Shown here piece by piece: positions 1-64,000 of a stretch of DNA of 64,000 nt. The stretch's first letter is position 1. Every line of letters starts with the position of its first letter. The translations under genes and the position numbers were made by a program. The DNA is taken from contig NZ_JAAQPI010000001.1 in NCBI RefSeq assembly GCF_011683955.1, positions 1 through 64,000 of the forward strand, read 5' to 3'. This stretch comes from Pseudomaricurvus alkylphenolicus (lineage in GTDB: Bacteria; Pseudomonadota; Gammaproteobacteria; Pseudomonadales; Cellvibrionaceae). The notes beneath the pieces were generated by a model. That model did no database searches and was not told the origin of the DNA. It saw only the letters and a list, made by a program, of their open reading frames with translations.

Positions 1-211
1 ACTCAACAATGGTGACCTTCATGTCGCGGTCATCAAACACAGTGCGGGAGAAGAAGGTGTTGGTCTGCTGGTCACTGTAGTGGGAAATCTCGGTAATAAA
101 CGCCCCCAGATCCTGCATTAAACCGGAGAACTGGCCCAGGATACCCAGACGTTCGGGGCACTTGAAAGTCAGGATATATTGGTCATGGACGGTTTTAGTG
201 TTTGCAGTCAT
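1..211 (-). CDS. purU: Formyltetrahydrofolate deformylase, N-terminal part (runs off the window)
   Basis: Only the first 70 codons lie in the window; the gene continues beyond position 1. The N-terminus reads as the ACT regulatory domain of PurU, with the residues YILTFKCPERLGILGQFS followed by a stretch equivalent to the family pattern (ITEISHYSDQQTNTFF). PurU hydrolyses 10-formyl-tetrahydrofolate to formate and tetrahydrofolate in the cytoplasm, supplying formate for purine synthesis and balancing one-carbon pools. The ATG at 211 is preceded by a weak purine-rich site. The upstream 70 to 110 bases carry two 19-base direct repeats (283-321). The catalytic formyltransferase-like domain is outside the window and cannot be checked. 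Confidence 0.88.
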   Translation of the reverse strand, partial: MTANTKTVHDQYILTFKCPERLGILGQFSGLMQDLGAFITEISHYSDQQTNTFFSRTVFDDRDMKVTIVE

Positions 212-282
212 AGGAGCTCTACCTTTTAAAGCCAAATTGAATAAGACGCATGGATTAGGGCGTTTGTTCACGATGGGTATAT

Positions 283-321
283 TAAGTCACGCGGATCATA
301 TCTAAGTCAAGCGGATTATAT
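283..321. repeat. Two imperfect direct repeats upstream of purU
   Basis: A 19-base unit beginning TAAGTCA and ending ATAT occurs at 283-301 and again at 303-321, a 20-base period with two mismatches. Two helical turns between copies would put both on the same face of the DNA, as for a regulator binding in tandem. It lies 70 to 110 bases upstream of the purU start, so it may be an operator; this is inference only. Confidence 0.4.
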
Positions 322-340
322 AGCAGGAAGGCACAAGTTC

Positions 341-360
341 AGTGCCGATCGGCACTTTTT
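341..360 (+). terminator. Perfect 16-base palindrome followed by five T
   Basis: AGTGCCGATCGGCACT is a perfect inverted repeat, directly followed by TTTTT on the plus strand. It looks like a short Rho-independent terminator for plus-strand transcription, but no plus-strand gene lies before it. It could equally be an operator in the purU/ior intergenic region. Confidence 0.35.
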
Positions 361-407
361 GTCGCGGCAGCACGATGAAAGATGGATTGTTTGAGGAGAA
401 GGGTGTT

Positions 408-439
408 GAAAAAGACAGATGCCGGCAATAGCCGGCATC
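408..439 (-). terminator. Rho-independent terminator of the ior operon
   Basis: GATGCCGGC and GCCGGCATC form a perfect nine-base stem around a four-base loop (418-439). On the minus strand the stem is followed by TGTCTTTTT. It sits just downstream of the iorB-like stop codon at 458, so it most likely ends that transcript. Confidence 0.7.
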
Positions 440-457
440 AAGGGAGAGGGGGATTGA

Positions 458-2620
458 TCAGCTGACTTTAATGGGCAAACGGTGGAAACGCTGGCCGGTG
501 GCATTGGCCAGGGCATTGGCCACCGCTGGGGCTATGGGCGGTGTGCCTGGCTCACCCACCCCGGTGGGCGGCTCTGCGGAGGCAACAATGTGAACCTCCA
601 CCTCAGGCATGTCGGTGATGCGGGCCACGCGGTAGTCGTGAAAGTTGGACTGCACGACCCGACCCTGATCAAGGGTGATCTCACTCATCAGAACGGGGGA
701 CAGACCAAAACCGATCCCCCCTTCCATCTGGGCGCGAATCACATCGGGGTTGATCGCGATGCCACAATCCACCGCGCATACCACCCGTTCGACTTTGAAC
801 TGGCCGTTCGGGCCCGTGGATACTTCAGCCACCTGCGCCACATAGGTGTTGAAAGACTTATGCACGGCGACACCCCGCCCCCAACCCTTGGGCAGGGGTT
901 TGTCCCAGGCCGCCTTTTCTGCCGCCAGGTTCAGCACGCCGAGATGGCGGGGATGATCTTGCAGCAGACGGCGTCGATACTCGACCGGATCGATTTCCGC
1001 CATTTGCGCCAGTTGATCAAGAAACACTTCGGTGGAATAGCCCGTATGGGTGTGGCCGACGGAACGCCACCACTGTACCGGCAAACCCAGATCAACCCTG
1101 TGCATATCCACGTGCAGATTCGGAATCCGATACGGCAGTGTGCTGGCGCCCTCCACCATGGTCGGGTCGACCCCCTGCTGGATCATGCCTTCGAAGGGCG
1201 TACCGGCGACAATCGACTGCCCCACAATGGTTTGCTGCCAGGTCAGTGGCAGGCCCTGCTCATCCAGAGCGGCGCGGATCTTGTGCAGATAGGCGGGACG
1301 ATAGTATCCGGCCCGCGTATCATCCTCCCGGCTCCAGACGAGCTTTACCGGCGTGCCCGGCATGGCCTTGGCGATACGCACCGCTTGCAGAATATAGTCC
1401 GAGTGCGGATTGGCGCGGCGGCCGAAACTGCCGCCGGCAAACAGGGTATTCACTTTGACCTGCTCCGGTTTGATCCCCAGCTCCCCGGCCACCGCGTATT
1501 GGTCGCCGGTATGCAACTGCGCGCCGTTCCAGATCTCGCAGCCATCCTTGCTGACCAGGGCGACGCAATTCATCGGCTCCATGGTGGCGTGGGCGAGAAA
1601 CGGAAATTCAAAGCTGGCCTCCAGGGTTCTGGCGGCCCTCTTTATCGCCTTGTCGCTGTCGCCCTCGCTGCGAGCGACGACACCGGGCTGGTCAGCAGCG
1701 GCCTTGAAGCGGGCCATGACATCTGCCGAGCCCAGCTTGAACGCCTCGCTTTCGTCCCAGGTTATTTCAAGGCGGTCCCTGGCTTTTTTGGCACTCCAGT
1801 AATCCTGCGCTACCACAGCCACCGCATTGCCCAGGGAGATCACTTGTTCGACGCCGGGTAATGCCAGCGCCGGCTGATCATTGACCCGCGTGACCCTGCC
1901 CCCGAAGCGGGGAGGATGAGCGACCACGGCAACCTGCATTCCGGGCAGCTTTATGTCCTGGGTGTAGATGGCGCTGCCATCGGTCTTGCCACGATCCTTG
2001 CGCGACAGGTTTTGACCAATCAGCTCAAAGTCTTTGGGGGATTTCAAGGCCAGAGTCTCGGGGGCCGGCACTGGCTGAAGGGCCGCGGCCTCGGCCAGTT
2101 CACCAAAATCGGCCCGGCGGCCTGAGCCCCTGTGACTGACCACACCGCGATTGACGCTGAGGTCGGCCGTGTTGACGCCCCAGCGCGTCGCGGCGGCGGC
2201 CACCAGCATGGCCTTGCCGGTGGCACCCGCCTTGCGCAACTGCTCAAAAGAGTTGGCGATGGCCGTGCTGCCCCCGGTTCCCTGGGCCGGCCCCCAGAAA
2301 AGGTTGTTGTAGCGACGGGCGTCGGCGGGAGCGGCTTCGATGCGCACCTGGCTCCAGTCGGCATTCAGCTCTTCCGCCACCAGAGTGGCCAGGCCAGTGC
2401 TGACGCCCTGCCCCATTTCCAGGTGTTTGATGATCACAATAACCTGATTGTCAGGGGTGATGTGCAGGAAGGCGTTAAATTCGTAACTGTCCTGCTTTTC
2501 AGCAGTGGCGGCGGATTCAGTCTTGGTGCTGGCCGGCAGGGATACAGCCAGGCCCAGACCGGCACCCAGACCGGCGCTCAGTTTCAGGAAGTTGCGGCGA
2601 TTGGTATCAGTGACAGACAT
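458..2620 (-). CDS. iorB: Molybdopterin-binding subunit of a xanthine dehydrogenase-family oxidoreductase (isoquinoline 1-oxidoreductase beta-like)
   Basis: A 720-residue protein of the xanthine oxidase superfamily that would carry the molybdenum cofactor and hydroxylate an N-heterocycle or aldehyde. The N-terminus has a Tat signal (NRRNFLKLSAGLGAG), so the folded enzyme is exported to the periplasm, as known for IorB-type subunits. Family landmarks include FEFPFLAHATMEPMNC, GSFGRR and the C-terminal GVGEPGTPPIAPAVANA stretch, with the glutamate expected to assist catalysis. The chosen ATG gives the Tat signal at residue 1; a longer start would add 12 residues before it. It follows the [2Fe-2S] subunit gene by only four bases, so the two are cotranscribed. 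No cytochrome c subunit, which often serves as electron acceptor, is nearby. The substrate cannot be told from sequence. Confidence 0.88.
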   Translation of the reverse strand: MSVTDTNRRNFLKLSAGLGAGLGLAVSLPASTKTESAATAEKQDSYEFNAFLHITPDNQVIVIIKHLEMGQGVSTGLATLVAEELNADWSQVRIEAAPADARRYNNLFWGPAQGTGGSTAIANSFEQLRKAGATGKAMLVAAAATRWGVNTADLSVNRGVVSHRGSGRRADFGELAEAAALQPVPAPETLALKSPKDFELIGQNLSRKDRGKTDGSAIYTQDIKLPGMQVAVVAHPPRFGGRVTRVNDQPALALPGVEQVISLGNAVAVVAQDYWSAKKARDRLEITWDESEAFKLGSADVMARFKAAADQPGVVARSEGDSDKAIKRAARTLEASFEFPFLAHATMEPMNCVALVSKDGCEIWNGAQLHTGDQYAVAGELGIKPEQVKVNTLFAGGSFGRRANPHSDYILQAVRIAKAMPGTPVKLVWSREDDTRAGYYRPAYLHKIRAALDEQGLPLTWQQTIVGQSIVAGTPFEGMIQQGVDPTMVEGASTLPYRIPNLHVDMHRVDLGLPVQWWRSVGHTHTGYSTEVFLDQLAQMAEIDPVEYRRRLLQDHPRHLGVLNLAAEKAAWDKPLPKGWGRGVAVHKSFNTYVAQVAEVSTGPNGQFKVERVVCAVDCGIAINPDVIRAQMEGGIGFGLSPVLMSEITLDQGRVVQSNFHDYRVARITDMPEVEVHIVASAEPPTGVGEPGTPPIAPAVANALANATGQRFHRLPIKVS

Positions 2621-2624
2621 AAAC

Positions 2625-3092
2625 TCAGGCTCCTTGCACCAGTTGGGTGGCGGCATCCTTGATGGCGGCGCGAATCCTTACATAGGTGGCACAACGGCAG
2701 ATATTGCCCCCCATGGCGGCGTCGATATCGGCGTCACTGGGATTCGGGTTGCTTGTCAGCAAGGCCGTGGCGGACATGATCTGGCCGGACTGGCAGTAGC
2801 CGCACTGCGCCACTTCCCGCTCGATCCAGGCCTGCTGCACCGCCCTGGCCGCCTTGCTGGCGGCGCCTTCGATGGTGGTAATGTTGCTGCCCTCGGCGAC
2901 GGACACGGGGGTCACACAGGAGCGGATCGGCTGGCCATTGAGATGTACGGTGCAGGCACCGCACTGGGCCATGCCACAGCCGAATTTGGTGCCGGTAAGA
3001 TCCAGCTCGTCACGCAACACCCACAGCAGCGGTGTATCTGGACTGCTGTCGACGCTTTTTTCCACCTCGTTGACACGAATTGTGATCGGCAT
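2625..3092 (-). CDS. iorA: [2Fe-2S] ferredoxin-like subunit of the molybdenum hydroxylase
   Basis: 155 residues, the usual length of IorA. The N-terminal plant-ferredoxin-like domain has the cluster ligands Cys39, Cys44, Cys47 and Cys59 (CGMAQCGAC and the later SCV). The C-terminal helical domain carries the second cluster with Cys97, Cys100, Cys132 and Cys134 (CGYC and CRC). It passes electrons from the molybdenum site of the partner encoded four bases downstream. It has no signal peptide of its own and probably travels with the Tat-exported partner. An AraC regulator gene starts 190 bases away on the other strand and is the likely controller. Confidence 0.9.
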
Positions 3093-3282
3093 ATGGCTGT
3101 ACTTCCTATTGAGCTGTTGATGGAATGATGGGGGTGTGCACTATGACATCTGTCTGCACGGCGGGATTATCCAAATCCTGTTTTGTATTTGCCTAAAACT
3201 CCGGGAACCGGTTTTTGTGTGGAGTCAGCTGCCATAATCCTGAGATAATCCTGGCAAATCCGGTGCAATCAGGAATCCGACT

Positions 3283-4149
3283 ATGAACGGCGAGCTATCC
3301 CAAGCCCTTGCCTCTCACTGCCAGGTTGACGGCATGCAACGCACACCGCTCGAAGGCCTGACGATCAATCATTCCTCATTTAACAAGCCTCGCACGTCGG
3401 GCGTCCTGCAACCGGCCATCTGCGTCATTGGCCAGGCGCGCAAGCAGGTTTTTTATGGCGACAGCGTCTACACCTACGATCCGGATCACTACCTCATCAA
3501 CTCCCTGACCATGCCGATCGAATGGGAAATGCGCAATGTCACCGCCACTGAGCCCTTTCTGGGGTTCAGCCTGGACATCGACCGCACCCTGGTCAGCCAA
3601 TTGATGCTGGAGATGGATGGCCAGTTCAACAGCCCGCACACCCAGCCGGTGTCGGGCATCGCCAGTGCCTGTGCCTTGACTGCGCCGTTACGCAACGCCA
3701 TCTTGCGGCTGCTGCAGCTGCTCGACAATCCCATGGATGTCGCCATTCTCGGGCCGGGCCTGAAGCGGGAGATTTTCTATGAGGTCTTAAAGGGCCCCCA
3801 CGGCAACCTGCTGCGCAACTGCGTGCGCAACGACTCCGGTGCAAACCGCATTACGCCGGTGGTGCACTTTATCGAAGAGAACTTTCACCGCGCCCTGGAA
3901 GTCACCGAGATCGCGGACGTGGCGGGCATGAGCAGTTCCTCCCTGCACGAGCATTTCAAGCAGGTTACCGGTCTGTCGCCCATCCAGTTTGTCAAAAGTA
4001 TCCGCCTGCACCGAGCCCGCGAGCTGCTGTTGGGCGGTCGCCAGGCCAGCGACGCGGCCTACGCCGTGGGCTACAACAGCCCGTCCCAGTTCAGCCGCGA
4101 ATTCAAGCGCTTTTTCGGCGATTCACCCAGGGATGTGCAGGCGGGTTAG
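3283..4149 (+). CDS. AraC-family transcriptional regulator with AraC_N domain
   Basis: 288 residues. The N-terminal half (roughly residues 20-170) matches the AraC_N ligand-sensing type (VLQPAICVIGQARKQVFYGD), and residues about 195-288 form the double helix-turn-helix (ALEVTEIADVAGMSSSSLHEHFK, then ASDAAYAVGYNSPSQFSREFKRFFG). It is transcribed away from the iorAB-like genes across a 190-base gap, which makes those genes its most likely target. AraC_N regulators often sit beside oxidoreductase genes and respond to small organic compounds. Its last four bases overlap the end of the convergent TetR gene. Confidence 0.88.
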   Translation: MNGELSQALASHCQVDGMQRTPLEGLTINHSSFNKPRTSGVLQPAICVIGQARKQVFYGDSVYTYDPDHYLINSLTMPIEWEMRNVTATEPFLGFSLDIDRTLVSQLMLEMDGQFNSPHTQPVSGIASACALTAPLRNAILRLLQLLDNPMDVAILGPGLKREIFYEVLKGPHGNLLRNCVRNDSGANRITPVVHFIEENFHRALEVTEIADVAGMSSSSLHEHFKQVTGLSPIQFVKSIRLHRARELLLGGRQASDAAYAVGYNSPSQFSREFKRFFGDSPRDVQAG

Positions 4150-4727
4150 TCGGCGAGAATACCGGTGAGCACCATCTGCATGGCCTTCTCGTACTGGGAC
4201 CAGGCCTTGTCGTCACCCATCTGGATCGAGTTCGACAGATACAGCGACGCCATGCCGGTGGTTTGAGCCAACAGCGTGATAGCGCAGTCGTAGACGTCGC
4301 CTCGCTTGAAATAGCCGGCGTCCATACATTCTCTAACCCGGTCCATCAAAAAACGAAATGGCGGTGCGGATTCTTTTTCGATCACTGCCGGGATTCCGGG
4401 ACTGTCCAGGGGGTTGGTGGCCAGGAAGATCAGGCCAAAGTAATTTCTCTGCTCCCTGGCGAATTCAAAATAACCCCGCACGCAACGGTGGAAACGCTGC
4501 TCTGGACTGTCCTCCTGCAATGACGGATACAGATACTCGCCAAAGGTCACAAAGGACTGCTTTAACAGGGCACACTGGAGTTCATCCTTGTTTTCAAAAT
4601 GGCGGTATAGCGCCATGGGGGTAATGCCTATGACCGAGGCAATCTTGCGCATGCTGATGCCCTTGGCCCCCTGCTCCAGATAGAGCTGGCTGGCAACCGC
4701 CAGTATTTGCTCCCGCGATGTTCTCAA
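4146..4727 (-). CDS. TetR-family transcriptional regulator
   Basis: 193 residues with an N-terminal TetR helix-turn-helix (GISMRKIASVIGITPMALYRHFENKDEL, residues about 23-50) and a helical ligand-binding domain. The start is a TTG: an in-frame TAA lies five codons upstream and no ATG precedes the helix-turn-helix. A G-rich stretch (GGGGGCAGG) just before it can act as ribosome binding site. It lies 56 bases downstream of the flavoprotein gene on the same strand and is probably cotranscribed with it; the GTTTAC palindromes upstream of that gene are candidate operators. Confidence 0.8.
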   Translation of the reverse strand: MRTSREQILAVASQLYLEQGAKGISMRKIASVIGITPMALYRHFENKDELQCALLKQSFVTFGEYLYPSLQEDSPEQRFHRCVRGYFEFAREQRNYFGLIFLATNPLDSPGIPAVIEKESAPPFRFLMDRVRECMDAGYFKRGDVYDCAITLLAQTTGMASLYLSNSIQMGDDKAWSQYEKAMQMVLTGILAD

Positions 4728-4783
4728 AGCCTGCCCCCGTTAAATTTCAGGGCGCCATGCTACCACAACCACGCCCTGGCGGC

Positions 4784-6385
4784 TCAGTCGGATTGGCGAC
4801 GCGCGACCTCAGCCATGACATTCTCACCCAACACCCGCGATGCCGTCATCACACCGGCCATCAGCGCACTGATGACCCCATCGGTGGTGATATCCTGTCC
4901 GGTCAGAAACAGGTTTTCAATCGGTGTGTCCGCACGCAGCCATTGCTGCTGGAATCGCTGCGGTGAGGCTTCAATCCCCATAAAGTTGCCGCTTTTGCGG
5001 CGCAGAAAATGCTGGTAACTGACCGGTGTTGATACTTCGAAATAGTCCACATAGGGTTCGATCTGGGGCGCGTATTTATACAGCTCCGCAAACATTCGTT
5101 TGGCAATGTCGGCCTTTAGCGACTCATAGGCCTGACCGCGTTTTTGCCAGGGTGTATTGGCCCAGGATTCGAAATGGGCAAAATCAGTGGCGGCAAACAT
5201 CTCGATGGTGGCCTTACCCGGAAAGCGTTCAGGCCAACTGCTGTCTTTTGCCGATGGAAAAGTGATAAACGACCAGGGAAACGGCGCCTCGAAATCGTTT
5301 TTGTGAGCCTCGATATTGCCATCCAGATCCGCTCCGGGGTGCGCCCAGATGTTGCCGCCGGAAAGTCCCAGGCTCGCGGCGTCGGCCTTCAGCCCAATAT
5401 TGAGACCCACCGCGCAGTAGGCGTCGTTTACCTGCTGCAATTGCTGTTCACACTGAGTCTTGACGGGCAGGTCATCGGGCAGGAGATCACCAAAAGTATT
5501 CTGCACGCCGGCATTGCTGATAACGCAGGTAGCCATGACTTTCTCACCACTGCTAAGTCGCACGCCGCGGGCACAGTCAGATTCAACCAGTACCTGTGAC
5601 ACTGCTGCCCCGTAGACCACATCCCCGCCTTTGGCTTCAATCACTGGAACAATGGCTTTCGCCAGCGACGCTGCGCCACCCGTCGGGTAATAAGCGCTTC
5701 GATAATAGTGACGCACCAGCATGGCGTGCATGGCAAAGGCGCTGCGTTTGGGAGGCAGGCTGTAGTCTCCGTAATTGCCGCAGATCACCGCAATCAGTTC
5801 TTGGTTGTCGGTTAACTCCGACAGCACGTCGTAGGTTGTCCGCTCGGAGAACTTCAGGAACTCGCCACTTAACGCCTGATAATTCTGGCGACCAAGTTCC
5901 CGGGGCATGGCCTTTTCCGCGAAAAAGTTGCGCGATGAGGCCACCGCCGCAGCCAGCAGCTCCATGTAACGGTCAATGGCCTGATGCTCTTCGGGAAACC
6001 ACTGTTTCAACTCGCGAGCGTAAGCGCCCTCACCCTGGCTGAAGGGGTATTCGCGATCACCGATAAAGATCCGGTTGTAGACTTCGGGCATGGGTTCCCA
6101 CTGCAGGCTCGAATCCGAGACATAGTCGAACAACTTGCTGGTCATGGTGACGGGGCTGTGCAGGTCACCGATGTAGTGCAGGCCGATGTTCCACTCGTAG
6201 CCCTTTCTGGCGTAGGCGTGGGTGCAGCCGCCAATGACATTGTGCTGCTCCAGCAGCAGTACCCGGCGGCCCTTTTGGGACAGCACCGAGGCCACACTCA
6301 GGCCTCCCATGCCGGAGCCGATCACGATGGCGTCGTAGTGCTCCTGCAGCCTGGCGGATTTAAGGTGTGTACCTACATAGGTCAT
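4784..6385 (-). CDS. FAD-dependent retinol saturase / phytoene desaturase-like oxidoreductase
   Basis: 533 residues. The N-terminus holds the FAD-binding Rossmann motif GSGMGG (residues 23-28) followed by LLLEQHNVIGGC. The region GYEWNIGLHYIGD resembles all-trans-retinol 13,14-reductase, and the C-terminus has the family pattern LFLTGQDITTDGVISALMAG. Such enzymes reduce or desaturate isoprenoid double bonds, so an isoprenoid or polycyclic lipid substrate is plausible but unproven. The start was set at the ATG preceded by GAGGAGG at seven bases rather than an ATG eight codons upstream. The promoter side holds two GTTTAC-type palindromes. The TetR gene follows on the same strand. Confidence 0.82.
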   Translation of the reverse strand: MTYVGTHLKSARLQEHYDAIVIGSGMGGLSVASVLSQKGRRVLLLEQHNVIGGCTHAYARKGYEWNIGLHYIGDLHSPVTMTSKLFDYVSDSSLQWEPMPEVYNRIFIGDREYPFSQGEGAYARELKQWFPEEHQAIDRYMELLAAAVASSRNFFAEKAMPRELGRQNYQALSGEFLKFSERTTYDVLSELTDNQELIAVICGNYGDYSLPPKRSAFAMHAMLVRHYYRSAYYPTGGAASLAKAIVPVIEAKGGDVVYGAAVSQVLVESDCARGVRLSSGEKVMATCVISNAGVQNTFGDLLPDDLPVKTQCEQQLQQVNDAYCAVGLNIGLKADAASLGLSGGNIWAHPGADLDGNIEAHKNDFEAPFPWSFITFPSAKDSSWPERFPGKATIEMFAATDFAHFESWANTPWQKRGQAYESLKADIAKRMFAELYKYAPQIEPYVDYFEVSTPVSYQHFLRRKSGNFMGIEASPQRFQQQWLRADTPIENLFLTGQDITTDGVISALMAGVMTASRVLGENVMAEVARRQSD

Positions 6386-6427
6386 GGTGTCCTCCTCATT
6401 TAAGAGCATCCGATCACTGACTCAAAT

Positions 6428-6507
6428 GTTTACGCATGTATACTTATATTCGGCTAATATTATATTGAAATATCATTTCTGTAAATAATTAGTTTACAAC
6501 CGTAAAC
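6428..6507. promoter_or_regulatory. Pair of GTTTAC-N4-GTAAAC-like palindromes, probable regulator operators
   Basis: GTTTACAACCGTAAAC (6492-6507) is a perfect six-base inverted repeat around four bases. GTTTACGCATGTATAC (6428-6443) has the same architecture with one mismatch. Both lie within 125 bases upstream of the flavoprotein start at 6385. The architecture is typical of dimeric TetR-family operators, and a TetR gene follows the flavoprotein. Binding itself is inferred. Confidence 0.5.
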
Positions 6508-6668
6508 TTTGAATTGTTACAGTTTGATAAATCGAGTTATCACTAAATCTGGGATTTGAGGAGTTGAAAAGAAGCGGCGTATCTGGCTGATTTATTGTCG
6601 CCCAACAAAGAAACCAACCAAGAGAATACGCCACTATGGACAAGAGTTGAGTTGTTGAACCAGCAGCC

Positions 6669-6761
6669 TGGGACGCTGTAACCCTGCTCTGTGACCAGAG
6701 CAACTGCCTCTTCTTTGAACTCTTGTGTATAAATGAACCCGTAATGTTTGAGATGAATCAT
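6669..6761 (-). pseudogene. Remnant of an IS3-family transposase OrfA (N-terminal 31 codons)
   Basis: From an ATG at 6761 the translation reads as the beginning of an IS3-type OrfA (YTQEFKEEAVALVTEQGYSVP), the helix-turn-helix entry region. After codon 31 similarity stops, apparently through a small deletion, and the frame runs into unrelated sequence until 6543. No OrfB is present. The element is a decayed fragment. Confidence 0.6.
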
Positions 6762-6798
6762 CTCTCAATAAGGTGTCCAGTGTTATTAGAACACTACA
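6669..6798 (-). mobile_element. Decayed left end of an IS3-family insertion sequence
   Basis: The OrfA remnant is preceded by a terminus-like sequence starting TGTAGTGTTC at 6798 on the minus strand, with GTGTTC and TAACACTGGACACC as expected of an IS end. The spacing between tip and OrfA start (about 37 bases) fits an IS3-family left end. No right end or target duplication was recognised. The rest of the 426-base gap between 6386 and 6811 is AT-rich and otherwise holds only the palindromes at 6428-6507. Confidence 0.45.
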
Positions 6799-6811
6799 CC
6801 CTACACCGGAT

Positions 6812-7447
6812 TCAGCCCGCCGGAGCCTTAAGGCCGGCAACATTGTAGTCAAGGTAGATGCCTCCGAGCTTGTCCAGCCCGCAATTCACGTCACCCATAT
6901 AGGAATTACTGAGGTTCTTGTGGTCTGCCAAACCCTGGATAATGCTGGTCACGCAGAAATTCCAGCGCTGACGCACCATTTTGGGTGGGACATCGGGCAG
7001 GGCCACGGTCAACAACCGGGTAAAGCGCTTCATGGCCTTGTTGGCAAAGCGCCGCAGGATATCCTGGATCTCCGCCCCCCCTTCCATCTCCATACGGGCG
7101 ATAAAGCGAATGGCGTTGTAGCCCCACTCCTCTTCCTTCAACAGTTTGAGATAGGGAGCCAGAAAGGCATTGACGATATCACGTACCTTGGGTTTCTTTT
7201 GGGATTCCACCAGTTCGAATGACGCCTCACGGGCCTCTTCAAACCAGTCCTGGAAAAAGGCGATCACCGCTTCCACCAGGCCAATTTTGCTGCCAAAGTG
7301 GTAGTGCAGCGCCGAATTGTTCTTGGCACCGGCCTCTCGATTGATCATACGCAGAGACACAGCATCGATACCCTGTTCGGCAAATAGCTTGAGGGCCGCA
7401 AGTATCAGGCGCTGCTTGCTGAGTTCCGAGGGGCTTGGGGAAGGCAT
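6812..7447 (-). CDS. TetR-family transcriptional regulator
   Basis: 211 residues. The N-terminal helix-turn-helix is clear (GIDAVSLRMINREAGAKNNSALHYHFGSK, residues about 25-53) and the C-terminal ligand-binding half contains FCVTSIIQGLADH, similar to TetR members that control lipid or steroid catabolism. A near-palindrome centred on TCATATGA (7465-7472), just upstream of the ATG, is a likely autoregulatory site. The gene stands alone between an IS remnant and a gene remnant, so its original targets may be lost or distant. Confidence 0.85.
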   Translation of the reverse strand: MPSPSPSELSKQRLILAALKLFAEQGIDAVSLRMINREAGAKNNSALHYHFGSKIGLVEAVIAFFQDWFEEAREASFELVESQKKPKVRDIVNAFLAPYLKLLKEEEWGYNAIRFIARMEMEGGAEIQDILRRFANKAMKRFTRLLTVALPDVPPKMVRQRWNFCVTSIIQGLADHKNLSNSYMGDVNCGLDKLGGIYLDYNVAGLKAPAG

Positions 7448-7459
7448 ATCAGGCTCCGA

Positions 7460-7477
7460 TTAAGTCATATGATTCAA
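7460..7477. promoter_or_regulatory. Near-palindrome centred on TCATATGA upstream of the TetR gene
   Basis: TTAAGTCATATGATTCAA matches its own reverse complement at 14 of 18 positions, with a perfect eight-base core. It lies 13 bases upstream of the TetR start, as expected for an autoregulatory operator. Confidence 0.4.
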
Positions 7478-7521
7478 TTTGGAACCCGCAACCATATCCC
7501 CAATCTGTTCATTTGGCAACA

Positions 7522-7677
7522 TCAGGAGTTATTGGACATATACCACTCCACATGTTTTTCCGGCAGAGGCAATGGCATCCCGCCGCTGCCCATTTCGTAG
7601 GAGAGATTGGCCGCATAATTGGCCCAGCCCTCGGTAAAGGCGGCATAGAGCAACTCTTTCTGATTCTTGAGTTTTTC
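7522..7677 (-). pseudogene. Orphan C-terminal coding remnant without a start codon
   Basis: After an in-frame TGA (7678-7680) a frame of 51 codons runs to a TGA at 7522, with protein-like composition: LLYAAFTEGWANYAANLSYE, then MPLPLPEKHVEWYMSNNS. There is no start codon in the first 28 codons. It looks like the tail of a larger gene whose front was lost, perhaps with the IS-related rearrangement nearby. I do not recognise the family. It may instead be chance coding potential. Confidence 0.35.
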
Positions 7678-7708
7678 TCAGTTCCCTCTGGGAAAGAAAT
7701 GATGGAAG

Positions 7709-8431
7709 TTATCCCTTATAGGCCAGATAGACCGTATTGGATGATTCTCCGCCCATGTACGGGTTCGGAAAAGTTACGATATGCGACTCCGTCCGCTCGA
7801 ATACCTGGCTGAGCAGGAGGTCAAACGCTGGATCCGGAGCATCGTTGGACCAAAGCCCGAATACGCCTCCGGAGAGGAGTTTGTCGGCCAGTTTATCGAG
7901 CTTTTCTTTGGTGTAAAAGGTGCTGTTGTCCGGGTTGAGCCAATGGCTCGGCGAGTGGTCTATATCCAACAATACCGCATGAACCTGCTGGCTATTACTG
8001 GTTCCATCGAAACCCAATTGCGGCGAGGTGGCCACCTCAAAAAAGTCGGCGCGTACCAGCCGGCAGCGAGGGTCGGAAGTCAGCTGTTCTCCCAGTGGTA
8101 CCAGGCCTCGGCGGTGCCAATCGATGACCGGCTGCATAATATCCACAACCGTGAGTGATCGGACAGACGGGTTTTCCAGAGCCGCGGCCGCGGTATAGCC
8201 CAGCCCCAGACCTCCGACAACCACATCCAATTCTTCCCCCGCCAAATGGGCCAGGCCAAGCTTTGAGAGCTGAACTTCCGCTTCAGTAAACAAGCTGGAC
8301 ATCAGAAACTCATCGTTGAGTTTCACTTCGTAAAGGATTTTTCCTCCGAGGCGGAGGTCGGAGCGCCGCCGTAGGCTGATGTCCCCCAAAGGGGTTTCCT
8401 CATGGTCCAGCTCTTCAAACAGTAACGACAT
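7709..8431 (-). CDS. Spermidine synthase-like protein (aminopropyltransferase/methyltransferase fold)
   Basis: 240 residues. It starts at the ATG giving MSLLFEELDHEETPLGDISLRRR; a GTG five codons earlier is possible. The beta-strand region LGGKILYEVKLNDEFLMSS and the nucleotide-binding loop VVGGLGLGYTAAAAL are typical of SpeE-like proteins, as is the later LLDIDHSP. True polyamine synthases have conserved acidic residues that bind the decarboxylated SAM amine; here the corresponding DID stretch lies at the end of a strand, so aminopropyl transfer is possible but not certain. Many such homologues have unknown substrates. It lies 149 bases downstream of the DUF2149 gene and is probably separate from that operon. 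Confidence 0.7.
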   Translation of the reverse strand: MSLLFEELDHEETPLGDISLRRRSDLRLGGKILYEVKLNDEFLMSSLFTEAEVQLSKLGLAHLAGEELDVVVGGLGLGYTAAAALENPSVRSLTVVDIMQPVIDWHRRGLVPLGEQLTSDPRCRLVRADFFEVATSPQLGFDGTSNSQQVHAVLLDIDHSPSHWLNPDNSTFYTKEKLDKLADKLLSGGVFGLWSNDAPDPAFDLLLSQVFERTESHIVTFPNPYMGGESSNTVYLAYKG

Positions 8432-8580
8432 GCATACCACCCACACATTTTAGAGCTACAATAGCATTAATCATTGCTGACTCACAGCCACCGGGTCCGT
8501 GCTATTGCAAGTCGATGGTGGTCCTGGTAAGCGACGGCAAACTAAACCCCAGAAATGGAACTCTCCATAAATAGCGCACG

Positions 8581-8901
8581 CTATTCACCGATCAAAATCA
8601 ATTTGCCAGTCGCCGGGTCGCGGTAGACCTGCCCTACCGGCTGGTAACCCTGGCCGCCCGCCGAGCCCGCTCCCGGCAATTGCGGCAGTTCTCGACCGCG
8701 CTCGACCACCTGAGATTGCGGCGCCCCCTGCTGGGAAGAATCTTCAGGCTGAAAATGCTGCTGCAGCTGTTCACTCATGGCAATCAGTGCCGCTATCAGA
8801 CCACAGGCAAACACCAGCATCAGATCCAACAAGTTGGCGAGCGGCCCGAGAGGGTCATCATCGCTCTGGGCAAAGCGCCCCTGCTGCCAGCGACTAGGCA
8901 T
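8581..8901 (-). CDS. DUF2149 protein, ExbD/TolR-like partner of the adjacent proton channel
   Basis: 106 residues with one membrane helix (residues about 21-42, ANLLDLMLVFACGLIAALIA). An aspartate at the start of the helix (Asp26, in LLDLMLVF) matches the place of the proton-carrying aspartate of ExbD and TolR. The remainder is a short periplasmic tail. The gene overlaps the end of the ExbB-like gene by eight bases. DUF2149 proteins are known neighbours of CobN-like and MotA/TolQ/ExbB genes, as in the hmu haem operons of Bacteroidota. The likely role is to convert proton-motive force into work on the anchored CobN-like protein. Confidence 0.82.
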   Translation of the reverse strand: MPSRWQQGRFAQSDDDPLGPLANLLDLMLVFACGLIAALIAMSEQLQQHFQPEDSSQQGAPQSQVVERGRELPQLPGAGSAGGQGYQPVGQVYRDPATGKLILIGE

Positions 8902-9424
8902 CCGTCAGCTCCCTTACGGTCTCTGTTTTAACAACACTGTTCTCAACCGCTTTGACAAATTCTCGGGTTTTGTCAGTTATGGACTGCTGCGTTTCCATCG
9001 CCGTTAACAAGTCGTCGTACCAGCGGCGGCGCAAACGTCCCATCACAAAACCCAGAATACCCACCAGCAATCCCAATACGGTGGTATCGAAGGCCACGCT
9101 CATGGCGGTGGTTAACACACTTAACTCCCCATCACCCAGGGCAGATAACCCCGGCCCCAGGGGAATCAGGGTGCCCATTAAACCCAACATGGGAGCAATG
9201 CGGGTAAAAAAGTCGCTGCGTTCTATCCGCTTGGTGGCCTGTTTTTCCACCCAGGCGATATTTCCCGTAGCGTGCCATCGTTTTAGCCCACGCAAGCGTT
9301 CGCCTGCCAGCGTCCCTATATCCATTACGGCAAGGGCCGTCAGAATCAATAGTGACCAGATAACGGGCTGCAGCAGGTAGCTGACCAACAGGTGCAGCAA
9401 TCCCAAGGTTGAAGAAGTAAACAT
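8894..9424 (-). CDS. MotA/TolQ/ExbB-type proton channel protein
   Basis: 176 residues from the ATG at 9424, which has AGAGGAC about seven bases upstream. Three membrane helices are visible: residues about 10-36, then IAPMLGLMGTLIPLGPGLSAL, then AMSVAFDTTVLGLLVGILGFVMG. The GLMGTLIPLG and TTVLGLLVG patterns are those of ExbB/TolQ channels. It stands 19 bases after the cobN-like gene and overlaps the DUF2149 gene, so the three form one operon. The partner set replaces TonB-ExbB-ExbD with CobN-like, ExbB-like and DUF2149 proteins, suggesting an energised inner-membrane complex. Confidence 0.88.
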   Translation of the reverse strand: MFTSSTLGLLHLLVSYLLQPVIWSLLILTALAVMDIGTLAGERLRGLKRWHATGNIAWVEKQATKRIERSDFFTRIAPMLGLMGTLIPLGPGLSALGDGELSVLTTAMSVAFDTTVLGLLVGILGFVMGRLRRRWYDDLLTAMETQQSITDKTREFVKAVENSVVKTETVRELTDA

Positions 9425-9443
9425 AACGTTGTCCTCTAAAATG

Positions 9444-12400
9444 TCACGATTGAGACACTGCGACTGGTACCCTTGAACCTCGGTACCAACCAATACCCAC
9501 CAACAGTAGCCCCAATAACAGCAACCAGTAATAATCAAAGGCCAGTGCCTCAGTCGAGCTGGATTGATCCGATTGGGTTTGTGTCTGACTCGGTTGCTGC
9601 GATGAACTCTGCGAGTCCGAGCTCGGCTGCTTTGCGGCATCTTGCAGTGAAATTTCGGCAACCACTGAGGGCGCTGCCTCCACGCTGGCGTCCACCTTAG
9701 TTGCGCTCAGCAGCTGTTGCAGTTGCTGATACTGCGCGGCCGAAACGTAGCTTTGCAACCAATCAAACAGCGGATGATCGGGACTGGTGTGCCCACTACC
9801 CGGCAAACCGTTGGCCAGCACCAAGTCGGTAAACTGCTGGGCCAGTTGCTCCAGGGTTTGCTGCTCCGCTTGCCAAAATTCTTTTTGCGCGGCCACCAAC
9901 ATCACGGCGAGCATATTGCTTTTTACATGAACGTTATGGTCCTGCTCCAAAAACCGGTCCAGACCCAGCTCCAACTTGTCATCGATATAGACCGCCTTCA
10001 CTTCATCCCAGACCCAGCTTTTAATCACCGCCGGGTTGGTCACCTGCCAGCCCCACAGATATTCCAGAAACTCGCTACCCATAGTGCGGGCGCCGGCATA
10101 ACCTTCATCCATCAACGGGCTTAACCATTGAGGGTTGAGAAAACGGCCACGCAGCTCCGACAGCAATGCGACCTGTAGCGGTTCCATCGACAGGTTTTCG
10201 CTGTCGGGGTGAAACAGAATAAAACTCTCAGGCGCGTCGCCTTTCACCGTTTCCACCGCCAGACTCAAACCGCCCAGGTAATCAAATGCATCGTTGTTAT
10301 CCAACAGGCCGTAAAGGTTACTGGAGCGGCCCATATAGGTGTTACTGACGTTGGCCAGGCGTTGGCGAAATGTGTCCAGCGCCGGTTCTCCATGCAGATT
10401 GGCGCCGTAGGCGTGACCCATACGACGTAAATACACTTGAGCAACCTCGGCGCGGTCCTGCCAGCTGCCGGAGCGCTCCACCATGCGGTTAACACCAGCG
10501 CCATAGGTACCCGGGGCGTCGCCAAAAATGCGATAGGTGGCCTGTCGTCCAGCCTGCTCTGCGCCCAGGCCCTGGCGCAGGGCTAACCTCGCATCTTCCA
10601 CCCAACGGGCGGCGACAAGATTGATGGCAAGGGATTCTTTGCCTGACGAACGCTGACTGCCCAGCGGGGTCAGGGCATTGTTCAGGGCAAGAGTCAGCGC
10701 CGGGTACTGTTCAACAATGAGATCTGCAGATGCGTCCAGAGCCATTAACACGGCCCGTTCCAACCAAACCAGATGAGCGCCATAGAGATCACGGAATAAG
10801 CCGGAGGTGGTAAAGACGGTATCGTGACGCTGTCGGGGTTGACCGAACTCCGTCATGGCGCCCACGTCCAACCGTTTTAGCCCGGTGACAATGCCGCGGC
10901 TACTCCACTCGGGTTGTACCCCCAACATATCGAAACCAAACGCAATCATCGCGCCCTCGTCGCGCACGACATCCGAGGCCCACAGGACCACGGCGTCGCT
11001 GTCTTTACCCTGATCATCAGCCCTGTTGTCACTGGTGTTGGTACGTGCTTTTTGCGCCAGCTCCACACCGACCTGATAACCCAGGCGTGACGGAATCAGA
11101 CTGCCATCCAATGCAAAAAAGTTGCGGCCGGTGGGCAGAGCTTCCGGCGTGCGAATCGGGTCGTTGCCTTTGCCCGGGGCAATGTATCGACCGTTCAAAC
11201 CATTGAGCAGGGCCTGTGCTTCTGCCGCCGGTGAGTCCGCCAGTTTTTGGCGCCAACCACGGGCGACTGATTCTGGCTCATCGGTCCGATCCTGGAGCAT
11301 GGAGCCGAGCAGGGTGTCCACGGCTTCCGGCGTCCAGTCGCGGCCAAACACGTGTAAACCCAAGGGCATAAAGTCCTCTTGCAGATGCGTCAGGTAGTGG
11401 CCCACTTCGTGAACCAGCAGCTCGTCATCCACTTGATCAAATTCAGTAATACCCCGCACCTCCAGCTCGCCGGACATACTGGCCACCAGTTCGTCACGCA
11501 GCTTCAGTTCTTCCACCAACGCTTTGATCGCCACGATAGCCCGATCACGCATGGCGCCAGCCGCCTCGGGGGCAGCTTCATAACTCTCCACCAACTGCCG
11601 CAATTCCAGCAAACGATCATAGAGTTGGGTGCTCTCCAGGGGCGGTGTCAGGTGATCGACCATGACCGCCAATCCGCGCCGTTTGGCCTGAATACCCTCA
11701 CCCACACCATCAACGATATAGGGATATACACTGGGCAGGTCGTCCAGTAATGCGAGAGGATAATCCTCTTGGCTCATACCCACCCGGTGGCGGGGCAAAA
11801 ACTCGTAGGTGGAGTGGCGCCCCAAATGCACCACGGCATCTGCGCCAAAGCCATTGCGAATCCACTGGTAAAACGCCAGGTATTGGTGCGGTGGCGGGAA
11901 CGACAGATTGGCGTGCAGCAGTTCTTCGTTCAGCTCCCATCCGCGCGGCGGCTGTGGCCCCACAAACACCTTGCCAAATTGCAGCCCCGGAATCAGCAGG
12001 CGATTGTCGTGCACCATCACCTTGCCCGGGGCTTTGCCCCAGCCACGCAATCCCTCTACACCCGTGTCGGCGATGGCTTGCACCAACTGCCCTGCGCGTT
12101 CCCAGTCCACCTTGCTGTTGCCAACGGTATCCGGCGATGGGTTGTAGGTGGATTTCAGTTGCTGCAGCAATCGCTCAACCCGCTCCCGGGCCGGATGGTC
12201 GGCGCCATCAATGGCGTGGTGCAGGTCTTCCACCACCCGTCGCAGCAGGCGCTCGCCAATGTCGCGATCCTCCAGGGTCACTGCACGTTGCAGCGCATTG
12301 TGCAAATACCCCAGCGGTCCATTTTCCATTTCCTGCTGTAGCGTGACCGGCAGTTGTTCAAACCAATGTTGATACTGATCAGCCTCCACAGTGGACACCT

Positions 12401-13871
12401 TTTTCGCCATGGCCGCCAGAGCCTGACGATCCTCAGGCAAATTCACACCACGCTCCTGCAATAGATCCAACAGCGCCTGCTGCGATTCGGGCAGCTCACC
12501 GGTGTCGTATCCGGCCGCCTTCAGTTGCTGCAGAATCTGAAATAACGACTCGGGTACATTGAGATTGTCGGCGCCGATATTGTGGCGACCGGGCGGATGG
12601 TTGTAGTAGACAATCGCCACTCGCTTATCGCGATTGGCTTTTTGCTGCAGAGTCAGCCAACGGTCTAACCGGCGGGCCAACTGAGATACTTGACTCTCAA
12701 TAGGTTGAGACCGGCTCAGCTCAACACCGGTGAGTTTATCCAGGCTTGGCACCGTCATCGCCGCAGCGACCATGGGCTCAGCCACTCCTTGCAACTCCGG
12801 CATGGCGACCCGGTAGTGCACGCTGTCCCAGCGCAACCCTTCTTCCGACAACAACCACTCGTCAGCGCTGCTGTCGGTAAGGCGCAGGGCTTTTAGCACC
12901 GGCACATTTAATTGCGCCAGGTGTTTATTGACAGACTCGCGCCCTTCCCCGCCCCCCATCACAAAGTTCTGCACCGACACCACTGCGCCCAATTGATCTT
13001 TATGGGTGAGCAACCATTGCACGGCCTTTACGGTCGCCGGCCCCCACTTGGCCAGCACCCACAGGCAGCCGTGACCCGCACCTTCTATGCGACTGCACAG
13101 CTGTTGCAGCAGCTCGCGCTCACCGGGGCGGTCGCCAGTCTCATAGTCCAGCAATGCCACCCAGCGTTTATCGGCAGCCAGTGTCAGGTTTTCAGGGGAT
13201 ACCGGTTTGCCCTGGTGAAAAATCCGCAGGGAGGGCCGCAATTGGGGGTCGGGCACCGAAGTCGCTGCGCCCGCAAGTGTCATCAGATGTCGAAACAAGC
13301 CGTCCATATTGGTGCTGTCGCGATCGGCCCAGAAGGTTTTCGCCAATAGCCAGGGGCGATACCGTGCAAAATTTGCCAGCTGTTGGCTGGCCCAATCCAT
13401 AGGGTTAATATGACGGTCTGCGGGAGGCTCCGCCATCAGGGCATCAATATCAGCGCCGACCAGCAGAGGATTACGCTGTACATGTGAGTAACGCACCAGA
13501 CGACGGTCACTGTGCACGGCAACAAAAGAAGGGATCGAATTGGGCTGGTGGTTAACAAACCGGTTTAACCACTCAGCAGTTTCACCGAAGACCCCACCGG
13601 CAAACACCAGATCTGCCTCGGCCAGCAGTTTGTGTCGGTCTGCCTCCGACAAATGGATAAACTGATCGGTGGTACGCAATAGAATACGGTGATCGCTATG
13701 TGCCTGCAGGAATCGATGGGCACCACTCAACACATCTGGCGCATTGCGCGGCGATACCACCGCCACCACGGTGGCAGCTTGCAGATTGAAGGCAATCAGC
13801 AGCCACGCACCCAGACACAACATGGTCGACACCCCGCCGGTGCGGGCGAGTCCACAAAAGGAGGAAACCAT
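9444..13871 (-). CDS. Membrane-anchored CobN/HmuS-like chelatase large subunit
   Basis: 1475 residues, homologous along its length to CobN, the large subunit of class I cobaltochelatase (landmarks HLGRHSTYEFLPRHRVGMS, GGFLSLPRFG-like regions are not all intact, but PYIVDGVGEGIQAKRRG and MGSEFLEYLWGWQVT are clear). Unlike cytosolic CobN it begins with a signal-like segment (LCLGAWLLIAFNLQAA) and ends with a Ser/Gln-rich linker and one membrane helix (YYWLLLLGLLLVGIGW) followed by positive residues. The chelatase domain should therefore face the periplasm. No CobS/CobT or other cobalamin synthesis gene is nearby. A cobalamin riboswitch lies in its leader. In Bacteroidota, HmuS of this type with ExbB- and DUF2149-like partners acts on haem; here the riboswitch points to corrinoid or cobalt handling. 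The start could also be the Met 16 codons further in. Confidence 0.85.
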   Translation of the reverse strand: MVSSFCGLARTGGVSTMLCLGAWLLIAFNLQAATVVAVVSPRNAPDVLSGAHRFLQAHSDHRILLRTTDQFIHLSEADRHKLLAEADLVFAGGVFGETAEWLNRFVNHQPNSIPSFVAVHSDRRLVRYSHVQRNPLLVGADIDALMAEPPADRHINPMDWASQQLANFARYRPWLLAKTFWADRDSTNMDGLFRHLMTLAGAATSVPDPQLRPSLRIFHQGKPVSPENLTLAADKRWVALLDYETGDRPGERELLQQLCSRIEGAGHGCLWVLAKWGPATVKAVQWLLTHKDQLGAVVSVQNFVMGGGEGRESVNKHLAQLNVPVLKALRLTDSSADEWLLSEEGLRWDSVHYRVAMPELQGVAEPMVAAAMTVPSLDKLTGVELSRSQPIESQVSQLARRLDRWLTLQQKANRDKRVAIVYYNHPPGRHNIGADNLNVPESLFQILQQLKAAGYDTGELPESQQALLDLLQERGVNLPEDRQALAAMAKKVSTVEADQYQHWFEQLPVTLQQEMENGPLGYLHNALQRAVTLEDRDIGERLLRRVVEDLHHAIDGADHPARERVERLLQQLKSTYNPSPDTVGNSKVDWERAGQLVQAIADTGVEGLRGWGKAPGKVMVHDNRLLIPGLQFGKVFVGPQPPRGWELNEELLHANLSFPPPHQYLAFYQWIRNGFGADAVVHLGRHSTYEFLPRHRVGMSQEDYPLALLDDLPSVYPYIVDGVGEGIQAKRRGLAVMVDHLTPPLESTQLYDRLLELRQLVESYEAAPEAAGAMRDRAIVAIKALVEELKLRDELVASMSGELEVRGITEFDQVDDELLVHEVGHYLTHLQEDFMPLGLHVFGRDWTPEAVDTLLGSMLQDRTDEPESVARGWRQKLADSPAAEAQALLNGLNGRYIAPGKGNDPIRTPEALPTGRNFFALDGSLIPSRLGYQVGVELAQKARTNTSDNRADDQGKDSDAVVLWASDVVRDEGAMIAFGFDMLGVQPEWSSRGIVTGLKRLDVGAMTEFGQPRQRHDTVFTTSGLFRDLYGAHLVWLERAVLMALDASADLIVEQYPALTLALNNALTPLGSQRSSGKESLAINLVAARWVEDARLALRQGLGAEQAGRQATYRIFGDAPGTYGAGVNRMVERSGSWQDRAEVAQVYLRRMGHAYGANLHGEPALDTFRQRLANVSNTYMGRSSNLYGLLDNNDAFDYLGGLSLAVETVKGDAPESFILFHPDSENLSMEPLQVALLSELRGRFLNPQWLSPLMDEGYAGARTMGSEFLEYLWGWQVTNPAVIKSWVWDEVKAVYIDDKLELGLDRFLEQDHNVHVKSNMLAVMLVAAQKEFWQAEQQTLEQLAQQFTDLVLANGLPGSGHTSPDHPLFDWLQSYVSAAQYQQLQQLLSATKVDASVEAAPSVVAEISLQDAAKQPSSDSQSSSQQPSQTQTQSDQSSSTEALAFDYYWLLLLGLLLVGIGWYRGSRVPVAVSQS

Positions 13872-14003
13872 AACAGAGCCCCGATATCCGTTCAGATTCG
13901 GGGTAAACAGAGCAGCAAAATCCGCAAAGAGGAGGCAATGTGGAGAAACCAACGGCCCGGATATCGCCTTCAGGTCACCCCGCCTGAATCAATACTAATC
14001 ACG

Positions 14004-14183
14004 CTCAGGCCGGTCTCCGGGCTTAGGACTGGTTTGCGCCTTCCCATCGATGGTTTGAGCCAAACCGACAGTGGCTGTTGCAAAAACACCCGTGCAATTG
14101 ATGCGCGAATGCGTCCATTACCGTTGCGGGGGCAGCGCAGGATTGTTCACCTGCTTCCCGATTATCCACATGGGCACCTGAAA
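14004..14183 (-). ncRNA. Cobalamin (AdoCbl) riboswitch
   Basis: Reading the minus strand, all hallmark elements occur in order: AGGTGCC at the 5' side, GGGAAGCAGGTGAACAATC followed by GCTGCCCCCGCAACGGTAA (the B12 box region), CACTG, GGGAAGGCG, and AGTCCTAAGCCCGGAGACC ending in GGCCTGA. The element lies about 130 to 310 bases upstream of the cobN-like start and reads in the same direction. The gap between it and the gene would hold the expression platform. Such riboswitches repress downstream genes when adenosylcobalamin is abundant, so the CobN-ExbB-DUF2149 operon should be induced by B12 limitation. Confidence 0.95.
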
Positions 14184-14254
14184 TTCGGGGCGAATGCTAG
14201 CACACTAAAGAGGGAATTGCCTAATTGCGCTCAAGACTCAGAATACACGGCCAT

Positions 14255-15217
14255 TCAGCCGCCGTACTGCTTCTCCAGGGCATCAATCAACTGGGGCAGC
14301 ATATCCGCCGGCAGGTCGTTAATACCCGCTGCCGCTGCGCGCCCACCACCGGTGGGGAATTGTCGACACAAATCCACAGCGCCGGTCTTATTGTTGATCG
14401 GCGCCCGTACGCTCACCAGGTAGTTACCATTGGACTTTTCGGTCAACACGGCGTGTGCCCGGTCGGGGTTGCGATTGGCAAGGTCATTGCTGTAAACACC
14501 ACTGACCCTGCGAGCCCACTTTTCATTGGGCAGAATAAAGGCCGCACTGTTGTCGGTGCTGGCATGGGGTTGGGTATCGGCAGCGGCCGCCATATCCTCC
14601 AGGTAGCCTTGCTCCAGTTTCTGGAAGTCCGGGTTTCCATCCCGGATAAAGTCCAACGGGTTCTTATAAGGCAAGAGTTTTTGATAGAGGTCGGCCGGCT
14701 TAAAGTGCAGATCTTCCAGGTCTGAGCCGTAGCCGTTGTAATTGATATAGATGCCGAGGTTTTCCAACGCCTGGAGGTCCTCAGCCGAGAGTTGCAGACC
14801 TGCGGCCAGCGCTTCAGCGCTCTTTTTCAGATTGTCTCCAAAAGCCCCGACAACTGCCCAACCCAGAAACTCGCCCTTAAGATGTTTGTTGACGAGAATA
14901 CTGGTACAGGTATCGGGGGCTTCGTTGATCAGAGCGGTAAGATTGCCTGAATCCGGGATCTCACCGGGAAAGTGATGATCGGCATAAAATACCGAGGCAC
15001 CCGCTTCGAGAATACGCCCCAGATCCTGGCTGTTCTTGTCCATGGAAATATCCAACACCGTCACACTGTCTCCAGGACCGGCCTCTACGCGTTTTAGCAG
15101 GGAGATATCGCGCTTGACCCCGGTGACCAGCTGGGCATCACTTGGTTCGCTGTTGCGCAGCTGAATCAGGGCACAGATTCCGTCGGCATCGCCATTAAAA
15201 ACATCGTAGTCGGCCAT
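14255..15217 (-). CDS. DHH-family phosphoesterase
   Basis: 320 residues. The N-terminus has the DHH-family metal motif NGDADG (residues 8-13) and the signature DHH at residues 80-82 (FYADHHFPGE), with a further aspartate in LDISMD. The C-terminal region contains a GGG motif (PTGGGRAAAAGI) as in DHHA1 substrate-binding domains. Members split phosphodiester or phosphomonoester bonds with Mn2+; relatives include NrnA, which degrades oligonucleotides and dephosphorylates 3'-phosphoadenosine 5'-phosphate. It lies 67 bases downstream of cysN on the same strand, so a role in removing that product of PAPS-dependent reactions is conceivable but inferred. Confidence 0.8.
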   Translation of the reverse strand: MADYDVFNGDADGICALIQLRNSEPSDAQLVTGVKRDISLLKRVEAGPGDSVTVLDISMDKNSQDLGRILEAGASVFYADHHFPGEIPDSGNLTALINEAPDTCTSILVNKHLKGEFLGWAVVGAFGDNLKKSAEALAAGLQLSAEDLQALENLGIYINYNGYGSDLEDLHFKPADLYQKLLPYKNPLDFIRDGNPDFQKLEQGYLEDMAAAADTQPHASTDNSAAFILPNEKWARRVSGVYSNDLANRNPDRAHAVLTEKSNGNYLVSVRAPINNKTGAVDLCRQFPTGGGRAAAAGINDLPADMLPQLIDALEKQYGG

Positions 15218-15284
15218 GAAAGTTTCCTTAAAACAATAATAGGTTAACGCTGTTGAAGCTTCTCAATACCAAACTGATTGCTGC

Positions 15285-16730
15285 TTACAGACCCTTGAGG
15301 GTTTTGAGTATCGCAATCAGCTGACCGTCATTGAACTGATCCAACTGACCAATGGTCGCCTCCAGCTTTTCGCGCACTTCACTCTTGAGCTCTGCTGAAG
15401 AAGCACCGGTATCCAGCCCGGCCACATCCAGATCGTCAATGATCATGCCCGCACCCACGGTACCGTTGGTGATCCGGTCGATAATAATAAAGGCACCGGA
15501 GATACGATTCTCTTTGTAGCGATCAAAGATCACCGGCAGATCAAAACTCAGGTCACAGACAGCAATCTCGTTGAGTTCCAGCTGCTCTGCAGCACTGGTC
15601 TCCAGAGTGTTGACGTCGATTTTGTGCTCAATGGCGACAACATTACCCACGGCTTTTTTACTGACAAACTTAATCGCATACTGCTTGTTCAGCTTCAGCG
15701 GCGCCTCTGCCATCCAGATCACGTGAGCCTTGACACCCTGGCTGATGCAGGGAAGATCCCCCTTCTTCACCAGCATATCACCGCGACTAACGTCAATTTC
15801 GTCTTCAAGTGTCAAGGTGACAGCTTCGGCGGCTCCGGCTGATTCCAACTCCCCATCGAAGGTGGAAATGGATTTGACGCGGCTGGATTTACCGGACGGC
15901 AGGGACACCACTTCATCACCTGGCTTGACTGAACCGGAGGCAATGGTACCGGCAAAACCGCGGAAATCCAGGTTGGGACGAATCACGTACTGAACCGGCA
16001 GACGGAAATTTTCCATATTGCGATCAGCGGCAATCTCGATGGTTTCCAGGGTGCTCATCAGAGTCTCCCCCGTGTACCAGGGAGTATGCTCCGACGGGTT
16101 GACGACATTGTCGCCACGCAGCGCGGAGATGGGTGCAAAGCGAATATCGGGAATATCCAGCTGAGCGGCGAAGTCCTTATATTCCGCTACGATTTCGTTG
16201 TAGCGTTCTTCGCTGTAGTCCACCAGATCCATCTTGTTGATGGCAACCACCACGTGCTTGATGCCGAGCAGTGAGACAATAAAGCTGTGGCGTTTGGTCT
16301 GCGTCATAATGCCGTGACGGGCATCAACCATAACAATGGCAAGGTCACAGTTGGAAGCGCCGGTGGCCATATTGCGGGTGTACTGCTCATGCCCCGGTGT
16401 GTCAGCGATAATAAACTTGCGCTTGTCCGTGGTGAAGTAGCGGTAGGCCACGTCAATAGTAATGCCCTGCTCGCGCTCACTCTGCAGGCCATCCACCAGC
16501 AACGCCAGGTCAAACTCTTCGTCGGTGGTGTTGAATTTCTTGGAATCATTTTTGATCGCCGACAGGTGATCTTCAAAGATCATTTTGGAGTCGTGCAGCA
16601 GCCGACCGATGAGGGTACTCTTGCCGTCGTCGACACTGCCGCAAGTCAAAAACCGAAGCAGTTCTTTGTTTTCGTGTTGTTCCAGATAACTGAGGATATC
16701 GTTCTCAACGAGTGCGCTGGATTCAATCAT
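15285..16730 (-). CDS. cysN: Sulfate adenylyltransferase subunit 1 (GTPase)
   Basis: 481 residues, the usual length of CysN without a fused APS kinase. GTPase motifs are complete: GSVDDGKS (residues 31-38), DTPGHE (110-115) and NKMD (165-168), followed by EF-Tu-like beta-barrel domains. With CysD it couples GTP hydrolysis to formation of adenosine 5'-phosphosulfate from sulfate and ATP. It follows cysD by 92 bases in a sulfate assimilation cluster. A separate sat-cysC fusion is encoded just upstream, giving the organism two ATP sulfurylase types at one locus. Confidence 0.95.
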
Positions 16731-16822
16731 GATCGTCTCTTTTCTTTTGTCGGACCGCCGGGTGATTGGCGGTCTTGGTCAAATTTGTAAGGTGGTTACG
16801 GTTCGTTGTCGAAAAAGCGGTT

Positions 16823-17731
16823 TTAGAAGTAACCTTCCATTTTCTTCTTCTCCATGGAACCGGCGGAATCGCTGTCGATCACGCGGCCCTGGCGCTCGGA
16901 GGTTTTGGTCAGGAGCATTTCCTGAATAATTTCCGGCAGGGTCGCGGCATCCGATTCCACGGCACCGGTGAGCGGATAGCAGCCCAAGGTGCGGAAACGA
17001 ACTTTCTTCATCTGGGGCTTTTCGCCCTCTTCCAGTGGCATGCGGTCGTCATCCACCATGATCTGAACACCGTCGCGCTCGACCACTGGACGCTCCTTGG
17101 CGAAGTAGAGATCGGGAATTTCGATACTTTCCTTGAAGATATACTGCCAGATATCCAGCTCGGTCCAGTTGGACAGCGGGAATACACGAATACTCTCGCC
17201 GGGATCGACGCTGCTGTTGTAGATGTTCCACAGCTCGGGACGCTGGTTTTTGGGGTCCCAGCGGTGGTTCTTGTCGCGGAAGGAGTAGACCCGCTCCTTG
17301 GCACGGGATTTTTCCTCGTCGCGACGGGCACCACCGAAGGCGGCATCAAACTTGTAGTGATCCAGGGCCTGCTTCAGAGCCTGAGTCTTCATCACATCGG
17401 TATGCTTAGCCGATCCGTGGGAGAAAGGACCAATACCCATCGCCACCCCATCCTGGTTGATGTGGGTGAGCAGATCGAAACCATAGTCTTTGGCCATGCG
17501 ATCACGAAATTCAATCATCTCGCGGAACTTCCAGGTGGTATCCACGTGCAGCAGCGGAAATGGAATTTTGCCGGGATGGAATGCCTTGCGGGCCAGGTGC
17601 AGCAGTACCGAAGAGTCCTTACCAACCGAGTAGAGCATCACTGGGTTATCGAACTCGGCGGCCACTTCCCGGAAGATCTGGATACTTTCAGCTTCCAACA
17701 GTTTTAGGTGAGTAAGAGTTTTTGCATCCAT
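16823..17731 (-). CDS. cysD: Sulfate adenylyltransferase subunit 2
   Basis: 302 residues, matching E. coli CysD from its first residues ([17 protein letters not shown]). The PP-loop nucleotide-binding motif appears as YSVGKDS (residues 34-40), and the later [15 protein letters not shown] and [16 protein letters not shown] stretches are diagnostic. It adenylates sulfate with ATP in complex with CysN. The start is the ATG that aligns with the family and has AGGTTAAG upstream; an ATG five codons earlier lacks a ribosome binding site. Confidence 0.95.
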
Positions 17732-17776
17732 TATCTTAACCTGCATTTTTCGAAGTTAGTGTGTAGTTTCTAGGGC

Positions 17777-19513
17777 TCAGTCAATCAGGCCCAGTTCACG
17801 AAGACGGCTGACAACCTGATCCACCGCATCGGTCATGGAATACTGTGAGGTGTCGATGCTCATTTCCGGGTTTTCGGGCACCTCGTAGGGATCGTCGATA
17901 CCGGTAAAGCCCTTGATCTTGCCCGCACGGGCCATGGCGTAGAGCCCCTTGCGATCTCGGCTTTCGCACACCTCAATGGGTGTGGCCACATGGATTTCAA
18001 CGAATACGCCTACGGCTTCAATCATGTCGCGCACAATACGGCGTGTGCGGGTATAGGGGGCGATAGGAGCGCAGACAGCGATACCGCCGTTCTTGCTGAT
18101 CTCGCTGGCGACATAACCAATCCGCTGGATATTCAGATCCCGATGCTCTTTGGAGAAGGTCAGTTCACTGGAGAGGTTTTTGCGCACAACGTCACCGTCC
18201 AGCAGTGAAATGTTGCGCCCACCCAGTTCCCGTAGTTTCACCATCACGCCATTGGCGAGCGTGGATTTTCCCGACCCGGACAATCCGGTAAAGAACAGAG
18301 TAAAACCCTGCTTTGCCCTCGGTGGTAAGGTTCTGTTCAACTCCTGCACCACTTCCGGAAACGCAAACCAATCGGGGACTTCCTCACCCTTGACCAGTTT
18401 TTGCTTGAGTTCGCCGCCGGAAATATACAGTCCCGCCTCCCCGGACAGGAGTTCATGCTCCTCAACAAATTCGCTGCGCTGCTCTACGTAGCGTAGAAAT
18501 GGCGCTTTCAGTACCTGAATATTCAGTTCGCTCTGAAAGGAGGAAACCAATTCCTGCGCTTCCAGCGCGTCATAAAACATTCCACCGCGATTATTGCGAC
18601 CCGGACCGGCGTGATCACGGCCGACAATAAAATGAGTAAAGCCGTAGTTTTGGCGAATAATCGCCTGCCACAGCGCCTCGCGCGGTCCGGCAAAACGCAT
18701 GGCCAGAGGAAGAATACTGATATCGATACTGCCTTCGGGAAAGTGGGGCAGGATCTTTTCGTAACAGCGCACCCGGCAGAAGTGATCAATATCACCGGTT
18801 TTGGTTTTGCCCACCGCGGTATGAATCACCAAATTGGCTTGATGCCTGGCCATCAATCGCTTCATCATGATGACATGAGCCTTGTGGATCGGGTTGCGAG
18901 TCTGAAATGCGATGACGTTGTTCCAGCCGTTGCTGTGGAAGGTCTCCCGCAACTGCTGGGGCGATTTGCGATAACGCTCGAAATCGTAGTGCAGCGGCGG
19001 TGTTACACCTACCAGGGTTCCGCCCAGATAGACCGGATTACTCTGATTAAGCAGGTACTGCACACCCGGGTGGGCATCGTCGGTCGTACCGAAAATCTGG
19101 CGGGCTTCGAGTTCACGATCGGGGGTCCAGAGATCGGTCACGGTCAAATTCGCGATCACCACACCCTCAGGATCTCTCAGAGTGATTTCATCACCAATGC
19201 TGGTTTCATCGGCAAATTCCCGGGTCACGTCCAGATTAATGGGCATCGGCCAGAGGGTGCCGTCAGACAAGCGCATGCCGTCCACGACAGCGTTGTAATC
19301 CTCTTCCGAAAGATAACCGGCCAGCGGTGAATAGGCGCCGTTGAGCAGCAGCTCTATATCGAGCATCTGCTTGTCGCTCAGGTCCCAGGAGCGGTTGCTC
19401 TTGGCTTTTTCCTTCTCGTTGTCCAGGGCTCGGCCCTCAACGTAGAGATTGACAAGGGTGCCGCCGTGAGCGTTGCAATGGTCCATAGATTGGTATCCTT
19501 CAAAGGTGCCCAT
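17777..19513 (-). CDS. Bifunctional sulfate adenylyltransferase / adenylylsulfate kinase
   Basis: 578 residues. Residues about 1-395 form a homo-oligomeric ATP sulfurylase with the catalytic motifs QTRNPIHKAH (204-213) and GRDHAGPG (298-305). Residues about 402-578 form APS kinase with the P-loop GLSGSGKST (410-418) and the LDGDVVRKNL and APYTRTRRIVRD stretches. Together they make PAPS from sulfate and two ATP. Sulfotransferases and assimilatory reduction use PAPS; a sulfotransferase gene lies at 53.5 kb. The kinase domain looks catalytically complete. Two starts are possible: the one used here (GGAG eight bases upstream) and an ATG nine codons later (AAGGAT upstream). The gene precedes cysD by 45 bases. 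Confidence 0.93.
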   Translation of the reverse strand: MGTFEGYQSMDHCNAHGGTLVNLYVEGRALDNEKEKAKSNRSWDLSDKQMLDIELLLNGAYSPLAGYLSEEDYNAVVDGMRLSDGTLWPMPINLDVTREFADETSIGDEITLRDPEGVVIANLTVTDLWTPDRELEARQIFGTTDDAHPGVQYLLNQSNPVYLGGTLVGVTPPLHYDFERYRKSPQQLRETFHSNGWNNVIAFQTRNPIHKAHVIMMKRLMARHQANLVIHTAVGKTKTGDIDHFCRVRCYEKILPHFPEGSIDISILPLAMRFAGPREALWQAIIRQNYGFTHFIVGRDHAGPGRNNRGGMFYDALEAQELVSSFQSELNIQVLKAPFLRYVEQRSEFVEEHELLSGEAGLYISGGELKQKLVKGEEVPDWFAFPEVVQELNRTLPPRAKQGFTLFFTGLSGSGKSTLANGVMVKLRELGGRNISLLDGDVVRKNLSSELTFSKEHRDLNIQRIGYVASEISKNGGIAVCAPIAPYTRTRRIVRDMIEAVGVFVEIHVATPIEVCESRDRKGLYAMARAGKIKGFTGIDDPYEVPENPEMSIDTSQYSMTDAVDQVVSRLRELGLID

Positions 19514-19604
19514 AAAAACAACTCCAGTATAGGGGTCGACGTTGTTCAGAAAAATCTCAAACTTCAGGACTCATGCATCGAAAAAACAGGATCATGGAGA
19601 TCCA

Positions 19605-21344
19605 TTACAGATCGTAATGCTGATAAATCATGGTAATCGCCACCACCGCATACACCAGCAGCACAGGCAGACCGAACTTGAGGTAGTCACCAATGCGATA
19701 GTTACCGGCGCTGTATACCATCAGATTGGTCTGGTAGCCGTAGGGGGAGAGAAAACTGGCGCTGGCTCCAAAGGCCACGGCCATGACAAACGGCAGGTAT
19801 TGGTCGCCCCACTGCGAGGACACCGCCAATGCCAATGGAAACATAATGGCGGCGGCCGCATTGTTGGTCACCAACTCGGTCAACAACCAGGTCAGCAGGA
19901 ACACGCCTATCAACGCCCCCAGCGGGGGCAGCCCTGAGAGATGCTGCCCGGCAAAGGCTCCGATAGCGTCGCTGAGCCCGGTATCAAACATGGCTTGTGC
20001 CAGCCCCAGTGCGCCGGCAATGACCACCAACAGCTCAAACGGGAAACGCGCCTTGATATCTTCCAGAGTCAACAGTCGGGTAAACAACAGCACCCCGATC
20101 ATCACGATCAAGCCTTTGATCAGAGGAATAAACCCCATGGCGCCAAGTGCAACGATCACGGCAAATCCACCCAGAATCATGGATTCTTCCGTGCGTTTCA
20201 GCAGTCGATTGGACTCGATACCACCAACCAGAATAAACTCACCGGTCGCTTCGTTACGCTTGGTGAAGTTCGGGCCGGCGGCCAGCACCAGCGAGTCTCC
20301 GGCTTTTAAGCGCAAGCCACCAAGGCCCCCTTGAAGGCGCTCGCTGCCGCGTTTGACGGCCACCACAGCGGCGTCGAATTTGGAGCGAAAGTCGACTTCC
20401 TTGATCGAGCGCCCGACGACACCGGCCGTGGGCGAAACAATCACCTCGACCAGATTTTCCCTGACACTGTCGTCAAAATGCTCCGGTGTCGCGAGGCCGG
20501 AAAATTCATCCAACAGATCGATATTTGAAACATCGCCTGAAAATACCAGGATGTCATCACGCTGCAGACAAACCTGCGGGCTGACCGGTCCGATCACCCG
20601 GTGCTGGCGCAGAATTTCCACCAGGAAGATTTTTTCCAGACTTCGCAGCCCGTTATCCTGCACGGAACGGCCAATCATGGGCGAATCCACCTGAACCTGG
20701 CGTTCGAGAAAATACTCCTGATTGGCAGCCGCCTCTGAAGCCTGACGTTGAGGCAAGGAGCGTGGGGCCAGTATCACAATCACTACCAGACAACAGGCCA
20801 ATACCGGTAGACCAATGGCACTGAACTCGAAAAAGCCCAGCGAAGGATAACCCGCCTGTTGCACAAAACCGTTGACGATCAGATTGGTGGAGGTACCAAT
20901 CAGGGTGACCGTTCCCCCCAGAATGGATGCATAGGACAAGGGCAACAGCAGTCTTGAGGGAGCCACTTTTTGTTGTCGCTTGATCGGCCCCAGGGTTGCC
21001 GCGACCACCGCCGTATTGTTGACGAAGGCGGAAATGGCGGCACTGAACACACCCAGCTTGAGTGTGCGCCCCCACTGGGAACCCTCGACGATTGCACGAA
21101 TGCTACGCCTGACCAGAGTGGTACGCTCCAGGGGCAGCGAGACAAAATACAGTAAAATAAGAACCAGCAGTGAGGAATTGGTGTAGCCCTGGAGCACATT
21201 TTCCAGGGATTGCACACCAGAGAGATACAGCAGGCAACCTGAACCCAGGAACACTTTCCAGGGTCTCAGTTGGGTAAACAGCAGTAATCCCACGATCGCG
21301 ATTAAATTTAACGCAACCAGCCAGGCACCAAATTCGTTAATCAT
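19605..21344 (-). CDS. SLC13-family permease with two RCK/TrkA-C domains, probable sulfate transporter
   Basis: 579 residues. Hydrophobic segments fill the N-terminal 200 and C-terminal 190 residues, and two TrkA-C regulatory domains occupy roughly residues 205-290 and 295-375 (VEVIVSPTAGVVGRSIKEVDFRSKF). The NNTAVVAATLGP and NNAAAAIMFPLAL repeats are the paired transport motifs of the DASS/SLC13 family. Its place directly upstream of the ATP sulfurylase genes points to sulfate uptake into the cytoplasm. Transport substrate is inferred from context only. Confidence 0.88.
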   Translation of the reverse strand: MINEFGAWLVALNLIAIVGLLLFTQLRPWKVFLGSGCLLYLSGVQSLENVLQGYTNSSLLVLILLYFVSLPLERTTLVRRSIRAIVEGSQWGRTLKLGVFSAAISAFVNNTAVVAATLGPIKRQQKVAPSRLLLPLSYASILGGTVTLIGTSTNLIVNGFVQQAGYPSLGFFEFSAIGLPVLACCLVVIVILAPRSLPQRQASEAAANQEYFLERQVQVDSPMIGRSVQDNGLRSLEKIFLVEILRQHRVIGPVSPQVCLQRDDILVFSGDVSNIDLLDEFSGLATPEHFDDSVRENLVEVIVSPTAGVVGRSIKEVDFRSKFDAAVVAVKRGSERLQGGLGGLRLKAGDSLVLAAGPNFTKRNEATGEFILVGGIESNRLLKRTEESMILGGFAVIVALGAMGFIPLIKGLIVMIGVLLFTRLLTLEDIKARFPFELLVVIAGALGLAQAMFDTGLSDAIGAFAGQHLSGLPPLGALIGVFLLTWLLTELVTNNAAAAIMFPLALAVSSQWGDQYLPFVMAVAFGASASFLSPYGYQTNLMVYSAGNYRIGDYLKFGLPVLLVYAVVAITMIYQHYDL

Positions 21345-21401
21345 ATTCCAACAGGTGTCAATTGCGGTGGTTACTATCCGTGAAATCTCGGAAGAATAAA
21401 A

Positions 21402-22328
21402 TCAATGTTTGCCGGACAACTTGTCCTGTTTTTCCGGATCATGGCCATCGGCGTCTTTGTTACACAGCGCGACCCAGCGTTCCACCGCCTGAGTTGGGGC
21501 GGTGTGCTTGTGAGTAACAATGTAAAAGTGCCGATTCATCGGGCGCCGCTTTAGCGGCAGTGCCAGCAGGGTGCCCTGCTCTATTTCATCGGCAATAGCC
21601 AGTTCCGACAGACACCCCACCCCCAGGCCGGCTTTTACCGCATTCTTGATCGCCTCGTTTTGGGGCAGCTGCAAGCGAATATCCAGATCCACCAGCAGGC
21701 CATGCATGGCTTCGTCAAATGTTTTTCGATGGGCGGTTCCAGGCTCTCGGACAATCCAGTGACAGGCGAGAATGTCACGATCATTGAGGCTGTTTTTCTT
21801 GGCAAACGGGTGATCCGGTCGGCAAAAGGCGACCATATTGTCCTCGCGCCAAAGTGTTTGGGAGAGATCGTTGTGGTGCATCTCGGCTTCAATCAAGCCC
21901 ACATCCACTTCGAAGTTGAGAACTTTGTCAATGATTTGCGGTGAGCTCGCAGCAGTAATCTCGACCTCAGCCATCGGGTGTTGCTGCATGTAACTGGCGA
22001 GATAACCCGCTGCCAGATAATTGGCAATGGTCAGGCTGGCGCCCACTTTGAGATGCCCAAGCTCCTCATGTTGCTTGAGTTCACTGTCAAACTCGCGGGC
22101 GTGGGCCATCAGCCGTTCGGCCTTGGACCTGATGGTAGCGCCCTTACTGTTCAGGCGCAGGCGTTTGGCCGAGCGGTCGAACAGTTGCATATCGTAGCGG
22201 TGTTCGAACTCCTGCAAAGCGGCGCTGGTGGCGGACTGGGACATGGACAATTGTTCAGCAGCCTTACTGATACTCTGCTCCTTGGCGACAGCCAGGAAGA
22301 CTTCCAGATGCCTCAGGGTATATTTCAT
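21402..22328 (-). CDS. LysR-family transcriptional regulator
   Basis: 308 residues with a standard LysR helix-turn-helix (YTLRHLEVFLAVAKEQSISKAAEQL, residues 3-27, then SQSATSAALQEFE) and a substrate-binding domain. The start is the ATG preceded by GGAGG at ten bases; two starts seven or eight codons earlier are possible. It begins 24 bases after fbiC on the same strand and could be the last gene of the F420 operon. It may also regulate the sulfate genes downstream, as LysR proteins commonly do. Its inducer is unknown. Confidence 0.85.
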   Translation of the reverse strand: MKYTLRHLEVFLAVAKEQSISKAAEQLSMSQSATSAALQEFEHRYDMQLFDRSAKRLRLNSKGATIRSKAERLMAHAREFDSELKQHEELGHLKVGASLTIANYLAAGYLASYMQQHPMAEVEITAASSPQIIDKVLNFEVDVGLIEAEMHHNDLSQTLWREDNMVAFCRPDHPFAKKNSLNDRDILACHWIVREPGTAHRKTFDEAMHGLLVDLDIRLQLPQNEAIKNAVKAGLGVGCLSELAIADEIEQGTLLALPLKRRPMNRHFYIVTHKHTAPTQAVERWVALCNKDADGHDPEKQDKLSGKH

Positions 22329-22352
22329 GGAATGGGAACCTCCGGCCATCAC

Positions 22353-24746
22353 TTAAAACGACAAACACTGCGTGATCGAAGTATGAATGATTTCAGCCAA
22401 TTCTTCAGGTGGCCGGTTCACTGCAGCCTGGTTCACTGCAGTCTGGTTCACTGCAAGGGGCTGATAAAGTGTGTTACGTTGCTGAACAGAGCGCCCCGCT
22501 TCCGCAGCCAATGCCCTGATTTCTCCAGCTTGCATTTCCTGGCCGTGACTGGCGCCCGCAGCCCGGGAGATAGACTCATTCATCAAGGTGCCTCCAAGAT
22601 CATTGACCCCGGCTTTCAATATTGCCCTCACACCGGAGCGCCCCAACTTTACCCAGGATGTTTGAATATTGCCGATCTGACCATGCAATACCAAGCGCGC
22701 GACGGCGTGCATCAGCACTGTCTCCCGAAAAGTCGGCCCTTTACGAGATCTGCCCCTGGTGTATAGAGGCGATTCGGTGGCAACGAACGGCAGGGGAACA
22801 AATTCCGTAAAGCCACCGGTCTTGGCTTGCAGATCGCGGATACGAATCAGATGCCGCGCCCAGTGGTACAGTTTGTCCACATGGCCGAACATAATGGTTG
22901 CCGTGGTTTTGAGCCCGGTGTTGTGCGCCGCTTCAATGACCTCCAGCCATTGAGACGTATTGATCTTGTCGGGGCAGATAATATCGCGGACCTCATCATC
23001 CAGAATCTCGGCGGCGGTACCCGGCAGACTGCCGAGACCGGCTCGCTTCAGCTGATCCAGAAACTGCGCGACACTGATGTTAAGCGTTTGTGCCCCCTGC
23101 CATACCTCCAGCGGAGAAAAGGCGTGCACGTGCATATCGGGCGTGCTGGTTTTGATGGTCGCCAGAATATCGAGATAGGTTTGCCCCGTGTAACGAGGAT
23201 GAATTCCCCCTTGCATGCAGACTTCGGTGGCACCCCCTTGCCGGGCTTCCAGGGCCCGCCGGGCAATCTCCTGAGAAGGCAGATCGTAGGCCGGATCGCC
23301 GGAATTCTGGCGACCCTTGCTTTTGGAGAAAGCGCAAAAGCGGCAATTGAAGTAACACACATTGGTGTAATTGATATTGCGATTCACCACGTAGGTCACC
23401 GCGTCACCCTTAACCTCCTGGCGCAGACCGTCGGCCTGTTGGCAAACAAAGCTGAACTCCGGCCCCCGGGCCTGAAACAGTCTCACAATATCCGCTTCTG
23501 TCAGCGCACTTCCGGATTTGGCGCGCCCGACGACTTCACGCAGGCGATCATCGACGTCGTCAGCCTGAACCTCTGTCTCTATGCGCTGTAATTCAGAGTC
23601 GGGAACCTCACTGCAATCGCCACACACCCAATGGTCGGTACGAGCGTAACCTTCCGTGTCCGCCATCGACATAACGGTCGCTCGCACATTGGGATCGAGC
23701 CACTTTTGCCCTTCCGCCACATAGTCCGGATAGACCGTTAAACGTTGCTGCAAGAACTTACCGGCAAAGGCCGTTTCCCGTTGCAATTGGTCAAGGTGTG
23801 GCCAGGGGGCTTCGGGATTGACAAAGTCGGGGGTGACCGGAGATACCCCGCCCCAATCGTTAAGGCCTGAATTGATCAATTGCGGCAATACTCCCGGGCT
23901 CAGATTCGGGGGCGCCTGTATGCTCATCTGTGGACCGAATATCAGCCGGGCAACGGCTATGGTCCACAATAATTCGTTGAAGTCAGGCTCCGGCGCCATC
24001 GCCATTCTGGTGCCCGGCTTGGCGCGAAAGTTCTGAACGATGATCTCTTGCAGATGACCGTACTGTTGGTGCAGATCCCGCAACTGCAACAGAGACTCGA
24101 TGCGCTCCCGGCGGGTTTCTCCGATCCCGATCAAGATACCGGAGGTAAACGGAATCTCCAACTCTCCGGCCAGTCGCAGGGTCTCTAAGCGGCGCGACGG
24201 ATCTTTATCCGGTGAACCGTAGTGGGGCATACCCTTTTCACAAAGACGCGACGATGCCGATTCCAACATTAATCCCATCGAAGCTGAGACGGACCTGAGC
24301 TTCAACATCTCCTCACGGGACATGCAACCGGCATTAATGTGTGGAAGCAATCCGGTGTCTCGCAGCACCCGATCCGCCACATGGCCGAGATAATCCAGAG
24401 TGGAGTCAAATCCCATGGCAGATAAAGCGTTCGCCGCCGCCTTATAGCGCAGCTCGGGACGCTCTCCCAAAGTAAACAGGACTTCTTTACAACCCTGTTC
24501 TTTCGCCGTTTGCACCGTCGCCAGCACCTGTTCGAGCGACATGAAAGCTGAAGTAACCCTGGTCGGCGTTTGAGCGAAGGTACAATAGTGACAGACATCG
24601 CGACACAATTGCGTTAACGGAATAAACACCTTACGGGAATAGGTCACCAGATTCCGAAAGCCCTGATCTCTCAAGCCACGGGCCTGACGCATCAGCCTGG
24701 GGGTATCCGTTTCGCTGGCCAACGCCAGTGCTTCCTCCCGCATCAT
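22353..24746 (-). CDS. fbiC: FO synthase, CofG-CofH fusion (F420 biosynthesis)
   Basis: 797 residues, the length of actinobacterial FbiC. It has two radical-SAM modules with CxxxCxxC clusters: Cys48, Cys52, Cys55 (CRDVCHYC) and Cys464, Cys468, Cys471 (CYFNCRFC). The first module corresponds to CofG and the second to CofH; together they join tyrosine and 5-amino-6-ribitylaminouracil to give the deazaflavin FO, the redox core of F420. Its ATG overlaps the cofC stop by four bases. Near the C-terminus, a 15-base unit is repeated three times (22415-22459), encoding AVNQ-like repeats. F420 genes are well known in Actinobacteria and archaea and only patchy in Proteobacteria. Confidence 0.96.
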   Translation of the reverse strand: MMREEALALASETDTPRLMRQARGLRDQGFRNLVTYSRKVFIPLTQLCRDVCHYCTFAQTPTRVTSAFMSLEQVLATVQTAKEQGCKEVLFTLGERPELRYKAAANALSAMGFDSTLDYLGHVADRVLRDTGLLPHINAGCMSREEMLKLRSVSASMGLMLESASSRLCEKGMPHYGSPDKDPSRRLETLRLAGELEIPFTSGILIGIGETRRERIESLLQLRDLHQQYGHLQEIIVQNFRAKPGTRMAMAPEPDFNELLWTIAVARLIFGPQMSIQAPPNLSPGVLPQLINSGLNDWGGVSPVTPDFVNPEAPWPHLDQLQRETAFAGKFLQQRLTVYPDYVAEGQKWLDPNVRATVMSMADTEGYARTDHWVCGDCSEVPDSELQRIETEVQADDVDDRLREVVGRAKSGSALTEADIVRLFQARGPEFSFVCQQADGLRQEVKGDAVTYVVNRNINYTNVCYFNCRFCAFSKSKGRQNSGDPAYDLPSQEIARRALEARQGGATEVCMQGGIHPRYTGQTYLDILATIKTSTPDMHVHAFSPLEVWQGAQTLNISVAQFLDQLKRAGLGSLPGTAAEILDDEVRDIICPDKINTSQWLEVIEAAHNTGLKTTATIMFGHVDKLYHWARHLIRIRDLQAKTGGFTEFVPLPFVATESPLYTRGRSRKGPTFRETVLMHAVARLVLHGQIGNIQTSWVKLGRSGVRAILKAGVNDLGGTLMNESISRAAGASHGQEMQAGEIRALAAEAGRSVQQRNTLYQPLAVNQTAVNQAAVNRPPEELAEIIHTSITQCLSF
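22415..22459 (-). repeat. Three tandem 15-base units inside fbiC
   Basis: The unit GGTTCACTGCAGYCT occurs at 22415-22429 and 22430-22444, and a third copy with changed end follows to 22459. On the coding strand it encodes repeats of AVNQ/T near the protein's C-terminus, beyond the catalytic domains. The number of units could vary between strains. Confidence 0.7.
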
Positions 24747-25408
24747 GACGCCACCTCAAAACCGCACTGACGTAAGAAAGCGCGGCTGTTGGGAGCAACC
24801 CGATTGCCACTGGCGGAGGCGAGAATTTTCAGATCTTCTGGTATATCAATGTCGCACCTCAGTCCTTCGAGTTGGGTCTCCTGCACGCTGCAGGAGCGTT
24901 GGTCTGCCTGTTGTACATGTGACCGGAAGCTCATGGCCCCAAAATCAAATCGTGGAATATCGGTAACCGGGAACAACAGCGCATTGGTTCCGGTTCCATG
25001 GCGATCCGGAGCAATTACCCAAGTTGGAGCGCGGGAGGCATGGTAAGCCAGTGATAACGCTTCTATGTCTACGGCACTGAGCATGGGTAAGTCTCCGTGA
25101 AGAACCATAAGGGGTTCTTTCGCCTTTGGGGATAGGGATTCGGTCGCTTTCTGCAAAACAGCATTCAGTCCGGAGGCCTGAAGCTCGGATTCCAACAGCA
25201 GCTCCGTATCGAATTCAGTGGCCAGCTGTCGGGCGAATGAATCGTCGGAAACCAATACCACTCTGTTTACAGTATTGTGATCGGCGACGACATTGAGTAC
25301 ATCGCGCAACATGGCTTTGGCGAGGCCCATTCGATCCGCAGGCTGTAGAACATGGCGCAGTCGCTGTTTGGCCAGTTTCAGCGTTTTAATCGGAACAATG
25401 ATCTGCAC
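24743..25408 (-). CDS. cofC: 2-phospho-L-lactate / phosphoenolpyruvate guanylyltransferase
   Basis: 221 residues from a GTG start. The N-terminus is the family pattern VPIKTLKLAKQRL, followed by LHGDLPML, DRHGTGTNALLF and FDFGAMSFRSH, which are the nucleotide- and phosphoacid-binding stretches of CofC/FbiD. It activates 2-phospholactate, phosphoenolpyruvate or 3-phosphoglycerate with GTP for transfer to FO. The start used here leaves a 26-base gap after the preceding gene; an upstream ATG at 25474 would add 22 unlikely residues overlapping that gene. Its stop overlaps the fbiC ATG by four bases, so the two are translationally coupled. Confidence 0.9.
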   Translation of the reverse strand: MQIIVPIKTLKLAKQRLRHVLQPADRMGLAKAMLRDVLNVVADHNTVNRVVLVSDDSFARQLATEFDTELLLESELQASGLNAVLQKATESLSPKAKEPLMVLHGDLPMLSAVDIEALSLAYHASRAPTWVIAPDRHGTGTNALLFPVTDIPRFDFGAMSFRSHVQQADQRSCSVQETQLEGLRCDIDIPEDLKILASASGNRVAPNSRAFLRQCGFEVAS

Positions 25409-25434
25409 AGCTCGCCCGAATCCGTACCCGTGGT

Positions 25435-26115
25435 TTACTCGGGCAAACCGGTAACACGAATGCCGGCGTGGCATTTGAACTGTCGGTTAATGGAAATCAA
25501 TACCGAAGTCAGGGCCTCTGCCGCCGCCGCATTGTGAATACCACCGGCGTGAAAGCCTCGCAGGCCCGCCGCTTCGACCAGTTCAATCACTTGCGATCGA
25601 GCGTCCTTGTCATTGCCGCAAACCAACACATCACAATCTATGTCCCGCTCCTGTTGCAAATGGCTGGCGGCAACGTTCTGGAAGGCGGATACCACCCGAC
25701 AGTTGTCACCGAGCAGCGCCTGGGCTATCTGGCCCGCCGAACCCTCTGCAGGCAATTGCACCCGCGCCACTTTCGGCGGTACCAGAGGCACGGTAACATC
25801 GATCAGAATCTTGCCCTCCAGCGCTTTTTTTACGGCTTCCAGCGTATTTTTCTGGTGGCTGAAGGGCACGGTAAGCGCGACGATATCAGCGGCTTTGGCA
25901 GCGTTGAGATTGTCCAGCGCATCGACACTGGCAGGACATTGGCCAGCCGCAGACATTTTTGTTTGTAGCTCCTCTGCAGCCGCTTGGGCTTTTTGTCGAT
26001 CGCGAGATCCGATAATGATCGGGTAGCCCGCCAGCGCCCAGCGACGAGCCAGGCCGGTGCCCAGTTCACCGGTGCCACCCAGAATAGCCACGACGGGAAG
26101 CGTTGAACTCGTCAT
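25435..26115 (-). CDS. NADPH-dependent F420 reductase (F420:NADP oxidoreductase)
   Basis: 226 residues. The N-terminus carries the nucleotide-binding motif AILGGTGELGTGLA, followed by IIIGSRDRQKA as in Fno/NpdG. Further family residues include TVPFSHQ, DVTVPLVPP and SAFQNVAASHL. It moves hydride between NADPH and F420, giving the reduced cofactor for F420H2-dependent reductases. The ATG overlaps the stop of the flavoprotein gene before it by four bases (ATGA), so it belongs to the same operon. The next gene is cofC. Confidence 0.92.
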   Translation of the reverse strand: MTSSTLPVVAILGGTGELGTGLARRWALAGYPIIIGSRDRQKAQAAAEELQTKMSAAGQCPASVDALDNLNAAKAADIVALTVPFSHQKNTLEAVKKALEGKILIDVTVPLVPPKVARVQLPAEGSAGQIAQALLGDNCRVVSAFQNVAASHLQQERDIDCDVLVCGNDKDARSQVIELVEAAGLRGFHAGGIHNAAAAEALTSVLISINRQFKCHAGIRVTGLPE

Positions 26116-27830
26116 TCCTGATAACCCGTAATGTGCTTGGCTGCCTGATAGGCGAAGGTCATGGCCGGCCCCAGTGTTGACCCCGGACCGGGATAGGTGG
26201 GCAACACGGCTGCGCTGCAATTACCAACCGCGTACAGGCCATCAATGACACCACCATCCTCCGCTTGTACCTGTGCATTGGGATTGGTTGCCAGGCCGCC
26301 CTGAGTGCCAAAATCTCCCGCATCAATCCGCATGGCATAGAAGGGTGCCTCCGCAATGGGCGCGAGACACGGATTGGGCTTGATGGTGGGATCGCCATAG
26401 TAACGATCGTAGGCAACGTCGCCGCGCTGGAACTCCAGATCTTTACCGGTTTCAGCGTATTGATTCATTTTGGCAACGGTGTCTTCCAGGTTCGCCGCAT
26501 CGATACCGATCTGTTCAGCCAGCGCCCCCACGGTGCCGGCCTTGGCGACGAATTTTTGCTCATACCAGGCCTTTGGAATCGTCCAGTCCGGCTTGATGTC
26601 CTTGGTCATCAGAGGACCCGTCAGGTAACTGCGACGAAAACGGGAATCAAAAATATGATAAGCCGGCGCGCAAGGGACATCATCACTGTGAGCCTTGAAC
26701 AGCTCCTTCTGGAAGGCCATGTAGTTTTGCGATTCGTTGGCAAAGCGCTTGCCATTGGCATTCACAACGCAGGAGCCGGGAAACGATTTCTCCATAATCG
26801 ACAATCTCGGCACCGCTTCACCGGGAGTACAGAGCGTCGTGCACCACCAGGCATTGTTGATCAAACGGGTGGAAGCACCCAACTTCAAGCCCTCCTGAAG
26901 ACCGTCGCCGGTATTGGTTTTGACGGCGGCACTCCAGGCGGTATTGGTGGGTTTTGGCAGGTATTTTTCCCGCAGCGCCTGATTCTGCTCGAAACCTCCG
27001 CTGGCAAGAATAACGCCCTTGCGCGCCTGCACTCGAACTTTCTTGCCCTGCCTTTCGATCAGTGCACCGACAACGCGGCCGTCGGCGTCGGTGATCAGTT
27101 CCCGCATCGGTGAGTTCAGCCACAAGGGAATATTGCGCTCCTGCATGGACAAGCGCAAACGGGCGATGCCCGCAGAGCCGGTACACAGTCGTCTGGCAAT
27201 TCGCGATTTCAGCATCCAGGGGATGTCGATCAACCAGTTCAGCAACAACTTAAAGGTCAGCCCCAACCAACCCTTGACCCGTGCGGTCAGAATAGCCGCT
27301 TCCACCTGTGTAAAGTGTACGCAACCAAACAGGCGCATCATATGGTGACTGAGCGCCAGTGTTTTAAAGTCTTCGCCGAGCAAGGCGGCGTCTACCGGTT
27401 CGGGCTCGATGGATCTGTGCCCCTCCCTCGCGCCAGGCAGGTCGGTGTAATAGTCCGGGTAGTGCTCCAGACTGCGGTAGCGAATTTGAGTTCGCTCATG
27501 GAGAAAATCGATCATCTTGGGGCCGTTGCGCAGATAAGTATCGATCATTTCCTCAGGTACATCCCCATCGGGGATGGTATGTTGAAGATACTCTTTGGCT
27601 TCTTCAAAAGAATCCTGTGCACCCGCAGCCTTGGCATAGCGATTACCGGGAATCCAGAGGCCACCACCGGACATTGAGCTGGTGCCTCCGTATTTTTCTG
27701 CCTTTTCCACCACCAATACGTCTTTGGTACCCATCTCGTAGCAGCACAACGCTGAAGTCAGAGCCCCGTTACCGGACCCGACCACCAGCACATCCACGTG
27801 ATGATCCCATTGGCTTTGTTCATTTTTCAT
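26112..27830 (-). CDS. FAD-dependent 3-ketosteroid dehydrogenase-like protein (KstD family)
   Basis: 572 residues of the fumarate reductase/KstD flavoprotein family. The FAD motif is GSGNGA (residues 18-23), then VVEKAEKYGGTSSMSGGGLWIP, which is characteristic of 3-ketosteroid dehydrogenases. The C-terminus has TYPGPGSTLGPAMTFAY, matching the KstD region that binds the steroid 3-keto group and carries a catalytic Tyr. Known members introduce the delta-1 or delta-4 double bond into 3-ketosteroids. It is the first gene of the operon with the F420 genes, with a four-base overlap to the F420 reductase. The substrate may be a steroid or another cyclic ketone. A dispersed palindromic repeat lies just upstream. 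Confidence 0.85.
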   Translation of the reverse strand: MKNEQSQWDHHVDVLVVGSGNGALTSALCCYEMGTKDVLVVEKAEKYGGTSSMSGGGLWIPGNRYAKAAGAQDSFEEAKEYLQHTIPDGDVPEEMIDTYLRNGPKMIDFLHERTQIRYRSLEHYPDYYTDLPGAREGHRSIEPEPVDAALLGEDFKTLALSHHMMRLFGCVHFTQVEAAILTARVKGWLGLTFKLLLNWLIDIPWMLKSRIARRLCTGSAGIARLRLSMQERNIPLWLNSPMRELITDADGRVVGALIERQGKKVRVQARKGVILASGGFEQNQALREKYLPKPTNTAWSAAVKTNTGDGLQEGLKLGASTRLINNAWWCTTLCTPGEAVPRLSIMEKSFPGSCVVNANGKRFANESQNYMAFQKELFKAHSDDVPCAPAYHIFDSRFRRSYLTGPLMTKDIKPDWTIPKAWYEQKFVAKAGTVGALAEQIGIDAANLEDTVAKMNQYAETGKDLEFQRGDVAYDRYYGDPTIKPNPCLAPIAEAPFYAMRIDAGDFGTQGGLATNPNAQVQAEDGGVIDGLYAVGNCSAAVLPTYPGPGSTLGPAMTFAYQAAKHITGYQE

Positions 27831-27853
27831 TGGTGATAATTCTCCACCGCTTG

Positions 27854-27967
27854 CGTAGGGTGGATTAGGCGCAGCCGTCGCCTAAAGCGCCTACTGTTGG
27901 AATCCACCATTATTCTCACTCAGTGCCACATCCTGGTGGATTACGGCTGCGCCTAATCCACCCTACG
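27854..27967. repeat. Dispersed palindromic repeat, copy 1
   Basis: The ends CGTAGGGTGGATTAGGCG and its inverted counterpart (CGCCTAATCCACCCTACG) face each other across about 80 bases, with TTGGAATCCACC inside. The same ends occur at 50361-50470 and 52052-52143. Such GTAGGGTGGATTA elements look like non-autonomous mobile or REP-type repeats. This copy lies between the KstD-like and phosphatase genes. Confidence 0.8.
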
Positions 27968-27998
27968 TTGGATGAATTTTCAACGTGACAAAGTAGCG

Positions 27999-29594
27999 TT
28001 ATTTGGTGATCACAAAGTGATCAAGTACGTTGCCCTTATCGTCGATAAAACGCGACACTAGCTGATTCTCTGAAACGTCGAGCAGCACCGAACCCAAACG
28101 CTCAATACCATTGGGCAGGTAATCCTCGGCGACCTTATCGAAGCTGCGGTGGGCCGGGTGCGACAGCCAGTCTTCGCGGATACAAAATACCGTTTGATTG
28201 GGACCGCAGACTTTTGCTTTATCCTCGGGGTCGGCGATCTTGCCGCTGCTGCCCGCAACGGTGTAGACCGCTTTGTCGTCCTTGCCGGAAACGGCACTGA
28301 TCTGCGGATACGGATTATCGGAAAAGCCAAAGCTGGGACTGCCGGAACTGTCCGTTTCCGTGTGCCTGGCAGCGTCGAAGCTATTTGACATGCCATAGTG
28401 ACCATTGAGATACCAGGAGCGCTCGTAGGAGTGCGCGTGACCGCTGTAGACTACATCCACACCGTATTGTTCGAATACCGGGGTGAACAACTCCCTCATG
28501 TCGATTTCGCGCTGCTCCTCATCGGAATCGTGGTTTCTGCCCTTGGAGTAAGGCGGATGGTGGAACACAATAATGGTCCAGTCCTGCTGGTGAGATTGCA
28601 GGTCATCCACCAGCCAGTCGCGCATCGCCTGACGCTGGTCGGGGTCGATGACTGACAACTGGGAGTCGAGGCTGACGATATGGACATTACCGTAATCCAT
28701 GGAGAAGTACTGCTCGGTGCCGCTGGGCACGCCCCCCAACTCGCCATTGGTCGGCAAGGTAAAGATATCCAGATAGGGAAGACCGGTGCCGTCAGGTCCG
28801 TCACCGGTACTGTCATAGGTATCCGGGTCCGCGGATTGACTGGCTCCCGGAATCAGTTTCACCATCGGCCCCTTCTGGCAGACCGGGTGTTTAATCACAG
28901 TACACAGATCCAGGTGCGACACACCCATTTCATGGTTGCCGATGGTGGGGATGGTTTGCACCTTATTGAGAATGTTCGGGTAGACCTCGAACAGGCCCGC
29001 CTGCCACTCTTGATCAGTACCTGCCGGGTAGGCATTGTCGCCCAGGAGTATCAGTGCATCGATAGGCTCGTTGCCGCCCTGCTCGCTGATAAATTTGAGG
29101 GCACCGTCTTTAACCGCCTTGGCTTGCCAGGGGTATTTGGACTTGCCTGTCTTTGAGTCCTTCACGGAGGCCGTGCCGGAATCTCCAATCAGCCAGATGC
29201 GGGAATTGCCGTCCGCCGGCAGCTGGCCGGTTTTGGGCGCTGTGGAGAAATACTGACCCTGCGGAGCATTCCCGGAGCCACCCAACGAGTAGAAGTAACG
29301 GGTATCGGGTTTTAAACCGGTGACACGCGCGATTTTGTGGTTTGCTTCTTCAACCGCCTCTACCCGCATGGAGAGCTTGTTGGCCTTCTCTCCAAGGCAA
29401 ACGGAATTGGCCTCACCGCGCCACTGGATAATGGCACTGTTATCGGAAACCTGCTGCAGCAAAAGACGCGAAGGTGGCTGTTCAGTACCTGTACATTGAC
29501 TGGCCTGGCCCTCCATCATTTGCGCACATCCGGCCAATAGAGATCCCAGCAAGAGTCCAAAACCTGCCGTGATATATCTCGGTGATACAATCAT
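27999..29594 (-). CDS. Purple acid phosphatase-like lipoprotein
   Basis: 531 residues. The N-terminus is a lipoprotein signal with lipobox LLAGC (Cys23), so it should be membrane-attached in the envelope. A fibronectin-like N-terminal domain (residues about 40-125) precedes the metallophosphoesterase domain. The five metal motifs are present: GDSGT, LLGDNAY, GNHE, VFHHPPYSKG and SGHAHSYERS; the GDxxY tyrosine is the one that gives purple acid phosphatases their colour. The start is the ATG with GGAG seven bases upstream; an ATG eight codons earlier is less likely. It would release phosphate from organic esters. Upstream lies a TPR protein gene 66 bases away. Confidence 0.88.
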   Translation of the reverse strand: MIVSPRYITAGFGLLLGSLLAGCAQMMEGQASQCTGTEQPPSRLLLQQVSDNSAIIQWRGEANSVCLGEKANKLSMRVEAVEEANHKIARVTGLKPDTRYFYSLGGSGNAPQGQYFSTAPKTGQLPADGNSRIWLIGDSGTASVKDSKTGKSKYPWQAKAVKDGALKFISEQGGNEPIDALILLGDNAYPAGTDQEWQAGLFEVYPNILNKVQTIPTIGNHEMGVSHLDLCTVIKHPVCQKGPMVKLIPGASQSADPDTYDSTGDGPDGTGLPYLDIFTLPTNGELGGVPSGTEQYFSMDYGNVHIVSLDSQLSVIDPDQRQAMRDWLVDDLQSHQQDWTIIVFHHPPYSKGRNHDSDEEQREIDMRELFTPVFEQYGVDVVYSGHAHSYERSWYLNGHYGMSNSFDAARHTETDSSGSPSFGFSDNPYPQISAVSGKDDKAVYTVAGSSGKIADPEDKAKVCGPNQTVFCIREDWLSHPAHRSFDKVAEDYLPNGIERLGSVLLDVSENQLVSRFIDDKGNVLDHFVITK

Positions 29595-29660
29595 ATAAGT
29601 CTCCAAATATCGGGGCATCGCCGTTCCCTATGCCCAATTGCAATTTAAGTCATTCGCTGA

Positions 29661-30482
29661 TTACAGAGTGTGCTCTGCTTGCTCTCTCAGGGTTTTGATA
29701 TTGTTGAGTAATTCAATCCGGGCCGGCGTGATACGAAGTGCCTGCAACTGGGAGTCTGCCTGCGCCAGCAGCAGATCCGCCTCCCTGTTGTTGCTGTCAG
29801 CCAGAAGCAGTTTGGCCATATCCACCTTCCAGGCCGGACTTTCACCCAACATAGGCTGCAAGTCACGCCAGCGCTGAATGGCCTTTTGTACTTCGCCGCG
29901 ACGCAGCTCCAGCTCAACAGCAAAGCGCTGCAGATGAGAACCATTGCCCAGTTCACGCAGCCCCTGATCCAGCAGCTGCAGGGCCTGTTCAATCCCATCG
30001 TCGTGATGAGACGCCAACAACTGGGCCGCTGACAGATAATCACCGGGGTGTGCGTTCTTATTCACATTAAAGTGTTGACGATATTTCGTGAATGCCCGCT
30101 GCCACTGTTGCAGCTGTGCGGCAGACCGGGCTTGATAGAGTAAGCCATTGGCATCATTCGGGTGTTGAAGCGAATAGCGGTTGAACAGTTGGTAGGCCAC
30201 TTCGAAATGGCCCTGTCGGTATTGATGCCTGCCCTGTTCGAACCACAGCGCCGATGCATCACCCAGGTTTGCGGCGGTATTGAAATCCCGGTCGGCGAGA
30301 TCCCACTCACCCATGCGGGAATACTCAGTCGCTCTGAGTATATAGACGGTTTGCTCCCCGGGGTTGTCTTTGATCAGTGCATTAATCTGCTCAAGCCGGG
30401 ATTCATGGCCTGGATGAGCATAACCCGGTCCCGACAGACAACAAGCGACGACCAGCAGTATCCGCAATAGGTTGTTCATCAT
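29661..30482 (-). CDS. Secreted or periplasmic TPR-repeat protein
   Basis: 273 residues. A signal peptide occupies residues 1-22 (LLRILLVVACCLSGPGYA). The remainder is made of helical TPR-like repeats (for example GEWDLADRDFNTAANLGDASALWFEQGR and QGHFEVAYQLFNRYSLQHP). The likely role is protein-protein contact in the periplasm, perhaps with the phosphatase encoded next to it on the same strand. Nothing more specific can be said. Confidence 0.78.
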   Translation of the reverse strand: MMNNLLRILLVVACCLSGPGYAHPGHESRLEQINALIKDNPGEQTVYILRATEYSRMGEWDLADRDFNTAANLGDASALWFEQGRHQYRQGHFEVAYQLFNRYSLQHPNDANGLLYQARSAAQLQQWQRAFTKYRQHFNVNKNAHPGDYLSAAQLLASHHDDGIEQALQLLDQGLRELGNGSHLQRFAVELELRRGEVQKAIQRWRDLQPMLGESPAWKVDMAKLLLADSNNREADLLLAQADSQLQALRITPARIELLNNIKTLREQAEHTL

Positions 30483-30570
30483 ACGCCGTTATCTCTTGAT
30501 TATTTAAAATGAGCTTACCATAGGCAAACAGGCGGCGAATTATCGGTGAAATTCAAATACTTGGCTTCAG

Positions 30571-30598
30571 GTGACAGCTCAACATCGCGAGCTGTCAC
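30571..30598 (-). terminator. Hairpin downstream of the AraC gene
   Basis: GTGACAGCTC and GAGCTGTCAC form a perfect ten-base stem around an eight-base loop. It lies 34 bases after the AraC stop codon and 90 bases before the TPR gene. There is no clear U-tract, so it may be a terminator-like structure or another element. Confidence 0.4.
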
Positions 30599-30631
30599 TT
30601 CTGGCAATATTGCGCAGGAGGTGATTTTGCA

Positions 30632-31651
30632 CTACTTGGCGGAAGCGATTTTGCGGTAGGCGTTGGGGGTCAAGCCATAGTAGTCTTTGAACGCCGTGGT
30701 GAAATTGCAGGCGTATTCATAACCGAGTTGCCATCCCACTTCGTTGATATTCAGGCTTCTGTCCAGCAAGAGTGTTTTGGCGCTCTCCATTCGCTCCTGC
30801 AACAGGTAGTTGCGCAGGGTCATACCGTAAATCTGTTTAAACAGCTCCAGCAAATTGGCTTTGCCGATACCCACACGCCTGGCCAGCTCATCGATAGAGG
30901 GGGGCGAGGAGAGATCCTCTACCAGCGACGACCTGACCTGTTCCAACAACGCGGTTTCTCGTACCCCAACTTCCCTGGAATCCGATGTTTGCTCCTCTTG
31001 CTTCAAGGCCGTCATCAACAGGCAGATCAGTTCCGTGACTTTGGCTTCCATAAAGCGGTCTCTGATGATGCCGCTATGGTTTGACTTCAACAGCATTTGC
31101 AGGGCCTGACGAATGTCCACATCGACGGCAAGGGTATGGCTTAACGAGGTTTCTGCTTCCGAGAAAATGGGCTGAAGGATTTCCGGGGCATTTTCTTCAA
31201 TGTGATCAAAGAACTCAGCTTCCAGCAGGGATTTCTTGATCACAATGTTGACAACACAGTAGCGGACATTGGCCTTAGAGAAATCCTGGCAGGTGGTTTG
31301 TTCTGAATGGTAATTTATCGCACAGAGGTTCTCCGTATTCAGGAAGTCTTCACCCTCCCCCTTCAGAGTCATATGTTGCCCGCTGAGCGTAAAATAGAAG
31401 CTGAAATAACCTGCCTCATACTTGAAAGGCATTTGGTTATCGCGCCGCATCTGCAAATCAAAAAACCGCAGCACCAAGCCATCGCGGATATGGTAAATCA
31501 GCTCATAGCCGGCTTCATCCTCGTTGTCGTAACGCACCCTGAAGCGCTTGTAGGACGACAGCTTCGGAAACGAGTCCACATGAGGGAGGTTGACAAATTC
31601 GACGATATCGTCGCAAAACAGACCCGAGATCACTGATTCAAAGCCTTCCAT
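30632..31651 (-). CDS. AraC-family transcriptional regulator
   Basis: 339 residues. The C-terminal DNA-binding region (about residues 245-339) has the two helix-turn-helix units SIDELARRVGIGKANLLELFK and NINEVGWQLGYEYACNFTTAFKDYYG. The N-terminal 200 residues are not recognised. The sequence pattern in the C-terminus resembles the siderophore/nutrient-responsive PchR group. It lies directly downstream of the MFS transporter and deaminase genes on the same strand and may regulate them or the TonB receptor farther upstream. Confidence 0.82.
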   Translation of the reverse strand: MEGFESVISGLFCDDIVEFVNLPHVDSFPKLSSYKRFRVRYDNEDEAGYELIYHIRDGLVLRFFDLQMRRDNQMPFKYEAGYFSFYFTLSGQHMTLKGEGEDFLNTENLCAINYHSEQTTCQDFSKANVRYCVVNIVIKKSLLEAEFFDHIEENAPEILQPIFSEAETSLSHTLAVDVDIRQALQMLLKSNHSGIIRDRFMEAKVTELICLLMTALKQEEQTSDSREVGVRETALLEQVRSSLVEDLSSPPSIDELARRVGIGKANLLELFKQIYGMTLRNYLLQERMESAKTLLLDRSLNINEVGWQLGYEYACNFTTAFKDYYGLTPNAYRKIASAK

Positions 31652-31697
31652 CGTTGACTCCGACTGATGTCTTTACCCATTTTGATGGAGTATAACA

Positions 31698-32924
31698 TCA
31701 AGTCAGAGACTGAAGATTGATTGCTGGCTCCGAGCCGGGTTGGGTGGCTGGCAGGCGGCTCAGAACCTGCCACAAGACAACCGCCGCCACCAGCAGAAAC
31801 GACACCAGCAGCCAGCCTACCCAGGCCGAACCGCTTACTTCCAGCAAGTATGCGCCCAACAGCGGCGATATTACCGTACTGAACATAAACATCCCGGGGG
31901 TGATTGCCGCCCAGCGCCCCTGGCTGTCCAAAGCAGCACCCACACCGTACATATAAGGCAAGGTGAGGCCGTAGAAAAAGCCGAAGATCAGTTGCCCCAT
32001 CATAAAACCTTCAGGCAACTGCAGGGTAAAGACCAGCCATAGGCTGATACCGAGCGCCAACAGACCACTGAAAAACGGGGAGCGGCCATATTTCAGCCCT
32101 AACCAGGCCGCCAACAGGTTGCCCGGCATGGACAGGTAATAATTGGCGCTCAACCAGGAAGTGGCATCTACTGAGGACAGCCCAGTGGCCAGACCCATTT
32201 GCAGTGAAAAGGTCCAGCCGATGTTGACCGCCAACCCGTACAACATCACAAACACCATATACACTGCCCCGAGTTTTAGTACGGGCAGCGAGCCGGTGTC
32301 GGCAGTGTCGCCTGGAGTTTGATGTGGCAGCCTTGAGCGACGCAGCACGGGCGAAGGTAATGTGTAAAGCAATACGATGCCGACAAGCAGGGCAAACAAA
32401 TAGCTGGCTCCGCCCTGCTCCAGTACCGCACTCGCTAACACCAGGGTGGTGGCACTGAGGGTAAAGCTGCCCGCACCCACGATACCGTAGGCACGATCAG
32501 AATCGGAAACGTTGAGCACACCGGAGATCGCCACCGCCATGGCAATGCCTGAACCACACCCACACATCACCCGCAGCAACACAAACAGCACCGAATTGGG
32601 ATCGGCGACAAACACACAGGCGGCATTACCCAGTACCAGCAGCCCCCCCGCCAGCAGCGACAGATAGGACAGGGAGAAGCGATTGATGACCGAGCCCACA
32701 AGGGAAGATGTCAGGGCCAAAGCCAGGAATTCCAGGGTTAACAGCCCACCGGCACCGGTTTCACTCAACCCCAGTTCAGCCGTGAGTGTGGCCAGGTAAA
32801 CAGGCGCCAACGCCAACGGCAGAAATGCGATGCTCTGCAAAGTGGACAAAGCGACGATCAGGCGCCAATCCGCAGGACTGAAACCCAGGAAACCCTTGGC
32901 CGTTGATTGCAATTGCTTACTCAT
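31698..32924 (-). CDS. MFS transporter
   Basis: 408 residues with about 12 membrane helices typical of the major facilitator superfamily. The gene overlaps the stop of the deaminase-like gene upstream by four bases (ATGA), so the two are coupled. The most likely job is to move the deaminase substrate or product across the inner membrane. The substrate cannot be told from sequence. An AraC gene follows 46 bases later. Confidence 0.82.
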   Translation of the reverse strand: MSKQLQSTAKGFLGFSPADWRLIVALSTLQSIAFLPLALAPVYLATLTAELGLSETGAGGLLTLEFLALALTSSLVGSVINRFSLSYLSLLAGGLLVLGNAACVFVADPNSVLFVLLRVMCGCGSGIAMAVAISGVLNVSDSDRAYGIVGAGSFTLSATTLVLASAVLEQGGASYLFALLVGIVLLYTLPSPVLRRSRLPHQTPGDTADTGSLPVLKLGAVYMVFVMLYGLAVNIGWTFSLQMGLATGLSSVDATSWLSANYYLSMPGNLLAAWLGLKYGRSPFFSGLLALGISLWLVFTLQLPEGFMMGQLIFGFFYGLTLPYMYGVGAALDSQGRWAAITPGMFMFSTVISPLLGAYLLEVSGSAWVGWLLVSFLLVAAVVLWQVLSRLPATQPGSEPAINLQSLT

Positions 32925-33976
32925 AATTCGCCGTGGTTTGCGTAGGTTTCGGCATAGTTTTCAAGAGCCGTCAGGTAGTCCTGTCGCTCCTGTTCATTGA
33001 CCCAGATGCTGTTAAAAGCGTTGCGCATCAGTTGCACAATTTCCGCTTTGCTTAATGTCACTAACCGATCGAGATCTATCAAAATATCATTGATATAACG
33101 CCCGCCCATAATGCCGGGGTCATCGGTATTGACCGTAACACATAACCCCGCTTCAAGCATCGCTTTGGCGGCGTGGGACACCCGCTGCACATAGGGGTCA
33201 CTGAGCGGGTCTTTGACGGTAATATAGTCGGTGGTCGGGCAGGCAGTAAAACAGATCTGCTGCGATCGGGCCTGCTCCATCAGCTGTTCGTCTTCCAGCA
33301 CATTGACACCGTGGTCCAGACGGTCTACCTGCAGCTGGTTGAAACAGCCGCGAATATGATCAACGGCGGTCGGCTCATCAACATCGCAATGGGAGGTCAG
33401 CTTGAAACCGGCTGCCCGCGCGCGCCGAAACAGATCCGTGAATAAGGTATAGAACTGTGGCAGCTCCGTGTTATCCAATCCGACCGCAACAATCCGGTCC
33501 CGATAGCGGAGCGCTTCGTCCAGTGCCTGTTCTGCACTTTCAATAGAAGCGTCGCGTTGAAAATTCATGATCAGCTGGGAGCGGATTCCAAATTCCTTCT
33601 CAGCATCCTGCTGCGCCCGGTGAATCCCCTGGATAACCGTGTCAAAAGCCACGCCGCGGCTCATATGGGCCTGGGGGTCGAACATAAGGTCCGCATAGGC
33701 GACATTCTGGAAGCTGGACTTCTTCAGGTAGTTAAAGGTTACCTCATAGAAGTCTTGTTCATGGATAAGCAGTGATACCAGGTTTTTGAGTACCGCCAGA
33801 AATGATTGCAAACATTGAAAATCCAGTGCGGCTTTCAATTCATCTGCGCTGCGGTAAGGCAGATCCACACCATTGCGCTGTGCAAGCGCTATGGCCATCT
33901 CCGGTTCGATGGCACCTTCGACATGCATGTGCAGGTCCGCTTTGGGGATGCCGCGGATAAATTTCTCTTTGTTCAT
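32921..33976 (-). CDS. Adenosine/adenine deaminase homologue with altered active-site motif
   Basis: 351 residues. The start resembles adenine deaminases of the Aah1/PA0148 type: PKADLHMHVEGAIEPEM (residues 11-27), with His16 and His18 as the zinc HxH. Other landmarks are FDPQAHMSRG, DHG (221-223) and NTDDP (283-287), which supply metal-binding and catalytic aspartates. The usual HAGE motif, whose glutamate donates a proton, is here HCDV (196-199), with Asp198, Asp200 and Glu201 around it. The enzyme may therefore act on a different 6-aminopurine, such as an N6-substituted one, or another nucleobase. It is coupled to the MFS gene and lies downstream of a TonB receptor gene. Confidence 0.75.
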   Translation of the reverse strand: MNKEKFIRGIPKADLHMHVEGAIEPEMAIALAQRNGVDLPYRSADELKAALDFQCLQSFLAVLKNLVSLLIHEQDFYEVTFNYLKKSSFQNVAYADLMFDPQAHMSRGVAFDTVIQGIHRAQQDAEKEFGIRSQLIMNFQRDASIESAEQALDEALRYRDRIVAVGLDNTELPQFYTLFTDLFRRARAAGFKLTSHCDVDEPTAVDHIRGCFNQLQVDRLDHGVNVLEDEQLMEQARSQQICFTACPTTDYITVKDPLSDPYVQRVSHAAKAMLEAGLCVTVNTDDPGIMGGRYINDILIDLDRLVTLSKAEIVQLMRNAFNSIWVNEQERQDYLTALENYAETYANHGEL

Positions 33977-34031
33977 AACAACACTACCTTCAGCCTCTCC
34001 TCAGGGAAAAACCGGTCTTGGGGAAAAAGGG

Positions 34032-34056
34032 AAAAAAAGGGCCCCCCACGGGGCCC
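34032..34056 (-). terminator. Rho-independent terminator of the TonB-dependent receptor gene
   Basis: On the minus strand GGGCCCC and GGGGCCC form a seven-base stem around a four-base loop, followed by seven T. It begins 19 bases after the receptor stop codon, so receptor transcription ends here and the deaminase gene needs its own promoter. Confidence 0.9.
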
Positions 34057-34074
34057 AAAGGGAGAGAGATCAGA

Positions 34075-36546
34075 TTAGTCCCATCGGTAACCGACGGAAA
34101 CACCAATAGTACGTGGACGCGTTACGAATTCACGGTTGTAGGCGCTCGACTCGTTGGTGACGATACCGGTAACACCCTCTTCATTGGTCAGATTGGTGAC
34201 AAAGATACCGGCGCGCCATTGATCCTTGCTGATATTGGCTGAGGCATTCCAGATACTGAAGGCATCCAGTTCTCTGAAGCCAGCTCTGTCTGCATCATTC
34301 ACCACAGTGCCGGAGAAGCTGTCATAGAATTTATCACTGATGGTAGAGGTGACCTGGTCTCGATAGAAACCGTCCACATGCAGGTGCATTTCGGCACCAT
34401 TATCCAGAGGCTTGAAATAGTCCATCGACAGTGACAGCTGGTGCTTGGGCACACCGGGCAACTTGCTGCCATCTTCACCTACCACAGACTCAACGATAAA
34501 GTCGTCGGTCAGCTCCGCGTCCACATATCCGTAACCGAGAGTGGCGGTAATAGACTCGGTCAATTGCGAGTTAATCTCCAGTTCCAGTCCCTGGGAACGT
34601 GCCGATTCGCCGTTAAAGACAAACGGTAGAGAGGCCGGATCGGTAAAGGCTTCCAACTGTACGTCCTGCCAGTCAATATGGAATACGGACAGTGTATAGT
34701 TGGTGTTGTCCCACAGGGTCCCTTTAATACCGATTTCAGTATTGGTCGCAGTATCGGAATCAAACACCAGCAGGCCTTCGTCGGTCTCACAAAGGGCACA
34801 GTTGCCCATGGCCAGACCATTGGCACCGCCGTGGCGGAAACCTTCAGCCCAGGTGAAGTAGACCATGGTATCGTTATCAAGATCATATGAGGTGTTGATC
34901 TTGAAAATATTGTCCTGGAATTCTTCCTTCGATTGACTGGTCAGAGATCCGTTGGGGTCGGTTCCGGTTGGGGAACAATAGGGCCCGCAGACGGGCAACT
35001 GCTGCAACAGTTCCTGTTCGAATTCCTGCCAGAATTGACGCATTCCGACGGTTACCTGCCAGGCATCAGTCACGTGATAGGTTAGCTCACCAAATACCGC
35101 CAGGTCTTCAAAGGAATAATCCCGGTCAAAGTTGAAAACATGATCGGTTAATGCAGTTTGACTTGGCCTTAGGGCACCATTGGCCTCAACAAAGTCTGCA
35201 AAAGTATCAAACAGTCCCGGAATACCAATGATATCGCTAACCAGATGACCGGAGCCGGACAGTTCAGACCACTGGTCAAAACCATGCAGGAATTGCGGAT
35301 CAGTGGTTATGTCAATTCGCTGGTCACGATAGAAGGCACCAACCACCCAGTCTATTTTTCCATCGCCGTTAGAGACCAGGCGAAATTCCTGGGCAAACGA
35401 CTGATCTCGGTACTCGGCCTCCAATGTCGACAAAACGCGGGGAAAACCGCCATAGATAAACGGATCACTATTGGAAATATTCTCCATAAACCCAGTGCCG
35501 TCAGAGGCAGATGATGCCTGGTTGTCGTAGAAGGAGGTCGATGAGCTAAAGGTTGCGAATCCTACGTCCGCGCTGATATCCAACGCATAGAGATCCACCT
35601 CTCGATCCATGGGCGCCCCAAGAGGAATACTGTTCTCGTTTTCATCGCCGATGCGTTGCACACTGAAGTCGTCAGAGCTCTCCTCCTGACGATGATAGGT
35701 CAATTGAGCTTCCACTGTATCGCTGACATCCCACAGCAGCGACGCCCTGAAGTACTTAACGTCAGCACTGTCGACGTCTTCCTGTTCGGTGAACACAAGG
35801 CCACTGTTAAGGGGATCTGAAGGGTCGGCCAACAGGGGTTGTCCGTCACTGCCGAATACAGCCCGCGCATTGGCATCAACAAAGCCGCCAATCTCCTCAT
35901 AACCGAGACCGACGCGCAATGCCATGGTGTCACTCAGCGGGAAGTTGAAGACACCATCGGTGCTGTAGGTTTCTTCCGACGAATCATCGGTGAATGACAG
36001 CTTGCCGGAGATATCCGCACTGAATGCCTGGGTATCCGGTTTTCTGTGAATCAGACGCAGGGTACCGCCCATGGAGCCGGAACCGTAGAGCGTACCCTGA
36101 GGGCCACGCAAGACTTCAACGCGTTCGATATCGTTGATCTTCAGGTTCACAAACAGGGGCGTCTCATCCACATAGGTGGATACCAGCGGCACGCTGATAT
36201 TGGGTTGCAGTGTATTGTTGGAAGCACTGCCCGTGTTGAGGCCGCGAATAATAAGGTTGCTGTTGACTCCACCACCCCGGACACCGGTATCGGCGCTGGT
36301 GAGGCCGGGAATCATGCGGGTCAGGGACTGCAGGTCACTGATCCCGGCATCGGCAATGGCATTGCCGGAAACGGCTGAAATATTATAGGGAATTTCTTCC
36401 ACAGATTGAGCCCGACGTGCCGCAGTAACGATTATCTCTTCCAGCTCGAAGGTCTCTGCACTTGCAGGAATATACCAGCTCGCACTGGCGGCAATAACCG
36501 CGGCTGTCAGCGTCGAACGTTCAAAGGATTTTCTCTTCGGTAGCAT
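34075..36546 (-). CDS. TonB-dependent outer membrane receptor
   Basis: 823 residues. A signal peptide (residues 1-30, ending SWYIPASA) is followed by a TonB-box-like ELEEIIVTAAR and the plug domain (VEEIPYNISAVSGNAIADAG, then GSASNNTL and VEVLRGPQGTLYGSGSMGG). The rest is a beta-barrel with a C-terminal IGVSVGYRWD. Plug signatures with VEVLRGPQGTLYG and TGVRGGGVNSN are common among receptors of marine gammaproteobacteria for carbohydrates, lipids or steroids. The start is preceded by GGAGAG. A strong terminator follows it, and it begins 161 bases downstream of the thiolase operon end. Its ligand is not known. Confidence 0.92.
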   Translation of the reverse strand: MLPKRKSFERSTLTAAVIAASASWYIPASAETFELEEIIVTAARRAQSVEEIPYNISAVSGNAIADAGISDLQSLTRMIPGLTSADTGVRGGGVNSNLIIRGLNTGSASNNTLQPNISVPLVSTYVDETPLFVNLKINDIERVEVLRGPQGTLYGSGSMGGTLRLIHRKPDTQAFSADISGKLSFTDDSSEETYSTDGVFNFPLSDTMALRVGLGYEEIGGFVDANARAVFGSDGQPLLADPSDPLNSGLVFTEQEDVDSADVKYFRASLLWDVSDTVEAQLTYHRQEESSDDFSVQRIGDENENSIPLGAPMDREVDLYALDISADVGFATFSSSTSFYDNQASSASDGTGFMENISNSDPFIYGGFPRVLSTLEAEYRDQSFAQEFRLVSNGDGKIDWVVGAFYRDQRIDITTDPQFLHGFDQWSELSGSGHLVSDIIGIPGLFDTFADFVEANGALRPSQTALTDHVFNFDRDYSFEDLAVFGELTYHVTDAWQVTVGMRQFWQEFEQELLQQLPVCGPYCSPTGTDPNGSLTSQSKEEFQDNIFKINTSYDLDNDTMVYFTWAEGFRHGGANGLAMGNCALCETDEGLLVFDSDTATNTEIGIKGTLWDNTNYTLSVFHIDWQDVQLEAFTDPASLPFVFNGESARSQGLELEINSQLTESITATLGYGYVDAELTDDFIVESVVGEDGSKLPGVPKHQLSLSMDYFKPLDNGAEMHLHVDGFYRDQVTSTISDKFYDSFSGTVVNDADRAGFRELDAFSIWNASANISKDQWRAGIFVTNLTNEEGVTGIVTNESSAYNREFVTRPRTIGVSVGYRWD

Positions 36547-36661
36547 TTTTCTCTCCAGTTACAGGATCTTTGGTCTTTGTGTCTGGTCTTAAGCCTCTAC
36601 AACTTCATGCTATCACTACGGAAAAAAACATCCTTTTTGTGAAGTTTGTAAAAGTTTTGGT

Positions 36662-36697
36662 AAAACTCCCTCTTTTCCCAAAAGAGGCAGAGGGAGT
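36662..36697 (-). terminator. Rho-independent terminator downstream of the thiolase gene
   Basis: On the minus strand ACTCCCTC and GAGGGAGT enclose CTCTTTT and AAAAGAG, forming a long stem, followed by TTTTA. It lies 10 bases after the thiolase stop at 36707 and separates that operon from the TonB receptor gene. Confidence 0.75.
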
Positions 36698-36706
36698 AGT
36701 GGATAG

Positions 36707-37858
36707 TTACTTTTTGAGCACGGTGACGATACAGGTTGGCCCTGGACCGGCGTTGTGAGCCAGTCCGACCTTGGCGTTGGCAACCTGTCTGGGGCCGCAT
36801 TCACCCCTCAATTGATAAAACAACTCGGCGATTTCAGCGATGCCGGTTGCCCCCACCGGGTGTGAGCGGCCCAGGGTGCCGCCATCGGTGCCGACGGGCG
36901 TGGTGCCATTAATGTCAAAGTAGCCCTCGCGCATCAGCGCAGGTCCCTCACCGCGTTCACACAGTTTGAGATCTTCCACGCAGTTAAAGAAAACCGGCGT
37001 ATAGGGATCGTGCACCTGTACAACACTCAGATCCTCCGGACCAATACCCGCGGCCTCATAGGCCATCTGCCCCCCTCTCTCAAACACCGAAGGATTCTTA
37101 TGGCGGAGGTATTGCAGCTCCTGGGGATTGCCGTACAGACCACTGGATTGCACCGAGGCGGCGACAGTCACCATATTCTTGCGGGATTTGAGCTTTTCCG
37201 GGGTACAGACGATTGCCGCCGAAGCACCATCACCGTTGGGGCACATCATCAGGGTCGTCAGGGGTGAAGTAATGGTGGGTGAAGCCAGAATCTCCTCGAC
37301 CGTGGGTTCGCCCTTTTGATAGAAAAAGGCCTTGGGGTTCTTATTGGCGTTACGCCGTTCCATCACCGCCACGCGGGCAAAGTCTTCCGGTACCGCGTCA
37401 TAGTCTTCCATGTACTTCTGCACGCTACAGCCCGAGAGCGCGGCCATCACATCCAGCCCCATCTCCCGCTGCCACTTGGGCACGGTGGGGTTATCAATCA
37501 GGCCTGTGGGTACTTTTTCAAAGCCCACCACCAGAATCACGTCATAGAGACCACAGGCCACCTGCTGGTAGGCCAGCCGAAATGCCGACTGGGAGCTGGC
37601 GCAGCCATTCTCAACGTTGACCACCGGAATACCGGTGAGGCCAATGCGGTTCAGACAATGGTTGGTGGCGGAAGCCCCCTGGAAGGCATGCGCCCCAAAC
37701 ACGGCCTCGATATCGCGCCACTCGAACCCGGCATAGTCCAGTGCCGCCAGAATGGCCTCTTCCCCCAGCTCATCAAAATTCTTGAAGGGGCGACCCTTAC
37801 GGCCGTCATAACGGTCAAATTTGGTTAGCCCGACGCCGGCTACAGCAACCTCTCTCAT
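36707..37858 (-). CDS. Thiolase-superfamily protein with complete catalytic residues (SCP-x type)
   Basis: 383 residues of the lipid-transfer/SCP-x thiolase group. The catalytic set of a true thiolase is intact: nucleophilic Cys86 (ENGCASS), His283 (QVHDPYT), His333 (GRSHPVGATG) and the C-terminal Cys376 (GPTCIVTV). This points to real acyl-CoA thiolysis. The gene overlaps the DUF35 gene upstream by four bases and the two products should form a complex, as known for Ltp2 and ChsH2-type partners. The operon may start with the two tandem AraC genes. A terminator follows. Confidence 0.88.
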   Translation of the reverse strand: MREVAVAGVGLTKFDRYDGRKGRPFKNFDELGEEAILAALDYAGFEWRDIEAVFGAHAFQGASATNHCLNRIGLTGIPVVNVENGCASSQSAFRLAYQQVACGLYDVILVVGFEKVPTGLIDNPTVPKWQREMGLDVMAALSGCSVQKYMEDYDAVPEDFARVAVMERRNANKNPKAFFYQKGEPTVEEILASPTITSPLTTLMMCPNGDGASAAIVCTPEKLKSRKNMVTVAASVQSSGLYGNPQELQYLRHKNPSVFERGGQMAYEAAGIGPEDLSVVQVHDPYTPVFFNCVEDLKLCERGEGPALMREGYFDINGTTPVGTDGGTLGRSHPVGATGIAEIAELFYQLRGECGPRQVANAKVGLAHNAGPGPTCIVTVLKK

Positions 37859-38292
37859 CGCAACGCCTCCTCTTTGGGTGTAAATGCAAAACCGACCACC
37901 GTATCGCCCTCGTCGTTCTGGTAGAGATCCTGAAGAACCAACTCCACCTCCATACCGGATTTGAATACCTCAGGGTCACTACTGGCCAAGGGTGTCCACA
38001 CTCTCAACTCGTCTTCCAGTTCGACAAAACCAATGGCAAAGGGCACCGGGCCACGATAGTGTTTGGCGGGAGGCCGGGTGACTACCGAAGCAGCGGTTAC
38101 TGTGCCTTCATTTTTCAGCAGGTATTCCTCGACTTCTTCATTCTGGCAGTAGAGGCAGCGAGAGGTTTTTGGAAAGGTGATCTCCCCGCAGTTGGGGCAG
38201 CGCATGCCGATCAGTTGTACCTTGCCATCATCCGGTTCGTGCCAGATGCCTGGCTCCACCGCGACACGGCGGCTTAATTTTGATTCCATCAT
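37855..38292 (-). CDS. OB-fold zinc-ribbon (DUF35) protein, partner of the thiolase
   Basis: 145 residues. A zinc ribbon (CPNC and CLYC) is followed by an OB-fold (TVTAASVVTRPPAKHYRGPVPFAIGFVELEDELRVWTPL). Proteins of this type bind and activate acyl-CoA thiolase-like enzymes, and ChsH2 uses its DUF35 domain in the same way. The ATG used here has GGAAG upstream; an ATG 11 codons earlier lacks a ribosome binding site. It overlaps the thiolase gene by four bases. Confidence 0.85.
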   Translation of the reverse strand: MMESKLSRRVAVEPGIWHEPDDGKVQLIGMRCPNCGEITFPKTSRCLYCQNEEVEEYLLKNEGTVTAASVVTRPPAKHYRGPVPFAIGFVELEDELRVWTPLASSDPEVFKSGMEVELVLQDLYQNDEGDTVVGFAFTPKEEALR

Positions 38293-38384
38293 GGGTTCTT
38301 CCACGTTGCAGTAATAACAACCCATGCTAGCAAGGCGCTAAAACCGTTCCATGCCGCAAGTGCTCAGTTATTTGGCCTGCCAGA

Positions 38385-39392
38385 TCAAGGCAAACTGGAT
38401 TGATCCTGGCGATCTCGCCATTGTGCGGGAGAGAGATCGAACCACTGGTGAAATGCCCTGCGGAAGGAGCGATCGTCGCGGTAGCCGAGACGTTGAGCGA
38501 TTGCGCTGACCGGCAAGTCAGTGTTGGAGAGCAGATGCTGTGACTGCTGGCGCAGGCAGTCTTCTTTGAGTTGGGTGAAAGACGCGCCAGCCGTGGCCAG
38601 GTGGCGCCGGAAGGTGGAATGGGGAATCCGCAGAGTATCCGCGACTTCAGTGAGACCGGGCAAGGGGCTGCCGCGCTGTATACTGGCCAGTAACATGGCA
38701 CGCACCTGACGCGGCAGATCACTGGCCGCGGTGCTGTGCAGATAAGCGGGAAAGGCGCTCAGCATGGCCGGTAATTCGGTAGCGGAGCGAATCGTAGGCA
38801 ATTCCAGATAAGCGGGATCAAACTCCAGTGTGTAGGATTGGCCTCCCGCCAACGCTGCCGCATTGAACAGACAGAGCTGCGGCAGAATATTGTCTCGTTG
38901 CGCGGGCCCCAGCCTGACGACTTGAAGCTCAAAATCGACCCCCACCAGCCACTGGAACAACCGATAGTAGGCGTATAGACCGGTAATATCGAGCAGATCA
39001 CTGGTGGGGTTGTTTTCCGAGCGCATGGTACTCAAACTGAAGATCGCCGTCTGTGCCTCGGTTTGCAGCGACTGCTTACCCCCGCGAGGATACACCACCC
39101 GGCTGAACTGCACCGCCAGCTCAATCGCTTCGCGCAGATTGCCACCGGTAAGGGCACAGCGGCACATCAATTCAAACTCGGTATCGATAAAAGGTTTTTG
39201 GTTGTGGCTTTGGGCCACGGACTTTTCAAGCTGTTGAATGCAGTCCAGGTACCAGCGGGAAAATGCCTGAATATCCGTCAGGTCTGCGGGGGCAGCGCCC
39301 ACAGAGTCAGCCTCAAGTACCGACTGGATGATTTCCACCAGAGCCTTGAGTGAAGAGCGTTGCTCAAATCCTGCTGCATTGGCGATGCTCAA
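38385..39392 (-). CDS. AraC-family regulator (PF12625-type N-terminus), first of a tandem pair
   Basis: 335 residues from a TTG with GGAG seven bases upstream. A GTG at 39458 would lengthen the protein by 22 residues and overlap the gene before it by 41 bases. The N-terminal region belongs to the arabinose-binding-like type of AraC activators (OruR/PhbR group), and the C-terminus has the helix-turn-helix pair (VADTLRIPHSTFRRHLATAG and VSAIAQRLGYRDDRSFRRAFHQWFG-like). It is 92 bases upstream of the DUF35/thiolase pair and the likely regulator of it. Confidence 0.78.
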   Translation of the reverse strand: MSIANAAGFEQRSSLKALVEIIQSVLEADSVGAAPADLTDIQAFSRWYLDCIQQLEKSVAQSHNQKPFIDTEFELMCRCALTGGNLREAIELAVQFSRVVYPRGGKQSLQTEAQTAIFSLSTMRSENNPTSDLLDITGLYAYYRLFQWLVGVDFELQVVRLGPAQRDNILPQLCLFNAAALAGGQSYTLEFDPAYLELPTIRSATELPAMLSAFPAYLHSTAASDLPRQVRAMLLASIQRGSPLPGLTEVADTLRIPHSTFRRHLATAGASFTQLKEDCLRQQSQHLLSNTDLPVSAIAQRLGYRDDRSFRRAFHQWFDLSPAQWRDRQDQSSLP

Positions 39393-39417
39393 ATCACGGC
39401 TCCGGATAAAGGCCTGA

Positions 39418-40476
39418 CTAGGATGCGTTGATCTTTTGGGAATAGCCCATCTGTTCACGATAACCGGATGGGCTCATGCCAAACCAGTGTTTGACCGCCC
39501 GCGACAGACCCGCCGGTTCTGCAAAGCCGCCGATATCGGCCACCTGTTTCAGTGGGATTGCCGGGTTCTCCAGCCACTGCACCACCACCTCGCGACGTAT
39601 ACCCTCCTTGAGGTCCACATAGCGAACACCTTCTTCCTTGAGGCGACGACGCAACGTTTGGGGGCTCTTGCAGAAACGATCCGCCAGTTCTTCCAGGGTG
39701 GGAAACTGCTGGGAGTTCAGGAACATCAACCGAGCCTCAGCTCGCACCGCTTCGCCCACCGAGGTATTACCGGGTACGGTGACGCCATCCACTTGGTCGC
39801 GGGTGGCAGCCCAGAGTACCGCCAGATCCTCCTCGCCACGCACAATACGGCGTTCAAGATAAGCGGCATCAAAAGACATCACCTGCCGCGACTGATCAAA
39901 CAACACCGGGCAGTGAAAGATTCTTGCATATTCAATGGCCGGGCCATTGGTACCGTGAGTGAACCGAACTTCCTTTAACTTGATTTGTTCGCCAATCAGA
40001 AAACTGGACAAACGGTGAACTGTACGAGGCAGCACCTCCCGCAGATAGGCGTCGGGGTCCGCATCCGCGGGATTGATGGTCATATCCCAGCTGGCATTGT
40101 CGCCATCCACCCGCAAGGCAAATGTGACGCTGTCAGTAGCGGTCCCATAGAGTGCCGCCAGTTTTTCCAGGGCTCGACCCAGGGTCTCCTGGCTGGAGAT
40201 CAATTCCATAAACAGACGAAACGCTCCGGGCTTGATGCCATCGGGCATGGCACCCATAAATTCGTCATCGAGTTGCTCAGCGACCTCACGGATCAGGTGG
40301 GCGTAGTGTCGAGGCTGCCAATCATCGTCTGCGGCAATGGCCTCAGGGGAGAGATGTAGTTGATTCTCTTCTGCCACCCGCTGCATATACCGGCAGTAGT
40401 GCCCCATCAAATGGGGGATTTCAGTAACGGTCTGTGGCTTTAACCCCGGGGGTATCGGCTGATTATCGCTATGCAT
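39418..40476 (-). CDS. AraC-family regulator (PF12625-type N-terminus), second of a tandem pair
   Basis: 352 residues with the same domain layout as the neighbour: N-terminal ligand-sensing half (RALEKLAALYGTATDSVTFALRV) and C-terminal DNA-binding half (TLEELADRFCKSPQTLRRRLKEEG and LKQVADIGGFAEPAGLSRAVKHWFGMSPSGYR). The two tandem genes are likely an ancient duplication. It is the first of a possible four-gene operon toward the DUF35/thiolase pair. It starts 174 bases before the end of the second thiolase operon. Confidence 0.85.
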   Translation of the reverse strand: MHSDNQPIPPGLKPQTVTEIPHLMGHYCRYMQRVAEENQLHLSPEAIAADDDWQPRHYAHLIREVAEQLDDEFMGAMPDGIKPGAFRLFMELISSQETLGRALEKLAALYGTATDSVTFALRVDGDNASWDMTINPADADPDAYLREVLPRTVHRLSSFLIGEQIKLKEVRFTHGTNGPAIEYARIFHCPVLFDQSRQVMSFDAAYLERRIVRGEEDLAVLWAATRDQVDGVTVPGNTSVGEAVRAEARLMFLNSQQFPTLEELADRFCKSPQTLRRRLKEEGVRYVDLKEGIRREVVVQWLENPAIPLKQVADIGGFAEPAGLSRAVKHWFGMSPSGYREQMGYSQKINAS

Positions 40477-40650
40477 CAGGGCACGGCCTCGACTCGCTCA
40501 AATTGGTTGGTTTGACATCTTACTGGAATTGAAGTGCCCAGGGGAACCGCCTCACTGATAGATCATATCTATTATAGGCAGAAAATTAATTGTGGGCGAA
40601 AAGGGTCAAGGGAGGCTTATCGCCCCCCAAGAGTGACCCGAGTGCAGGCC

Positions 40651-41829
40651 TTAGCTGTCCTGCGTTAATATAAGCGCGCTGGTCGGTACTGCCGTTGCCG
40701 AGGTCACCAGCACGTTTTCGACATTTTGCGGCTGGTTGCAGGAATCCCCCCGAATCAGGCGAACGCCTTCAGCAATGCCGTTCATACCGTGAAGGTAGGC
40801 CTCACCGATCTGGCCACCATGGGTATTGATCGGCAGCCGTCCCCCCAGCTCGATGTTGCCGTCTTTGATAAAGTCCTTGGCCTCGCCGCGATCGCAAAAG
40901 CCATAGGCTTCCAGCTGCGGCAACACCCCGGCGGTAAAATGATCGTAGAGGATGGCCGCCTGAATATCGCCGGGTGTGATTTCCGCGTTGCGATAGAGCT
41001 GATCGGCACACAACTCCATTTCCGGCAGCCCGGAGATGTCCTTGCGGTAGTAGCTCTTCATCATCTGCTGATCGTCACAGGAGCCCTGTGCGGCCGCGGA
41101 GATGACCGCCGGTTTGCCCTTGAGATCCCGCGCCCGCTCCACACTGGTGACCAACAGTGCCTGGGCGCCGTCCGTCTCCTGGCAGCAATCCAGCAGTCGC
41201 AGGGGTTTGACAATCCAGCGACTGTTCTGGTGATCTTCCAGGGTGATGGGTTTTTGATAGAAATGGGCATTGGGATTATTAGCGGCGTGACGACGCGCCG
41301 CCACCGACACACGACCAAAATCTTCTGTTGTCGCGCCATACTCGTGCATATAACGACTGGCGAACATCGCCACCCAGCTGGCGGGCGTTAACAGGCCAAA
41401 GGGAGAACTCCAGCCAAAATCCACATCCATGGGCGTTGGTGTCGGCGGCCGTTCCTGCACACCGGCGCCAAAACGTTGCTCTGAGCGCTCGTTAAAAGCC
41501 CGGTAAACCAGGCAGTAATTACAGGCACCACTGGCAACGGCCATGGCCGCCTGGTGAATGGTACCGCAGGCGGCGCCGCCACTGTGGTGAATGCGACTGA
41601 AATGGGTCAGCTTTTCCACCCCCAGGCTGCGACACAGATCAATCTCATGGTTTTCATCGGTGGTATAGGTGATCATGCCGTCAATCATATCGGCACTGAC
41701 ACCGGCATCTTTCATGGCAGCCTCACAGGCTTCCACAGCCAGACGCAGGGTACTGCGGCCGGAGTTTTTGGAGAAATCCGTGGCACCGATGCCGGCAATG
41801 GCGGTTTTACCCGAAAATGTCATTGTCAT
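40651..41829 (-). CDS. Thiolase-superfamily aldolase-like protein (Ltp2-like)
   Basis: 392 residues. The thiolase fold is clear but the catalytic residues are replaced: at the place of the nucleophilic Cys there is Gly84 (HSGGAACG), the first catalytic His is Tyr295 (ILYDHFT), and the GHP histidine is Tyr345 (IGEAYLHG). This double Tyr exchange with loss of Cys is reported for Ltp2, the retro-aldolase that removes the last carbons of steroid side chains. A matching function is likely. The gene is the last of an operon and overlaps the hydratase/DUF35 fusion by one base (TGATG), suggesting a complex. Confidence 0.82.
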   Translation of the reverse strand: MTMTFSGKTAIAGIGATDFSKNSGRSTLRLAVEACEAAMKDAGVSADMIDGMITYTTDENHEIDLCRSLGVEKLTHFSRIHHSGGAACGTIHQAAMAVASGACNYCLVYRAFNERSEQRFGAGVQERPPTPTPMDVDFGWSSPFGLLTPASWVAMFASRYMHEYGATTEDFGRVSVAARRHAANNPNAHFYQKPITLEDHQNSRWIVKPLRLLDCCQETDGAQALLVTSVERARDLKGKPAVISAAAQGSCDDQQMMKSYYRKDISGLPEMELCADQLYRNAEITPGDIQAAILYDHFTAGVLPQLEAYGFCDRGEAKDFIKDGNIELGGRLPINTHGGQIGEAYLHGMNGIAEGVRLIRGDSCNQPQNVENVLVTSATAVPTSALILTQDS

Positions 41830-43226
41830 CAGAGGCTTCCTCCGGCGGCGGCCTGTGTTGGAAATTCCAGTGTCACGGTACCCGTGACATGGTTACCCAT
41901 GCTGTTGGCGACGCGCAGATTCAAGGTTACCCGTCCTTTTCCATCAACGCGTTGCTTGGATACCAGAGTCGCAGAGAGCGTCATGGTGTCGCCCACCACA
42001 TTGGGGGCTCCCAGGCGGATATCAATTTCTTTGACACGGGCATCGGGTCCCGCCCACTCGCTCACATAACGGGCACAGATACCGTTAGTGGTAAGCACAT
42101 TCATAAACACATCTTTGAGGCCCGCCCGCTTGGCTGCGGCCACTTCATGGTGAATATCCTCAAAGTCCCGAGTGGCAATGGCGCCACCCACCACCAGATT
42201 GGTGGTCACATCAATGGGATAAAGCGGTAACGTCTGCCCTTCTTGCAAGTCGTCAAAATTGAGCGTGGTTTTGTTGATCGAGGGCACTGCCGGCCTGAAC
42301 ATGGGCAGTGTCAGATCCGGGTCCGGCTGCTGGAATACCAACTCCAGTGGCATACCGATTTCCACCTGCTCCGGTGCACAGTGAACAATGTTGGTGATCA
42401 GCCGCGTGCCCTCTTCCAATTCAACAACACCACAGATATAGGGGTATTGCATAAATGGCATCGGTGGATGAACGGGCTCCACAAACGCGTGCAGCGTCGC
42501 TTTGCCGCTGGCCGCCCGGTGGCCCAGATCATAGCTGCCGCACTCGGGGCAGCGCACCACGGGTGGGTGTGCCAGTCGCTCACAGCCATTGCACTGCTGG
42601 ATACGCAGTTCGCCCTGATCACAACCGTCCCAGAAGAACTCGGTCTCCTGCATTTTACCGGGGCGTGGCCGCACCTGCAGATGCTCTGGAACCGGTTGCC
42701 GGTCTTTGCTCCCCTTGCTTGAGCGCTCGCGGGGTTTAAAGCTGAAGGTTCTGAATTCCCAACTGCCCACCAGCTCACCCTGCTGGTTGGTAAACTCGGT
42801 CAATGTACTGACAAAGTAGCCGCAGCCCAAACCCGTGGTCTTGAGATCCGACACATCGATCAATGTCATCTTTCCGGTGAGCAGTTCTCCAAGACGCAGC
42901 GGGCGGCAGTAAATCTCTTTGGTATTGGCACCGACCACCGTTCGGTAACCCGCCTTATTCAGCAAGGCAAAGACTTTATTGCGCGGGTCATTGGGGTCAT
43001 AGCTACGGGGAATATTCCCGGCCATGGTCCAGACGTCCAGCATCGCAGCCGGCGCTTCGATATCGCTCTCATCCACCTCGGTGTACACCGGATTGGTGTC
43101 GCCAATGGCGTCACACCAGTTGCGAATGGTCGGCAGGTTGACCGGGTCACGAGCCACCACGGCAGTGGCCTGCTCGCCCACATGGGCGCGCAGCGTTTGC
43201 AGCAATTGTTGTTCCTGATTACTCAT
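41829..43226 (-). CDS. Fused hydratase-DUF35-hydratase protein (ChsH2-ChsH1-like)
   Basis: 465 residues in three parts. Residues about 5-165 are a MaoC/FAS1-dehydratase-like hot-dog domain whose catalytic Asp43 is present (DTNPVY) but whose His is Tyr48. Residues about 195-312 are DUF35, with the zinc ribbon CNGC and CPEC and an OB-fold. Residues about 325-456 are a second MaoC-like domain with Asp354 and His359 (DFEDIH) as the catalytic pair. In actinobacterial cholesterol catabolism ChsH2 (MaoC plus DUF35) and ChsH1 (MaoC) are separate proteins; here they appear as one chain. The product would hydrate an enoyl-CoA and hand it to the aldolase encoded directly after it. Confidence 0.82.
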   Translation of the reverse strand: MSNQEQQLLQTLRAHVGEQATAVVARDPVNLPTIRNWCDAIGDTNPVYTEVDESDIEAPAAMLDVWTMAGNIPRSYDPNDPRNKVFALLNKAGYRTVVGANTKEIYCRPLRLGELLTGKMTLIDVSDLKTTGLGCGYFVSTLTEFTNQQGELVGSWEFRTFSFKPRERSSKGSKDRQPVPEHLQVRPRPGKMQETEFFWDGCDQGELRIQQCNGCERLAHPPVVRCPECGSYDLGHRAASGKATLHAFVEPVHPPMPFMQYPYICGVVELEEGTRLITNIVHCAPEQVEIGMPLELVFQQPDPDLTLPMFRPAVPSINKTTLNFDDLQEGQTLPLYPIDVTTNLVVGGAIATRDFEDIHHEVAAAKRAGLKDVFMNVLTTNGICARYVSEWAGPDARVKEIDIRLGAPNVVGDTMTLSATLVSKQRVDGKGRVTLNLRVANSMGNHVTGTVTLEFPTQAAAGGSL

Positions 43227-43249
43227 TGTCGGTGCACCAGAGGATAGTG

Positions 43250-43678
43250 TTATGACTGCAGACGAAACATCGGCAGAACCTGTTCGCCGCGGGGTACGAA
43301 CTCAACCTGCACCGGCGATCCAATGGTCAGATTGTCCGGGTCACAGTCCAGCAGGTTACTGAGCATGTGCCAGCCTTCCGATAACTCAATAATCACCGCC
43401 ACATAAGGCGCTTCGAATTCTGGGCGCTGGGGACGATGAATAACGGTGTAACTGTACAGCGTCCCTTTGCCGCTGCTGCTGACCCACTGCAACTGGTCAG
43501 ACAGGCAGTGGGTACAGGCAACCTCCGGCGTAAACACATAACCCTTACAGTCCTGGCACTGCTGCACCCGCAGCTCGCCCTGCTTGCAACCCTCCCAAAA
43601 AGGTTTGGAGAGTTCCGTCGGCCGAGGCTCAGGCAATCCGGGTTTGTTCAGTAGTTCTGTATTGCCCCATGTACTCAT
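43250..43678 (-). CDS. OB-fold zinc-ribbon (DUF35) protein
   Basis: 142 residues with a zinc ribbon CQDC and CTHC and an OB-fold (GKGTLYSYTVIHRPQRPEFEAPYVAVIIELSEG). It is a stand-alone DUF35 protein and overlaps the preceding thiolase-like gene by four bases (ATGA), so the two are a pair. Its role would be to dock onto and complete the active site of that thiolase-like partner. The next gene is 24 bases downstream. Confidence 0.85.
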   Translation of the reverse strand: MSTWGNTELLNKPGLPEPRPTELSKPFWEGCKQGELRVQQCQDCKGYVFTPEVACTHCLSDQLQWVSSSGKGTLYSYTVIHRPQRPEFEAPYVAVIIELSEGWHMLSNLLDCDPDNLTIGSPVQVEFVPRGEQVLPMFRLQS

Positions 43679-44838
43679 TGCAGTTGCTCCCGTCCCAATA
43701 TCATCACATCACAAAACAGTGCGGCCGAGCCGCCGTTGGTAGCCATGGCGACCTCTGCCCCCGGTACTTTCAGTGCATCGGGCACGCGGCCGGCCAGTTG
43801 CTCAACCGCCGCAATCACCTTTTGCAGCATTTGTACCGTGCCAGCGTGGCCAAAGGACATCAGACCGCCGTTGGTAACAATCGGAAACTTCCCATCCAGA
43901 CCGATATTTCCATCCATCACGAAGTCGCCGCCCTCTCCCAGGTCACAGAAACCAAAGGTTTCAAATTGGCGAATGATTTCAAAAGAAAACGGGTCGTAGA
44001 ATTCGCAAACATCGATGTCCCCCGGACCCATACCGGCTTGCCCATAAGCACGCTTGGCGGCGCGCTGACCAATGGCACCATAGGTATCCCAGACCGGCGC
44101 ACGGGTGTAGGAAAGGCCTTGACGGTCGGTACCGGCACCCAGGATGTAAATCGGATCAACGTCCAGATCACGAGCCCGCTCGGCGGTGGTGATCAGCAGC
44201 GCGGCGCCACCCTCGGAAGTCAGACAACAGTCCAGCAGATGAAACGGTGATGCCACCATGCGAGACGCCAGAACATCGTCTGCGGTAATCGGGTCTTTGC
44301 CATAGCAACTCGCCAGCGGATGACGAGCGCCGTTGTTGCGAACGGTCGCGGCCACTTCCGCCAGGGCTTCTTGCTTGGTGCCATAGAGATGCATATGACG
44401 CTGGGCGCTGAACGCGAACTCCGCAGCCGTGTACAAACCGTAGCTTTCAACAAATTCGTGCGTCGGTCGGGTCCAGGGGGCGACGGCGCCACCACCACCG
44501 TATTCACCGGCCTGGGCGGAGCCCACCAGCACCATTTCCGCCTGGCCGGTGGCAATGGCTCCAGCGGCCTCCATCACCGCGGCAATTCCCATAAAGTCGT
44601 TGCCGACCCAGCGCGGTTGGGTGCCAAGCAGTTGGCTCGCCTCTCGTGGGCTTAATCCCCACACCGGCGTATTAACGTTGACACCGTCAATGTCGGTGGC
44701 TTTGATACCGGCCTGGGCAATAACCCCGCGGATGGCCTCCATGATCAACGACATATCGTTTTCACCCTCCAGGCGCCGGGCCTGGCGGGTGTTATGTGTA
44801 GCGATAATGGCTATATCGTGTAGTGAGTTCCTGGGCAT
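43675..44838 (-). CDS. Thiolase-superfamily protein lacking the nucleophilic cysteine
   Basis: 387 residues. The position of the nucleophilic Cys is occupied by Asp81 (VGNDFMGIAA), the first catalytic His is Tyr281 (EFYDPFS), but the second His331 is kept (SFGHAGTVQ). It therefore lies between the true thiolase at 36.7 kb and the double-Tyr aldolase at 40.7 kb. An aldolase or non-acyl-transfer reaction is likely. It precedes its DUF35 partner and follows an SDR gene by 114 bases, so it may have its own promoter or be part of the larger operon. Confidence 0.83.
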   Translation of the reverse strand: MPRNSLHDIAIIATHNTRQARRLEGENDMSLIMEAIRGVIAQAGIKATDIDGVNVNTPVWGLSPREASQLLGTQPRWVGNDFMGIAAVMEAAGAIATGQAEMVLVGSAQAGEYGGGGAVAPWTRPTHEFVESYGLYTAAEFAFSAQRHMHLYGTKQEALAEVAATVRNNGARHPLASCYGKDPITADDVLASRMVASPFHLLDCCLTSEGGAALLITTAERARDLDVDPIYILGAGTDRQGLSYTRAPVWDTYGAIGQRAAKRAYGQAGMGPGDIDVCEFYDPFSFEIIRQFETFGFCDLGEGGDFVMDGNIGLDGKFPIVTNGGLMSFGHAGTVQMLQKVIAAVEQLAGRVPDALKVPGAEVAMATNGGSAALFCDVMILGREQLQ

Positions 44839-44952
44839 TGTCTTATGCGCACCCCCTGGGCGAAGTTTAAAGTTCAGTGGATTTATTCTGACAAAGCCGG
44901 CGCCATTGCCGTGAGGTCACAAGCGCTCAAACACAGGGGCTGTAGCGCTCAG

Positions 44953-45750
44953 TCACTTCAACAACACCTGCTGCATGGCTTCTCGCACCAAGGGCAGCGA
45001 TTCTCTGCGCGGCATTTTTGCCAGGGCCCGGGCTCTGTGCTCGTTTTTCTCGCCGACAATATAGACAGGGCCGTCCTCAATATGAGTCAGCGCCAGCTCT
45101 GCCACCTCGCGGGGAGCCATGTATTCATCAATTTTGCTGCGATCAATACCTTGAAGATCGTGTGCCGGTGTGTCCGTGCTGCCGGGGCATATGGCACAGA
45201 CATCAACACCTTCCGTGCTGAGCTCACCCCACAAACCCTCCGCCAGGTTACTGACAAAGGCTTTGCTGGCGGCATAGGCGGCCGAATAGGGGTACCCCAT
45301 CAGCGCTTCCACGGAGCTTGTGAGGATAACGCCCGCCCGCTGCCGCTGGCGCAGACCGGGTATAAACCGGTGCGTCAGCTGCATGGGGGCCTGGCAGTTA
45401 ACCATTAACATATCCAACAATTGTGACGGGGCATTGTGTTGATGCAGGCCTTTCAGTCCGAAACCGGCATTGCTGACCAAGAGACCAATATCCAGGCCCT
45501 CACAGTGTTCCATAATTTGGTCAATGGACGCCGCGTCCGTCAGGTCCGCCTCGACAACCGTTGTGATGGTGGAGAATTTTTCTGTCAGCCTTGCCGACAA
45601 GGTGTTTAACAGATCACGCCTGCGGGCGACTAACACCAGATCAAACCCGACCTCTGCCAATACTTCGGCAAATTGCTCACCAATGCCGGAGGAAGCTCCT
45701 GTCACCAAAGCCACGGGGCCGTAGTGCTTTTTGAGTTCATGCAAGTTCAT
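44953..45750 (-). CDS. Short-chain dehydrogenase/reductase
   Basis: 265 residues. The nucleotide-binding motif is TGASSGIG (residues 17-24) and the catalytic Ser145, Tyr159 and Lys163 are present (LTSSVEALMG, then AAYAASKAF). It should oxidise or reduce an alcohol/ketone with NAD(P). It follows the VOC gene by only two bases and lies in the catabolic operon. C-terminal extension residues are more than usual for the simplest SDRs, similar to 3-oxoacyl/retinol-type members. Confidence 0.87.
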   Translation of the reverse strand: MNLHELKKHYGPVALVTGASSGIGEQFAEVLAEVGFDLVLVARRRDLLNTLSARLTEKFSTITTVVEADLTDAASIDQIMEHCEGLDIGLLVSNAGFGLKGLHQHNAPSQLLDMLMVNCQAPMQLTHRFIPGLRQRQRAGVILTSSVEALMGYPYSAAYAASKAFVSNLAEGLWGELSTEGVDVCAICPGSTDTPAHDLQGIDRSKIDEYMAPREVAELALTHIEDGPVYIVGEKNEHRARALAKMPRRESLPLVREAMQQVLLK

Positions 45751-45752
45751 AG

Positions 45753-46214
45753 TCAGACACCGCGATGGTTTTCAAGAAACTCAACAATGAGTGGGTCATT
45801 TTCCCGTTCCATATAGGCAACCGCCAGGCCCTTGCCGAAACGCTTGCCCCAAATTTTCTGATAACCCAGTTTTTCCGCTTCGGATACTTTTTCCTCCAGG
45901 TTTTCAACCAGGAATCTCAGGTGATGCATACCCTCGCGGCCCGCATCCAGAAACTCCTTGTGAGGCCCACCACCTGACACCCATTGAATCAACTCTATTT
46001 CGATATCGCCGATTTTTCCAAAGGCGATATCCAGTTCGCAGGCTTCCTCGCGTCCGCGATAGTTATAAGTAATCTCACCATACCTTTGCACATCAAATGG
46101 CCCAAACATGGGGTCATAGAGAGCAATGGCGCTATCGAGGTCCTTGACCACGAACCCGATCTGATCCAGGGGAGGCAGTTGCAATTGTTCGCGAATATCT
46201 GTGGCTATATTCAT
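45753..46214 (-). CDS. VOC (vicinal oxygen chelate) family protein
   Basis: 153 residues with two beta-alpha-beta-beta-beta modules (DQIGFVVKDLDSAIALY, then GMHHLRFLVENLEEKVSEAEKLGYQ). It resembles methylmalonyl-CoA epimerase or glyoxalase-type proteins. Metal ligands cannot be assigned confidently from the sequence alone. It sits between two SDR genes with almost no spacing, so it belongs to the same operon and may act on a CoA thioester or ring intermediate. Confidence 0.78.
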   Translation of the reverse strand: MNIATDIREQLQLPPLDQIGFVVKDLDSAIALYDPMFGPFDVQRYGEITYNYRGREEACELDIAFGKIGDIEIELIQWVSGGGPHKEFLDAGREGMHHLRFLVENLEEKVSEAEKLGYQKIWGKRFGKGLAVAYMERENDPLIVEFLENHRGV

Positions 46215-46227
46215 CTCTGGTTTTCCG

Positions 46228-46986
46228 TTAAATGATTGAACTTACACCGGCATCAACAATAATTTGTTCACCGTTAACGTGAGAGGCGTCTTCCGAGGCC
46301 AGAAAAGCGGCAACCCCGGCAATTCGATCCGGGTGAGCCATGGGAATCTTGGGATTGTGTAATTTGGCAATCAGTTTAAAGTCCATGCCCTCTGCCCATC
46401 TCAGGTTTTTGTTCATGGGGGTATCAAAGCCACCGGGGCAGATCGAATTACAGCGGACACCAAACTCGGAAAACTCCTGCGCCATGCTCTTGGTCAGGGC
46501 CAGTACCCCGGCTTTTGAGGCATCGTAGGCGGCGTGATAAGCCACTGGCATGCGGGCATTGATCGAGGCGAAGTTAATGATACAACCGCGACTTTCTTTC
46601 AGATGCGGCATTGCCTCACGGCAGATCACCAGGACACTGGTCAAATTAATTGCCAGGTATCGCTCAAACAGCTCCGTGGTGGTCTCGTGAAGATGATAAA
46701 ACCCGGCGATGCCGGCGACATTGGCGACAATGTCCAACTGGCCGTGAAGTTTAATCGCCTGTTGCACCAATTGAGTACAGGAACTTTCTGACGCCGCGTC
46801 ATAGTGATGAGCGGTTACCTGATCGCCGGCCTCCCTGATTTTGGCAACCGTCGCCTCGAGACCTTCGGTATCGATGTCAGCAGCCACTACGGTGGCGCCG
46901 TCGCCGGCCAAGCGAATGGCGATGGACTGTCCCATACCGGACGCGGCGCCAGTGACCAGCGCCACTTTGCCTGTAAACTGTTTCAT
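46228..46986 (-). CDS. Short-chain dehydrogenase/reductase
   Basis: 252 residues. The cofactor motif is TGAASGMG (residues 12-19), and the catalytic Ser141, Tyr154 and Lys158 are visible (NFASINARMPV, then AAYDASKAG). It is a classical SDR, possibly a hydroxysteroid or 3-hydroxyacyl-CoA dehydrogenase; the aspartate after the second strand (AADIDTEG) suggests NAD rather than NADP. It begins six bases after the NTF2-like gene and leads into the VOC gene 13 bases later. Confidence 0.87.
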   Translation of the reverse strand: MKQFTGKVALVTGAASGMGQSIAIRLAGDGATVVAADIDTEGLEATVAKIREAGDQVTAHHYDAASESSCTQLVQQAIKLHGQLDIVANVAGIAGFYHLHETTTELFERYLAINLTSVLVICREAMPHLKESRGCIINFASINARMPVAYHAAYDASKAGVLALTKSMAQEFSEFGVRCNSICPGGFDTPMNKNLRWAEGMDFKLIAKLHNPKIPMAHPDRIAGVAAFLASEDASHVNGEQIIVDAGVSSII

Positions 46987-46992
46987 GGCTTG

Positions 46993-47409
46993 TCACTCCC
47001 CTGCCAATGGGCTGATCAGCAGCCGCTTGAGCCGCAGGTGACTGATTTTCCATTCACCGTCCACTTTGCGGTATTGCTCGTGGTAAAACCCCCAGCCTTC
47101 AAAGGAGGATTGAGGTGATACAACCCGGTCATACATAGACCAGATGCCGGTTGCCGTATCGCCCGACGTAACGGTGATCTCCGAAGTATGTCCTTGGTGT
47201 ACCGTCGGTACCTCCGCCAGGGCGGTGCGGAGCTTCTCGACCAGTTCTTCGGCACTTTTGAACTCAATATCGGGGTGAGGGCCTTCATAGACCGCAGAGA
47301 AATCATCGCTAAAACACAATCTCCACTGGTCCCATTGCTTGTTATCCAGGAAGCGAAAATAGCGCGACTTCAGCTGTTTAATGCTTTCAATGTCAGCGAG
47401 AGAATCCAT
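46993..47409 (-). CDS. NTF2/SnoaL-like protein
   Basis: 138 residues from the ATG at 47409; an upstream TTG is possible. The pattern LADIESIKQLKSRYFRFLDNKQWDQW and the central FSAVYEGPHPDIEF, then MYDRV and WKISHLRLKR, are those of the SnoaL/scytalone dehydratase-like group. Such small cone-shaped proteins bind hydrophobic ligands and often act as isomerases or dehydratases in ring-compound catabolism. It is the first gene of the operon running down to 40651 and lies opposite a TonB receptor gene. Confidence 0.75.
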   Translation of the reverse strand: MDSLADIESIKQLKSRYFRFLDNKQWDQWRLCFSDDFSAVYEGPHPDIEFKSAEELVEKLRTALAEVPTVHQGHTSEITVTSGDTATGIWSMYDRVVSPQSSFEGWGFYHEQYRKVDGEWKISHLRLKRLLISPLAGE

Positions 47410-47779
47410 GATTTGTCTTGTCCTCAATGTATTGGCGAATGATCAAGTGTAAGTAAAGTTGCACCTCACTGAGATACCCTGAAGCGCCAAGCTGCTTTGC
47501 GAATCAAGCAAGGATACGAGTCAAGGTACTGCCAGCATACATCCGTTAAAAGGGCTGTGGTGCCCATAAACTTATCATTGACTAACAAGTTCCTTGCTTT
47601 GACTTGCTGGCAACGCCGGAAACAGGCCTTAGGTTCCAGACACAGACAATCTGGTAGCTTGAGGAAAGCAATTTGATACCTTGAGCTATTTCCCTGCGCT
47701 GCCATTCTGCTAGCTTGGGACAAGCTGTTAGAGCGTATAGCAGAACCCAAAACCCGAAAATAATAATGGGGAGTCGACG
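47410..47779. other. Divergent intergenic region between the catabolic operon and the second TonB receptor
   Basis: About 370 bases lie between the NTF2-like gene and the receptor gene, which point away from each other, so both promoters must be here. The receptor start is preceded by GGGGAG at seven bases. TAGCTTG occurs twice (around 47655 and 47711), but no clear palindromic operator, riboswitch or small gene was found. Confidence 0.6.
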
Positions 47780-50323
47780 ATGATCAACAAATCTCAATTA
47801 GCTAAGGTAAATAAGGTGTTTAGGCCAACGTGGATGGCGATAGCGATTCAATTGGCCGTCACCCCTGGTGTGCAAGCACAGGAGGATGAATCCTATGCAA
47901 TGGAAGAAATTGTAGTCACAGCACGTAAACGCCTGGAAAGCATTCAGGATGTGCCTATTACCGTGTCTGCGTTCAATGCAGATGCCCTCAAGCAGATGCA
48001 GATCAATGATGTTACCGATTTGCAGAGCGCAGTCAGTAACGTCTACATCGCGGAGACCGGTGGCTTGACGTCGGGATCCACCAACGCCTCGATCCGTGGC
48101 GTGGGCTCCCCCTTCGGAGGCTCCTTTGAACCCAGTGTCGCCATCTACATCGACGATACTTATATTCTGGGGGAATCCGGTCAATTCGTAAATCTGCTCG
48201 ACGTGGCGCAGGTGGAAGTACTCAAAGGTCCCCAGGGGACGCTGTACGGTCGCAATACCACCGCCGGCGCCATCAAATTCACTTCCCAGAAACCCTCGGA
48301 CGAATTCGGTGGCAGCATTGAAACCCAGTTTGGCAGCGACGGAATGCTGGGGATAAAAGCCAGTGTGACCGGGCCCATTACCGAAACCCTGTCCGGGCTT
48401 ATCACCATAAGCCATAAAGAGAGGGACGGCTTACAAGAAGATGTGAATACCGGTGAGGAATACTGGACCGAGGACTTGGGGGGGGCTCGAATTGCCCTGG
48501 CCTGGGACCCAACCGACGACCTTTCGGTAAACTTCTCCTACAGCCATATCGAGAATGATTCGGTCAGTCGGGTACCCACGCAAATTTACTCGGTGCTCAC
48601 GCGGGAAGAACAGCTTCAGATTGCTGAAGCGTCCAATTTCATCTTACCCAGTGGTCTGGAAGCCTACGAATTTTTGCCCATCGATCGCTCGACTGATGCT
48701 CAGCATAGCAACGAAGACCATGTCAGTACCGACGTTGATCCCGGCCGCTTCAATGTGGAGTCCAAGCTCGCCAACCTGGTGGTGGATTATGAAATCAACG
48801 ATCTCTGGTCGGTGAAATCAATCACTTCCAGCTACCGAAGCGAAACCATACGTAACACGGAAGTAGATGGCACGGCCCACGGCTATGTCGCTACGACCTC
48901 AGGCCCACAAGACAAGCAGTTTTCGCAGGAATTGCAGTTATCCTACTCTTCAGACAATCTCAACGTTATCGCGGGTCTTTACTACTTCGACCACGAGAAT
49001 AATCCGAGTGTTCAGGATGCGCTGTTAACAACTTCCCTGTTTAATAATCTCACCGTCGCCGGAGTCCGGGATGCCTTTACCGGAATCCTTGGATCACAGC
49101 CCAGCGTTGAAGATACCCTGAATCAATGGTTGCCTTTGGCCGGACAGGAACTGAACCCCGGGATGATCATCCTTGAGGAATCACTGGAAGCAAAATCCGA
49201 GCTCGAAAGCAAAGCGGCCTTTGTGAACATTGAATGGGATATTACGGAACAGCTGACACTTAACATTGGCGGCCGTTACACCGAGGAAGAAAAAGAGAGC
49301 ATCAATATAGACAAGAACACCAATATTCTGGCTGCCTTGTTTGTCGATGGTTTGGGCAACCAGTATTGGTACGATGACAGAATTTCCGGCGCCACCGAGG
49401 CAATGACGGCTCAGCTCGGGGCGCCCTTATTCACTCAATCGGTCATGCATCTTGATGACGGTGTGCAAGTGATTGACGAAGAGGGCGAATGGAGCAGCTT
49501 CGATTATCTGGTTGGCTTGAGTTACAGCATACCGGACCTGGGTATGGTATACGGCAGTGTATCGACCAGCTTTAAATCCGGGGGGTTTAATGGCATCCCC
49601 GATTCAGACACATCAAACTTTGACGAAGAAACCCTGACCGCCTACGCCATCGGTTTTAAATCCACGCTAATGAACGGTCGTATGTTATTCAATATCGAGT
49701 GGTTCAGAAACGAAATTGATGATGTTCAGTTCCGTAACTTTATTGTTTTGGAAAACGAAGACGGCAGCCTTGATCTTGAAGCCGTTGTGGGCAACTTTGG
49801 TGCGGCCGTTACTGAGGGTGTCGATATGACCATCGGCTACGCGTTCACGCAGGACTGGCGCATGGACTTGAACCTCAGCTACCTCGATGCCGAGGTCAAA
49901 GAGTCTATGGAACAACAGGAAGTGGATGGTGAGTTCGTAGCCGTGGACGTCGCCGAATTTATGAAGACCGGTCGAGCCCCTCAGTGGAGCGGTAACATCA
50001 GTACTCGTTACCAACTGCCGTTGGACGCAATCGGAGGTGTTGAGCTGTTCCTGCAATATGCCTATACCGATGAAACTCCGGCCACCCAACCCTGGGACAG
50101 TCGCGAAGCTTCTCTGCGTAATGCCATTTCTGATTCACACGGCATATGGAATGCACAGGTGACCTGGGTCTCGCAAGATGAGCAGTGGCGCGTCTATGCC
50201 GCAGGTAAGAACCTGAACAATAAGCGTGTACTGACCGACGCCGTTGATTTGGGTCTCGGTATGGTGACCGGGGGCTATAATTCGCCGCGCAGCTGGTCCG
50301 TGGGCGTGGACTACAGCTGGTAG
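47780..50323 (+). CDS. TonB-dependent outer membrane receptor
   Basis: 847 residues. A signal peptide (residues about 1-33, ending TPGVQA) is followed by a TonB-box-like EEIVVTARK, a plug domain with VPITVSAFNADALKQMQ and VEVLKGPQGTLYGRNTTAGAI, and a beta-barrel ending SWSVGVDYSW with the terminal aromatic residue typical of Omp85-dependent barrels. It is one of two such receptors, and is divergent from the catabolic operon with the thiolase/DUF35 pairs, so it probably imports the substrate of that operon. A TonB box of this form is common for receptors of complex lipids. Confidence 0.92.
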   Translation: MINKSQLAKVNKVFRPTWMAIAIQLAVTPGVQAQEDESYAMEEIVVTARKRLESIQDVPITVSAFNADALKQMQINDVTDLQSAVSNVYIAETGGLTSGSTNASIRGVGSPFGGSFEPSVAIYIDDTYILGESGQFVNLLDVAQVEVLKGPQGTLYGRNTTAGAIKFTSQKPSDEFGGSIETQFGSDGMLGIKASVTGPITETLSGLITISHKERDGLQEDVNTGEEYWTEDLGGARIALAWDPTDDLSVNFSYSHIENDSVSRVPTQIYSVLTREEQLQIAEASNFILPSGLEAYEFLPIDRSTDAQHSNEDHVSTDVDPGRFNVESKLANLVVDYEINDLWSVKSITSSYRSETIRNTEVDGTAHGYVATTSGPQDKQFSQELQLSYSSDNLNVIAGLYYFDHENNPSVQDALLTTSLFNNLTVAGVRDAFTGILGSQPSVEDTLNQWLPLAGQELNPGMIILEESLEAKSELESKAAFVNIEWDITEQLTLNIGGRYTEEEKESINIDKNTNILAALFVDGLGNQYWYDDRISGATEAMTAQLGAPLFTQSVMHLDDGVQVIDEEGEWSSFDYLVGLSYSIPDLGMVYGSVSTSFKSGGFNGIPDSDTSNFDEETLTAYAIGFKSTLMNGRMLFNIEWFRNEIDDVQFRNFIVLENEDGSLDLEAVVGNFGAAVTEGVDMTIGYAFTQDWRMDLNLSYLDAEVKESMEQQEVDGEFVAVDVAEFMKTGRAPQWSGNISTRYQLPLDAIGGVELFLQYAYTDETPATQPWDSREASLRNAISDSHGIWNAQVTWVSQDEQWRVYAAGKNLNNKRVLTDAVDLGLGMVTGGYNSPRSWSVGVDYSW

Positions 50324-50360
50324 TTAGTGCCCATTTGAACACACTACTTAAGTCTGAAGT

Positions 50361-50470
50361 GTAGGGTGGATTAGGCGAAGCCGTCGCCTAGAGCGCCTAC
50401 TTTTGGAATCCACCGATTGCGGGGAAAGCAGCAGATAAAAGGTGGATTACGCTTTGCTAATCCACCCTAC
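50361..50470. repeat. Dispersed palindromic repeat, copy 2
   Basis: Starts GTAGGGTGGATTAGGCG and ends with its inverted counterpart CTAATCCACCCTAC. The inner part keeps TGGAATCCACC and GGTGGATTACGC. It lies between the end of the TonB receptor gene and the LysR gene. Confidence 0.8.
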
Positions 50471-50550
50471 GAATATAGCCCATTCCATGCGGGGTTGTGA
50501 CAGCTTAGTTTCTGGATTGGCACTATTTTTAGGGGATTACGCGATATGGT

Positions 50551-50583
50551 TTCAACACCTGTACTTCAAGTGCAGGTGTTGAA
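50551..50583. terminator. Long near-perfect hairpin between convergent genes
   Basis: TTCAACACCTG and CAGGTGTTGAA form an 11-base stem, extended by ACTT and AAGT, giving about 16 pairs around a one-base centre. No U-tract follows on either strand. It lies between the convergent TonB receptor (+) and LysR (-) genes, so a bidirectional transcription stop is likely. Confidence 0.55.
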
Positions 50584-50597
50584 GCGAATAGTGGAAT

Positions 50598-51476
50598 TCA
50601 ACCGCCCCGCAGATGCAGATTCACGTAGTGCATAAACTTATTGATACGTGGACTTTTGGACGGAGGCACCTGAAAGACGGCATTCACCTTGGCCTTAATA
50701 GGCGCAAGGATATCATTAAGTTCAATAAGGTTGCCGCTTGAGACATCCTCGCTGACAACAAATCTGGGCAGGACGGCGACACCAATGCCCGCCTTCACCA
50801 TATGGTAGGTACTCTCAGAGTCATTAATCACAATTTTTGGGAAGGCGTTACCACTGAAGGATGCCAGACCTTCCTGTTTGCGCAGGTCACTGGCGTAATT
50901 CGATGGGTAAGTGATGTGATGCTTGAAGAGCTCCACCTTGTCGTTGCGGTCAACGTCATTTTCTTCCAAAAAACTCCGTGAACAGACCAGAACCAGTGTT
51001 TCTTGCATAATCTCAGTCGCTATCAGCTCACTGTCTTTCAGCTCGCCCATATAAAAAACGATATCGACATCCTTCGGTGCAAAGGTCAGTGATTCATCAG
51101 AGCTGTGAATCTTAATCGAGATATTCGGGTGCTCTCGTGAGAATCTCGCCACGATTGGCGCCAATACATGGTTGGTCAGCGCTTTTCCAGACGCGATTTG
51201 GATAGAGCCTTCATAAGAACCGCAAAGCACCTGAACCGCACGCTCCGCTTTAACAACATTGCGAAGCGCTTCATTCATGTAGCTATAGTAAGCTCTGCCC
51301 TCGGTGGTCAATTCAAACTTACGAGAGTTTCGATAAAAGAGCGGTGCCCCCAGCCTGGTTTCAAGTTTCTTGATTCGACGGCTGATGGACGAGACAGCCA
51401 CGTTCAGCTCCCTCGCCGCTTCAGAAAAGTTTCCGCTCTCTATCACTTTTATCAGTAGCTTAGCATCTTCCAGCAT
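50598..51476 (-). CDS. LysR-family transcriptional regulator
   Basis: 292 residues with the N-terminal helix-turn-helix (EDAKLLIKVIESGNFSEAARELNVA, then SSISRRIKKLE) and a substrate-binding domain (YEGSIQIASGKALTNHVLAPIVARF). It belongs to the group of LysR proteins with TrmBL-like short C-termini. Its neighbours are a small secreted protein and the TonB receptor gene on the other side, convergent to it. The inducer is unknown. Confidence 0.87.
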   Translation of the reverse strand: MLEDAKLLIKVIESGNFSEAARELNVAVSSISRRIKKLETRLGAPLFYRNSRKFELTTEGRAYYSYMNEALRNVVKAERAVQVLCGSYEGSIQIASGKALTNHVLAPIVARFSREHPNISIKIHSSDESLTFAPKDVDIVFYMGELKDSELIATEIMQETLVLVCSRSFLEENDVDRNDKVELFKHHITYPSNYASDLRKQEGLASFSGNAFPKIVINDSESTYHMVKAGIGVAVLPRFVVSEDVSSGNLIELNDILAPIKAKVNAVFQVPPSKSPRINKFMHYVNLHLRGG

Positions 51477-51569
51477 ATCGAGGCGGCCTTGATATTGTCC
51501 CTTGCCGAGAGGGCTCCACCGGCATTACGGCAGAGGAAACCTTATCAGCTTGCATCCGCTGCCGGTCAA

Positions 51570-52001
51570 CTAAAGCCCCGAGATAAAGCGATCTGCCAGC
51601 GCAAAGTACTTGTTCAAGTGATCCCCTGTTTTTTGCGGGCGGTTGTTTTCAGAGTTGATATGAATATCTTCCACAACTACCGCAATTTCCTTTGCCAATG
51701 CCTGCCATTCACCGGTCAGGTTCTCGGCATAATAAGCCACGCCTTTTTCCAAAGTGTAGGTAATCATGTGGATCTGGTGTAGGGTCTGCGCATCCAGATT
51801 CTTCTTGCTTTGAATTTCTGCTGTTTTTTCAATAAGAATTTTCCTGGCCTGATCCATTGACTCTACATCTTTCACTATCAAATGCTGAACCGCTTTTTCC
51901 TTAACCTCGCCGCTATTCTTAACCTCGTCATTAGCGGCTGCATTCAGTGAAAAACTCAGCGCTAAAGTAAATGCGATACAAAACGACATTAGCTTCTTCA
52001 T
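51570..52001 (-). CDS. Small secreted protein of unknown function
   Basis: 143 residues. A signal peptide is clear (residues 1-24, KKLMSFCIAFTLALSFSLNAAA). The mature part is helical and charged (VEKAVQHLIVKDVESMDQARKILIEKTAEI-like), with no family I recognise. A periplasmic role is likely. It lies 93 bases upstream of the LysR gene on the same strand and is followed on its promoter side by a dispersed repeat. Confidence 0.7.
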   Translation of the reverse strand: MKKLMSFCIAFTLALSFSLNAAANDEVKNSGEVKEKAVQHLIVKDVESMDQARKILIEKTAEIQSKKNLDAQTLHQIHMITYTLEKGVAYYAENLTGEWQALAKEIAVVVEDIHINSENNRPQKTGDHLNKYFALADRFISGL

Positions 52002-52051
52002 TGTTACAACATCACCTTTATGGTTGGTTAAATAGAAATTGGCTGTCCGAG

Positions 52052-52143
52052 CGTAGGGTGGATTAGCCGAAGGCGTAATCCACCAATTAGCCCCAAAGCG
52101 CCTGATCCAAGGTGGATTACGCTTTGCTAATCCACCCTTCTAC
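52052..52143. repeat. Dispersed palindromic repeat, copy 3
   Basis: Starts CGTAGGGTGGATTAGCCG and ends CTAATCCACCCTTCTAC, with GGTGGATTACGC inside. It shares the ends of copies 1 and 2 but is shorter by about 20 bases and has a changed end. It lies between the secreted-protein and MFS genes. Confidence 0.75.
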
Positions 52144-52191
52144 GGGTCTAACGCGTGGAGTACGAACCTGTGACGCGGCCCTATTTCAACG

Positions 52192-53469
52192 TTATGAGAG
52201 TTCCGCCGGCGTTACCGCCTTGGGAGAGTCTTCGGCGTCCAGTTGCAGCGCCATAAACAGAAGCCCGGGCACAAACAATACCGGCAGTACCGCCAGCATC
52301 GGCAGGTCGTACCCTCCGGTTGCCTCGTAGGCGATTCCCAACACCGTCGGTGCCAGCAGGATACTGATAATGGCCACCAGTCCGGTACAACCCATCACAC
52401 GACCGAAATTGGCACCCCCCCAGATATGACTGATGGTGGCTGCCTGCAAGGGAACGATACAACCGGTGCCGAACGCAAAGCACATGGTGCCCGCAGCAAA
52501 CACTAATGGATGCGGAGCCATCAACATCAACGACCACCCCAGCACTTGTGCCCCGACACCGGTCAACAGAGACTTGCGCAGACCAATCAGATCGCAAAGG
52601 AAACCAAAGGACAGCTTACCAATCGCTGCCGATATCGCAGCTACTGACAGTAACATCACCGCAAACCTGCGTTCAAAACCGCTTTCTCCCGCCCAGCTGA
52701 CAACATGTGTGGTAAAAGCCAGTGACAGACCGGCCAGGGTGGCAAAGGTGGCGGCCATCAACCAGAAGCGTTTATCACCAAAGATCGGTGTCGATTCATC
52801 AGCTCCAGCATCGGCCGCCCCCGATACCGGGTCGCCACTGGTGGGATCACTGGCGTTGACCGCGCCATCCACGGCCAGGCCGACATCCTGTGGTCGCTTG
52901 ACAATGCCCAACAGCACGACGGGCACTCCCAATCCGGTGCAGATGATCCCCAGACCGAACAACGCCTGCCGCCAGCCGAGCATCTCTATCAACCATTCCG
53001 CCAATAGAGGGGCAATAGCCATGCCCACAGTGATACCGGTGGCCGCAACGGCGACCATGGTGCTGCGTCTGGCCAGAAACCAGTTGCTTACCACCGAGGT
53101 GGCGGGAATGGTACCCAGCATGGCTTGTCCGGCACCAACCAGAATGGCCCATATAAAGACGAATAAGGCCAGAGACTGCACCTGGGACAACAGAGCCAGG
53201 CCGGCCCCCATACACAGCGCACCAGCGCTCATAATGGTTTTGGGCGAACCGCGGTCCACCCGTGCGCCGATCAGCGGAGACACCAGTGCGCCGACAATAA
53301 ATATTAGCGGCAGGCCCAGACTGGCTTGCGCACGGTTGATACTGTAGGCGGATTCGATGTATGCCATAAACACCGGATAAATACCCGCACCGAGCCCCAA
53401 TGCAAGCGCTTGAGCCGCGAACGCGGCAGCGACAATGGATACACCAAACGGCATGTTAGATAGGCGCAT
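52192..53469 (-). CDS. MFS transporter, monocarboxylate-like
   Basis: 425 residues with about 12 membrane helices and a charged loop after helix 6 (residues about 195-225). The region YPVFMAYIESAYSINRAQASLGLPLIF and the GARVDRG loop resemble OFA/monocarboxylate-type MFS carriers. It starts eight bases after the sulfotransferase gene ends, on the same strand, and so probably moves a carboxylate, perhaps a steroid or its degradation product. Confidence 0.82.
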   Translation of the reverse strand: MRLSNMPFGVSIVAAAFAAQALALGLGAGIYPVFMAYIESAYSINRAQASLGLPLIFIVGALVSPLIGARVDRGSPKTIMSAGALCMGAGLALLSQVQSLALFVFIWAILVGAGQAMLGTIPATSVVSNWFLARRSTMVAVAATGITVGMAIAPLLAEWLIEMLGWRQALFGLGIICTGLGVPVVLLGIVKRPQDVGLAVDGAVNASDPTSGDPVSGAADAGADESTPIFGDKRFWLMAATFATLAGLSLAFTTHVVSWAGESGFERRFAVMLLSVAAISAAIGKLSFGFLCDLIGLRKSLLTGVGAQVLGWSLMLMAPHPLVFAAGTMCFAFGTGCIVPLQAATISHIWGGANFGRVMGCTGLVAIISILLAPTVLGIAYEATGGYDLPMLAVLPVLFVPGLLFMALQLDAEDSPKAVTPAELS

Positions 53470-53476
53470 AGGGTAC

Positions 53477-54742
53477 TTAACCTCGTCCGCGTTTTACAGG
53501 AAACGCATCAAAATAGAAATTGAACCGCTCTCGAAGCTCATCCGGATCGATGCCAAACTGGCGTTTCATATCGTAGATCACTTTACCGTAGTTCTCTTTG
53601 TGAGTATGCACGAAACGACTCAATTCCGATCTGGCGCGATCCGTCATGGCCAAATTGGCCTTTTCGTAGATCTTCTCAACCATACCGATATCGTCCTCCA
53701 CCAGCACGTGGAAGGGAACGTCGATACTCTGGTCCGATGGCAACCGATGACGATCTTCCGCACAAGCGCGTAAGAGATGTTCAATACGGTCAATCCAGTA
53801 GGCCACAATTGCGTCCAGATCGATGGAGCTGCGGCTCATCCGTTGACTATAGGTCCACATTGTGACCGCTGATTGAATCACCGACGCAGGATCACGATGG
53901 GTGATAGCAACAGTGGCGTCAGGGAATACCTTGTGCAGCACGGGCAGTTGTTCCAAGTGCTGCGGACACTTGAGTACCCACCGCGTTGGCTTGTCGGAAT
54001 CCTTTTGTTGCCAGGTCAGCAATTTCAGCACATCCCGCATGTACTCGTACTGATAGGTCTGATCTTCGGCGAAGTATTGATCACGCCAGCGCGGTGACAG
54101 ACTGAGCCATTCGTAGTTATAAGAGCCAAAGTTGGGCCCCATGAGCTCCAGCTCTTCATGGATGTGGTCCGGGTTCATGGGGTGCATGGCACCAATCAGC
54201 GGGGCCAGCTCCTGCAATGAATCCCAGGCTTTCTGACAACGCTGGTAACGGGGGTCTGTACCATCAGGCAATAGTGTCTCCCCCGGCATGGGTACCGGTT
54301 CGTACGCTTCCCACAGATGCAGTGCACGCAAACGTGAGTCCGACGCCATCAAATTAAGAAGATGGGTGGTGCCGGAACGGGGCAAACCCGCCACGATGAT
54401 CGGAGAGTCAATCTCAACCGCACGGATCTCCGGATGCAGATTAAACTGATGCTGAATCAGCAACCGACTGGTGGCGTGCTGAACAAGCTTATTGCGCAGC
54501 GACAAGCGGCCCAGATTATTCAGCCCATCGTCACTGTTCCACTCATCACAGAGCAGATCCAGTCGCTGTAGAAAATCCTCCGGGCCCCAATCACTGAGCC
54601 CGGTTTTCTTTTCCGCTGCTGCCAGGATAGAAGCCCTGCTCAAGTCAACAGACAGCGACTCTCCATATTGGAGTGCTGAACGTTGCTTGTCGGTGAACAC
54701 AGGCTCAGCCAGATCCTCAATTAATATTCCGCCAGACATCAC
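53477..54742 (-). CDS. Sulfotransferase-family protein
   Basis: 421 residues. The 5'-PSB loop that binds the PAPS 5'-phosphosulfate is GLPRSGTTHL (residues 119-128), and the 3'-phosphate side is represented by TVAITHRDPASVIQS. Both are those of the large bacterial sulfotransferase_3 group. It would transfer sulfate from PAPS to a hydroxyl or amine. PAPS comes from sat-cysC in this window. It sits between a metallo-beta-lactamase-fold protein and an MFS gene on the same strand; the acceptor is not known. Confidence 0.85.
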   Translation of the reverse strand: MMSGGILIEDLAEPVFTDKQRSALQYGESLSVDLSRASILAAAEKKTGLSDWGPEDFLQRLDLLCDEWNSDDGLNNLGRLSLRNKLVQHATSRLLIQHQFNLHPEIRAVEIDSPIIVAGLPRSGTTHLLNLMASDSRLRALHLWEAYEPVPMPGETLLPDGTDPRYQRCQKAWDSLQELAPLIGAMHPMNPDHIHEELELMGPNFGSYNYEWLSLSPRWRDQYFAEDQTYQYEYMRDVLKLLTWQQKDSDKPTRWVLKCPQHLEQLPVLHKVFPDATVAITHRDPASVIQSAVTMWTYSQRMSRSSIDLDAIVAYWIDRIEHLLRACAEDRHRLPSDQSIDVPFHVLVEDDIGMVEKIYEKANLAMTDRARSELSRFVHTHKENYGKVIYDMKRQFGIDPDELRERFNFYFDAFPVKRGRG

Positions 54743-54770
54743 GCGGCTCCTATTCTTTTGATCACAACGT

Positions 54771-56048
54771 TTATTTCAAGGTAAGAGGTGCGGTATTGCC
54801 ACCCTTGAGCAGTTTGATGCGGTTTTCCAGCCACCCGCTAAGCCAGAAGTTTTCACTTTCACTCAACAGCTTCTCGTGAATGGCAATCGCCAGAGCCTTT
54901 GCCTCCTCGGCATCCGGGTCTTCCGCCAGCACGATGTCCAACAAATGCAACGCCTGCTCCGGTTGATTATCGGCGAATTTACCCTGGGCACGTTCGATCA
55001 AATTATCGGCTCCCGCAAGTTCAATGAGATCCCTGTTGATCGTACGCTGGGGAACGCTATAGAGTTCTGTGGTGGATTGATGATGAAACCAGCCGGTGTA
55101 GCTTTCCCAGATGGCGCGAACGCTCCAGGAAACCTTGCCGTAGCCCTGGCCGACTTCACACTCGGCGGGCAGTTGAATATCGCGCATCAGGGTATGCAGG
55201 TCCTTACCCTCATTCATGCCTTTGACGGTTTCGTCGTGCACATAAAGGATGGCATCGCGATAGGCGGTTACCTCGGCCTTAATCAGTTCTTTGCCTGCGA
55301 TCGGCGCATGGTGACCATAGAGGATCAGCTCTGCTTCCAGGTCGAGAACAGTCTGTGCGGCAGCGGCACAGGTCAGTGCATCCCGGTAGCGATCACCGCG
55401 GATGGTGACCAGATTGGGGAAGTGCCCAAACGGACAGCCAAACAGGTTACCGGTCAGGCAGATCTTGTGCTGCGGCAACCACACAATCAATGAGTCATTG
55501 GTTTCCGCCCCTTTGGCGGCAATCAACACAACATCCAGACCGCCCAGGCTGAACTCATGGCGGTGCTCGAAGGTGAGATCAGGGGTTGGAGAATCCTGCT
55601 TGTTGAGCTTGGTATAGCCGTGGGCGGCATAGTAAGAAAATGTCTTGTCGAACTCTTCTCTGAAGCGAAATGCAAAACGCCGGGAGCGAAACTCAGTGAG
55701 TCTGGCTTCATAGGCTTTGTGCTCATCGCCGCCCGCTTGGGCAATGTAAGTGAGATCAGGGCTTATGTCCCTGAAAAACTGCACGCCGCCAATATGGTCA
55801 GGATGGGATTGGGTGGTAATCAGATATTTGATATCACTGGCCTGCGTAGACTCACCCTGATAGTTTTCATAGTGAACCGGTGCCTCGAACCCCATGCCCG
55901 CGTTAACCAGAATACTGCCCTCAGGCGTCTCAATCAGGTAGGTATTGGAGTAACCTTCGGACATCACGATAAAGTCGTTGATTCTCTCCGCTTCAAATCG
56001 AGCGGGATATGGTGCGACGGGGCGTGATTTATAGATCGGTGTTCTCAT
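54771..56048 (-). CDS. Alkylsulfatase-like metallo-beta-lactamase-fold protein with altered metal ligands
   Basis: 425 residues from the ATG at 56048. The arrangement NDSLIVWLPQHKICLTGN, then PNLVTIRGDRYRDA, and the C-terminal helical domain resemble alkylsulfatases (SdsA/BDS1 group). The metal motif, THxHxDH in active enzymes, is here TQSHPDH (Gln80, His82, Asp84, His85), so the first His is missing, and the later acidic ligand appears as Asn (LTGN). It therefore may bind one metal or have a changed reaction. A start 12 codons earlier is possible. It lies between the Rieske oxygenase and sulfotransferase genes. Confidence 0.75.
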   Translation of the reverse strand: MRTPIYKSRPVAPYPARFEAERINDFIVMSEGYSNTYLIETPEGSILVNAGMGFEAPVHYENYQGESTQASDIKYLITTQSHPDHIGGVQFFRDISPDLTYIAQAGGDEHKAYEARLTEFRSRRFAFRFREEFDKTFSYYAAHGYTKLNKQDSPTPDLTFEHRHEFSLGGLDVVLIAAKGAETNDSLIVWLPQHKICLTGNLFGCPFGHFPNLVTIRGDRYRDALTCAAAAQTVLDLEAELILYGHHAPIAGKELIKAEVTAYRDAILYVHDETVKGMNEGKDLHTLMRDIQLPAECEVGQGYGKVSWSVRAIWESYTGWFHHQSTTELYSVPQRTINRDLIELAGADNLIERAQGKFADNQPEQALHLLDIVLAEDPDAEEAKALAIAIHEKLLSESENFWLSGWLENRIKLLKGGNTAPLTLK

Positions 56049-56101
56049 GGATTCTTCACTCGTTTCATAGTTTTTAAAAGGCATGCTTGAGGGCACAACA
56101 C

Positions 56102-57193
56102 TCAATCAAAGAGCCCGACGTCCAGTGATCTGGCATCATCATCCGGTGTCTCCATGCCGCGAACATGGTAGATACCGTTGTGCTTGGCTTGCAGTTCGCT
56201 CACTTTGTCCGCTTCGCAATAGAACTGCTGGTGCCATGCCCGAATTTTGTGGAAGGGCCCATCGGTCGGAACCTTCATGATTTGAGTGGCAGGGCGCTTG
56301 TTTTTCCACACCGTAAAGTCACTGGAAAACGACTGCAGCGCCCCGGCCTGGGCTTCGCGTGCTTTGGCGATATCCGCTTCTGTGGCCACCTCATTCGCCG
56401 AACGCACCAGCGCGCCGTGCCAAACACGTACTTTGCCGTCTTCAACGGGGGTGTTGGCAATCAACTCGTAAATCAGTTGATCGCCAAACTTCTGCTTGGA
56501 TAACAACAGACCAGGTCCCGTGTACCAGGTGGTGGACTGCAACAGACAACCATACTGCTTCAGTACACCGCCCTGGCGCTGGATCACAATGTGATCGCGC
56601 AGTTCATTTTCAAAGTACTCGCAAGGTGCCCCGTGGGTAGGTCCCAAATGAGCCACGTCGGCCATATTGTCCAGCACTTCGATCGGATGTACGTCCAGCT
56701 CGCCCAGACAATTGAGCTTCCATTGGACCCAGCCGGGGTCATTCCATTCCGGTAGATCGGGGGCGTCAAACAGCGGTTCACCACCTTCGGGATCGAACCA
56801 CACCATCACACAGCCCATCACTTCTTTTACCGGATAGGATCTGATCTTGGCAGCCTTTGGGCAGGGTCCGTCAAAGTAGGGAATGTCGTCACACTGACCG
56901 TCGGGGCCAAAGCGCCAGCCGTGATAGGGGCAGCGAATTGAGTCACCTTCGATCTGCTGCCCGCTGTTGACCAGTGCGGTACTGTCGCTGGCGGTCAGAT
57001 GCGTACCCATGTGCGGGCAATGGGCATCCAGCATCACCGGATTACCGCTCTCTCCCCGATACAGGGCGAGATCCCGGCCAAAGAGTTTCACCGCCTGGGG
57101 CTTGTCGACACTCAACTCAGTGCTGTCGGCAACGATAAACCATCCCCGGGGGAAGGATGCCGGCCCTAATCCATAGTCTTCTGATTTTGTCAT
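56102..57193 (-). CDS. Rieske non-haem iron oxygenase, KshA-like
   Basis: 363 residues. The Rieske cluster is formed by Cys59, His61 (CPHMGTH) and Cys88, His91 (CPYHGW). The mononuclear iron site is NMADVAHLGPTH with His182, His187 and Asp179 as bridging residue. The sequence resembles the oxygenase of 3-ketosteroid 9-alpha-hydroxylase and related ring-hydroxylating oxygenases. A reductase partner is needed but is not encoded next to it. The neighbours are the NTF2-like gene upstream and the MBL gene downstream, all on the same strand. Confidence 0.85.
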   Translation of the reverse strand: MTKSEDYGLGPASFPRGWFIVADSTELSVDKPQAVKLFGRDLALYRGESGNPVMLDAHCPHMGTHLTASDSTALVNSGQQIEGDSIRCPYHGWRFGPDGQCDDIPYFDGPCPKAAKIRSYPVKEVMGCVMVWFDPEGGEPLFDAPDLPEWNDPGWVQWKLNCLGELDVHPIEVLDNMADVAHLGPTHGAPCEYFENELRDHIVIQRQGGVLKQYGCLLQSTTWYTGPGLLLSKQKFGDQLIYELIANTPVEDGKVRVWHGALVRSANEVATEADIAKAREAQAGALQSFSSDFTVWKNKRPATQIMKVPTDGPFHKIRAWHQQFYCEADKVSELQAKHNGIYHVRGMETPDDDARSLDVGLFD

Positions 57194-57219
57194 TATCTGT
57201 TCGCCTATAGAGAGAGTTT

Positions 57220-57873
57220 TTAACGCACAACAATTCGCGGAAAAGGAGCATCTCCGCGCATGCGGTACAGGAATTCATCCAGCGGTGCCGGTTCGGCTAC
57301 CTGAGGTTCGTCCTCGGTGGGTGGGTTTTTCCAGAACTCCTTCCAGCTTGGGAAGAGTTCGTGATAACCGCCCTCATAAGTATCGCGATCCGGCCAGCGC
57401 ATCTTGTTGTCACCCACCGGCGGTTTGTTGAGATCAGTGGCGTACCAGTAGCAAGGCAGGCGTCTGCGGAACAGCCAGCGGCCGTCGATGCGCTCGTAAT
57501 TATCCCAGTAGACCATCTGCATGATGACCCATTCTGTATCGCCATTGGCACAGGGGGTTTCGTGTTCGTTTTTGGAGTAGACCACGCCGTGGGCATGATC
57601 GGCGTCGTCAAACTCAATAATATGATTGCCGATGTGATGGGAGGTACCGGTAAACTGCAAACGCAGAGTATCGTCCAGCCAACGCTTGAGATGCGAGCGT
57701 CCCACCAGCTCCCGGCTGACCCTGATATCCGGGGCAAACAGATTGACGTGGGCATCCAGATCGCGCATGTCCAAACTGACGGAGTACTTTGACACCAGCT
57801 GGCGAATCGCATCCAGGGACTCCAGACGGTCGATTCGGGCCAGCAGGTCATTATCGGTGGTGCTGTCTCTCAT
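57220..57873 (-). CDS. NTF2/SnoaL-like protein
   Basis: 217 residues from the ATG at 57873, where the conserved part begins. The sequence LDAIRQLVSKYSVSLDMRDLDAHVNLFAPDI and HIIEFDDADHAHGVVYSKNEHE are typical SnoaL-like, and the C-terminus is longer than usual (about 60 residues). It is the first gene of the operon with the Rieske oxygenase. Such proteins act as isomerases, dehydratases or small beta subunits; none of these is proven here. Confidence 0.75.
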   Translation of the reverse strand: MRDSTTDNDLLARIDRLESLDAIRQLVSKYSVSLDMRDLDAHVNLFAPDIRVSRELVGRSHLKRWLDDTLRLQFTGTSHHIGNHIIEFDDADHAHGVVYSKNEHETPCANGDTEWVIMQMVYWDNYERIDGRWLFRRRLPCYWYATDLNKPPVGDNKMRWPDRDTYEGGYHELFPSWKEFWKNPPTEDEPQVAEPAPLDEFLYRMRGDAPFPRIVVR

Positions 57874-58023
57874 GGTGGCTATATTCTCTGTCTCTAAACT
57901 GGTTTCAAAGTTACCGCCAGCCCCAGGCGCTTTGAATATCAAACCACTCCAAAAACTTGTCTCAAGACGACAAAGCAACACATTTCCCTTGTACCGCAAC
58001 AGACCAATGCCTAGCATGGATGC

Positions 58024-59421
58024 ATGGATTTATTGAATCATTTGGCGCCAATTGAGCTGCCCGGCGATCCAATCAGCGCTGACTACGGGGCAAAGCTGCT
58101 CAGTGATTTGGGCGCTGCCGTCAGGCCGTTACATGAGCACTCGGAGTGTCACCCCGCCCAGCTATGGCGTGAAACCGGCCTCGAAGCCCTCACAGGCTTG
58201 CCCGAGGCGGACGCGACCTGTTGTCCCGTGCCGCTACCCAACTGTGCCCAGGGCGTATTGCTGGCCCTGCGTGCGCTGGCGGCGGCAGGGCCGCTGAAGA
58301 ACCCATCGGCTTTGATTGACGTTGATGCCGCCATGCTGCTGACCGAGCGGGCCCACCTTATGGGCCTGTCTCGACAGGGACAATCTTCCCCCGGGGGCAG
58401 CTGTCAGTTATTGACCTGCAAGAACGGAGCTATTGCACTTAACCTGCCCAGAGAGTCTGACTGGCAACTGTTGCCCGCCTGGCTCGAACAACCGGTTGAT
58501 AGGCACTGGGCCGCCATTGCTGAAGCCGTGTCCTGCCGTTGTCGTCTGCAACTGATTGAGCAGGGGCGCCTGTTGGGACTGGCCGTTGCCGATGCACACC
58601 TCACCCCACCAACCGATTGCCGCTGGCTCGGCTCCCATTACCAGACCAAACCCTCTCTGCCCGCCGGCAACGCGCCCAGAGTGCTGGACCTGGCATCGCT
58701 TTGGGCTGGCCCTCTCTGTAGCCATTTACTGCAAGGACTGGGAGCCGATGTCATCAAAGTGGAGAGCACCAAACGGGAAGACGGCGCCCGCAACGGCAAT
58801 GCGGATTTTTTTGATTTACTCAACCAGAATAAGCGCTCGGTTGCCCTGCCCCTGCACACCTCTGAGGGACACGCCCAATTGCGTCAGCTGATCAACCGCT
58901 GCGATATTGTCATTGAAGGTTCTCGCCCACGCGCGCTGCGGCAAATGGGCATCCTGGCGGAAGACTGCCTGGAGCAGAAACCCGGGCTGAGCTGGATCAG
59001 TATCTGCGGTTATGGCCGGGATGAACCGCAAGCCAACTGGATCGGCTTTGGCGATGATGCGGCTGCAGCCGCCGGTCTGCCTGCCATTATGCAACAAGCT
59101 TGCGGACAGAGACTGATGGTTGGGGACGCCATTGCCGATCCCCTGACCGGGATGCACACTGCCCTGGCAGCCTATGCCAGTTGGCTGTCAGGCGGTGGCC
59201 GCTTGCTGTCATTGTCTCTGCACTCAACCGTTGCGCACTGCATAAGCGCCACGGCGCCCGCCCATGGTGACTATCGCCAGCGGTTTGAGCAGTGGCGAGA
59301 GGTGCTTCAAGACTGCCCTGAACCACCGACCTCTTTCACAACCCGCACAGCCAGGACCAAAGCGGCAGATTTGGGGGCACATACTCAATCGGTGCTGCAA
59401 GAGAGTTCGGCCCTATGCTGA
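58024..59421 (+). CDS. Family III CoA transferase, probably truncated double-domain form
   Basis: 465 residues. The C-terminal half (residues about 220-410) is a clear CaiB/BaiF domain: RVLDLASLWAGPLCSHLLQGLGADVIKVES, NQNKRSVALPL and SGYGRDE-like ICGYGRDE, with Asp in VGDAIADPLTGMH as the candidate catalytic residue. The N-terminal 200 residues are a degenerate copy of the same fold (ISADYGAKLLSDLGAAVRPL). Double-length homologues of about 800 residues exist, so this may be a reduced version. It moves CoA between carboxylic acids. It overlaps the following amidohydrolase gene by seven bases. Confidence 0.8.
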   Translation: MDLLNHLAPIELPGDPISADYGAKLLSDLGAAVRPLHEHSECHPAQLWRETGLEALTGLPEADATCCPVPLPNCAQGVLLALRALAAAGPLKNPSALIDVDAAMLLTERAHLMGLSRQGQSSPGGSCQLLTCKNGAIALNLPRESDWQLLPAWLEQPVDRHWAAIAEAVSCRCRLQLIEQGRLLGLAVADAHLTPPTDCRWLGSHYQTKPSLPAGNAPRVLDLASLWAGPLCSHLLQGLGADVIKVESTKREDGARNGNADFFDLLNQNKRSVALPLHTSEGHAQLRQLINRCDIVIEGSRPRALRQMGILAEDCLEQKPGLSWISICGYGRDEPQANWIGFGDDAAAAAGLPAIMQQACGQRLMVGDAIADPLTGMHTALAAYASWLSGGGRLLSLSLHSTVAHCISATAPAHGDYRQRFEQWREVLQDCPEPPTSFTTRTARTKAADLGAHTQSVLQESSALC

Positions 59422-60830
59422 TTCGACAGGCCGAAATCGCTCCTGAAACAGAATTACAGGATGTCTTGATCCGCAACGGTAAAGTGGTCGCCATCGCGCC
59501 AACACTTTTAGTCGAGGAGAAAGTCCCGACCCTTGAGGCGCGGGAGCGGGCATTGTTGCCCGGCCTGCACGACCACCATATCCATTTGCTGTCACTGGCG
59601 GCATCACTACAGTCTTTGGACATTACCCGATGCAAAATTAACCAGGAACGGGAATTTACGCGGCAACTGCAGGCTGAGAATACCCGCAACAGCGGGGAGT
59701 GGCTTCGGGTCGTGGGCTATCATCATTCCCTGGCGGGGGATATTGATCGTTATTGGCTGGATCAATGGATTCCCGACAGGCCAGTGAAAGTCCAACAACG
59801 TGGCGGTCGGCTCTGGATTCTGAACAGCAAGGCGCTTGAGATTCTGGGGGAATCGAAACTCGTCACGGCGGGTGCCAGTGTCGAGCGGGTTAACCACGAG
59901 CCCACCGGTCGGCTCTACGAACTGGATGCCTGGCTGCGCGCCCAGTTGCCCAACAAGCCTCCCGAATTATCTGAAGTCAGTCGTATATTGGCCAGCTACG
60001 GCGTTACCGGCTTGACCGACACAACCCCGAGTAACGGGCCTGACAATTGGGCGTACTTCGCCAAATGCCAGCAGCAGGGTGATCTGCTGCAGCGAGTACG
60101 TGTCATGGGTGGCCCGCAGTTGTCGCACCAGGTAGACAGCGACTGGCTGACGCGCGGTGAATTGAAAATTCACCTGCTTGAATCGCAACTGCCGGATTTC
60201 TACGAACTCTGCGACCGTATTGAAAAAGCTCACAGGGACAATCGCAATGTCGCCATTCACTGCGTCACCCGTGTGGAGTTGATATTCAGCCTGGAAGCCC
60301 TGCAACAGGCGGGAGCGAAACCGGGAGATCGAATAGAACACGCCTCCGTCACCCCACCGCAACAGCTGCAGCAGATCCGCGAACTGGGGCTGAGGGTGGT
60401 AACCCAGCCCCACTTTATCGGCGAGCGTGGTGATCAGTATAGAGTCGATGTTGAGCCCGATGATCAACCCTGGCTGTACCGATGCCGGGGATTTCTGTCA
60501 GCGGGCGTTCCACTTGCCGGGGGCAGCGATGCCCCCTTCGGCACTCCCAATCCCTGGCTATCCATGCACCATGCCGTCAATCGTTGTACTCCCGATGGAC
60601 ATACCCTGGGCGAACACGAGGTCCTGACGCCGGAACAGGCGTTACAGCTTTTTACCAGTGAGTTGCACGCACCCGGCGTTCAATCCACCGCAGTCCGCGT
60701 GGGTGCCAACGCCGATCTTTGCCTGCTGGACCGCAATTGGCACAGTGCGAGAAAAGCCCTTAATGAAGTTAAAGTAACAACCACCATCGTTGATGGAAAC
60801 GTCATCTTTGATTCAATGGCGCTTGCTTAA
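59415..60830 (+). CDS. Amidohydrolase (amidohydrolase_3 family)
   Basis: 471 residues. The HxH metal motif is His55-Ile-His57 (GLHDHHIH). Other landmarks are AIHCVTRVE, RIEHASVTPP and GGSDAPFGTPNPW, which carry the further histidine and aspartate ligands of this TIM-barrel family. Members hydrolyse amides, esters or cyclic ureas. It overlaps the CoA transferase gene, so the two are translationally coupled and may act on the same compound. A palindromic repeat follows. Confidence 0.85.
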   Translation: MLIRQAEIAPETELQDVLIRNGKVVAIAPTLLVEEKVPTLEARERALLPGLHDHHIHLLSLAASLQSLDITRCKINQEREFTRQLQAENTRNSGEWLRVVGYHHSLAGDIDRYWLDQWIPDRPVKVQQRGGRLWILNSKALEILGESKLVTAGASVERVNHEPTGRLYELDAWLRAQLPNKPPELSEVSRILASYGVTGLTDTTPSNGPDNWAYFAKCQQQGDLLQRVRVMGGPQLSHQVDSDWLTRGELKIHLLESQLPDFYELCDRIEKAHRDNRNVAIHCVTRVELIFSLEALQQAGAKPGDRIEHASVTPPQQLQQIRELGLRVVTQPHFIGERGDQYRVDVEPDDQPWLYRCRGFLSAGVPLAGGSDAPFGTPNPWLSMHHAVNRCTPDGHTLGEHEVLTPEQALQLFTSELHAPGVQSTAVRVGANADLCLLDRNWHSARKALNEVKVTTTIVDGNVIFDSMALA

Positions 60831-60856
60831 GCATAAATTCAAAGCTCGAACTCACC

Positions 60857-60931
60857 GTAGCAGCGGGCTCTGACCGCGACAATAGCTGAAACAGGGCTAC
60901 CGAGCCAGTCGCGGTCGGAGCCCGCTGCTAC
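60857..60931. repeat. Palindromic repeat between convergent genes
   Basis: GTAGCAGCGGGCTCTGACC and the inverted GGTCGGAGCCCGCTGCTAC pair almost perfectly over 24 bases (60857-60880 with 60908-60931) around 27 bases. It lies between the convergent amidohydrolase and crotonase genes and could stop transcription from both sides. It belongs to a different family from the GTAGGGTGGATTA repeats. Confidence 0.8.
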
Positions 60932-60976
60932 AGGGAGTATTGCCTAAATGGTTTCAGCAAGTACCATTGATCTTGC

Positions 60977-61867
60977 TTAAGAACGCAGCTCGTCCACCAA
61001 GCCCCAATCCAGGGCTGTTTCGGCATTGATCTTACGCCCGCTGAGTACCATCCAGGCGGTACGCTGGCGGCCGATTCGCCGGGGGATACTGACACAGCCG
61101 CCTGCGCCCGGGACCAACCCCAGCTGCAGCTCCGGTAACTGGAACACTGTTTTTCTGTCCGCAATCACGCGCTTCGCGAAAGCCGGCAATTCGATACCGG
61201 AACCGATACAGGCCCGATGAACGCGAAAGGTCAATCGCTCCGACAATTGCGCTAACATGCGCGCGGGACTGCGGACGCTGCGTACCCAGTGAGCCACGGC
61301 CGGAGATGGCAGTGATCCAAACTCCCTGAGTTCCCCACCGACACTAAAACAGCTGCCGTTAGCACTGAATTGAATCGACTCAATGCTGTCGTCCAGAGCT
61401 GCCAGTTCCAGCACCTCAATCCAGGCATCCCGCATTTCGACGGTCATGGAGTTGCGGGAATCGGGCCGGTTGAGAATCGCGGTTAACTTCGGCCCATCCC
61501 GGTTGAGGAGAATAGGATCACCCTCGCCGGTGATAGTCTGCGGTTCTGCTCCTCTTTGAGCCAGCCAGTGCTTGAATTCGTCTCCGGTTTGCAGGTTTGA
61601 ATAAGCCATGGATTCCATATCCAGCGCCGAAGCAATCGGCAAATGCTCCGTAGCCCGTAGCACCTGGACCAGGGTCAGTGCGGCCAATGGAAACTGCTGA
61701 ACGCGTTGCGCCAATCCCTCAGCCTGCTGTTGGGAGTCAACCACCACGTCCGCATTGGGAGAAATCGGCCCTTCGCCATATGCGATGACGGGATGGGGCT
61801 GTATCGGCAACCATCCGCGATCTTCTGGCAACGCATGTAGCGGAACCAGCCTTGCCTCTACCGACAT
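60977..61867 (-). CDS. Enoyl-CoA hydratase/isomerase (crotonase) family protein
   Basis: 296 residues from the ATG with AGAGGT seven bases upstream. The C-terminal 180 residues are the crotonase core: TAILNRPDSRNSMTVEM, FSVGGELREFGS with oxyanion residues, and ELQLGLVPGAGGCVSIPRRIG. The N-terminal 110 residues have no obvious family and are unusual for crotonases. It could hydrate, isomerise or hydrolyse a ring or side-chain CoA ester. It converges with the amidohydrolase gene. Confidence 0.82.
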   Translation of the reverse strand: MSVEARLVPLHALPEDRGWLPIQPHPVIAYGEGPISPNADVVVDSQQQAEGLAQRVQQFPLAALTLVQVLRATEHLPIASALDMESMAYSNLQTGDEFKHWLAQRGAEPQTITGEGDPILLNRDGPKLTAILNRPDSRNSMTVEMRDAWIEVLELAALDDSIESIQFSANGSCFSVGGELREFGSLPSPAVAHWVRSVRSPARMLAQLSERLTFRVHRACIGSGIELPAFAKRVIADRKTVFQLPELQLGLVPGAGGCVSIPRRIGRQRTAWMVLSGRKINAETALDWGLVDELRS

Positions 61868-61970
61868 CGTCAATACCTCTGGCCTTAACCCGGAGCCTCA
61901 GTATCTCATTTGATGGAAAGGATTACAGAGCCTGGTTGTTCAATCAGCTGTCCTGTCCTGACATTTTGAA

Positions 61971-62414
61971 TTATAGGGGACGGGTATTCCCGGCACCCCA
62001 GTAGGCTTTCATTGACACTATTTTGCCCTCCTCATTGAACTCCATGACATCTGTGGTCTCGCTGATGCTGTCCCCACTTTTGGCATAGACCAACATTGCC
62101 GCAGAGCCCTTGTTTCTACCAGCCCGTACATTGCCCTCCAGAACTATCCTGTCTACATGCGCCATGGCGAATTGGTAGAATACTCGCAGATCTGCCTTGC
62201 CCTTGATGGGCGTTGTGTCCACCGGGTCTTCCAGAACCGCATCATCCGCGAACAGCCCCAGGACAGTTTCAATATCATCGTTACTAAAGGCATCAGCGTA
62301 CGTCTGGAAGACACTTCTGATATGATCTTCGCGCTCAATATTGCTGGTGTCATGAGCCGCTTCCATAACCTTGATGATGTCAGCTTCAGTTAACATATTT
62401 TTCAATTCCTTCAT
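61971..62414 (-). CDS. Ketosteroid isomerase-like protein with intact catalytic triad
   Basis: 147 residues. It aligns with delta-5-3-ketosteroid isomerase: FQTYADAFSNDDIETVLGLFADDAVLEDPVD, then TTDVMEFNEEGKIVSMKAYWG. The three catalytic positions are present as Tyr39, Asp63 and Asp122. The enzyme moves a double bond from delta-5 to delta-4 in 3-ketosteroids, feeding steroid catabolism. Length is about 20 residues more than the family, at the N-terminus. It follows TetR by 11 bases and SDR before that, in one operon. Another SnoaL-type activity cannot be excluded. Confidence 0.78.
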   Translation of the reverse strand: MKELKNMLTEADIIKVMEAAHDTSNIEREDHIRSVFQTYADAFSNDDIETVLGLFADDAVLEDPVDTTPIKGKADLRVFYQFAMAHVDRIVLEGNVRAGRNKGSAAMLVYAKSGDSISETTDVMEFNEEGKIVSMKAYWGAGNTRPL

Positions 62415-62425
62415 ACATAAACACT

Positions 62426-63088
62426 TTACTCTCTGGCAGTAGCAGCAAAGAATGACTCCAAAACACAGACAAGCTGTTCGATCATTTGATCTCTTGCCTT
62501 GGTTTTCAGAGATTTTCTTTTCTTGATCTGAGTACGATAGATGTCCGCCAGTGAGTGAAAGGCAATATTGACCGCCAAATGAATACGACGCTGCGCCTCA
62601 GCTGATGGCAGCGCACTCATGGCATCATCCAGCAATTCTCTCAAGCCCGGCTCCTGAGGGAAGTTGACTCCCATGGCTCCGGTCAGATCATCGGTGACCA
62701 CATTCAGCGCCGTCAGCTGTGAGATGATCAGCACATAGTTCACCGCCTTGGGATTGGTATCAATATAGTCGACAACCGGCATCACCAGGCACCGCGCGGC
62801 ACCCTCCGGGGCCGTCCACTCGCCGTCTCCGGCCCTTTTCACATACTCCTCACGATGAACACCCACCTGCGAGCTGTGCTTGTCAACGATAGCCTGCAGC
62901 AATCCATCCCGGCTTTTAAAGTGATATTGCAGGGCATTTCGATTCCTCTGCCCCGCTGCGGCCGTGATCTCATTCAATGAAACCGCGTCTATGCTGCCAC
63001 TGCCATAGAGTTCTTCTGCGGCTTCGATGAGCTTGTCCCGGGTTTTACCCGAATTTTTCTGGTGTTTATTGAGGGTGGCAGACGTCAT
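62426..63088 (-). CDS. TetR-family transcriptional regulator
   Basis: 220 residues from the ATG with AAGGA seven bases upstream. The helix-turn-helix is AVSLNEITAAAGQRNRNALQYHFKSRDGLL (residues about 35-64). The C-terminal domain is of the type seen in regulators of lipid catabolism. It lies between the SDR and ketosteroid isomerase-like genes on the same strand, with 13- and 11-base gaps. The palindrome upstream of the SDR (63946-63965) is a candidate target. Confidence 0.87.
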   Translation of the reverse strand: MTSATLNKHQKNSGKTRDKLIEAAEELYGSGSIDAVSLNEITAAAGQRNRNALQYHFKSRDGLLQAIVDKHSSQVGVHREEYVKRAGDGEWTAPEGAARCLVMPVVDYIDTNPKAVNYVLIISQLTALNVVTDDLTGAMGVNFPQEPGLRELLDDAMSALPSAEAQRRIHLAVNIAFHSLADIYRTQIKKRKSLKTKARDQMIEQLVCVLESFFAATARE

Positions 63089-63101
63089 GTACCGTTCCTT
63101 A

Positions 63102-63848
63102 TCACATGCCGATTGTGAACCCGCCATCAACCGACAAAGTTTGACCTGTAATCCAGCTCGCCGCCGGAGACGTCAAGAATAACACAGCCGCGGCGATATC
63201 CTCAGACTCCCCTACCCGCTTCAGGCCCTGGCGCACAAACATCTCTTCAACCAATGCCGGCATATGCTCAATGACTGACTCGGTGAGATTGGTGCGTGTG
63301 AATCCCGCCGCCACGGCGTTGGCGCGAATGCCGGATTTCGCCCAGCTGTGGCCCAGCGTTTTGGCCAATTGCACAATACCGGCCTTGGCCGGGCCGTACC
63401 CGGGCGTCCACTCGGAACCGAAGAACGACGTCATGGAGGCAATCCCGATGATACTGGCTCCGCCTTCGAATTCACTCGCTTTCAAGAGCGGCTCACAGGC
63501 TTTGCTCAGATGAAATGCACTGGCCAGATTGATATTCAGGGATTGATCAAAACCGTCGTGACTCCATTCGTCATCCTGAGTGCCTCCTGCGTTATTGATC
63601 AGAATATCCAAACCGTCCAGACCGGCCGCCAGCTCCAACAACTGCTCTCTCGAACTGACCTCAAGCTGACGATACTCAAATTGACCGAGATCCGCTCCGT
63701 ATTCTTCAGCTGATGCTTTGCGACCGGTAATGATGACCGACGCTCCCGCCTCCTGGTACGCTTTTGCGCAGGCCAGGCCAATTCCGCTGGTGCCACCGGT
63801 AACCAGGACCTTTGCACCGCTGTAGTCATACTGAATGCCTTTAAACAT
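63102..63848 (-). CDS. Short-chain dehydrogenase/reductase
   Basis: 248 residues. The cofactor motif is TGGTSGIG (residues 17-24) and the catalytic Ser138, Tyr151 and Lys155 are visible (GIASMTSFFG, then GYGPAKAGI). The length is that of classical SDRs. It is the first gene of an operon with TetR and a ketosteroid isomerase-like protein, which makes a hydroxysteroid dehydrogenase plausible. GGAGAGTTGGAGAGAAAG precedes the ATG. Confidence 0.88.
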   Translation of the reverse strand: MFKGIQYDYSGAKVLVTGGTSGIGLACAKAYQEAGASVIITGRKASAEEYGADLGQFEYRQLEVSSREQLLELAAGLDGLDILINNAGGTQDDEWSHDGFDQSLNINLASAFHLSKACEPLLKASEFEGGASIIGIASMTSFFGSEWTPGYGPAKAGIVQLAKTLGHSWAKSGIRANAVAAGFTRTNLTESVIEHMPALVEEMFVRQGLKRVGESEDIAAAVLFLTSPAASWITGQTLSVDGGFTIGM

Positions 63849-63945
63849 AACTTTCTCTCCAACTCTCCAATTTCATTGCGCACGGCTATGGGATTCGATG
63901 ACACAGACGGTCGTCATCGTCATGTAGATTCAACAGGTTTGAAAT

Positions 63946-63965
63946 TATAATACGCACATATTATA
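63946..63965. promoter_or_regulatory. AT-rich palindrome upstream of the SDR-TetR-isomerase operon
   Basis: TATAATA and TATTATA face each other across six bases (CGCACA). It lies about 100 bases upstream of the SDR start and could be the operator of the TetR protein encoded in the same operon, overlapping its promoter. Minus-strand reading gives a TATAAT-like -10 element within it. Binding is inferred. Confidence 0.4.
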
Positions 63966-64000
63966 TTTTAGTAAATATCTTCAACCACCAACTACCTGCG

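Follow-up and report, generated by a model that had tools for sequence, protein, structure and literature searches.

A recurrent cobN-exbB-DUF2149 gene trio, led at most loci by a cobalamin riboswitch, as a possible periplasmic corrinoid chelatase

Introduction

What does a relative of the cobaltochelatase CobN do when its gene follows a cobalamin riboswitch and precedes genes for an ExbB-type channel and a DUF2149 protein? The question is raised by a locus in Pseudomaricurvus alkylphenolicus, within the 64,000-nucleotide stretch of DNA analysed here (the window), where the riboswitch and the three genes all lie on the minus strand. Judging from sequence, many bacteria express a membrane-anchored CobN relative when B12 is short, nearly always along with a small motor-like pair, and this relative probably handles or completes B12-like molecules outside the cytoplasm. 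Our leading, still tentative, reading is that the CobN relative may be a class I corrinoid chelatase that is repressed by B12, anchored in the inner membrane with its body facing the periplasm, driven by an ExbB-type motor and most likely inserting cobalt.

Results and Discussion

Riboswitch and gene layout

The cobalamin riboswitch at the head of the operon is complete, as an earlier note on this DNA had claimed, and extends past position 14183, where the note had ended it. The aptamer (13991..14196, minus strand) matches Rfam RF00174 over model positions 1-189 of 189 at 84.6 bits (gathering threshold 31.5; E 2.1e-19), and nothing else in the window reaches an Rfam gathering threshold. Our own covariance model, R1, scores it at 97.7 bits, the window being among the 11 sequences from which R1 was built. 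A further cobalamin riboswitch, at btuB of the same genome (L007), was left out of R1, while some building sequences share genomes with loci among the 80 related ones described below (for example L050 with L095 and L051 with L128), so that matches there are not independent. Immediately 5' of the CobN-like start lies a hairpin (13879..13903, minus strand; -13.2 kcal/mol, z -2.8) whose 3' arm contains GGGG, 7 bases ahead of the ATG, which could be the ribosome-binding site of this gene. The 5' arm alternatively pairs with approximately 13975-13988 in the minimum-energy fold of 13862-13990, a modelled rearrangement that might act as a translational switch. Folding of the entire leader was no better than that of shuffles, and promoter and terminator scans returned fewer sites than in shuffles.

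The first gene of the trio (9444..13871, minus strand; probable start ATG at 13871) encodes a CobN-like (BtuS-like) class I chelatase homologue of about 1475 aa that matches PF02514 (CobN-Mg_chel) at 840 bits. A Sec signal peptide is predicted from the sequence at residues 1-33, ending ...LQAA (13773..13871, minus strand), and hydropathy places a C-terminal transmembrane helix at 9483..9542 (minus strand), followed by an Arg-containing tail that is predicted to be cytoplasmic. In a simple hydropathy test, a hydrophobic N-terminal segment was found in 74 of 79 CobN-like relatives and a C-terminal one in 75 of 80, with the contig-truncated L124 among the five C-terminal misses. Both features, a signal-like N-terminus and a C-terminal helix, had been described in the earlier note, and both are present and recurrent; the proposal that the body of the protein is periplasmic is supported by signal-peptide and positive-inside logic, from which we infer its location.

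The second gene, exbB (8894..9424, minus strand; ATG at 9424), encodes the expected ExbB/TolQ-type proton-channel protein of 176 aa, which matches PF01618 (MotA_ExbB) at 43.9 bits (cut-off 22.9). Its AlphaFold2 model has a pLDDT of 94.7, and the best 20 Foldseek matches in the PDB are all TolQ/ExbB chains (probability 0.96-1.00, with E values of only 0.013-0.048). An overlap of 8 bases joins exbB to the third gene (8581..8901, minus strand), the product of which is a DUF2149 (HmuV-like) protein of 106 aa with one predicted membrane helix (PF09919, 45.3 bits; cut-off 27.1); hhalign relates it to the other DUF2149 group by homology (E 3.7e-8). The predicted helix contains Asp26 (codon 8824-8826, minus strand), and this Asp is invariant in 18 of 18 aligned sequences, 17 of them a selection of the relatives. 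The earlier note had identified both the DUF2149 protein and the Asp, which it compared to that of ExbD. Homology to ExbD was considered and left as unproven: the protein has no PF02472 (ExbD/TolR) match, profile comparison with 7 ExbD/TolR sequences was not significant (hhalign probability 3.8%), and the AlphaFold model, of low confidence and poor beyond one helix, contains no ExbD-like periplasmic domain. The pointers toward ExbD are limited to the helix Asp and a weak match (PF09919, E 9e-4) to a protein of locus L055, TolR-looking by eye, and the DUF2149 protein can be called ExbD-like by analogy of position only.

Recurrence of the trio

Complete trios were found at 78 of 80 related loci, the remaining two being cut by contig ends. 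A same-strand cobalamin riboswitch lies upstream at 65 of the 80 (at 48 no more than 600 nt away, at 11 behind btuB or cobB and at 6 with another gene between), and when filters were switched off five more loci gave matches that are weaker but well placed (E 1e-4 to 0.03). The search for such trios elsewhere had been suggested together with the claim of B12 control; its outcome is that cobN-exbB-DUF2149 is a recurrent unit with a cobalamin riboswitch at most loci. At 38 of 80 loci a recognised B12 gene is present in the flanking DNA examined, with cobB immediately ahead of cobN at 9 of 80 and cobO no more than 1.8 kb behind at 9 of 80. The order in Cognaticolwellia (L116) is riboswitch, btuM-like, cobB, cobN, exbB, DUF2149, cobO, in which CobB, CobN and CobO follow the order of their biochemical steps. 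PepSY_TM membrane proteins, a fold linked to periplasmic metal reduction in other systems, are present in some trio operons.

The main rival of the chelatase reading is energised uptake, with the trio helping corrinoids to cross the periplasm; in it, ExbB and DUF2149 power BtuB or another partner and the CobN-like body serves as a corrinoid receptor or gate without metal chemistry. A Billgrantia operon (L129; genes labelled by BLAST against the identified proteins of L054) is arranged as such a system might be, joining riboswitch-btuB, the trio and btuF-btuC-btuD, and in the available text of PMC10100974 hmuU and hmuV are interpreted as uptake energisers. In addition, 45 of the 49 other trio genomes searched lack the ring marker CbiC and must therefore import corrinoids. 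We nevertheless consider uptake somewhat unlikely. No BtuB-like receptor was recognised near the trio at 49 of 80 loci (in flanking DNA that is short at some of them), which ties the motor pair to the chelatase and not to a receptor; the catalytic His is kept in all 92 aligned sequences; the DUF2149 model, at low confidence, lacks an ExbD-like periplasmic domain; and the genome of P. alkylphenolicus already contains six ExbD-family proteins for that task.

Comparison with HmuS and its relatives

Among PDB structures, HmuS (9d26) ranks best for the CobN-like protein, followed by ChlH and CobN. HmuS belongs to the same superfamily and is encoded with HmuT, HmuU and HmuV in a haem dechelatase operon of Bacteroidota; according to the available text of PMC12583661 it acts in the metal-removing direction. 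The two operons have in common a signal/anchor, a C-terminal helix, and ExbB-type and DUF2149 genes downstream, in agreement with the resemblance to hmuS-hmuU-hmuV seen in the earlier note. Its restriction of the comparison to Bacteroidota was too narrow, since the layout also occurs in gammaproteobacteria: P. alkylphenolicus itself has a separate, true HmuS operon, without a cobalamin riboswitch, and P. aeruginosa has PA1922-1925, described in the available texts of PMC4542158 and PMC9431628 as a zinc-regulated part of the Zur regulon comprising a TonB receptor, a CobN-like protein, ExbD/ExbB-like proteins and DUF2149. PA1922-PA1925 differs from the window operon by its zinc control. Other CobN-like proteins of that layout, which represent it in the tree through the class sample in place of the P. 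aeruginosa protein, lie outside the window-type clade.

With HmuS as the closest solved structure, a layout shared with hmuSTUV and PA1922-1925, and PepSY_TM proteins near the trio at some loci, the unit could be an HmuS-like dechelatase that removes corrinoid cobalt in the periplasm, or a wrong metal before cobalt goes in. We judge this improbable. The window locus is under the control of B12 instead of a metal such as the iron that controls HmuS, and free cobalt would be of no obvious benefit to a host without ring synthesis. The active site also differs. HmuS His538, in HFG(T/A)HG, is kept in the window protein (codon 11814..11816, minus strand), as it is in CobN, ChlH and all 92 aligned sequences (92/92), but the motif there is HLGRHS (HLGRHST). 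In place of His1209 (LSLDHxxEFMGG) the window protein has, as CobN does, an Asp (codon at 10290..10292, minus strand; LDNNDAFDYLGG), found in all window-type sequences (82 of 82, a number in which at least one contig counts twice, as L044 and L068) but in 4 of 7 receptor-linked relatives too. His254 of HmuS site 1 aligns with a Gly, in a low-confidence stretch, and Met79 falls outside the pairwise alignment. The enlargement of HmuS domain IV, with its Met-rich insertion, is missing: approximately 290 residues of the P. alkylphenolicus HmuS-type protein, which is 27% identical to the window protein, are absent, and there is no Met-rich stretch. The domain IV insertion of that HmuS-type protein is itself not Met-rich. 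Unlike the hmu operon, the window operon has no HmuY or HmuT gene between the CobN-like and ExbB genes. Removal of metal, which had been ranked level with insertion, is thus less supported: the second HmuS His and the domain IV enlargement are lacking, and because 45 of 49 searched trio genomes lack the ring marker, stripping cobalt under B12 shortage would bring no obvious gain.

The superfamily relation to HmuS and ChlH would also fit haem or porphyrin handling with an incidental B12 riboswitch, which is very improbable given the B12 genes near 38 of 80 loci (haem genes not counted) and the separate HmuS operon without a cobalamin riboswitch. That operon, together with the active-site Asp and the lack of a domain IV enlargement, led us to reject a haem function as the main reading.

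Comparison with CobN and BtuS

The aerobic-pathway cobaltochelatase CobN (PDB 7c6o, 9uk9) has the same active-site His and Asp as the window protein and a B12 gene context. The identity to canonical CobN is 28%, and in a FastTree phylogeny of 92 sequences (73 of the 80 loci, with 4 near-duplicates and short ones omitted, and 8 of 11 class-sample loci), rooted on HmuS, the window-type proteins group with the single canonical CobN included (support 1.00). Unlike CobN, the window protein is predicted to be secreted and membrane-anchored, its genome lacks the cobaltochelatase CobT subunit (PF06213), and most searched hosts lack the ring marker. Scores for the best three NCBIfam CobN equivalog models (593, 572 and 500 bits) did not reach the cut-offs (1619, 1248 and 822). 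Membership in the canonical cobaltochelatases was rejected on score, predicted location and the missing CobT partner; the activity may be the same.

A third kind of CobN-like protein is BtuS (Rodionov et al. 2003, as quoted in PMC6460266), a family to which the window protein may correspond. Hmu-like operons led by a cobalamin riboswitch have likewise been published for Bacteroides (PMC10100974), the example described there having two receptor genes. No description of a riboswitch-trio unit in gammaproteobacteria was found in papers under CC0, CC BY and CC BY-SA licences.

A motor-driven chelatase

Outside the window, the genome of P. alkylphenolicus contains btuB, btuC, btuD, btuF, cbiB, cobD, cobQ, cobU, cobT (DMB), cobC, cobS and cobO, where BtuB, BtuC and CobC score below the NCBIfam equivalog cut-offs and the assignment of BtuD rests on inspection by eye and on gene position. 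The statement that no cobalamin synthesis genes are present therefore holds for the DNA on which it was made, but not genome-wide. The steps after cobyrinate a,c-diamide are covered (cobO, cobQ, cbiB, cobD, cobU, cobS, cobT, cobC), while a whole-genome search found no CbiC.

A class I chelatase depends on an AAA+ partner driven by ATP (CobS/CobT or ChlI/ChlD). Such an ATPase could not work in the periplasm, and the ExbB-type motor may stand in for CobS/CobT. Under B12 shortage, the riboswitch would permit expression of the operon, and the CobN-like body would take up a corrinoid in the periplasm and change its metal state. The conformational work could be supplied from the proton gradient by the ExbB-type channel and DUF2149, acting on the membrane helix at the C-terminus of the chelatase. 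The most likely step would be insertion of cobalt into a metal-free corrinoid, which the cell would then adenosylate and finish.

Insertion is favoured by the constancy of the trio, the upstream riboswitches, the B12 gene neighbours, an active site of CobN type and not of HmuS type, a genome with the post-cobyrinate a,c-diamide genes but without CbiC, the many loci without a recognised BtuB-like receptor, and the Zhongshania exclusion case described below. Several observations weigh against it. CobB is cytoplasmic and acts ahead of cobalt insertion in the aerobic route, a step that fits badly with insertion outside, and a precursor made in the cytoplasm would not meet a periplasmic enzyme. The P. 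alkylphenolicus genome matches the CbiX chelatase family twice (65.7 and 25.2 bits), and 9 of the 50 trio genomes contain a CobT (PF06213) match; of these matches 8 exceed the cut-off, and some are nearly full-length. PepSY_TM proteins in some operons could equally indicate removal or reduction, the related HmuS removes metal (PMC12583661, available text), and no paper on metal-free corrinoids as a common nutrient was found among the papers searched.

The finding defines a recurrent, B12-controlled gene trio and offers a concrete idea, that the proton gradient might power a metal chelatase. If this is true, one periplasmic machine would serve three purposes, in its haem (HmuS), zinc (PA1922-1925) and B12 versions. 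The idea would also explain how B12 could be completed in bacteria with aerobic ring genes but no canonical CobN, and the annotation of window-type genes as cytoplasmic cobaltochelatase would be corrected.

A bolder and unlikely proposal is that a proton motor of ExbB type, replacing the AAA+ ATPase, is a third energy source for chelatases, that cobalt enters corrinoids outside the cytoplasm, and that the aerobic pathway of Zhongshania marina and its relatives runs via the periplasm. These cells would make the ring in the cytoplasm, export it without a metal, add cobalt to it outside and take it back through the B12 importer. Because a periplasmic enzyme would miss a cytoplasmic precursor, either this export and retaking occurs in Zhongshania or another, unfound chelatase exists. 

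Zhongshania marina (G374, a draft genome) and three family members (G423, G429 and G430) provide a natural exclusion case that favours the insertion reading. All four have CobG above cut-off beside other ring genes, the G430 contig holding only the end of the ring-gene cluster, and no CbiX, CbiK or CobT was found in Z. marina. Although the four genomes carry aerobic ring genes, no class I chelatase other than the window-type protein was found in them: each has one PF02514 gene, of window type (50-51% identity), with a riboswitch just upstream.

Organization of the unit

The unit is encoded on the minus strand and is flanked by a DHH-family gene (14255-15217) and a gene that weakly resembles spermidine synthase (7709-8446). 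At its head is a cobalamin riboswitch, described as complete in the earlier note, which indeed matched the Rfam model (RF00174) over its entire length with 84.6 bits. Downstream follow a gene for a CobN-like chelatase homologue, which runs from the ATG at 13871 to 9444, and an ExbB-type gene with its ATG at 9424. The last gene encodes a DUF2149 protein and shares 8 bases with the end of exbB. Between the riboswitch and the CobN-like start codon, a 25-nt hairpin (13879-13903) encloses GGGG 7 bases before the ATG, a possible ribosome-binding site, and the 5' arm of this hairpin can alternatively pair with the stretch directly behind the aptamer (approximately 13975-13988); this competing pairing makes a translational switch in the leader plausible. 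Elsewhere in the window, two TonB-dependent-receptor-like stretches (35845-36522, minus strand; 47834-48439, plus strand) are weakly similar to BtuB.

Hydropathy identified a hydrophobic N-terminal segment in 74 of 79 relatives of the CobN-like protein; judged by eye, most of these segments end in AxA. It also identified a C-terminal helix in 75 of 80, and in most of them Arg comes next. Together, these features predict a periplasmic body anchored by its C-terminus. Passages of two reports propose, with experimental support, that the haem dechelatase HmuS is membrane-bound and periplasm-facing (PMC12583661, PMC13227078). The 20 best PDB matches of the ExbB model (pLDDT 94.7) were TolQ and ExbB chains with probabilities of 0.96-1.00, but with E-values of 0.013-0.048, while the DUF2149 model consists of a single helix and a tail of poor prediction quality.

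Recurrence of the trio and its riboswitch

An alignment of 11 window-type sequences (the mostly riboswitch-led clade that includes the window protein), used as the query, returned 280 relatives in named genomes. By record title, the best 80 of the 280, which were kept, belong mainly to gammaproteobacteria (Pseudomonas, Stutzerimonas, Azotobacter, Methylophaga, Marinobacterium, Zhongshania, Billgrantia, Colwellia and Steroidobacter), with some Nitrospirota, Nitrospinota, Campylobacterota and others. The earlier note had proposed looking for the trio with cobalamin riboswitches in other genomes, and the combination does recur: the CobN-like gene is followed by exbB and DUF2149 genes at 78 of the 80 loci (the remaining two end at contig edges), and our own covariance model, built from 11 riboswitches, together with Rfam (applied to 15 of the 80 loci), placed a riboswitch upstream on the same strand at 65. 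Forty-eight of these lie no more than 600 nt from the start of the CobN match, while 11 are separated from cobN by btuB or cobB and 6 by another gene. Among the remaining loci, two have a divergent riboswitch only, four have too little upstream DNA, and nine have none nearby at threshold; with filters off, the best match at five of these nine was on the cobN strand and immediately upstream (E 1e-4 to 0.03), L112 had a riboswitch 7.9 kb upstream, and L067, L094 and L125 had none.

Our model detected no riboswitch at nine HmuS-type or mostly TonB-receptor-linked CobN-like loci (L009, from the same genome as the window, and L036-L043, whose receptors were recognised by eye), nor did Rfam at L039-L043. 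The difference (65 of 76 window-type loci versus 0 of 9) is significant by Fisher's exact test (p 4e-7, uncorrected for relatedness). In an even sample of the class, which shares some genomes with the named set, 21 of 369 genomes, including the window's own, contained DUF2149 matches; the 20 loci from the other 20 genomes comprised 11 of window type, 8 of other CobN-like type and 1 TolR-looking, and Rfam found riboswitches at 8 of the 11. In a close relative (L045), a TPP riboswitch (9347-9477) lies immediately downstream of the trio.

Relationship to HmuS and canonical CobN

The solved structures closest to the window protein were HmuS (PDB 9d26), then ChlH and CobN. The protein shares 28% identity with canonical CobN and 27% with the HmuS-type protein of its own genome, a second CobN-like protein (1112 bits versus HmuS) encoded behind a TonB receptor, with separate ExbB and DUF2149 genes and without a cobalamin riboswitch. 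In a tree of 92 sequences, including a single canonical CobN, the window type formed one clade (support 0.90) that groups with canonical CobN. The catalytic His was present in all 92 aligned sequences, whereas the place of HmuS His1209 was occupied by Asp in all 82 window-type sequences, as in solved CobN structures. However, this residue alone cannot separate all groups, since the seven HmuS-type or receptor-linked relatives in the tree carried His in three cases and Asp in four. In addition, the place of HmuS His254 is Gly in a low-confidence stretch of the alignment, and the enlargement of HmuS domain IV (~290 residues) is missing. A further CobN-like subgroup behind receptor-like genes (L176 of Steroidobacter, 4544-8446; L227 of G432, 9409-13269) fell with receptor-linked relatives rather than canonical CobN, although the L176 protein exceeds an NCBIfam CobN cut-off (1756 bits).

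The zinc-controlled PA1922-1925 cluster of Pseudomonas aeruginosa shows the same layout in a gammaproteobacterium. The HmuS-type locus L009 (7509-16083; G000:C11:1213508-1222082) has an hmuR-hmuS-hmuT-hmuU-hmuV-like layout, encoding a TonB receptor, the HmuS-type protein, a 215-aa protein of multi-helical appearance with no Pfam match, ExbB and DUF2149. This five-gene layout occurs outside Bacteroidetes, the only group in which, according to a passage of PMC10100974, the complete six-gene hmu operon occurs; the same passages remark that Bacteroides hmu-like operons led by a cobalamin riboswitch may serve cobalamin metabolism. A third CobN-like type, BtuS, was proposed in 2003, as quoted in a passage of PMC6460266.

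B12 genes of trio hosts

At least one recognised B12 gene was present in the flanking DNA at 38 of the 80 loci, with btuB-like receptors at 31 (a label that may include other receptors), cobB at 18 and cobO at 18; neighbours were labelled by BLAST against identified proteins and partly by eye. The order is riboswitch-btuB-cobN-exbB-DUF2149-btuF-btuC-btuD-cobB-cobO-cobQ in Billgrantia (L129) and riboswitch-btuM-like-cobB-cobN-exbB-DUF2149-cobO in Cognaticolwellia (L116), where the BtuM-like small membrane protein (6798-7415) matches a cobalamin transporter of solved structure (8c7p, 67 bits). A similarly placed small membrane protein at L128 (8383-8955) resembles it by eye only.

The window's own genome contains three cobalamin riboswitches (ahead of the trio, of btuB-btuC-btuD-cbiB-cobD-btuF and of cobO), with cobQ and cobU-cobT-cobC-cobS close to the second. 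It is therefore equipped for the steps beyond cobyrinate a,c-diamide, the cobaltochelatase product. CbiX-family matches occur at G000:C8:88535-88846 (65.7 bits) and C4:134426-134572 (25.2 bits). The ring-synthesis marker CbiC was found neither in this genome nor in 45 of 49 other trio genomes (genomes of 50 of the 80 loci were requested, isolates preferred), so the trio occurs mainly in corrinoid users rather than makers. For hosts that lack ring synthesis, a role in energising uptake would be an explanation no less simple than cobalt insertion. Of 50 trio genomes, 9 had a match to CobT of cobaltochelatase, 8 of these above the cut-off, and the 9 do not include the CbiC genomes.

An argument by exclusion for cobalt insertion comes from one family, in which four genomes (of 21 searched) carry CobG above cut-off: Zhongshania marina (G374), G423, G429 and G430. 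In the first three, one strand carries a riboswitch followed by cbiD, cbiC, cobI, cobJ, cbiET and cobM, and the opposite strand carries cobK and cobG; G429 has two transporter-like genes between cbiD and cbiC, and the G430 contig covers only the end of the cluster. In G374, CobG, CobI, CobM, CbiD and CbiE/T were named by NCBIfam, CbiC by Pfam, and CobJ and CobK by eye; the genes of the other genomes were named by BLAST to G374. This gene set is that of the oxygen-using route, where cobalt insertion is a late step. Each of the four genomes has one PF02514 gene, of window type with a riboswitch just upstream, and searches of G374 for CbiX, CbiK and CobT found none. Unless these genomes have another chelatase, the window-type protein would have to insert the cobalt. 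Two other CbiC-bearing trio genomes (L088, L097) are able to add cobalt early because CbiX is present, and Azotobacter L099 combines CobG, canonical CobN and the trio.

Proposed mechanism

Chelatases of this class require a motor, which in the cytoplasm is an AAA+ ATPase, and the periplasm contains no ATP. The near-perfect partnership with ExbB, and the lack of a recognised BtuB-like receptor in flanking DNA at 49 of the 80 loci, suggest that the proton gradient, through the ExbB-type channel, would power the periplasmic chelatase, whose C-terminal helix may be the part moved. The earlier note had allowed metal removal, metal insertion or movement of corrinoids; repression by B12 and the CobN-like Asp favour putting cobalt into metal-free corrinoids, and removal is the less favoured reaction. 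We infer motor-driven cobalt insertion by the CobN-like protein as the most likely mechanism. However, cobB before cobN would imply a cytoplasmic step preceding a periplasmic one, and periplasmic insertion leaves precursor export in Zhongshania without explanation. Our literature search found no account that treats this B12-controlled clade of gammaproteobacteria as one unit or separates it from HmuS, and nothing on its presence in hosts that lack ring synthesis, on the Zhongshania case or on a motor replacing the ATPase.

PepSY_TM membrane proteins also occur in or beside cobalamin-riboswitch operons (L093, 7319-8896; L111, 7298-8815; L228, 5822-7324; L229, 7643-9235), in the first three directly in front of the CobN-like gene, and L114 and L112 encode PepSY_TM-like proteins by eye. 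The PepSY_TM proteins of riboswitch operons are candidate periplasmic reductases of corrinoids or metals.
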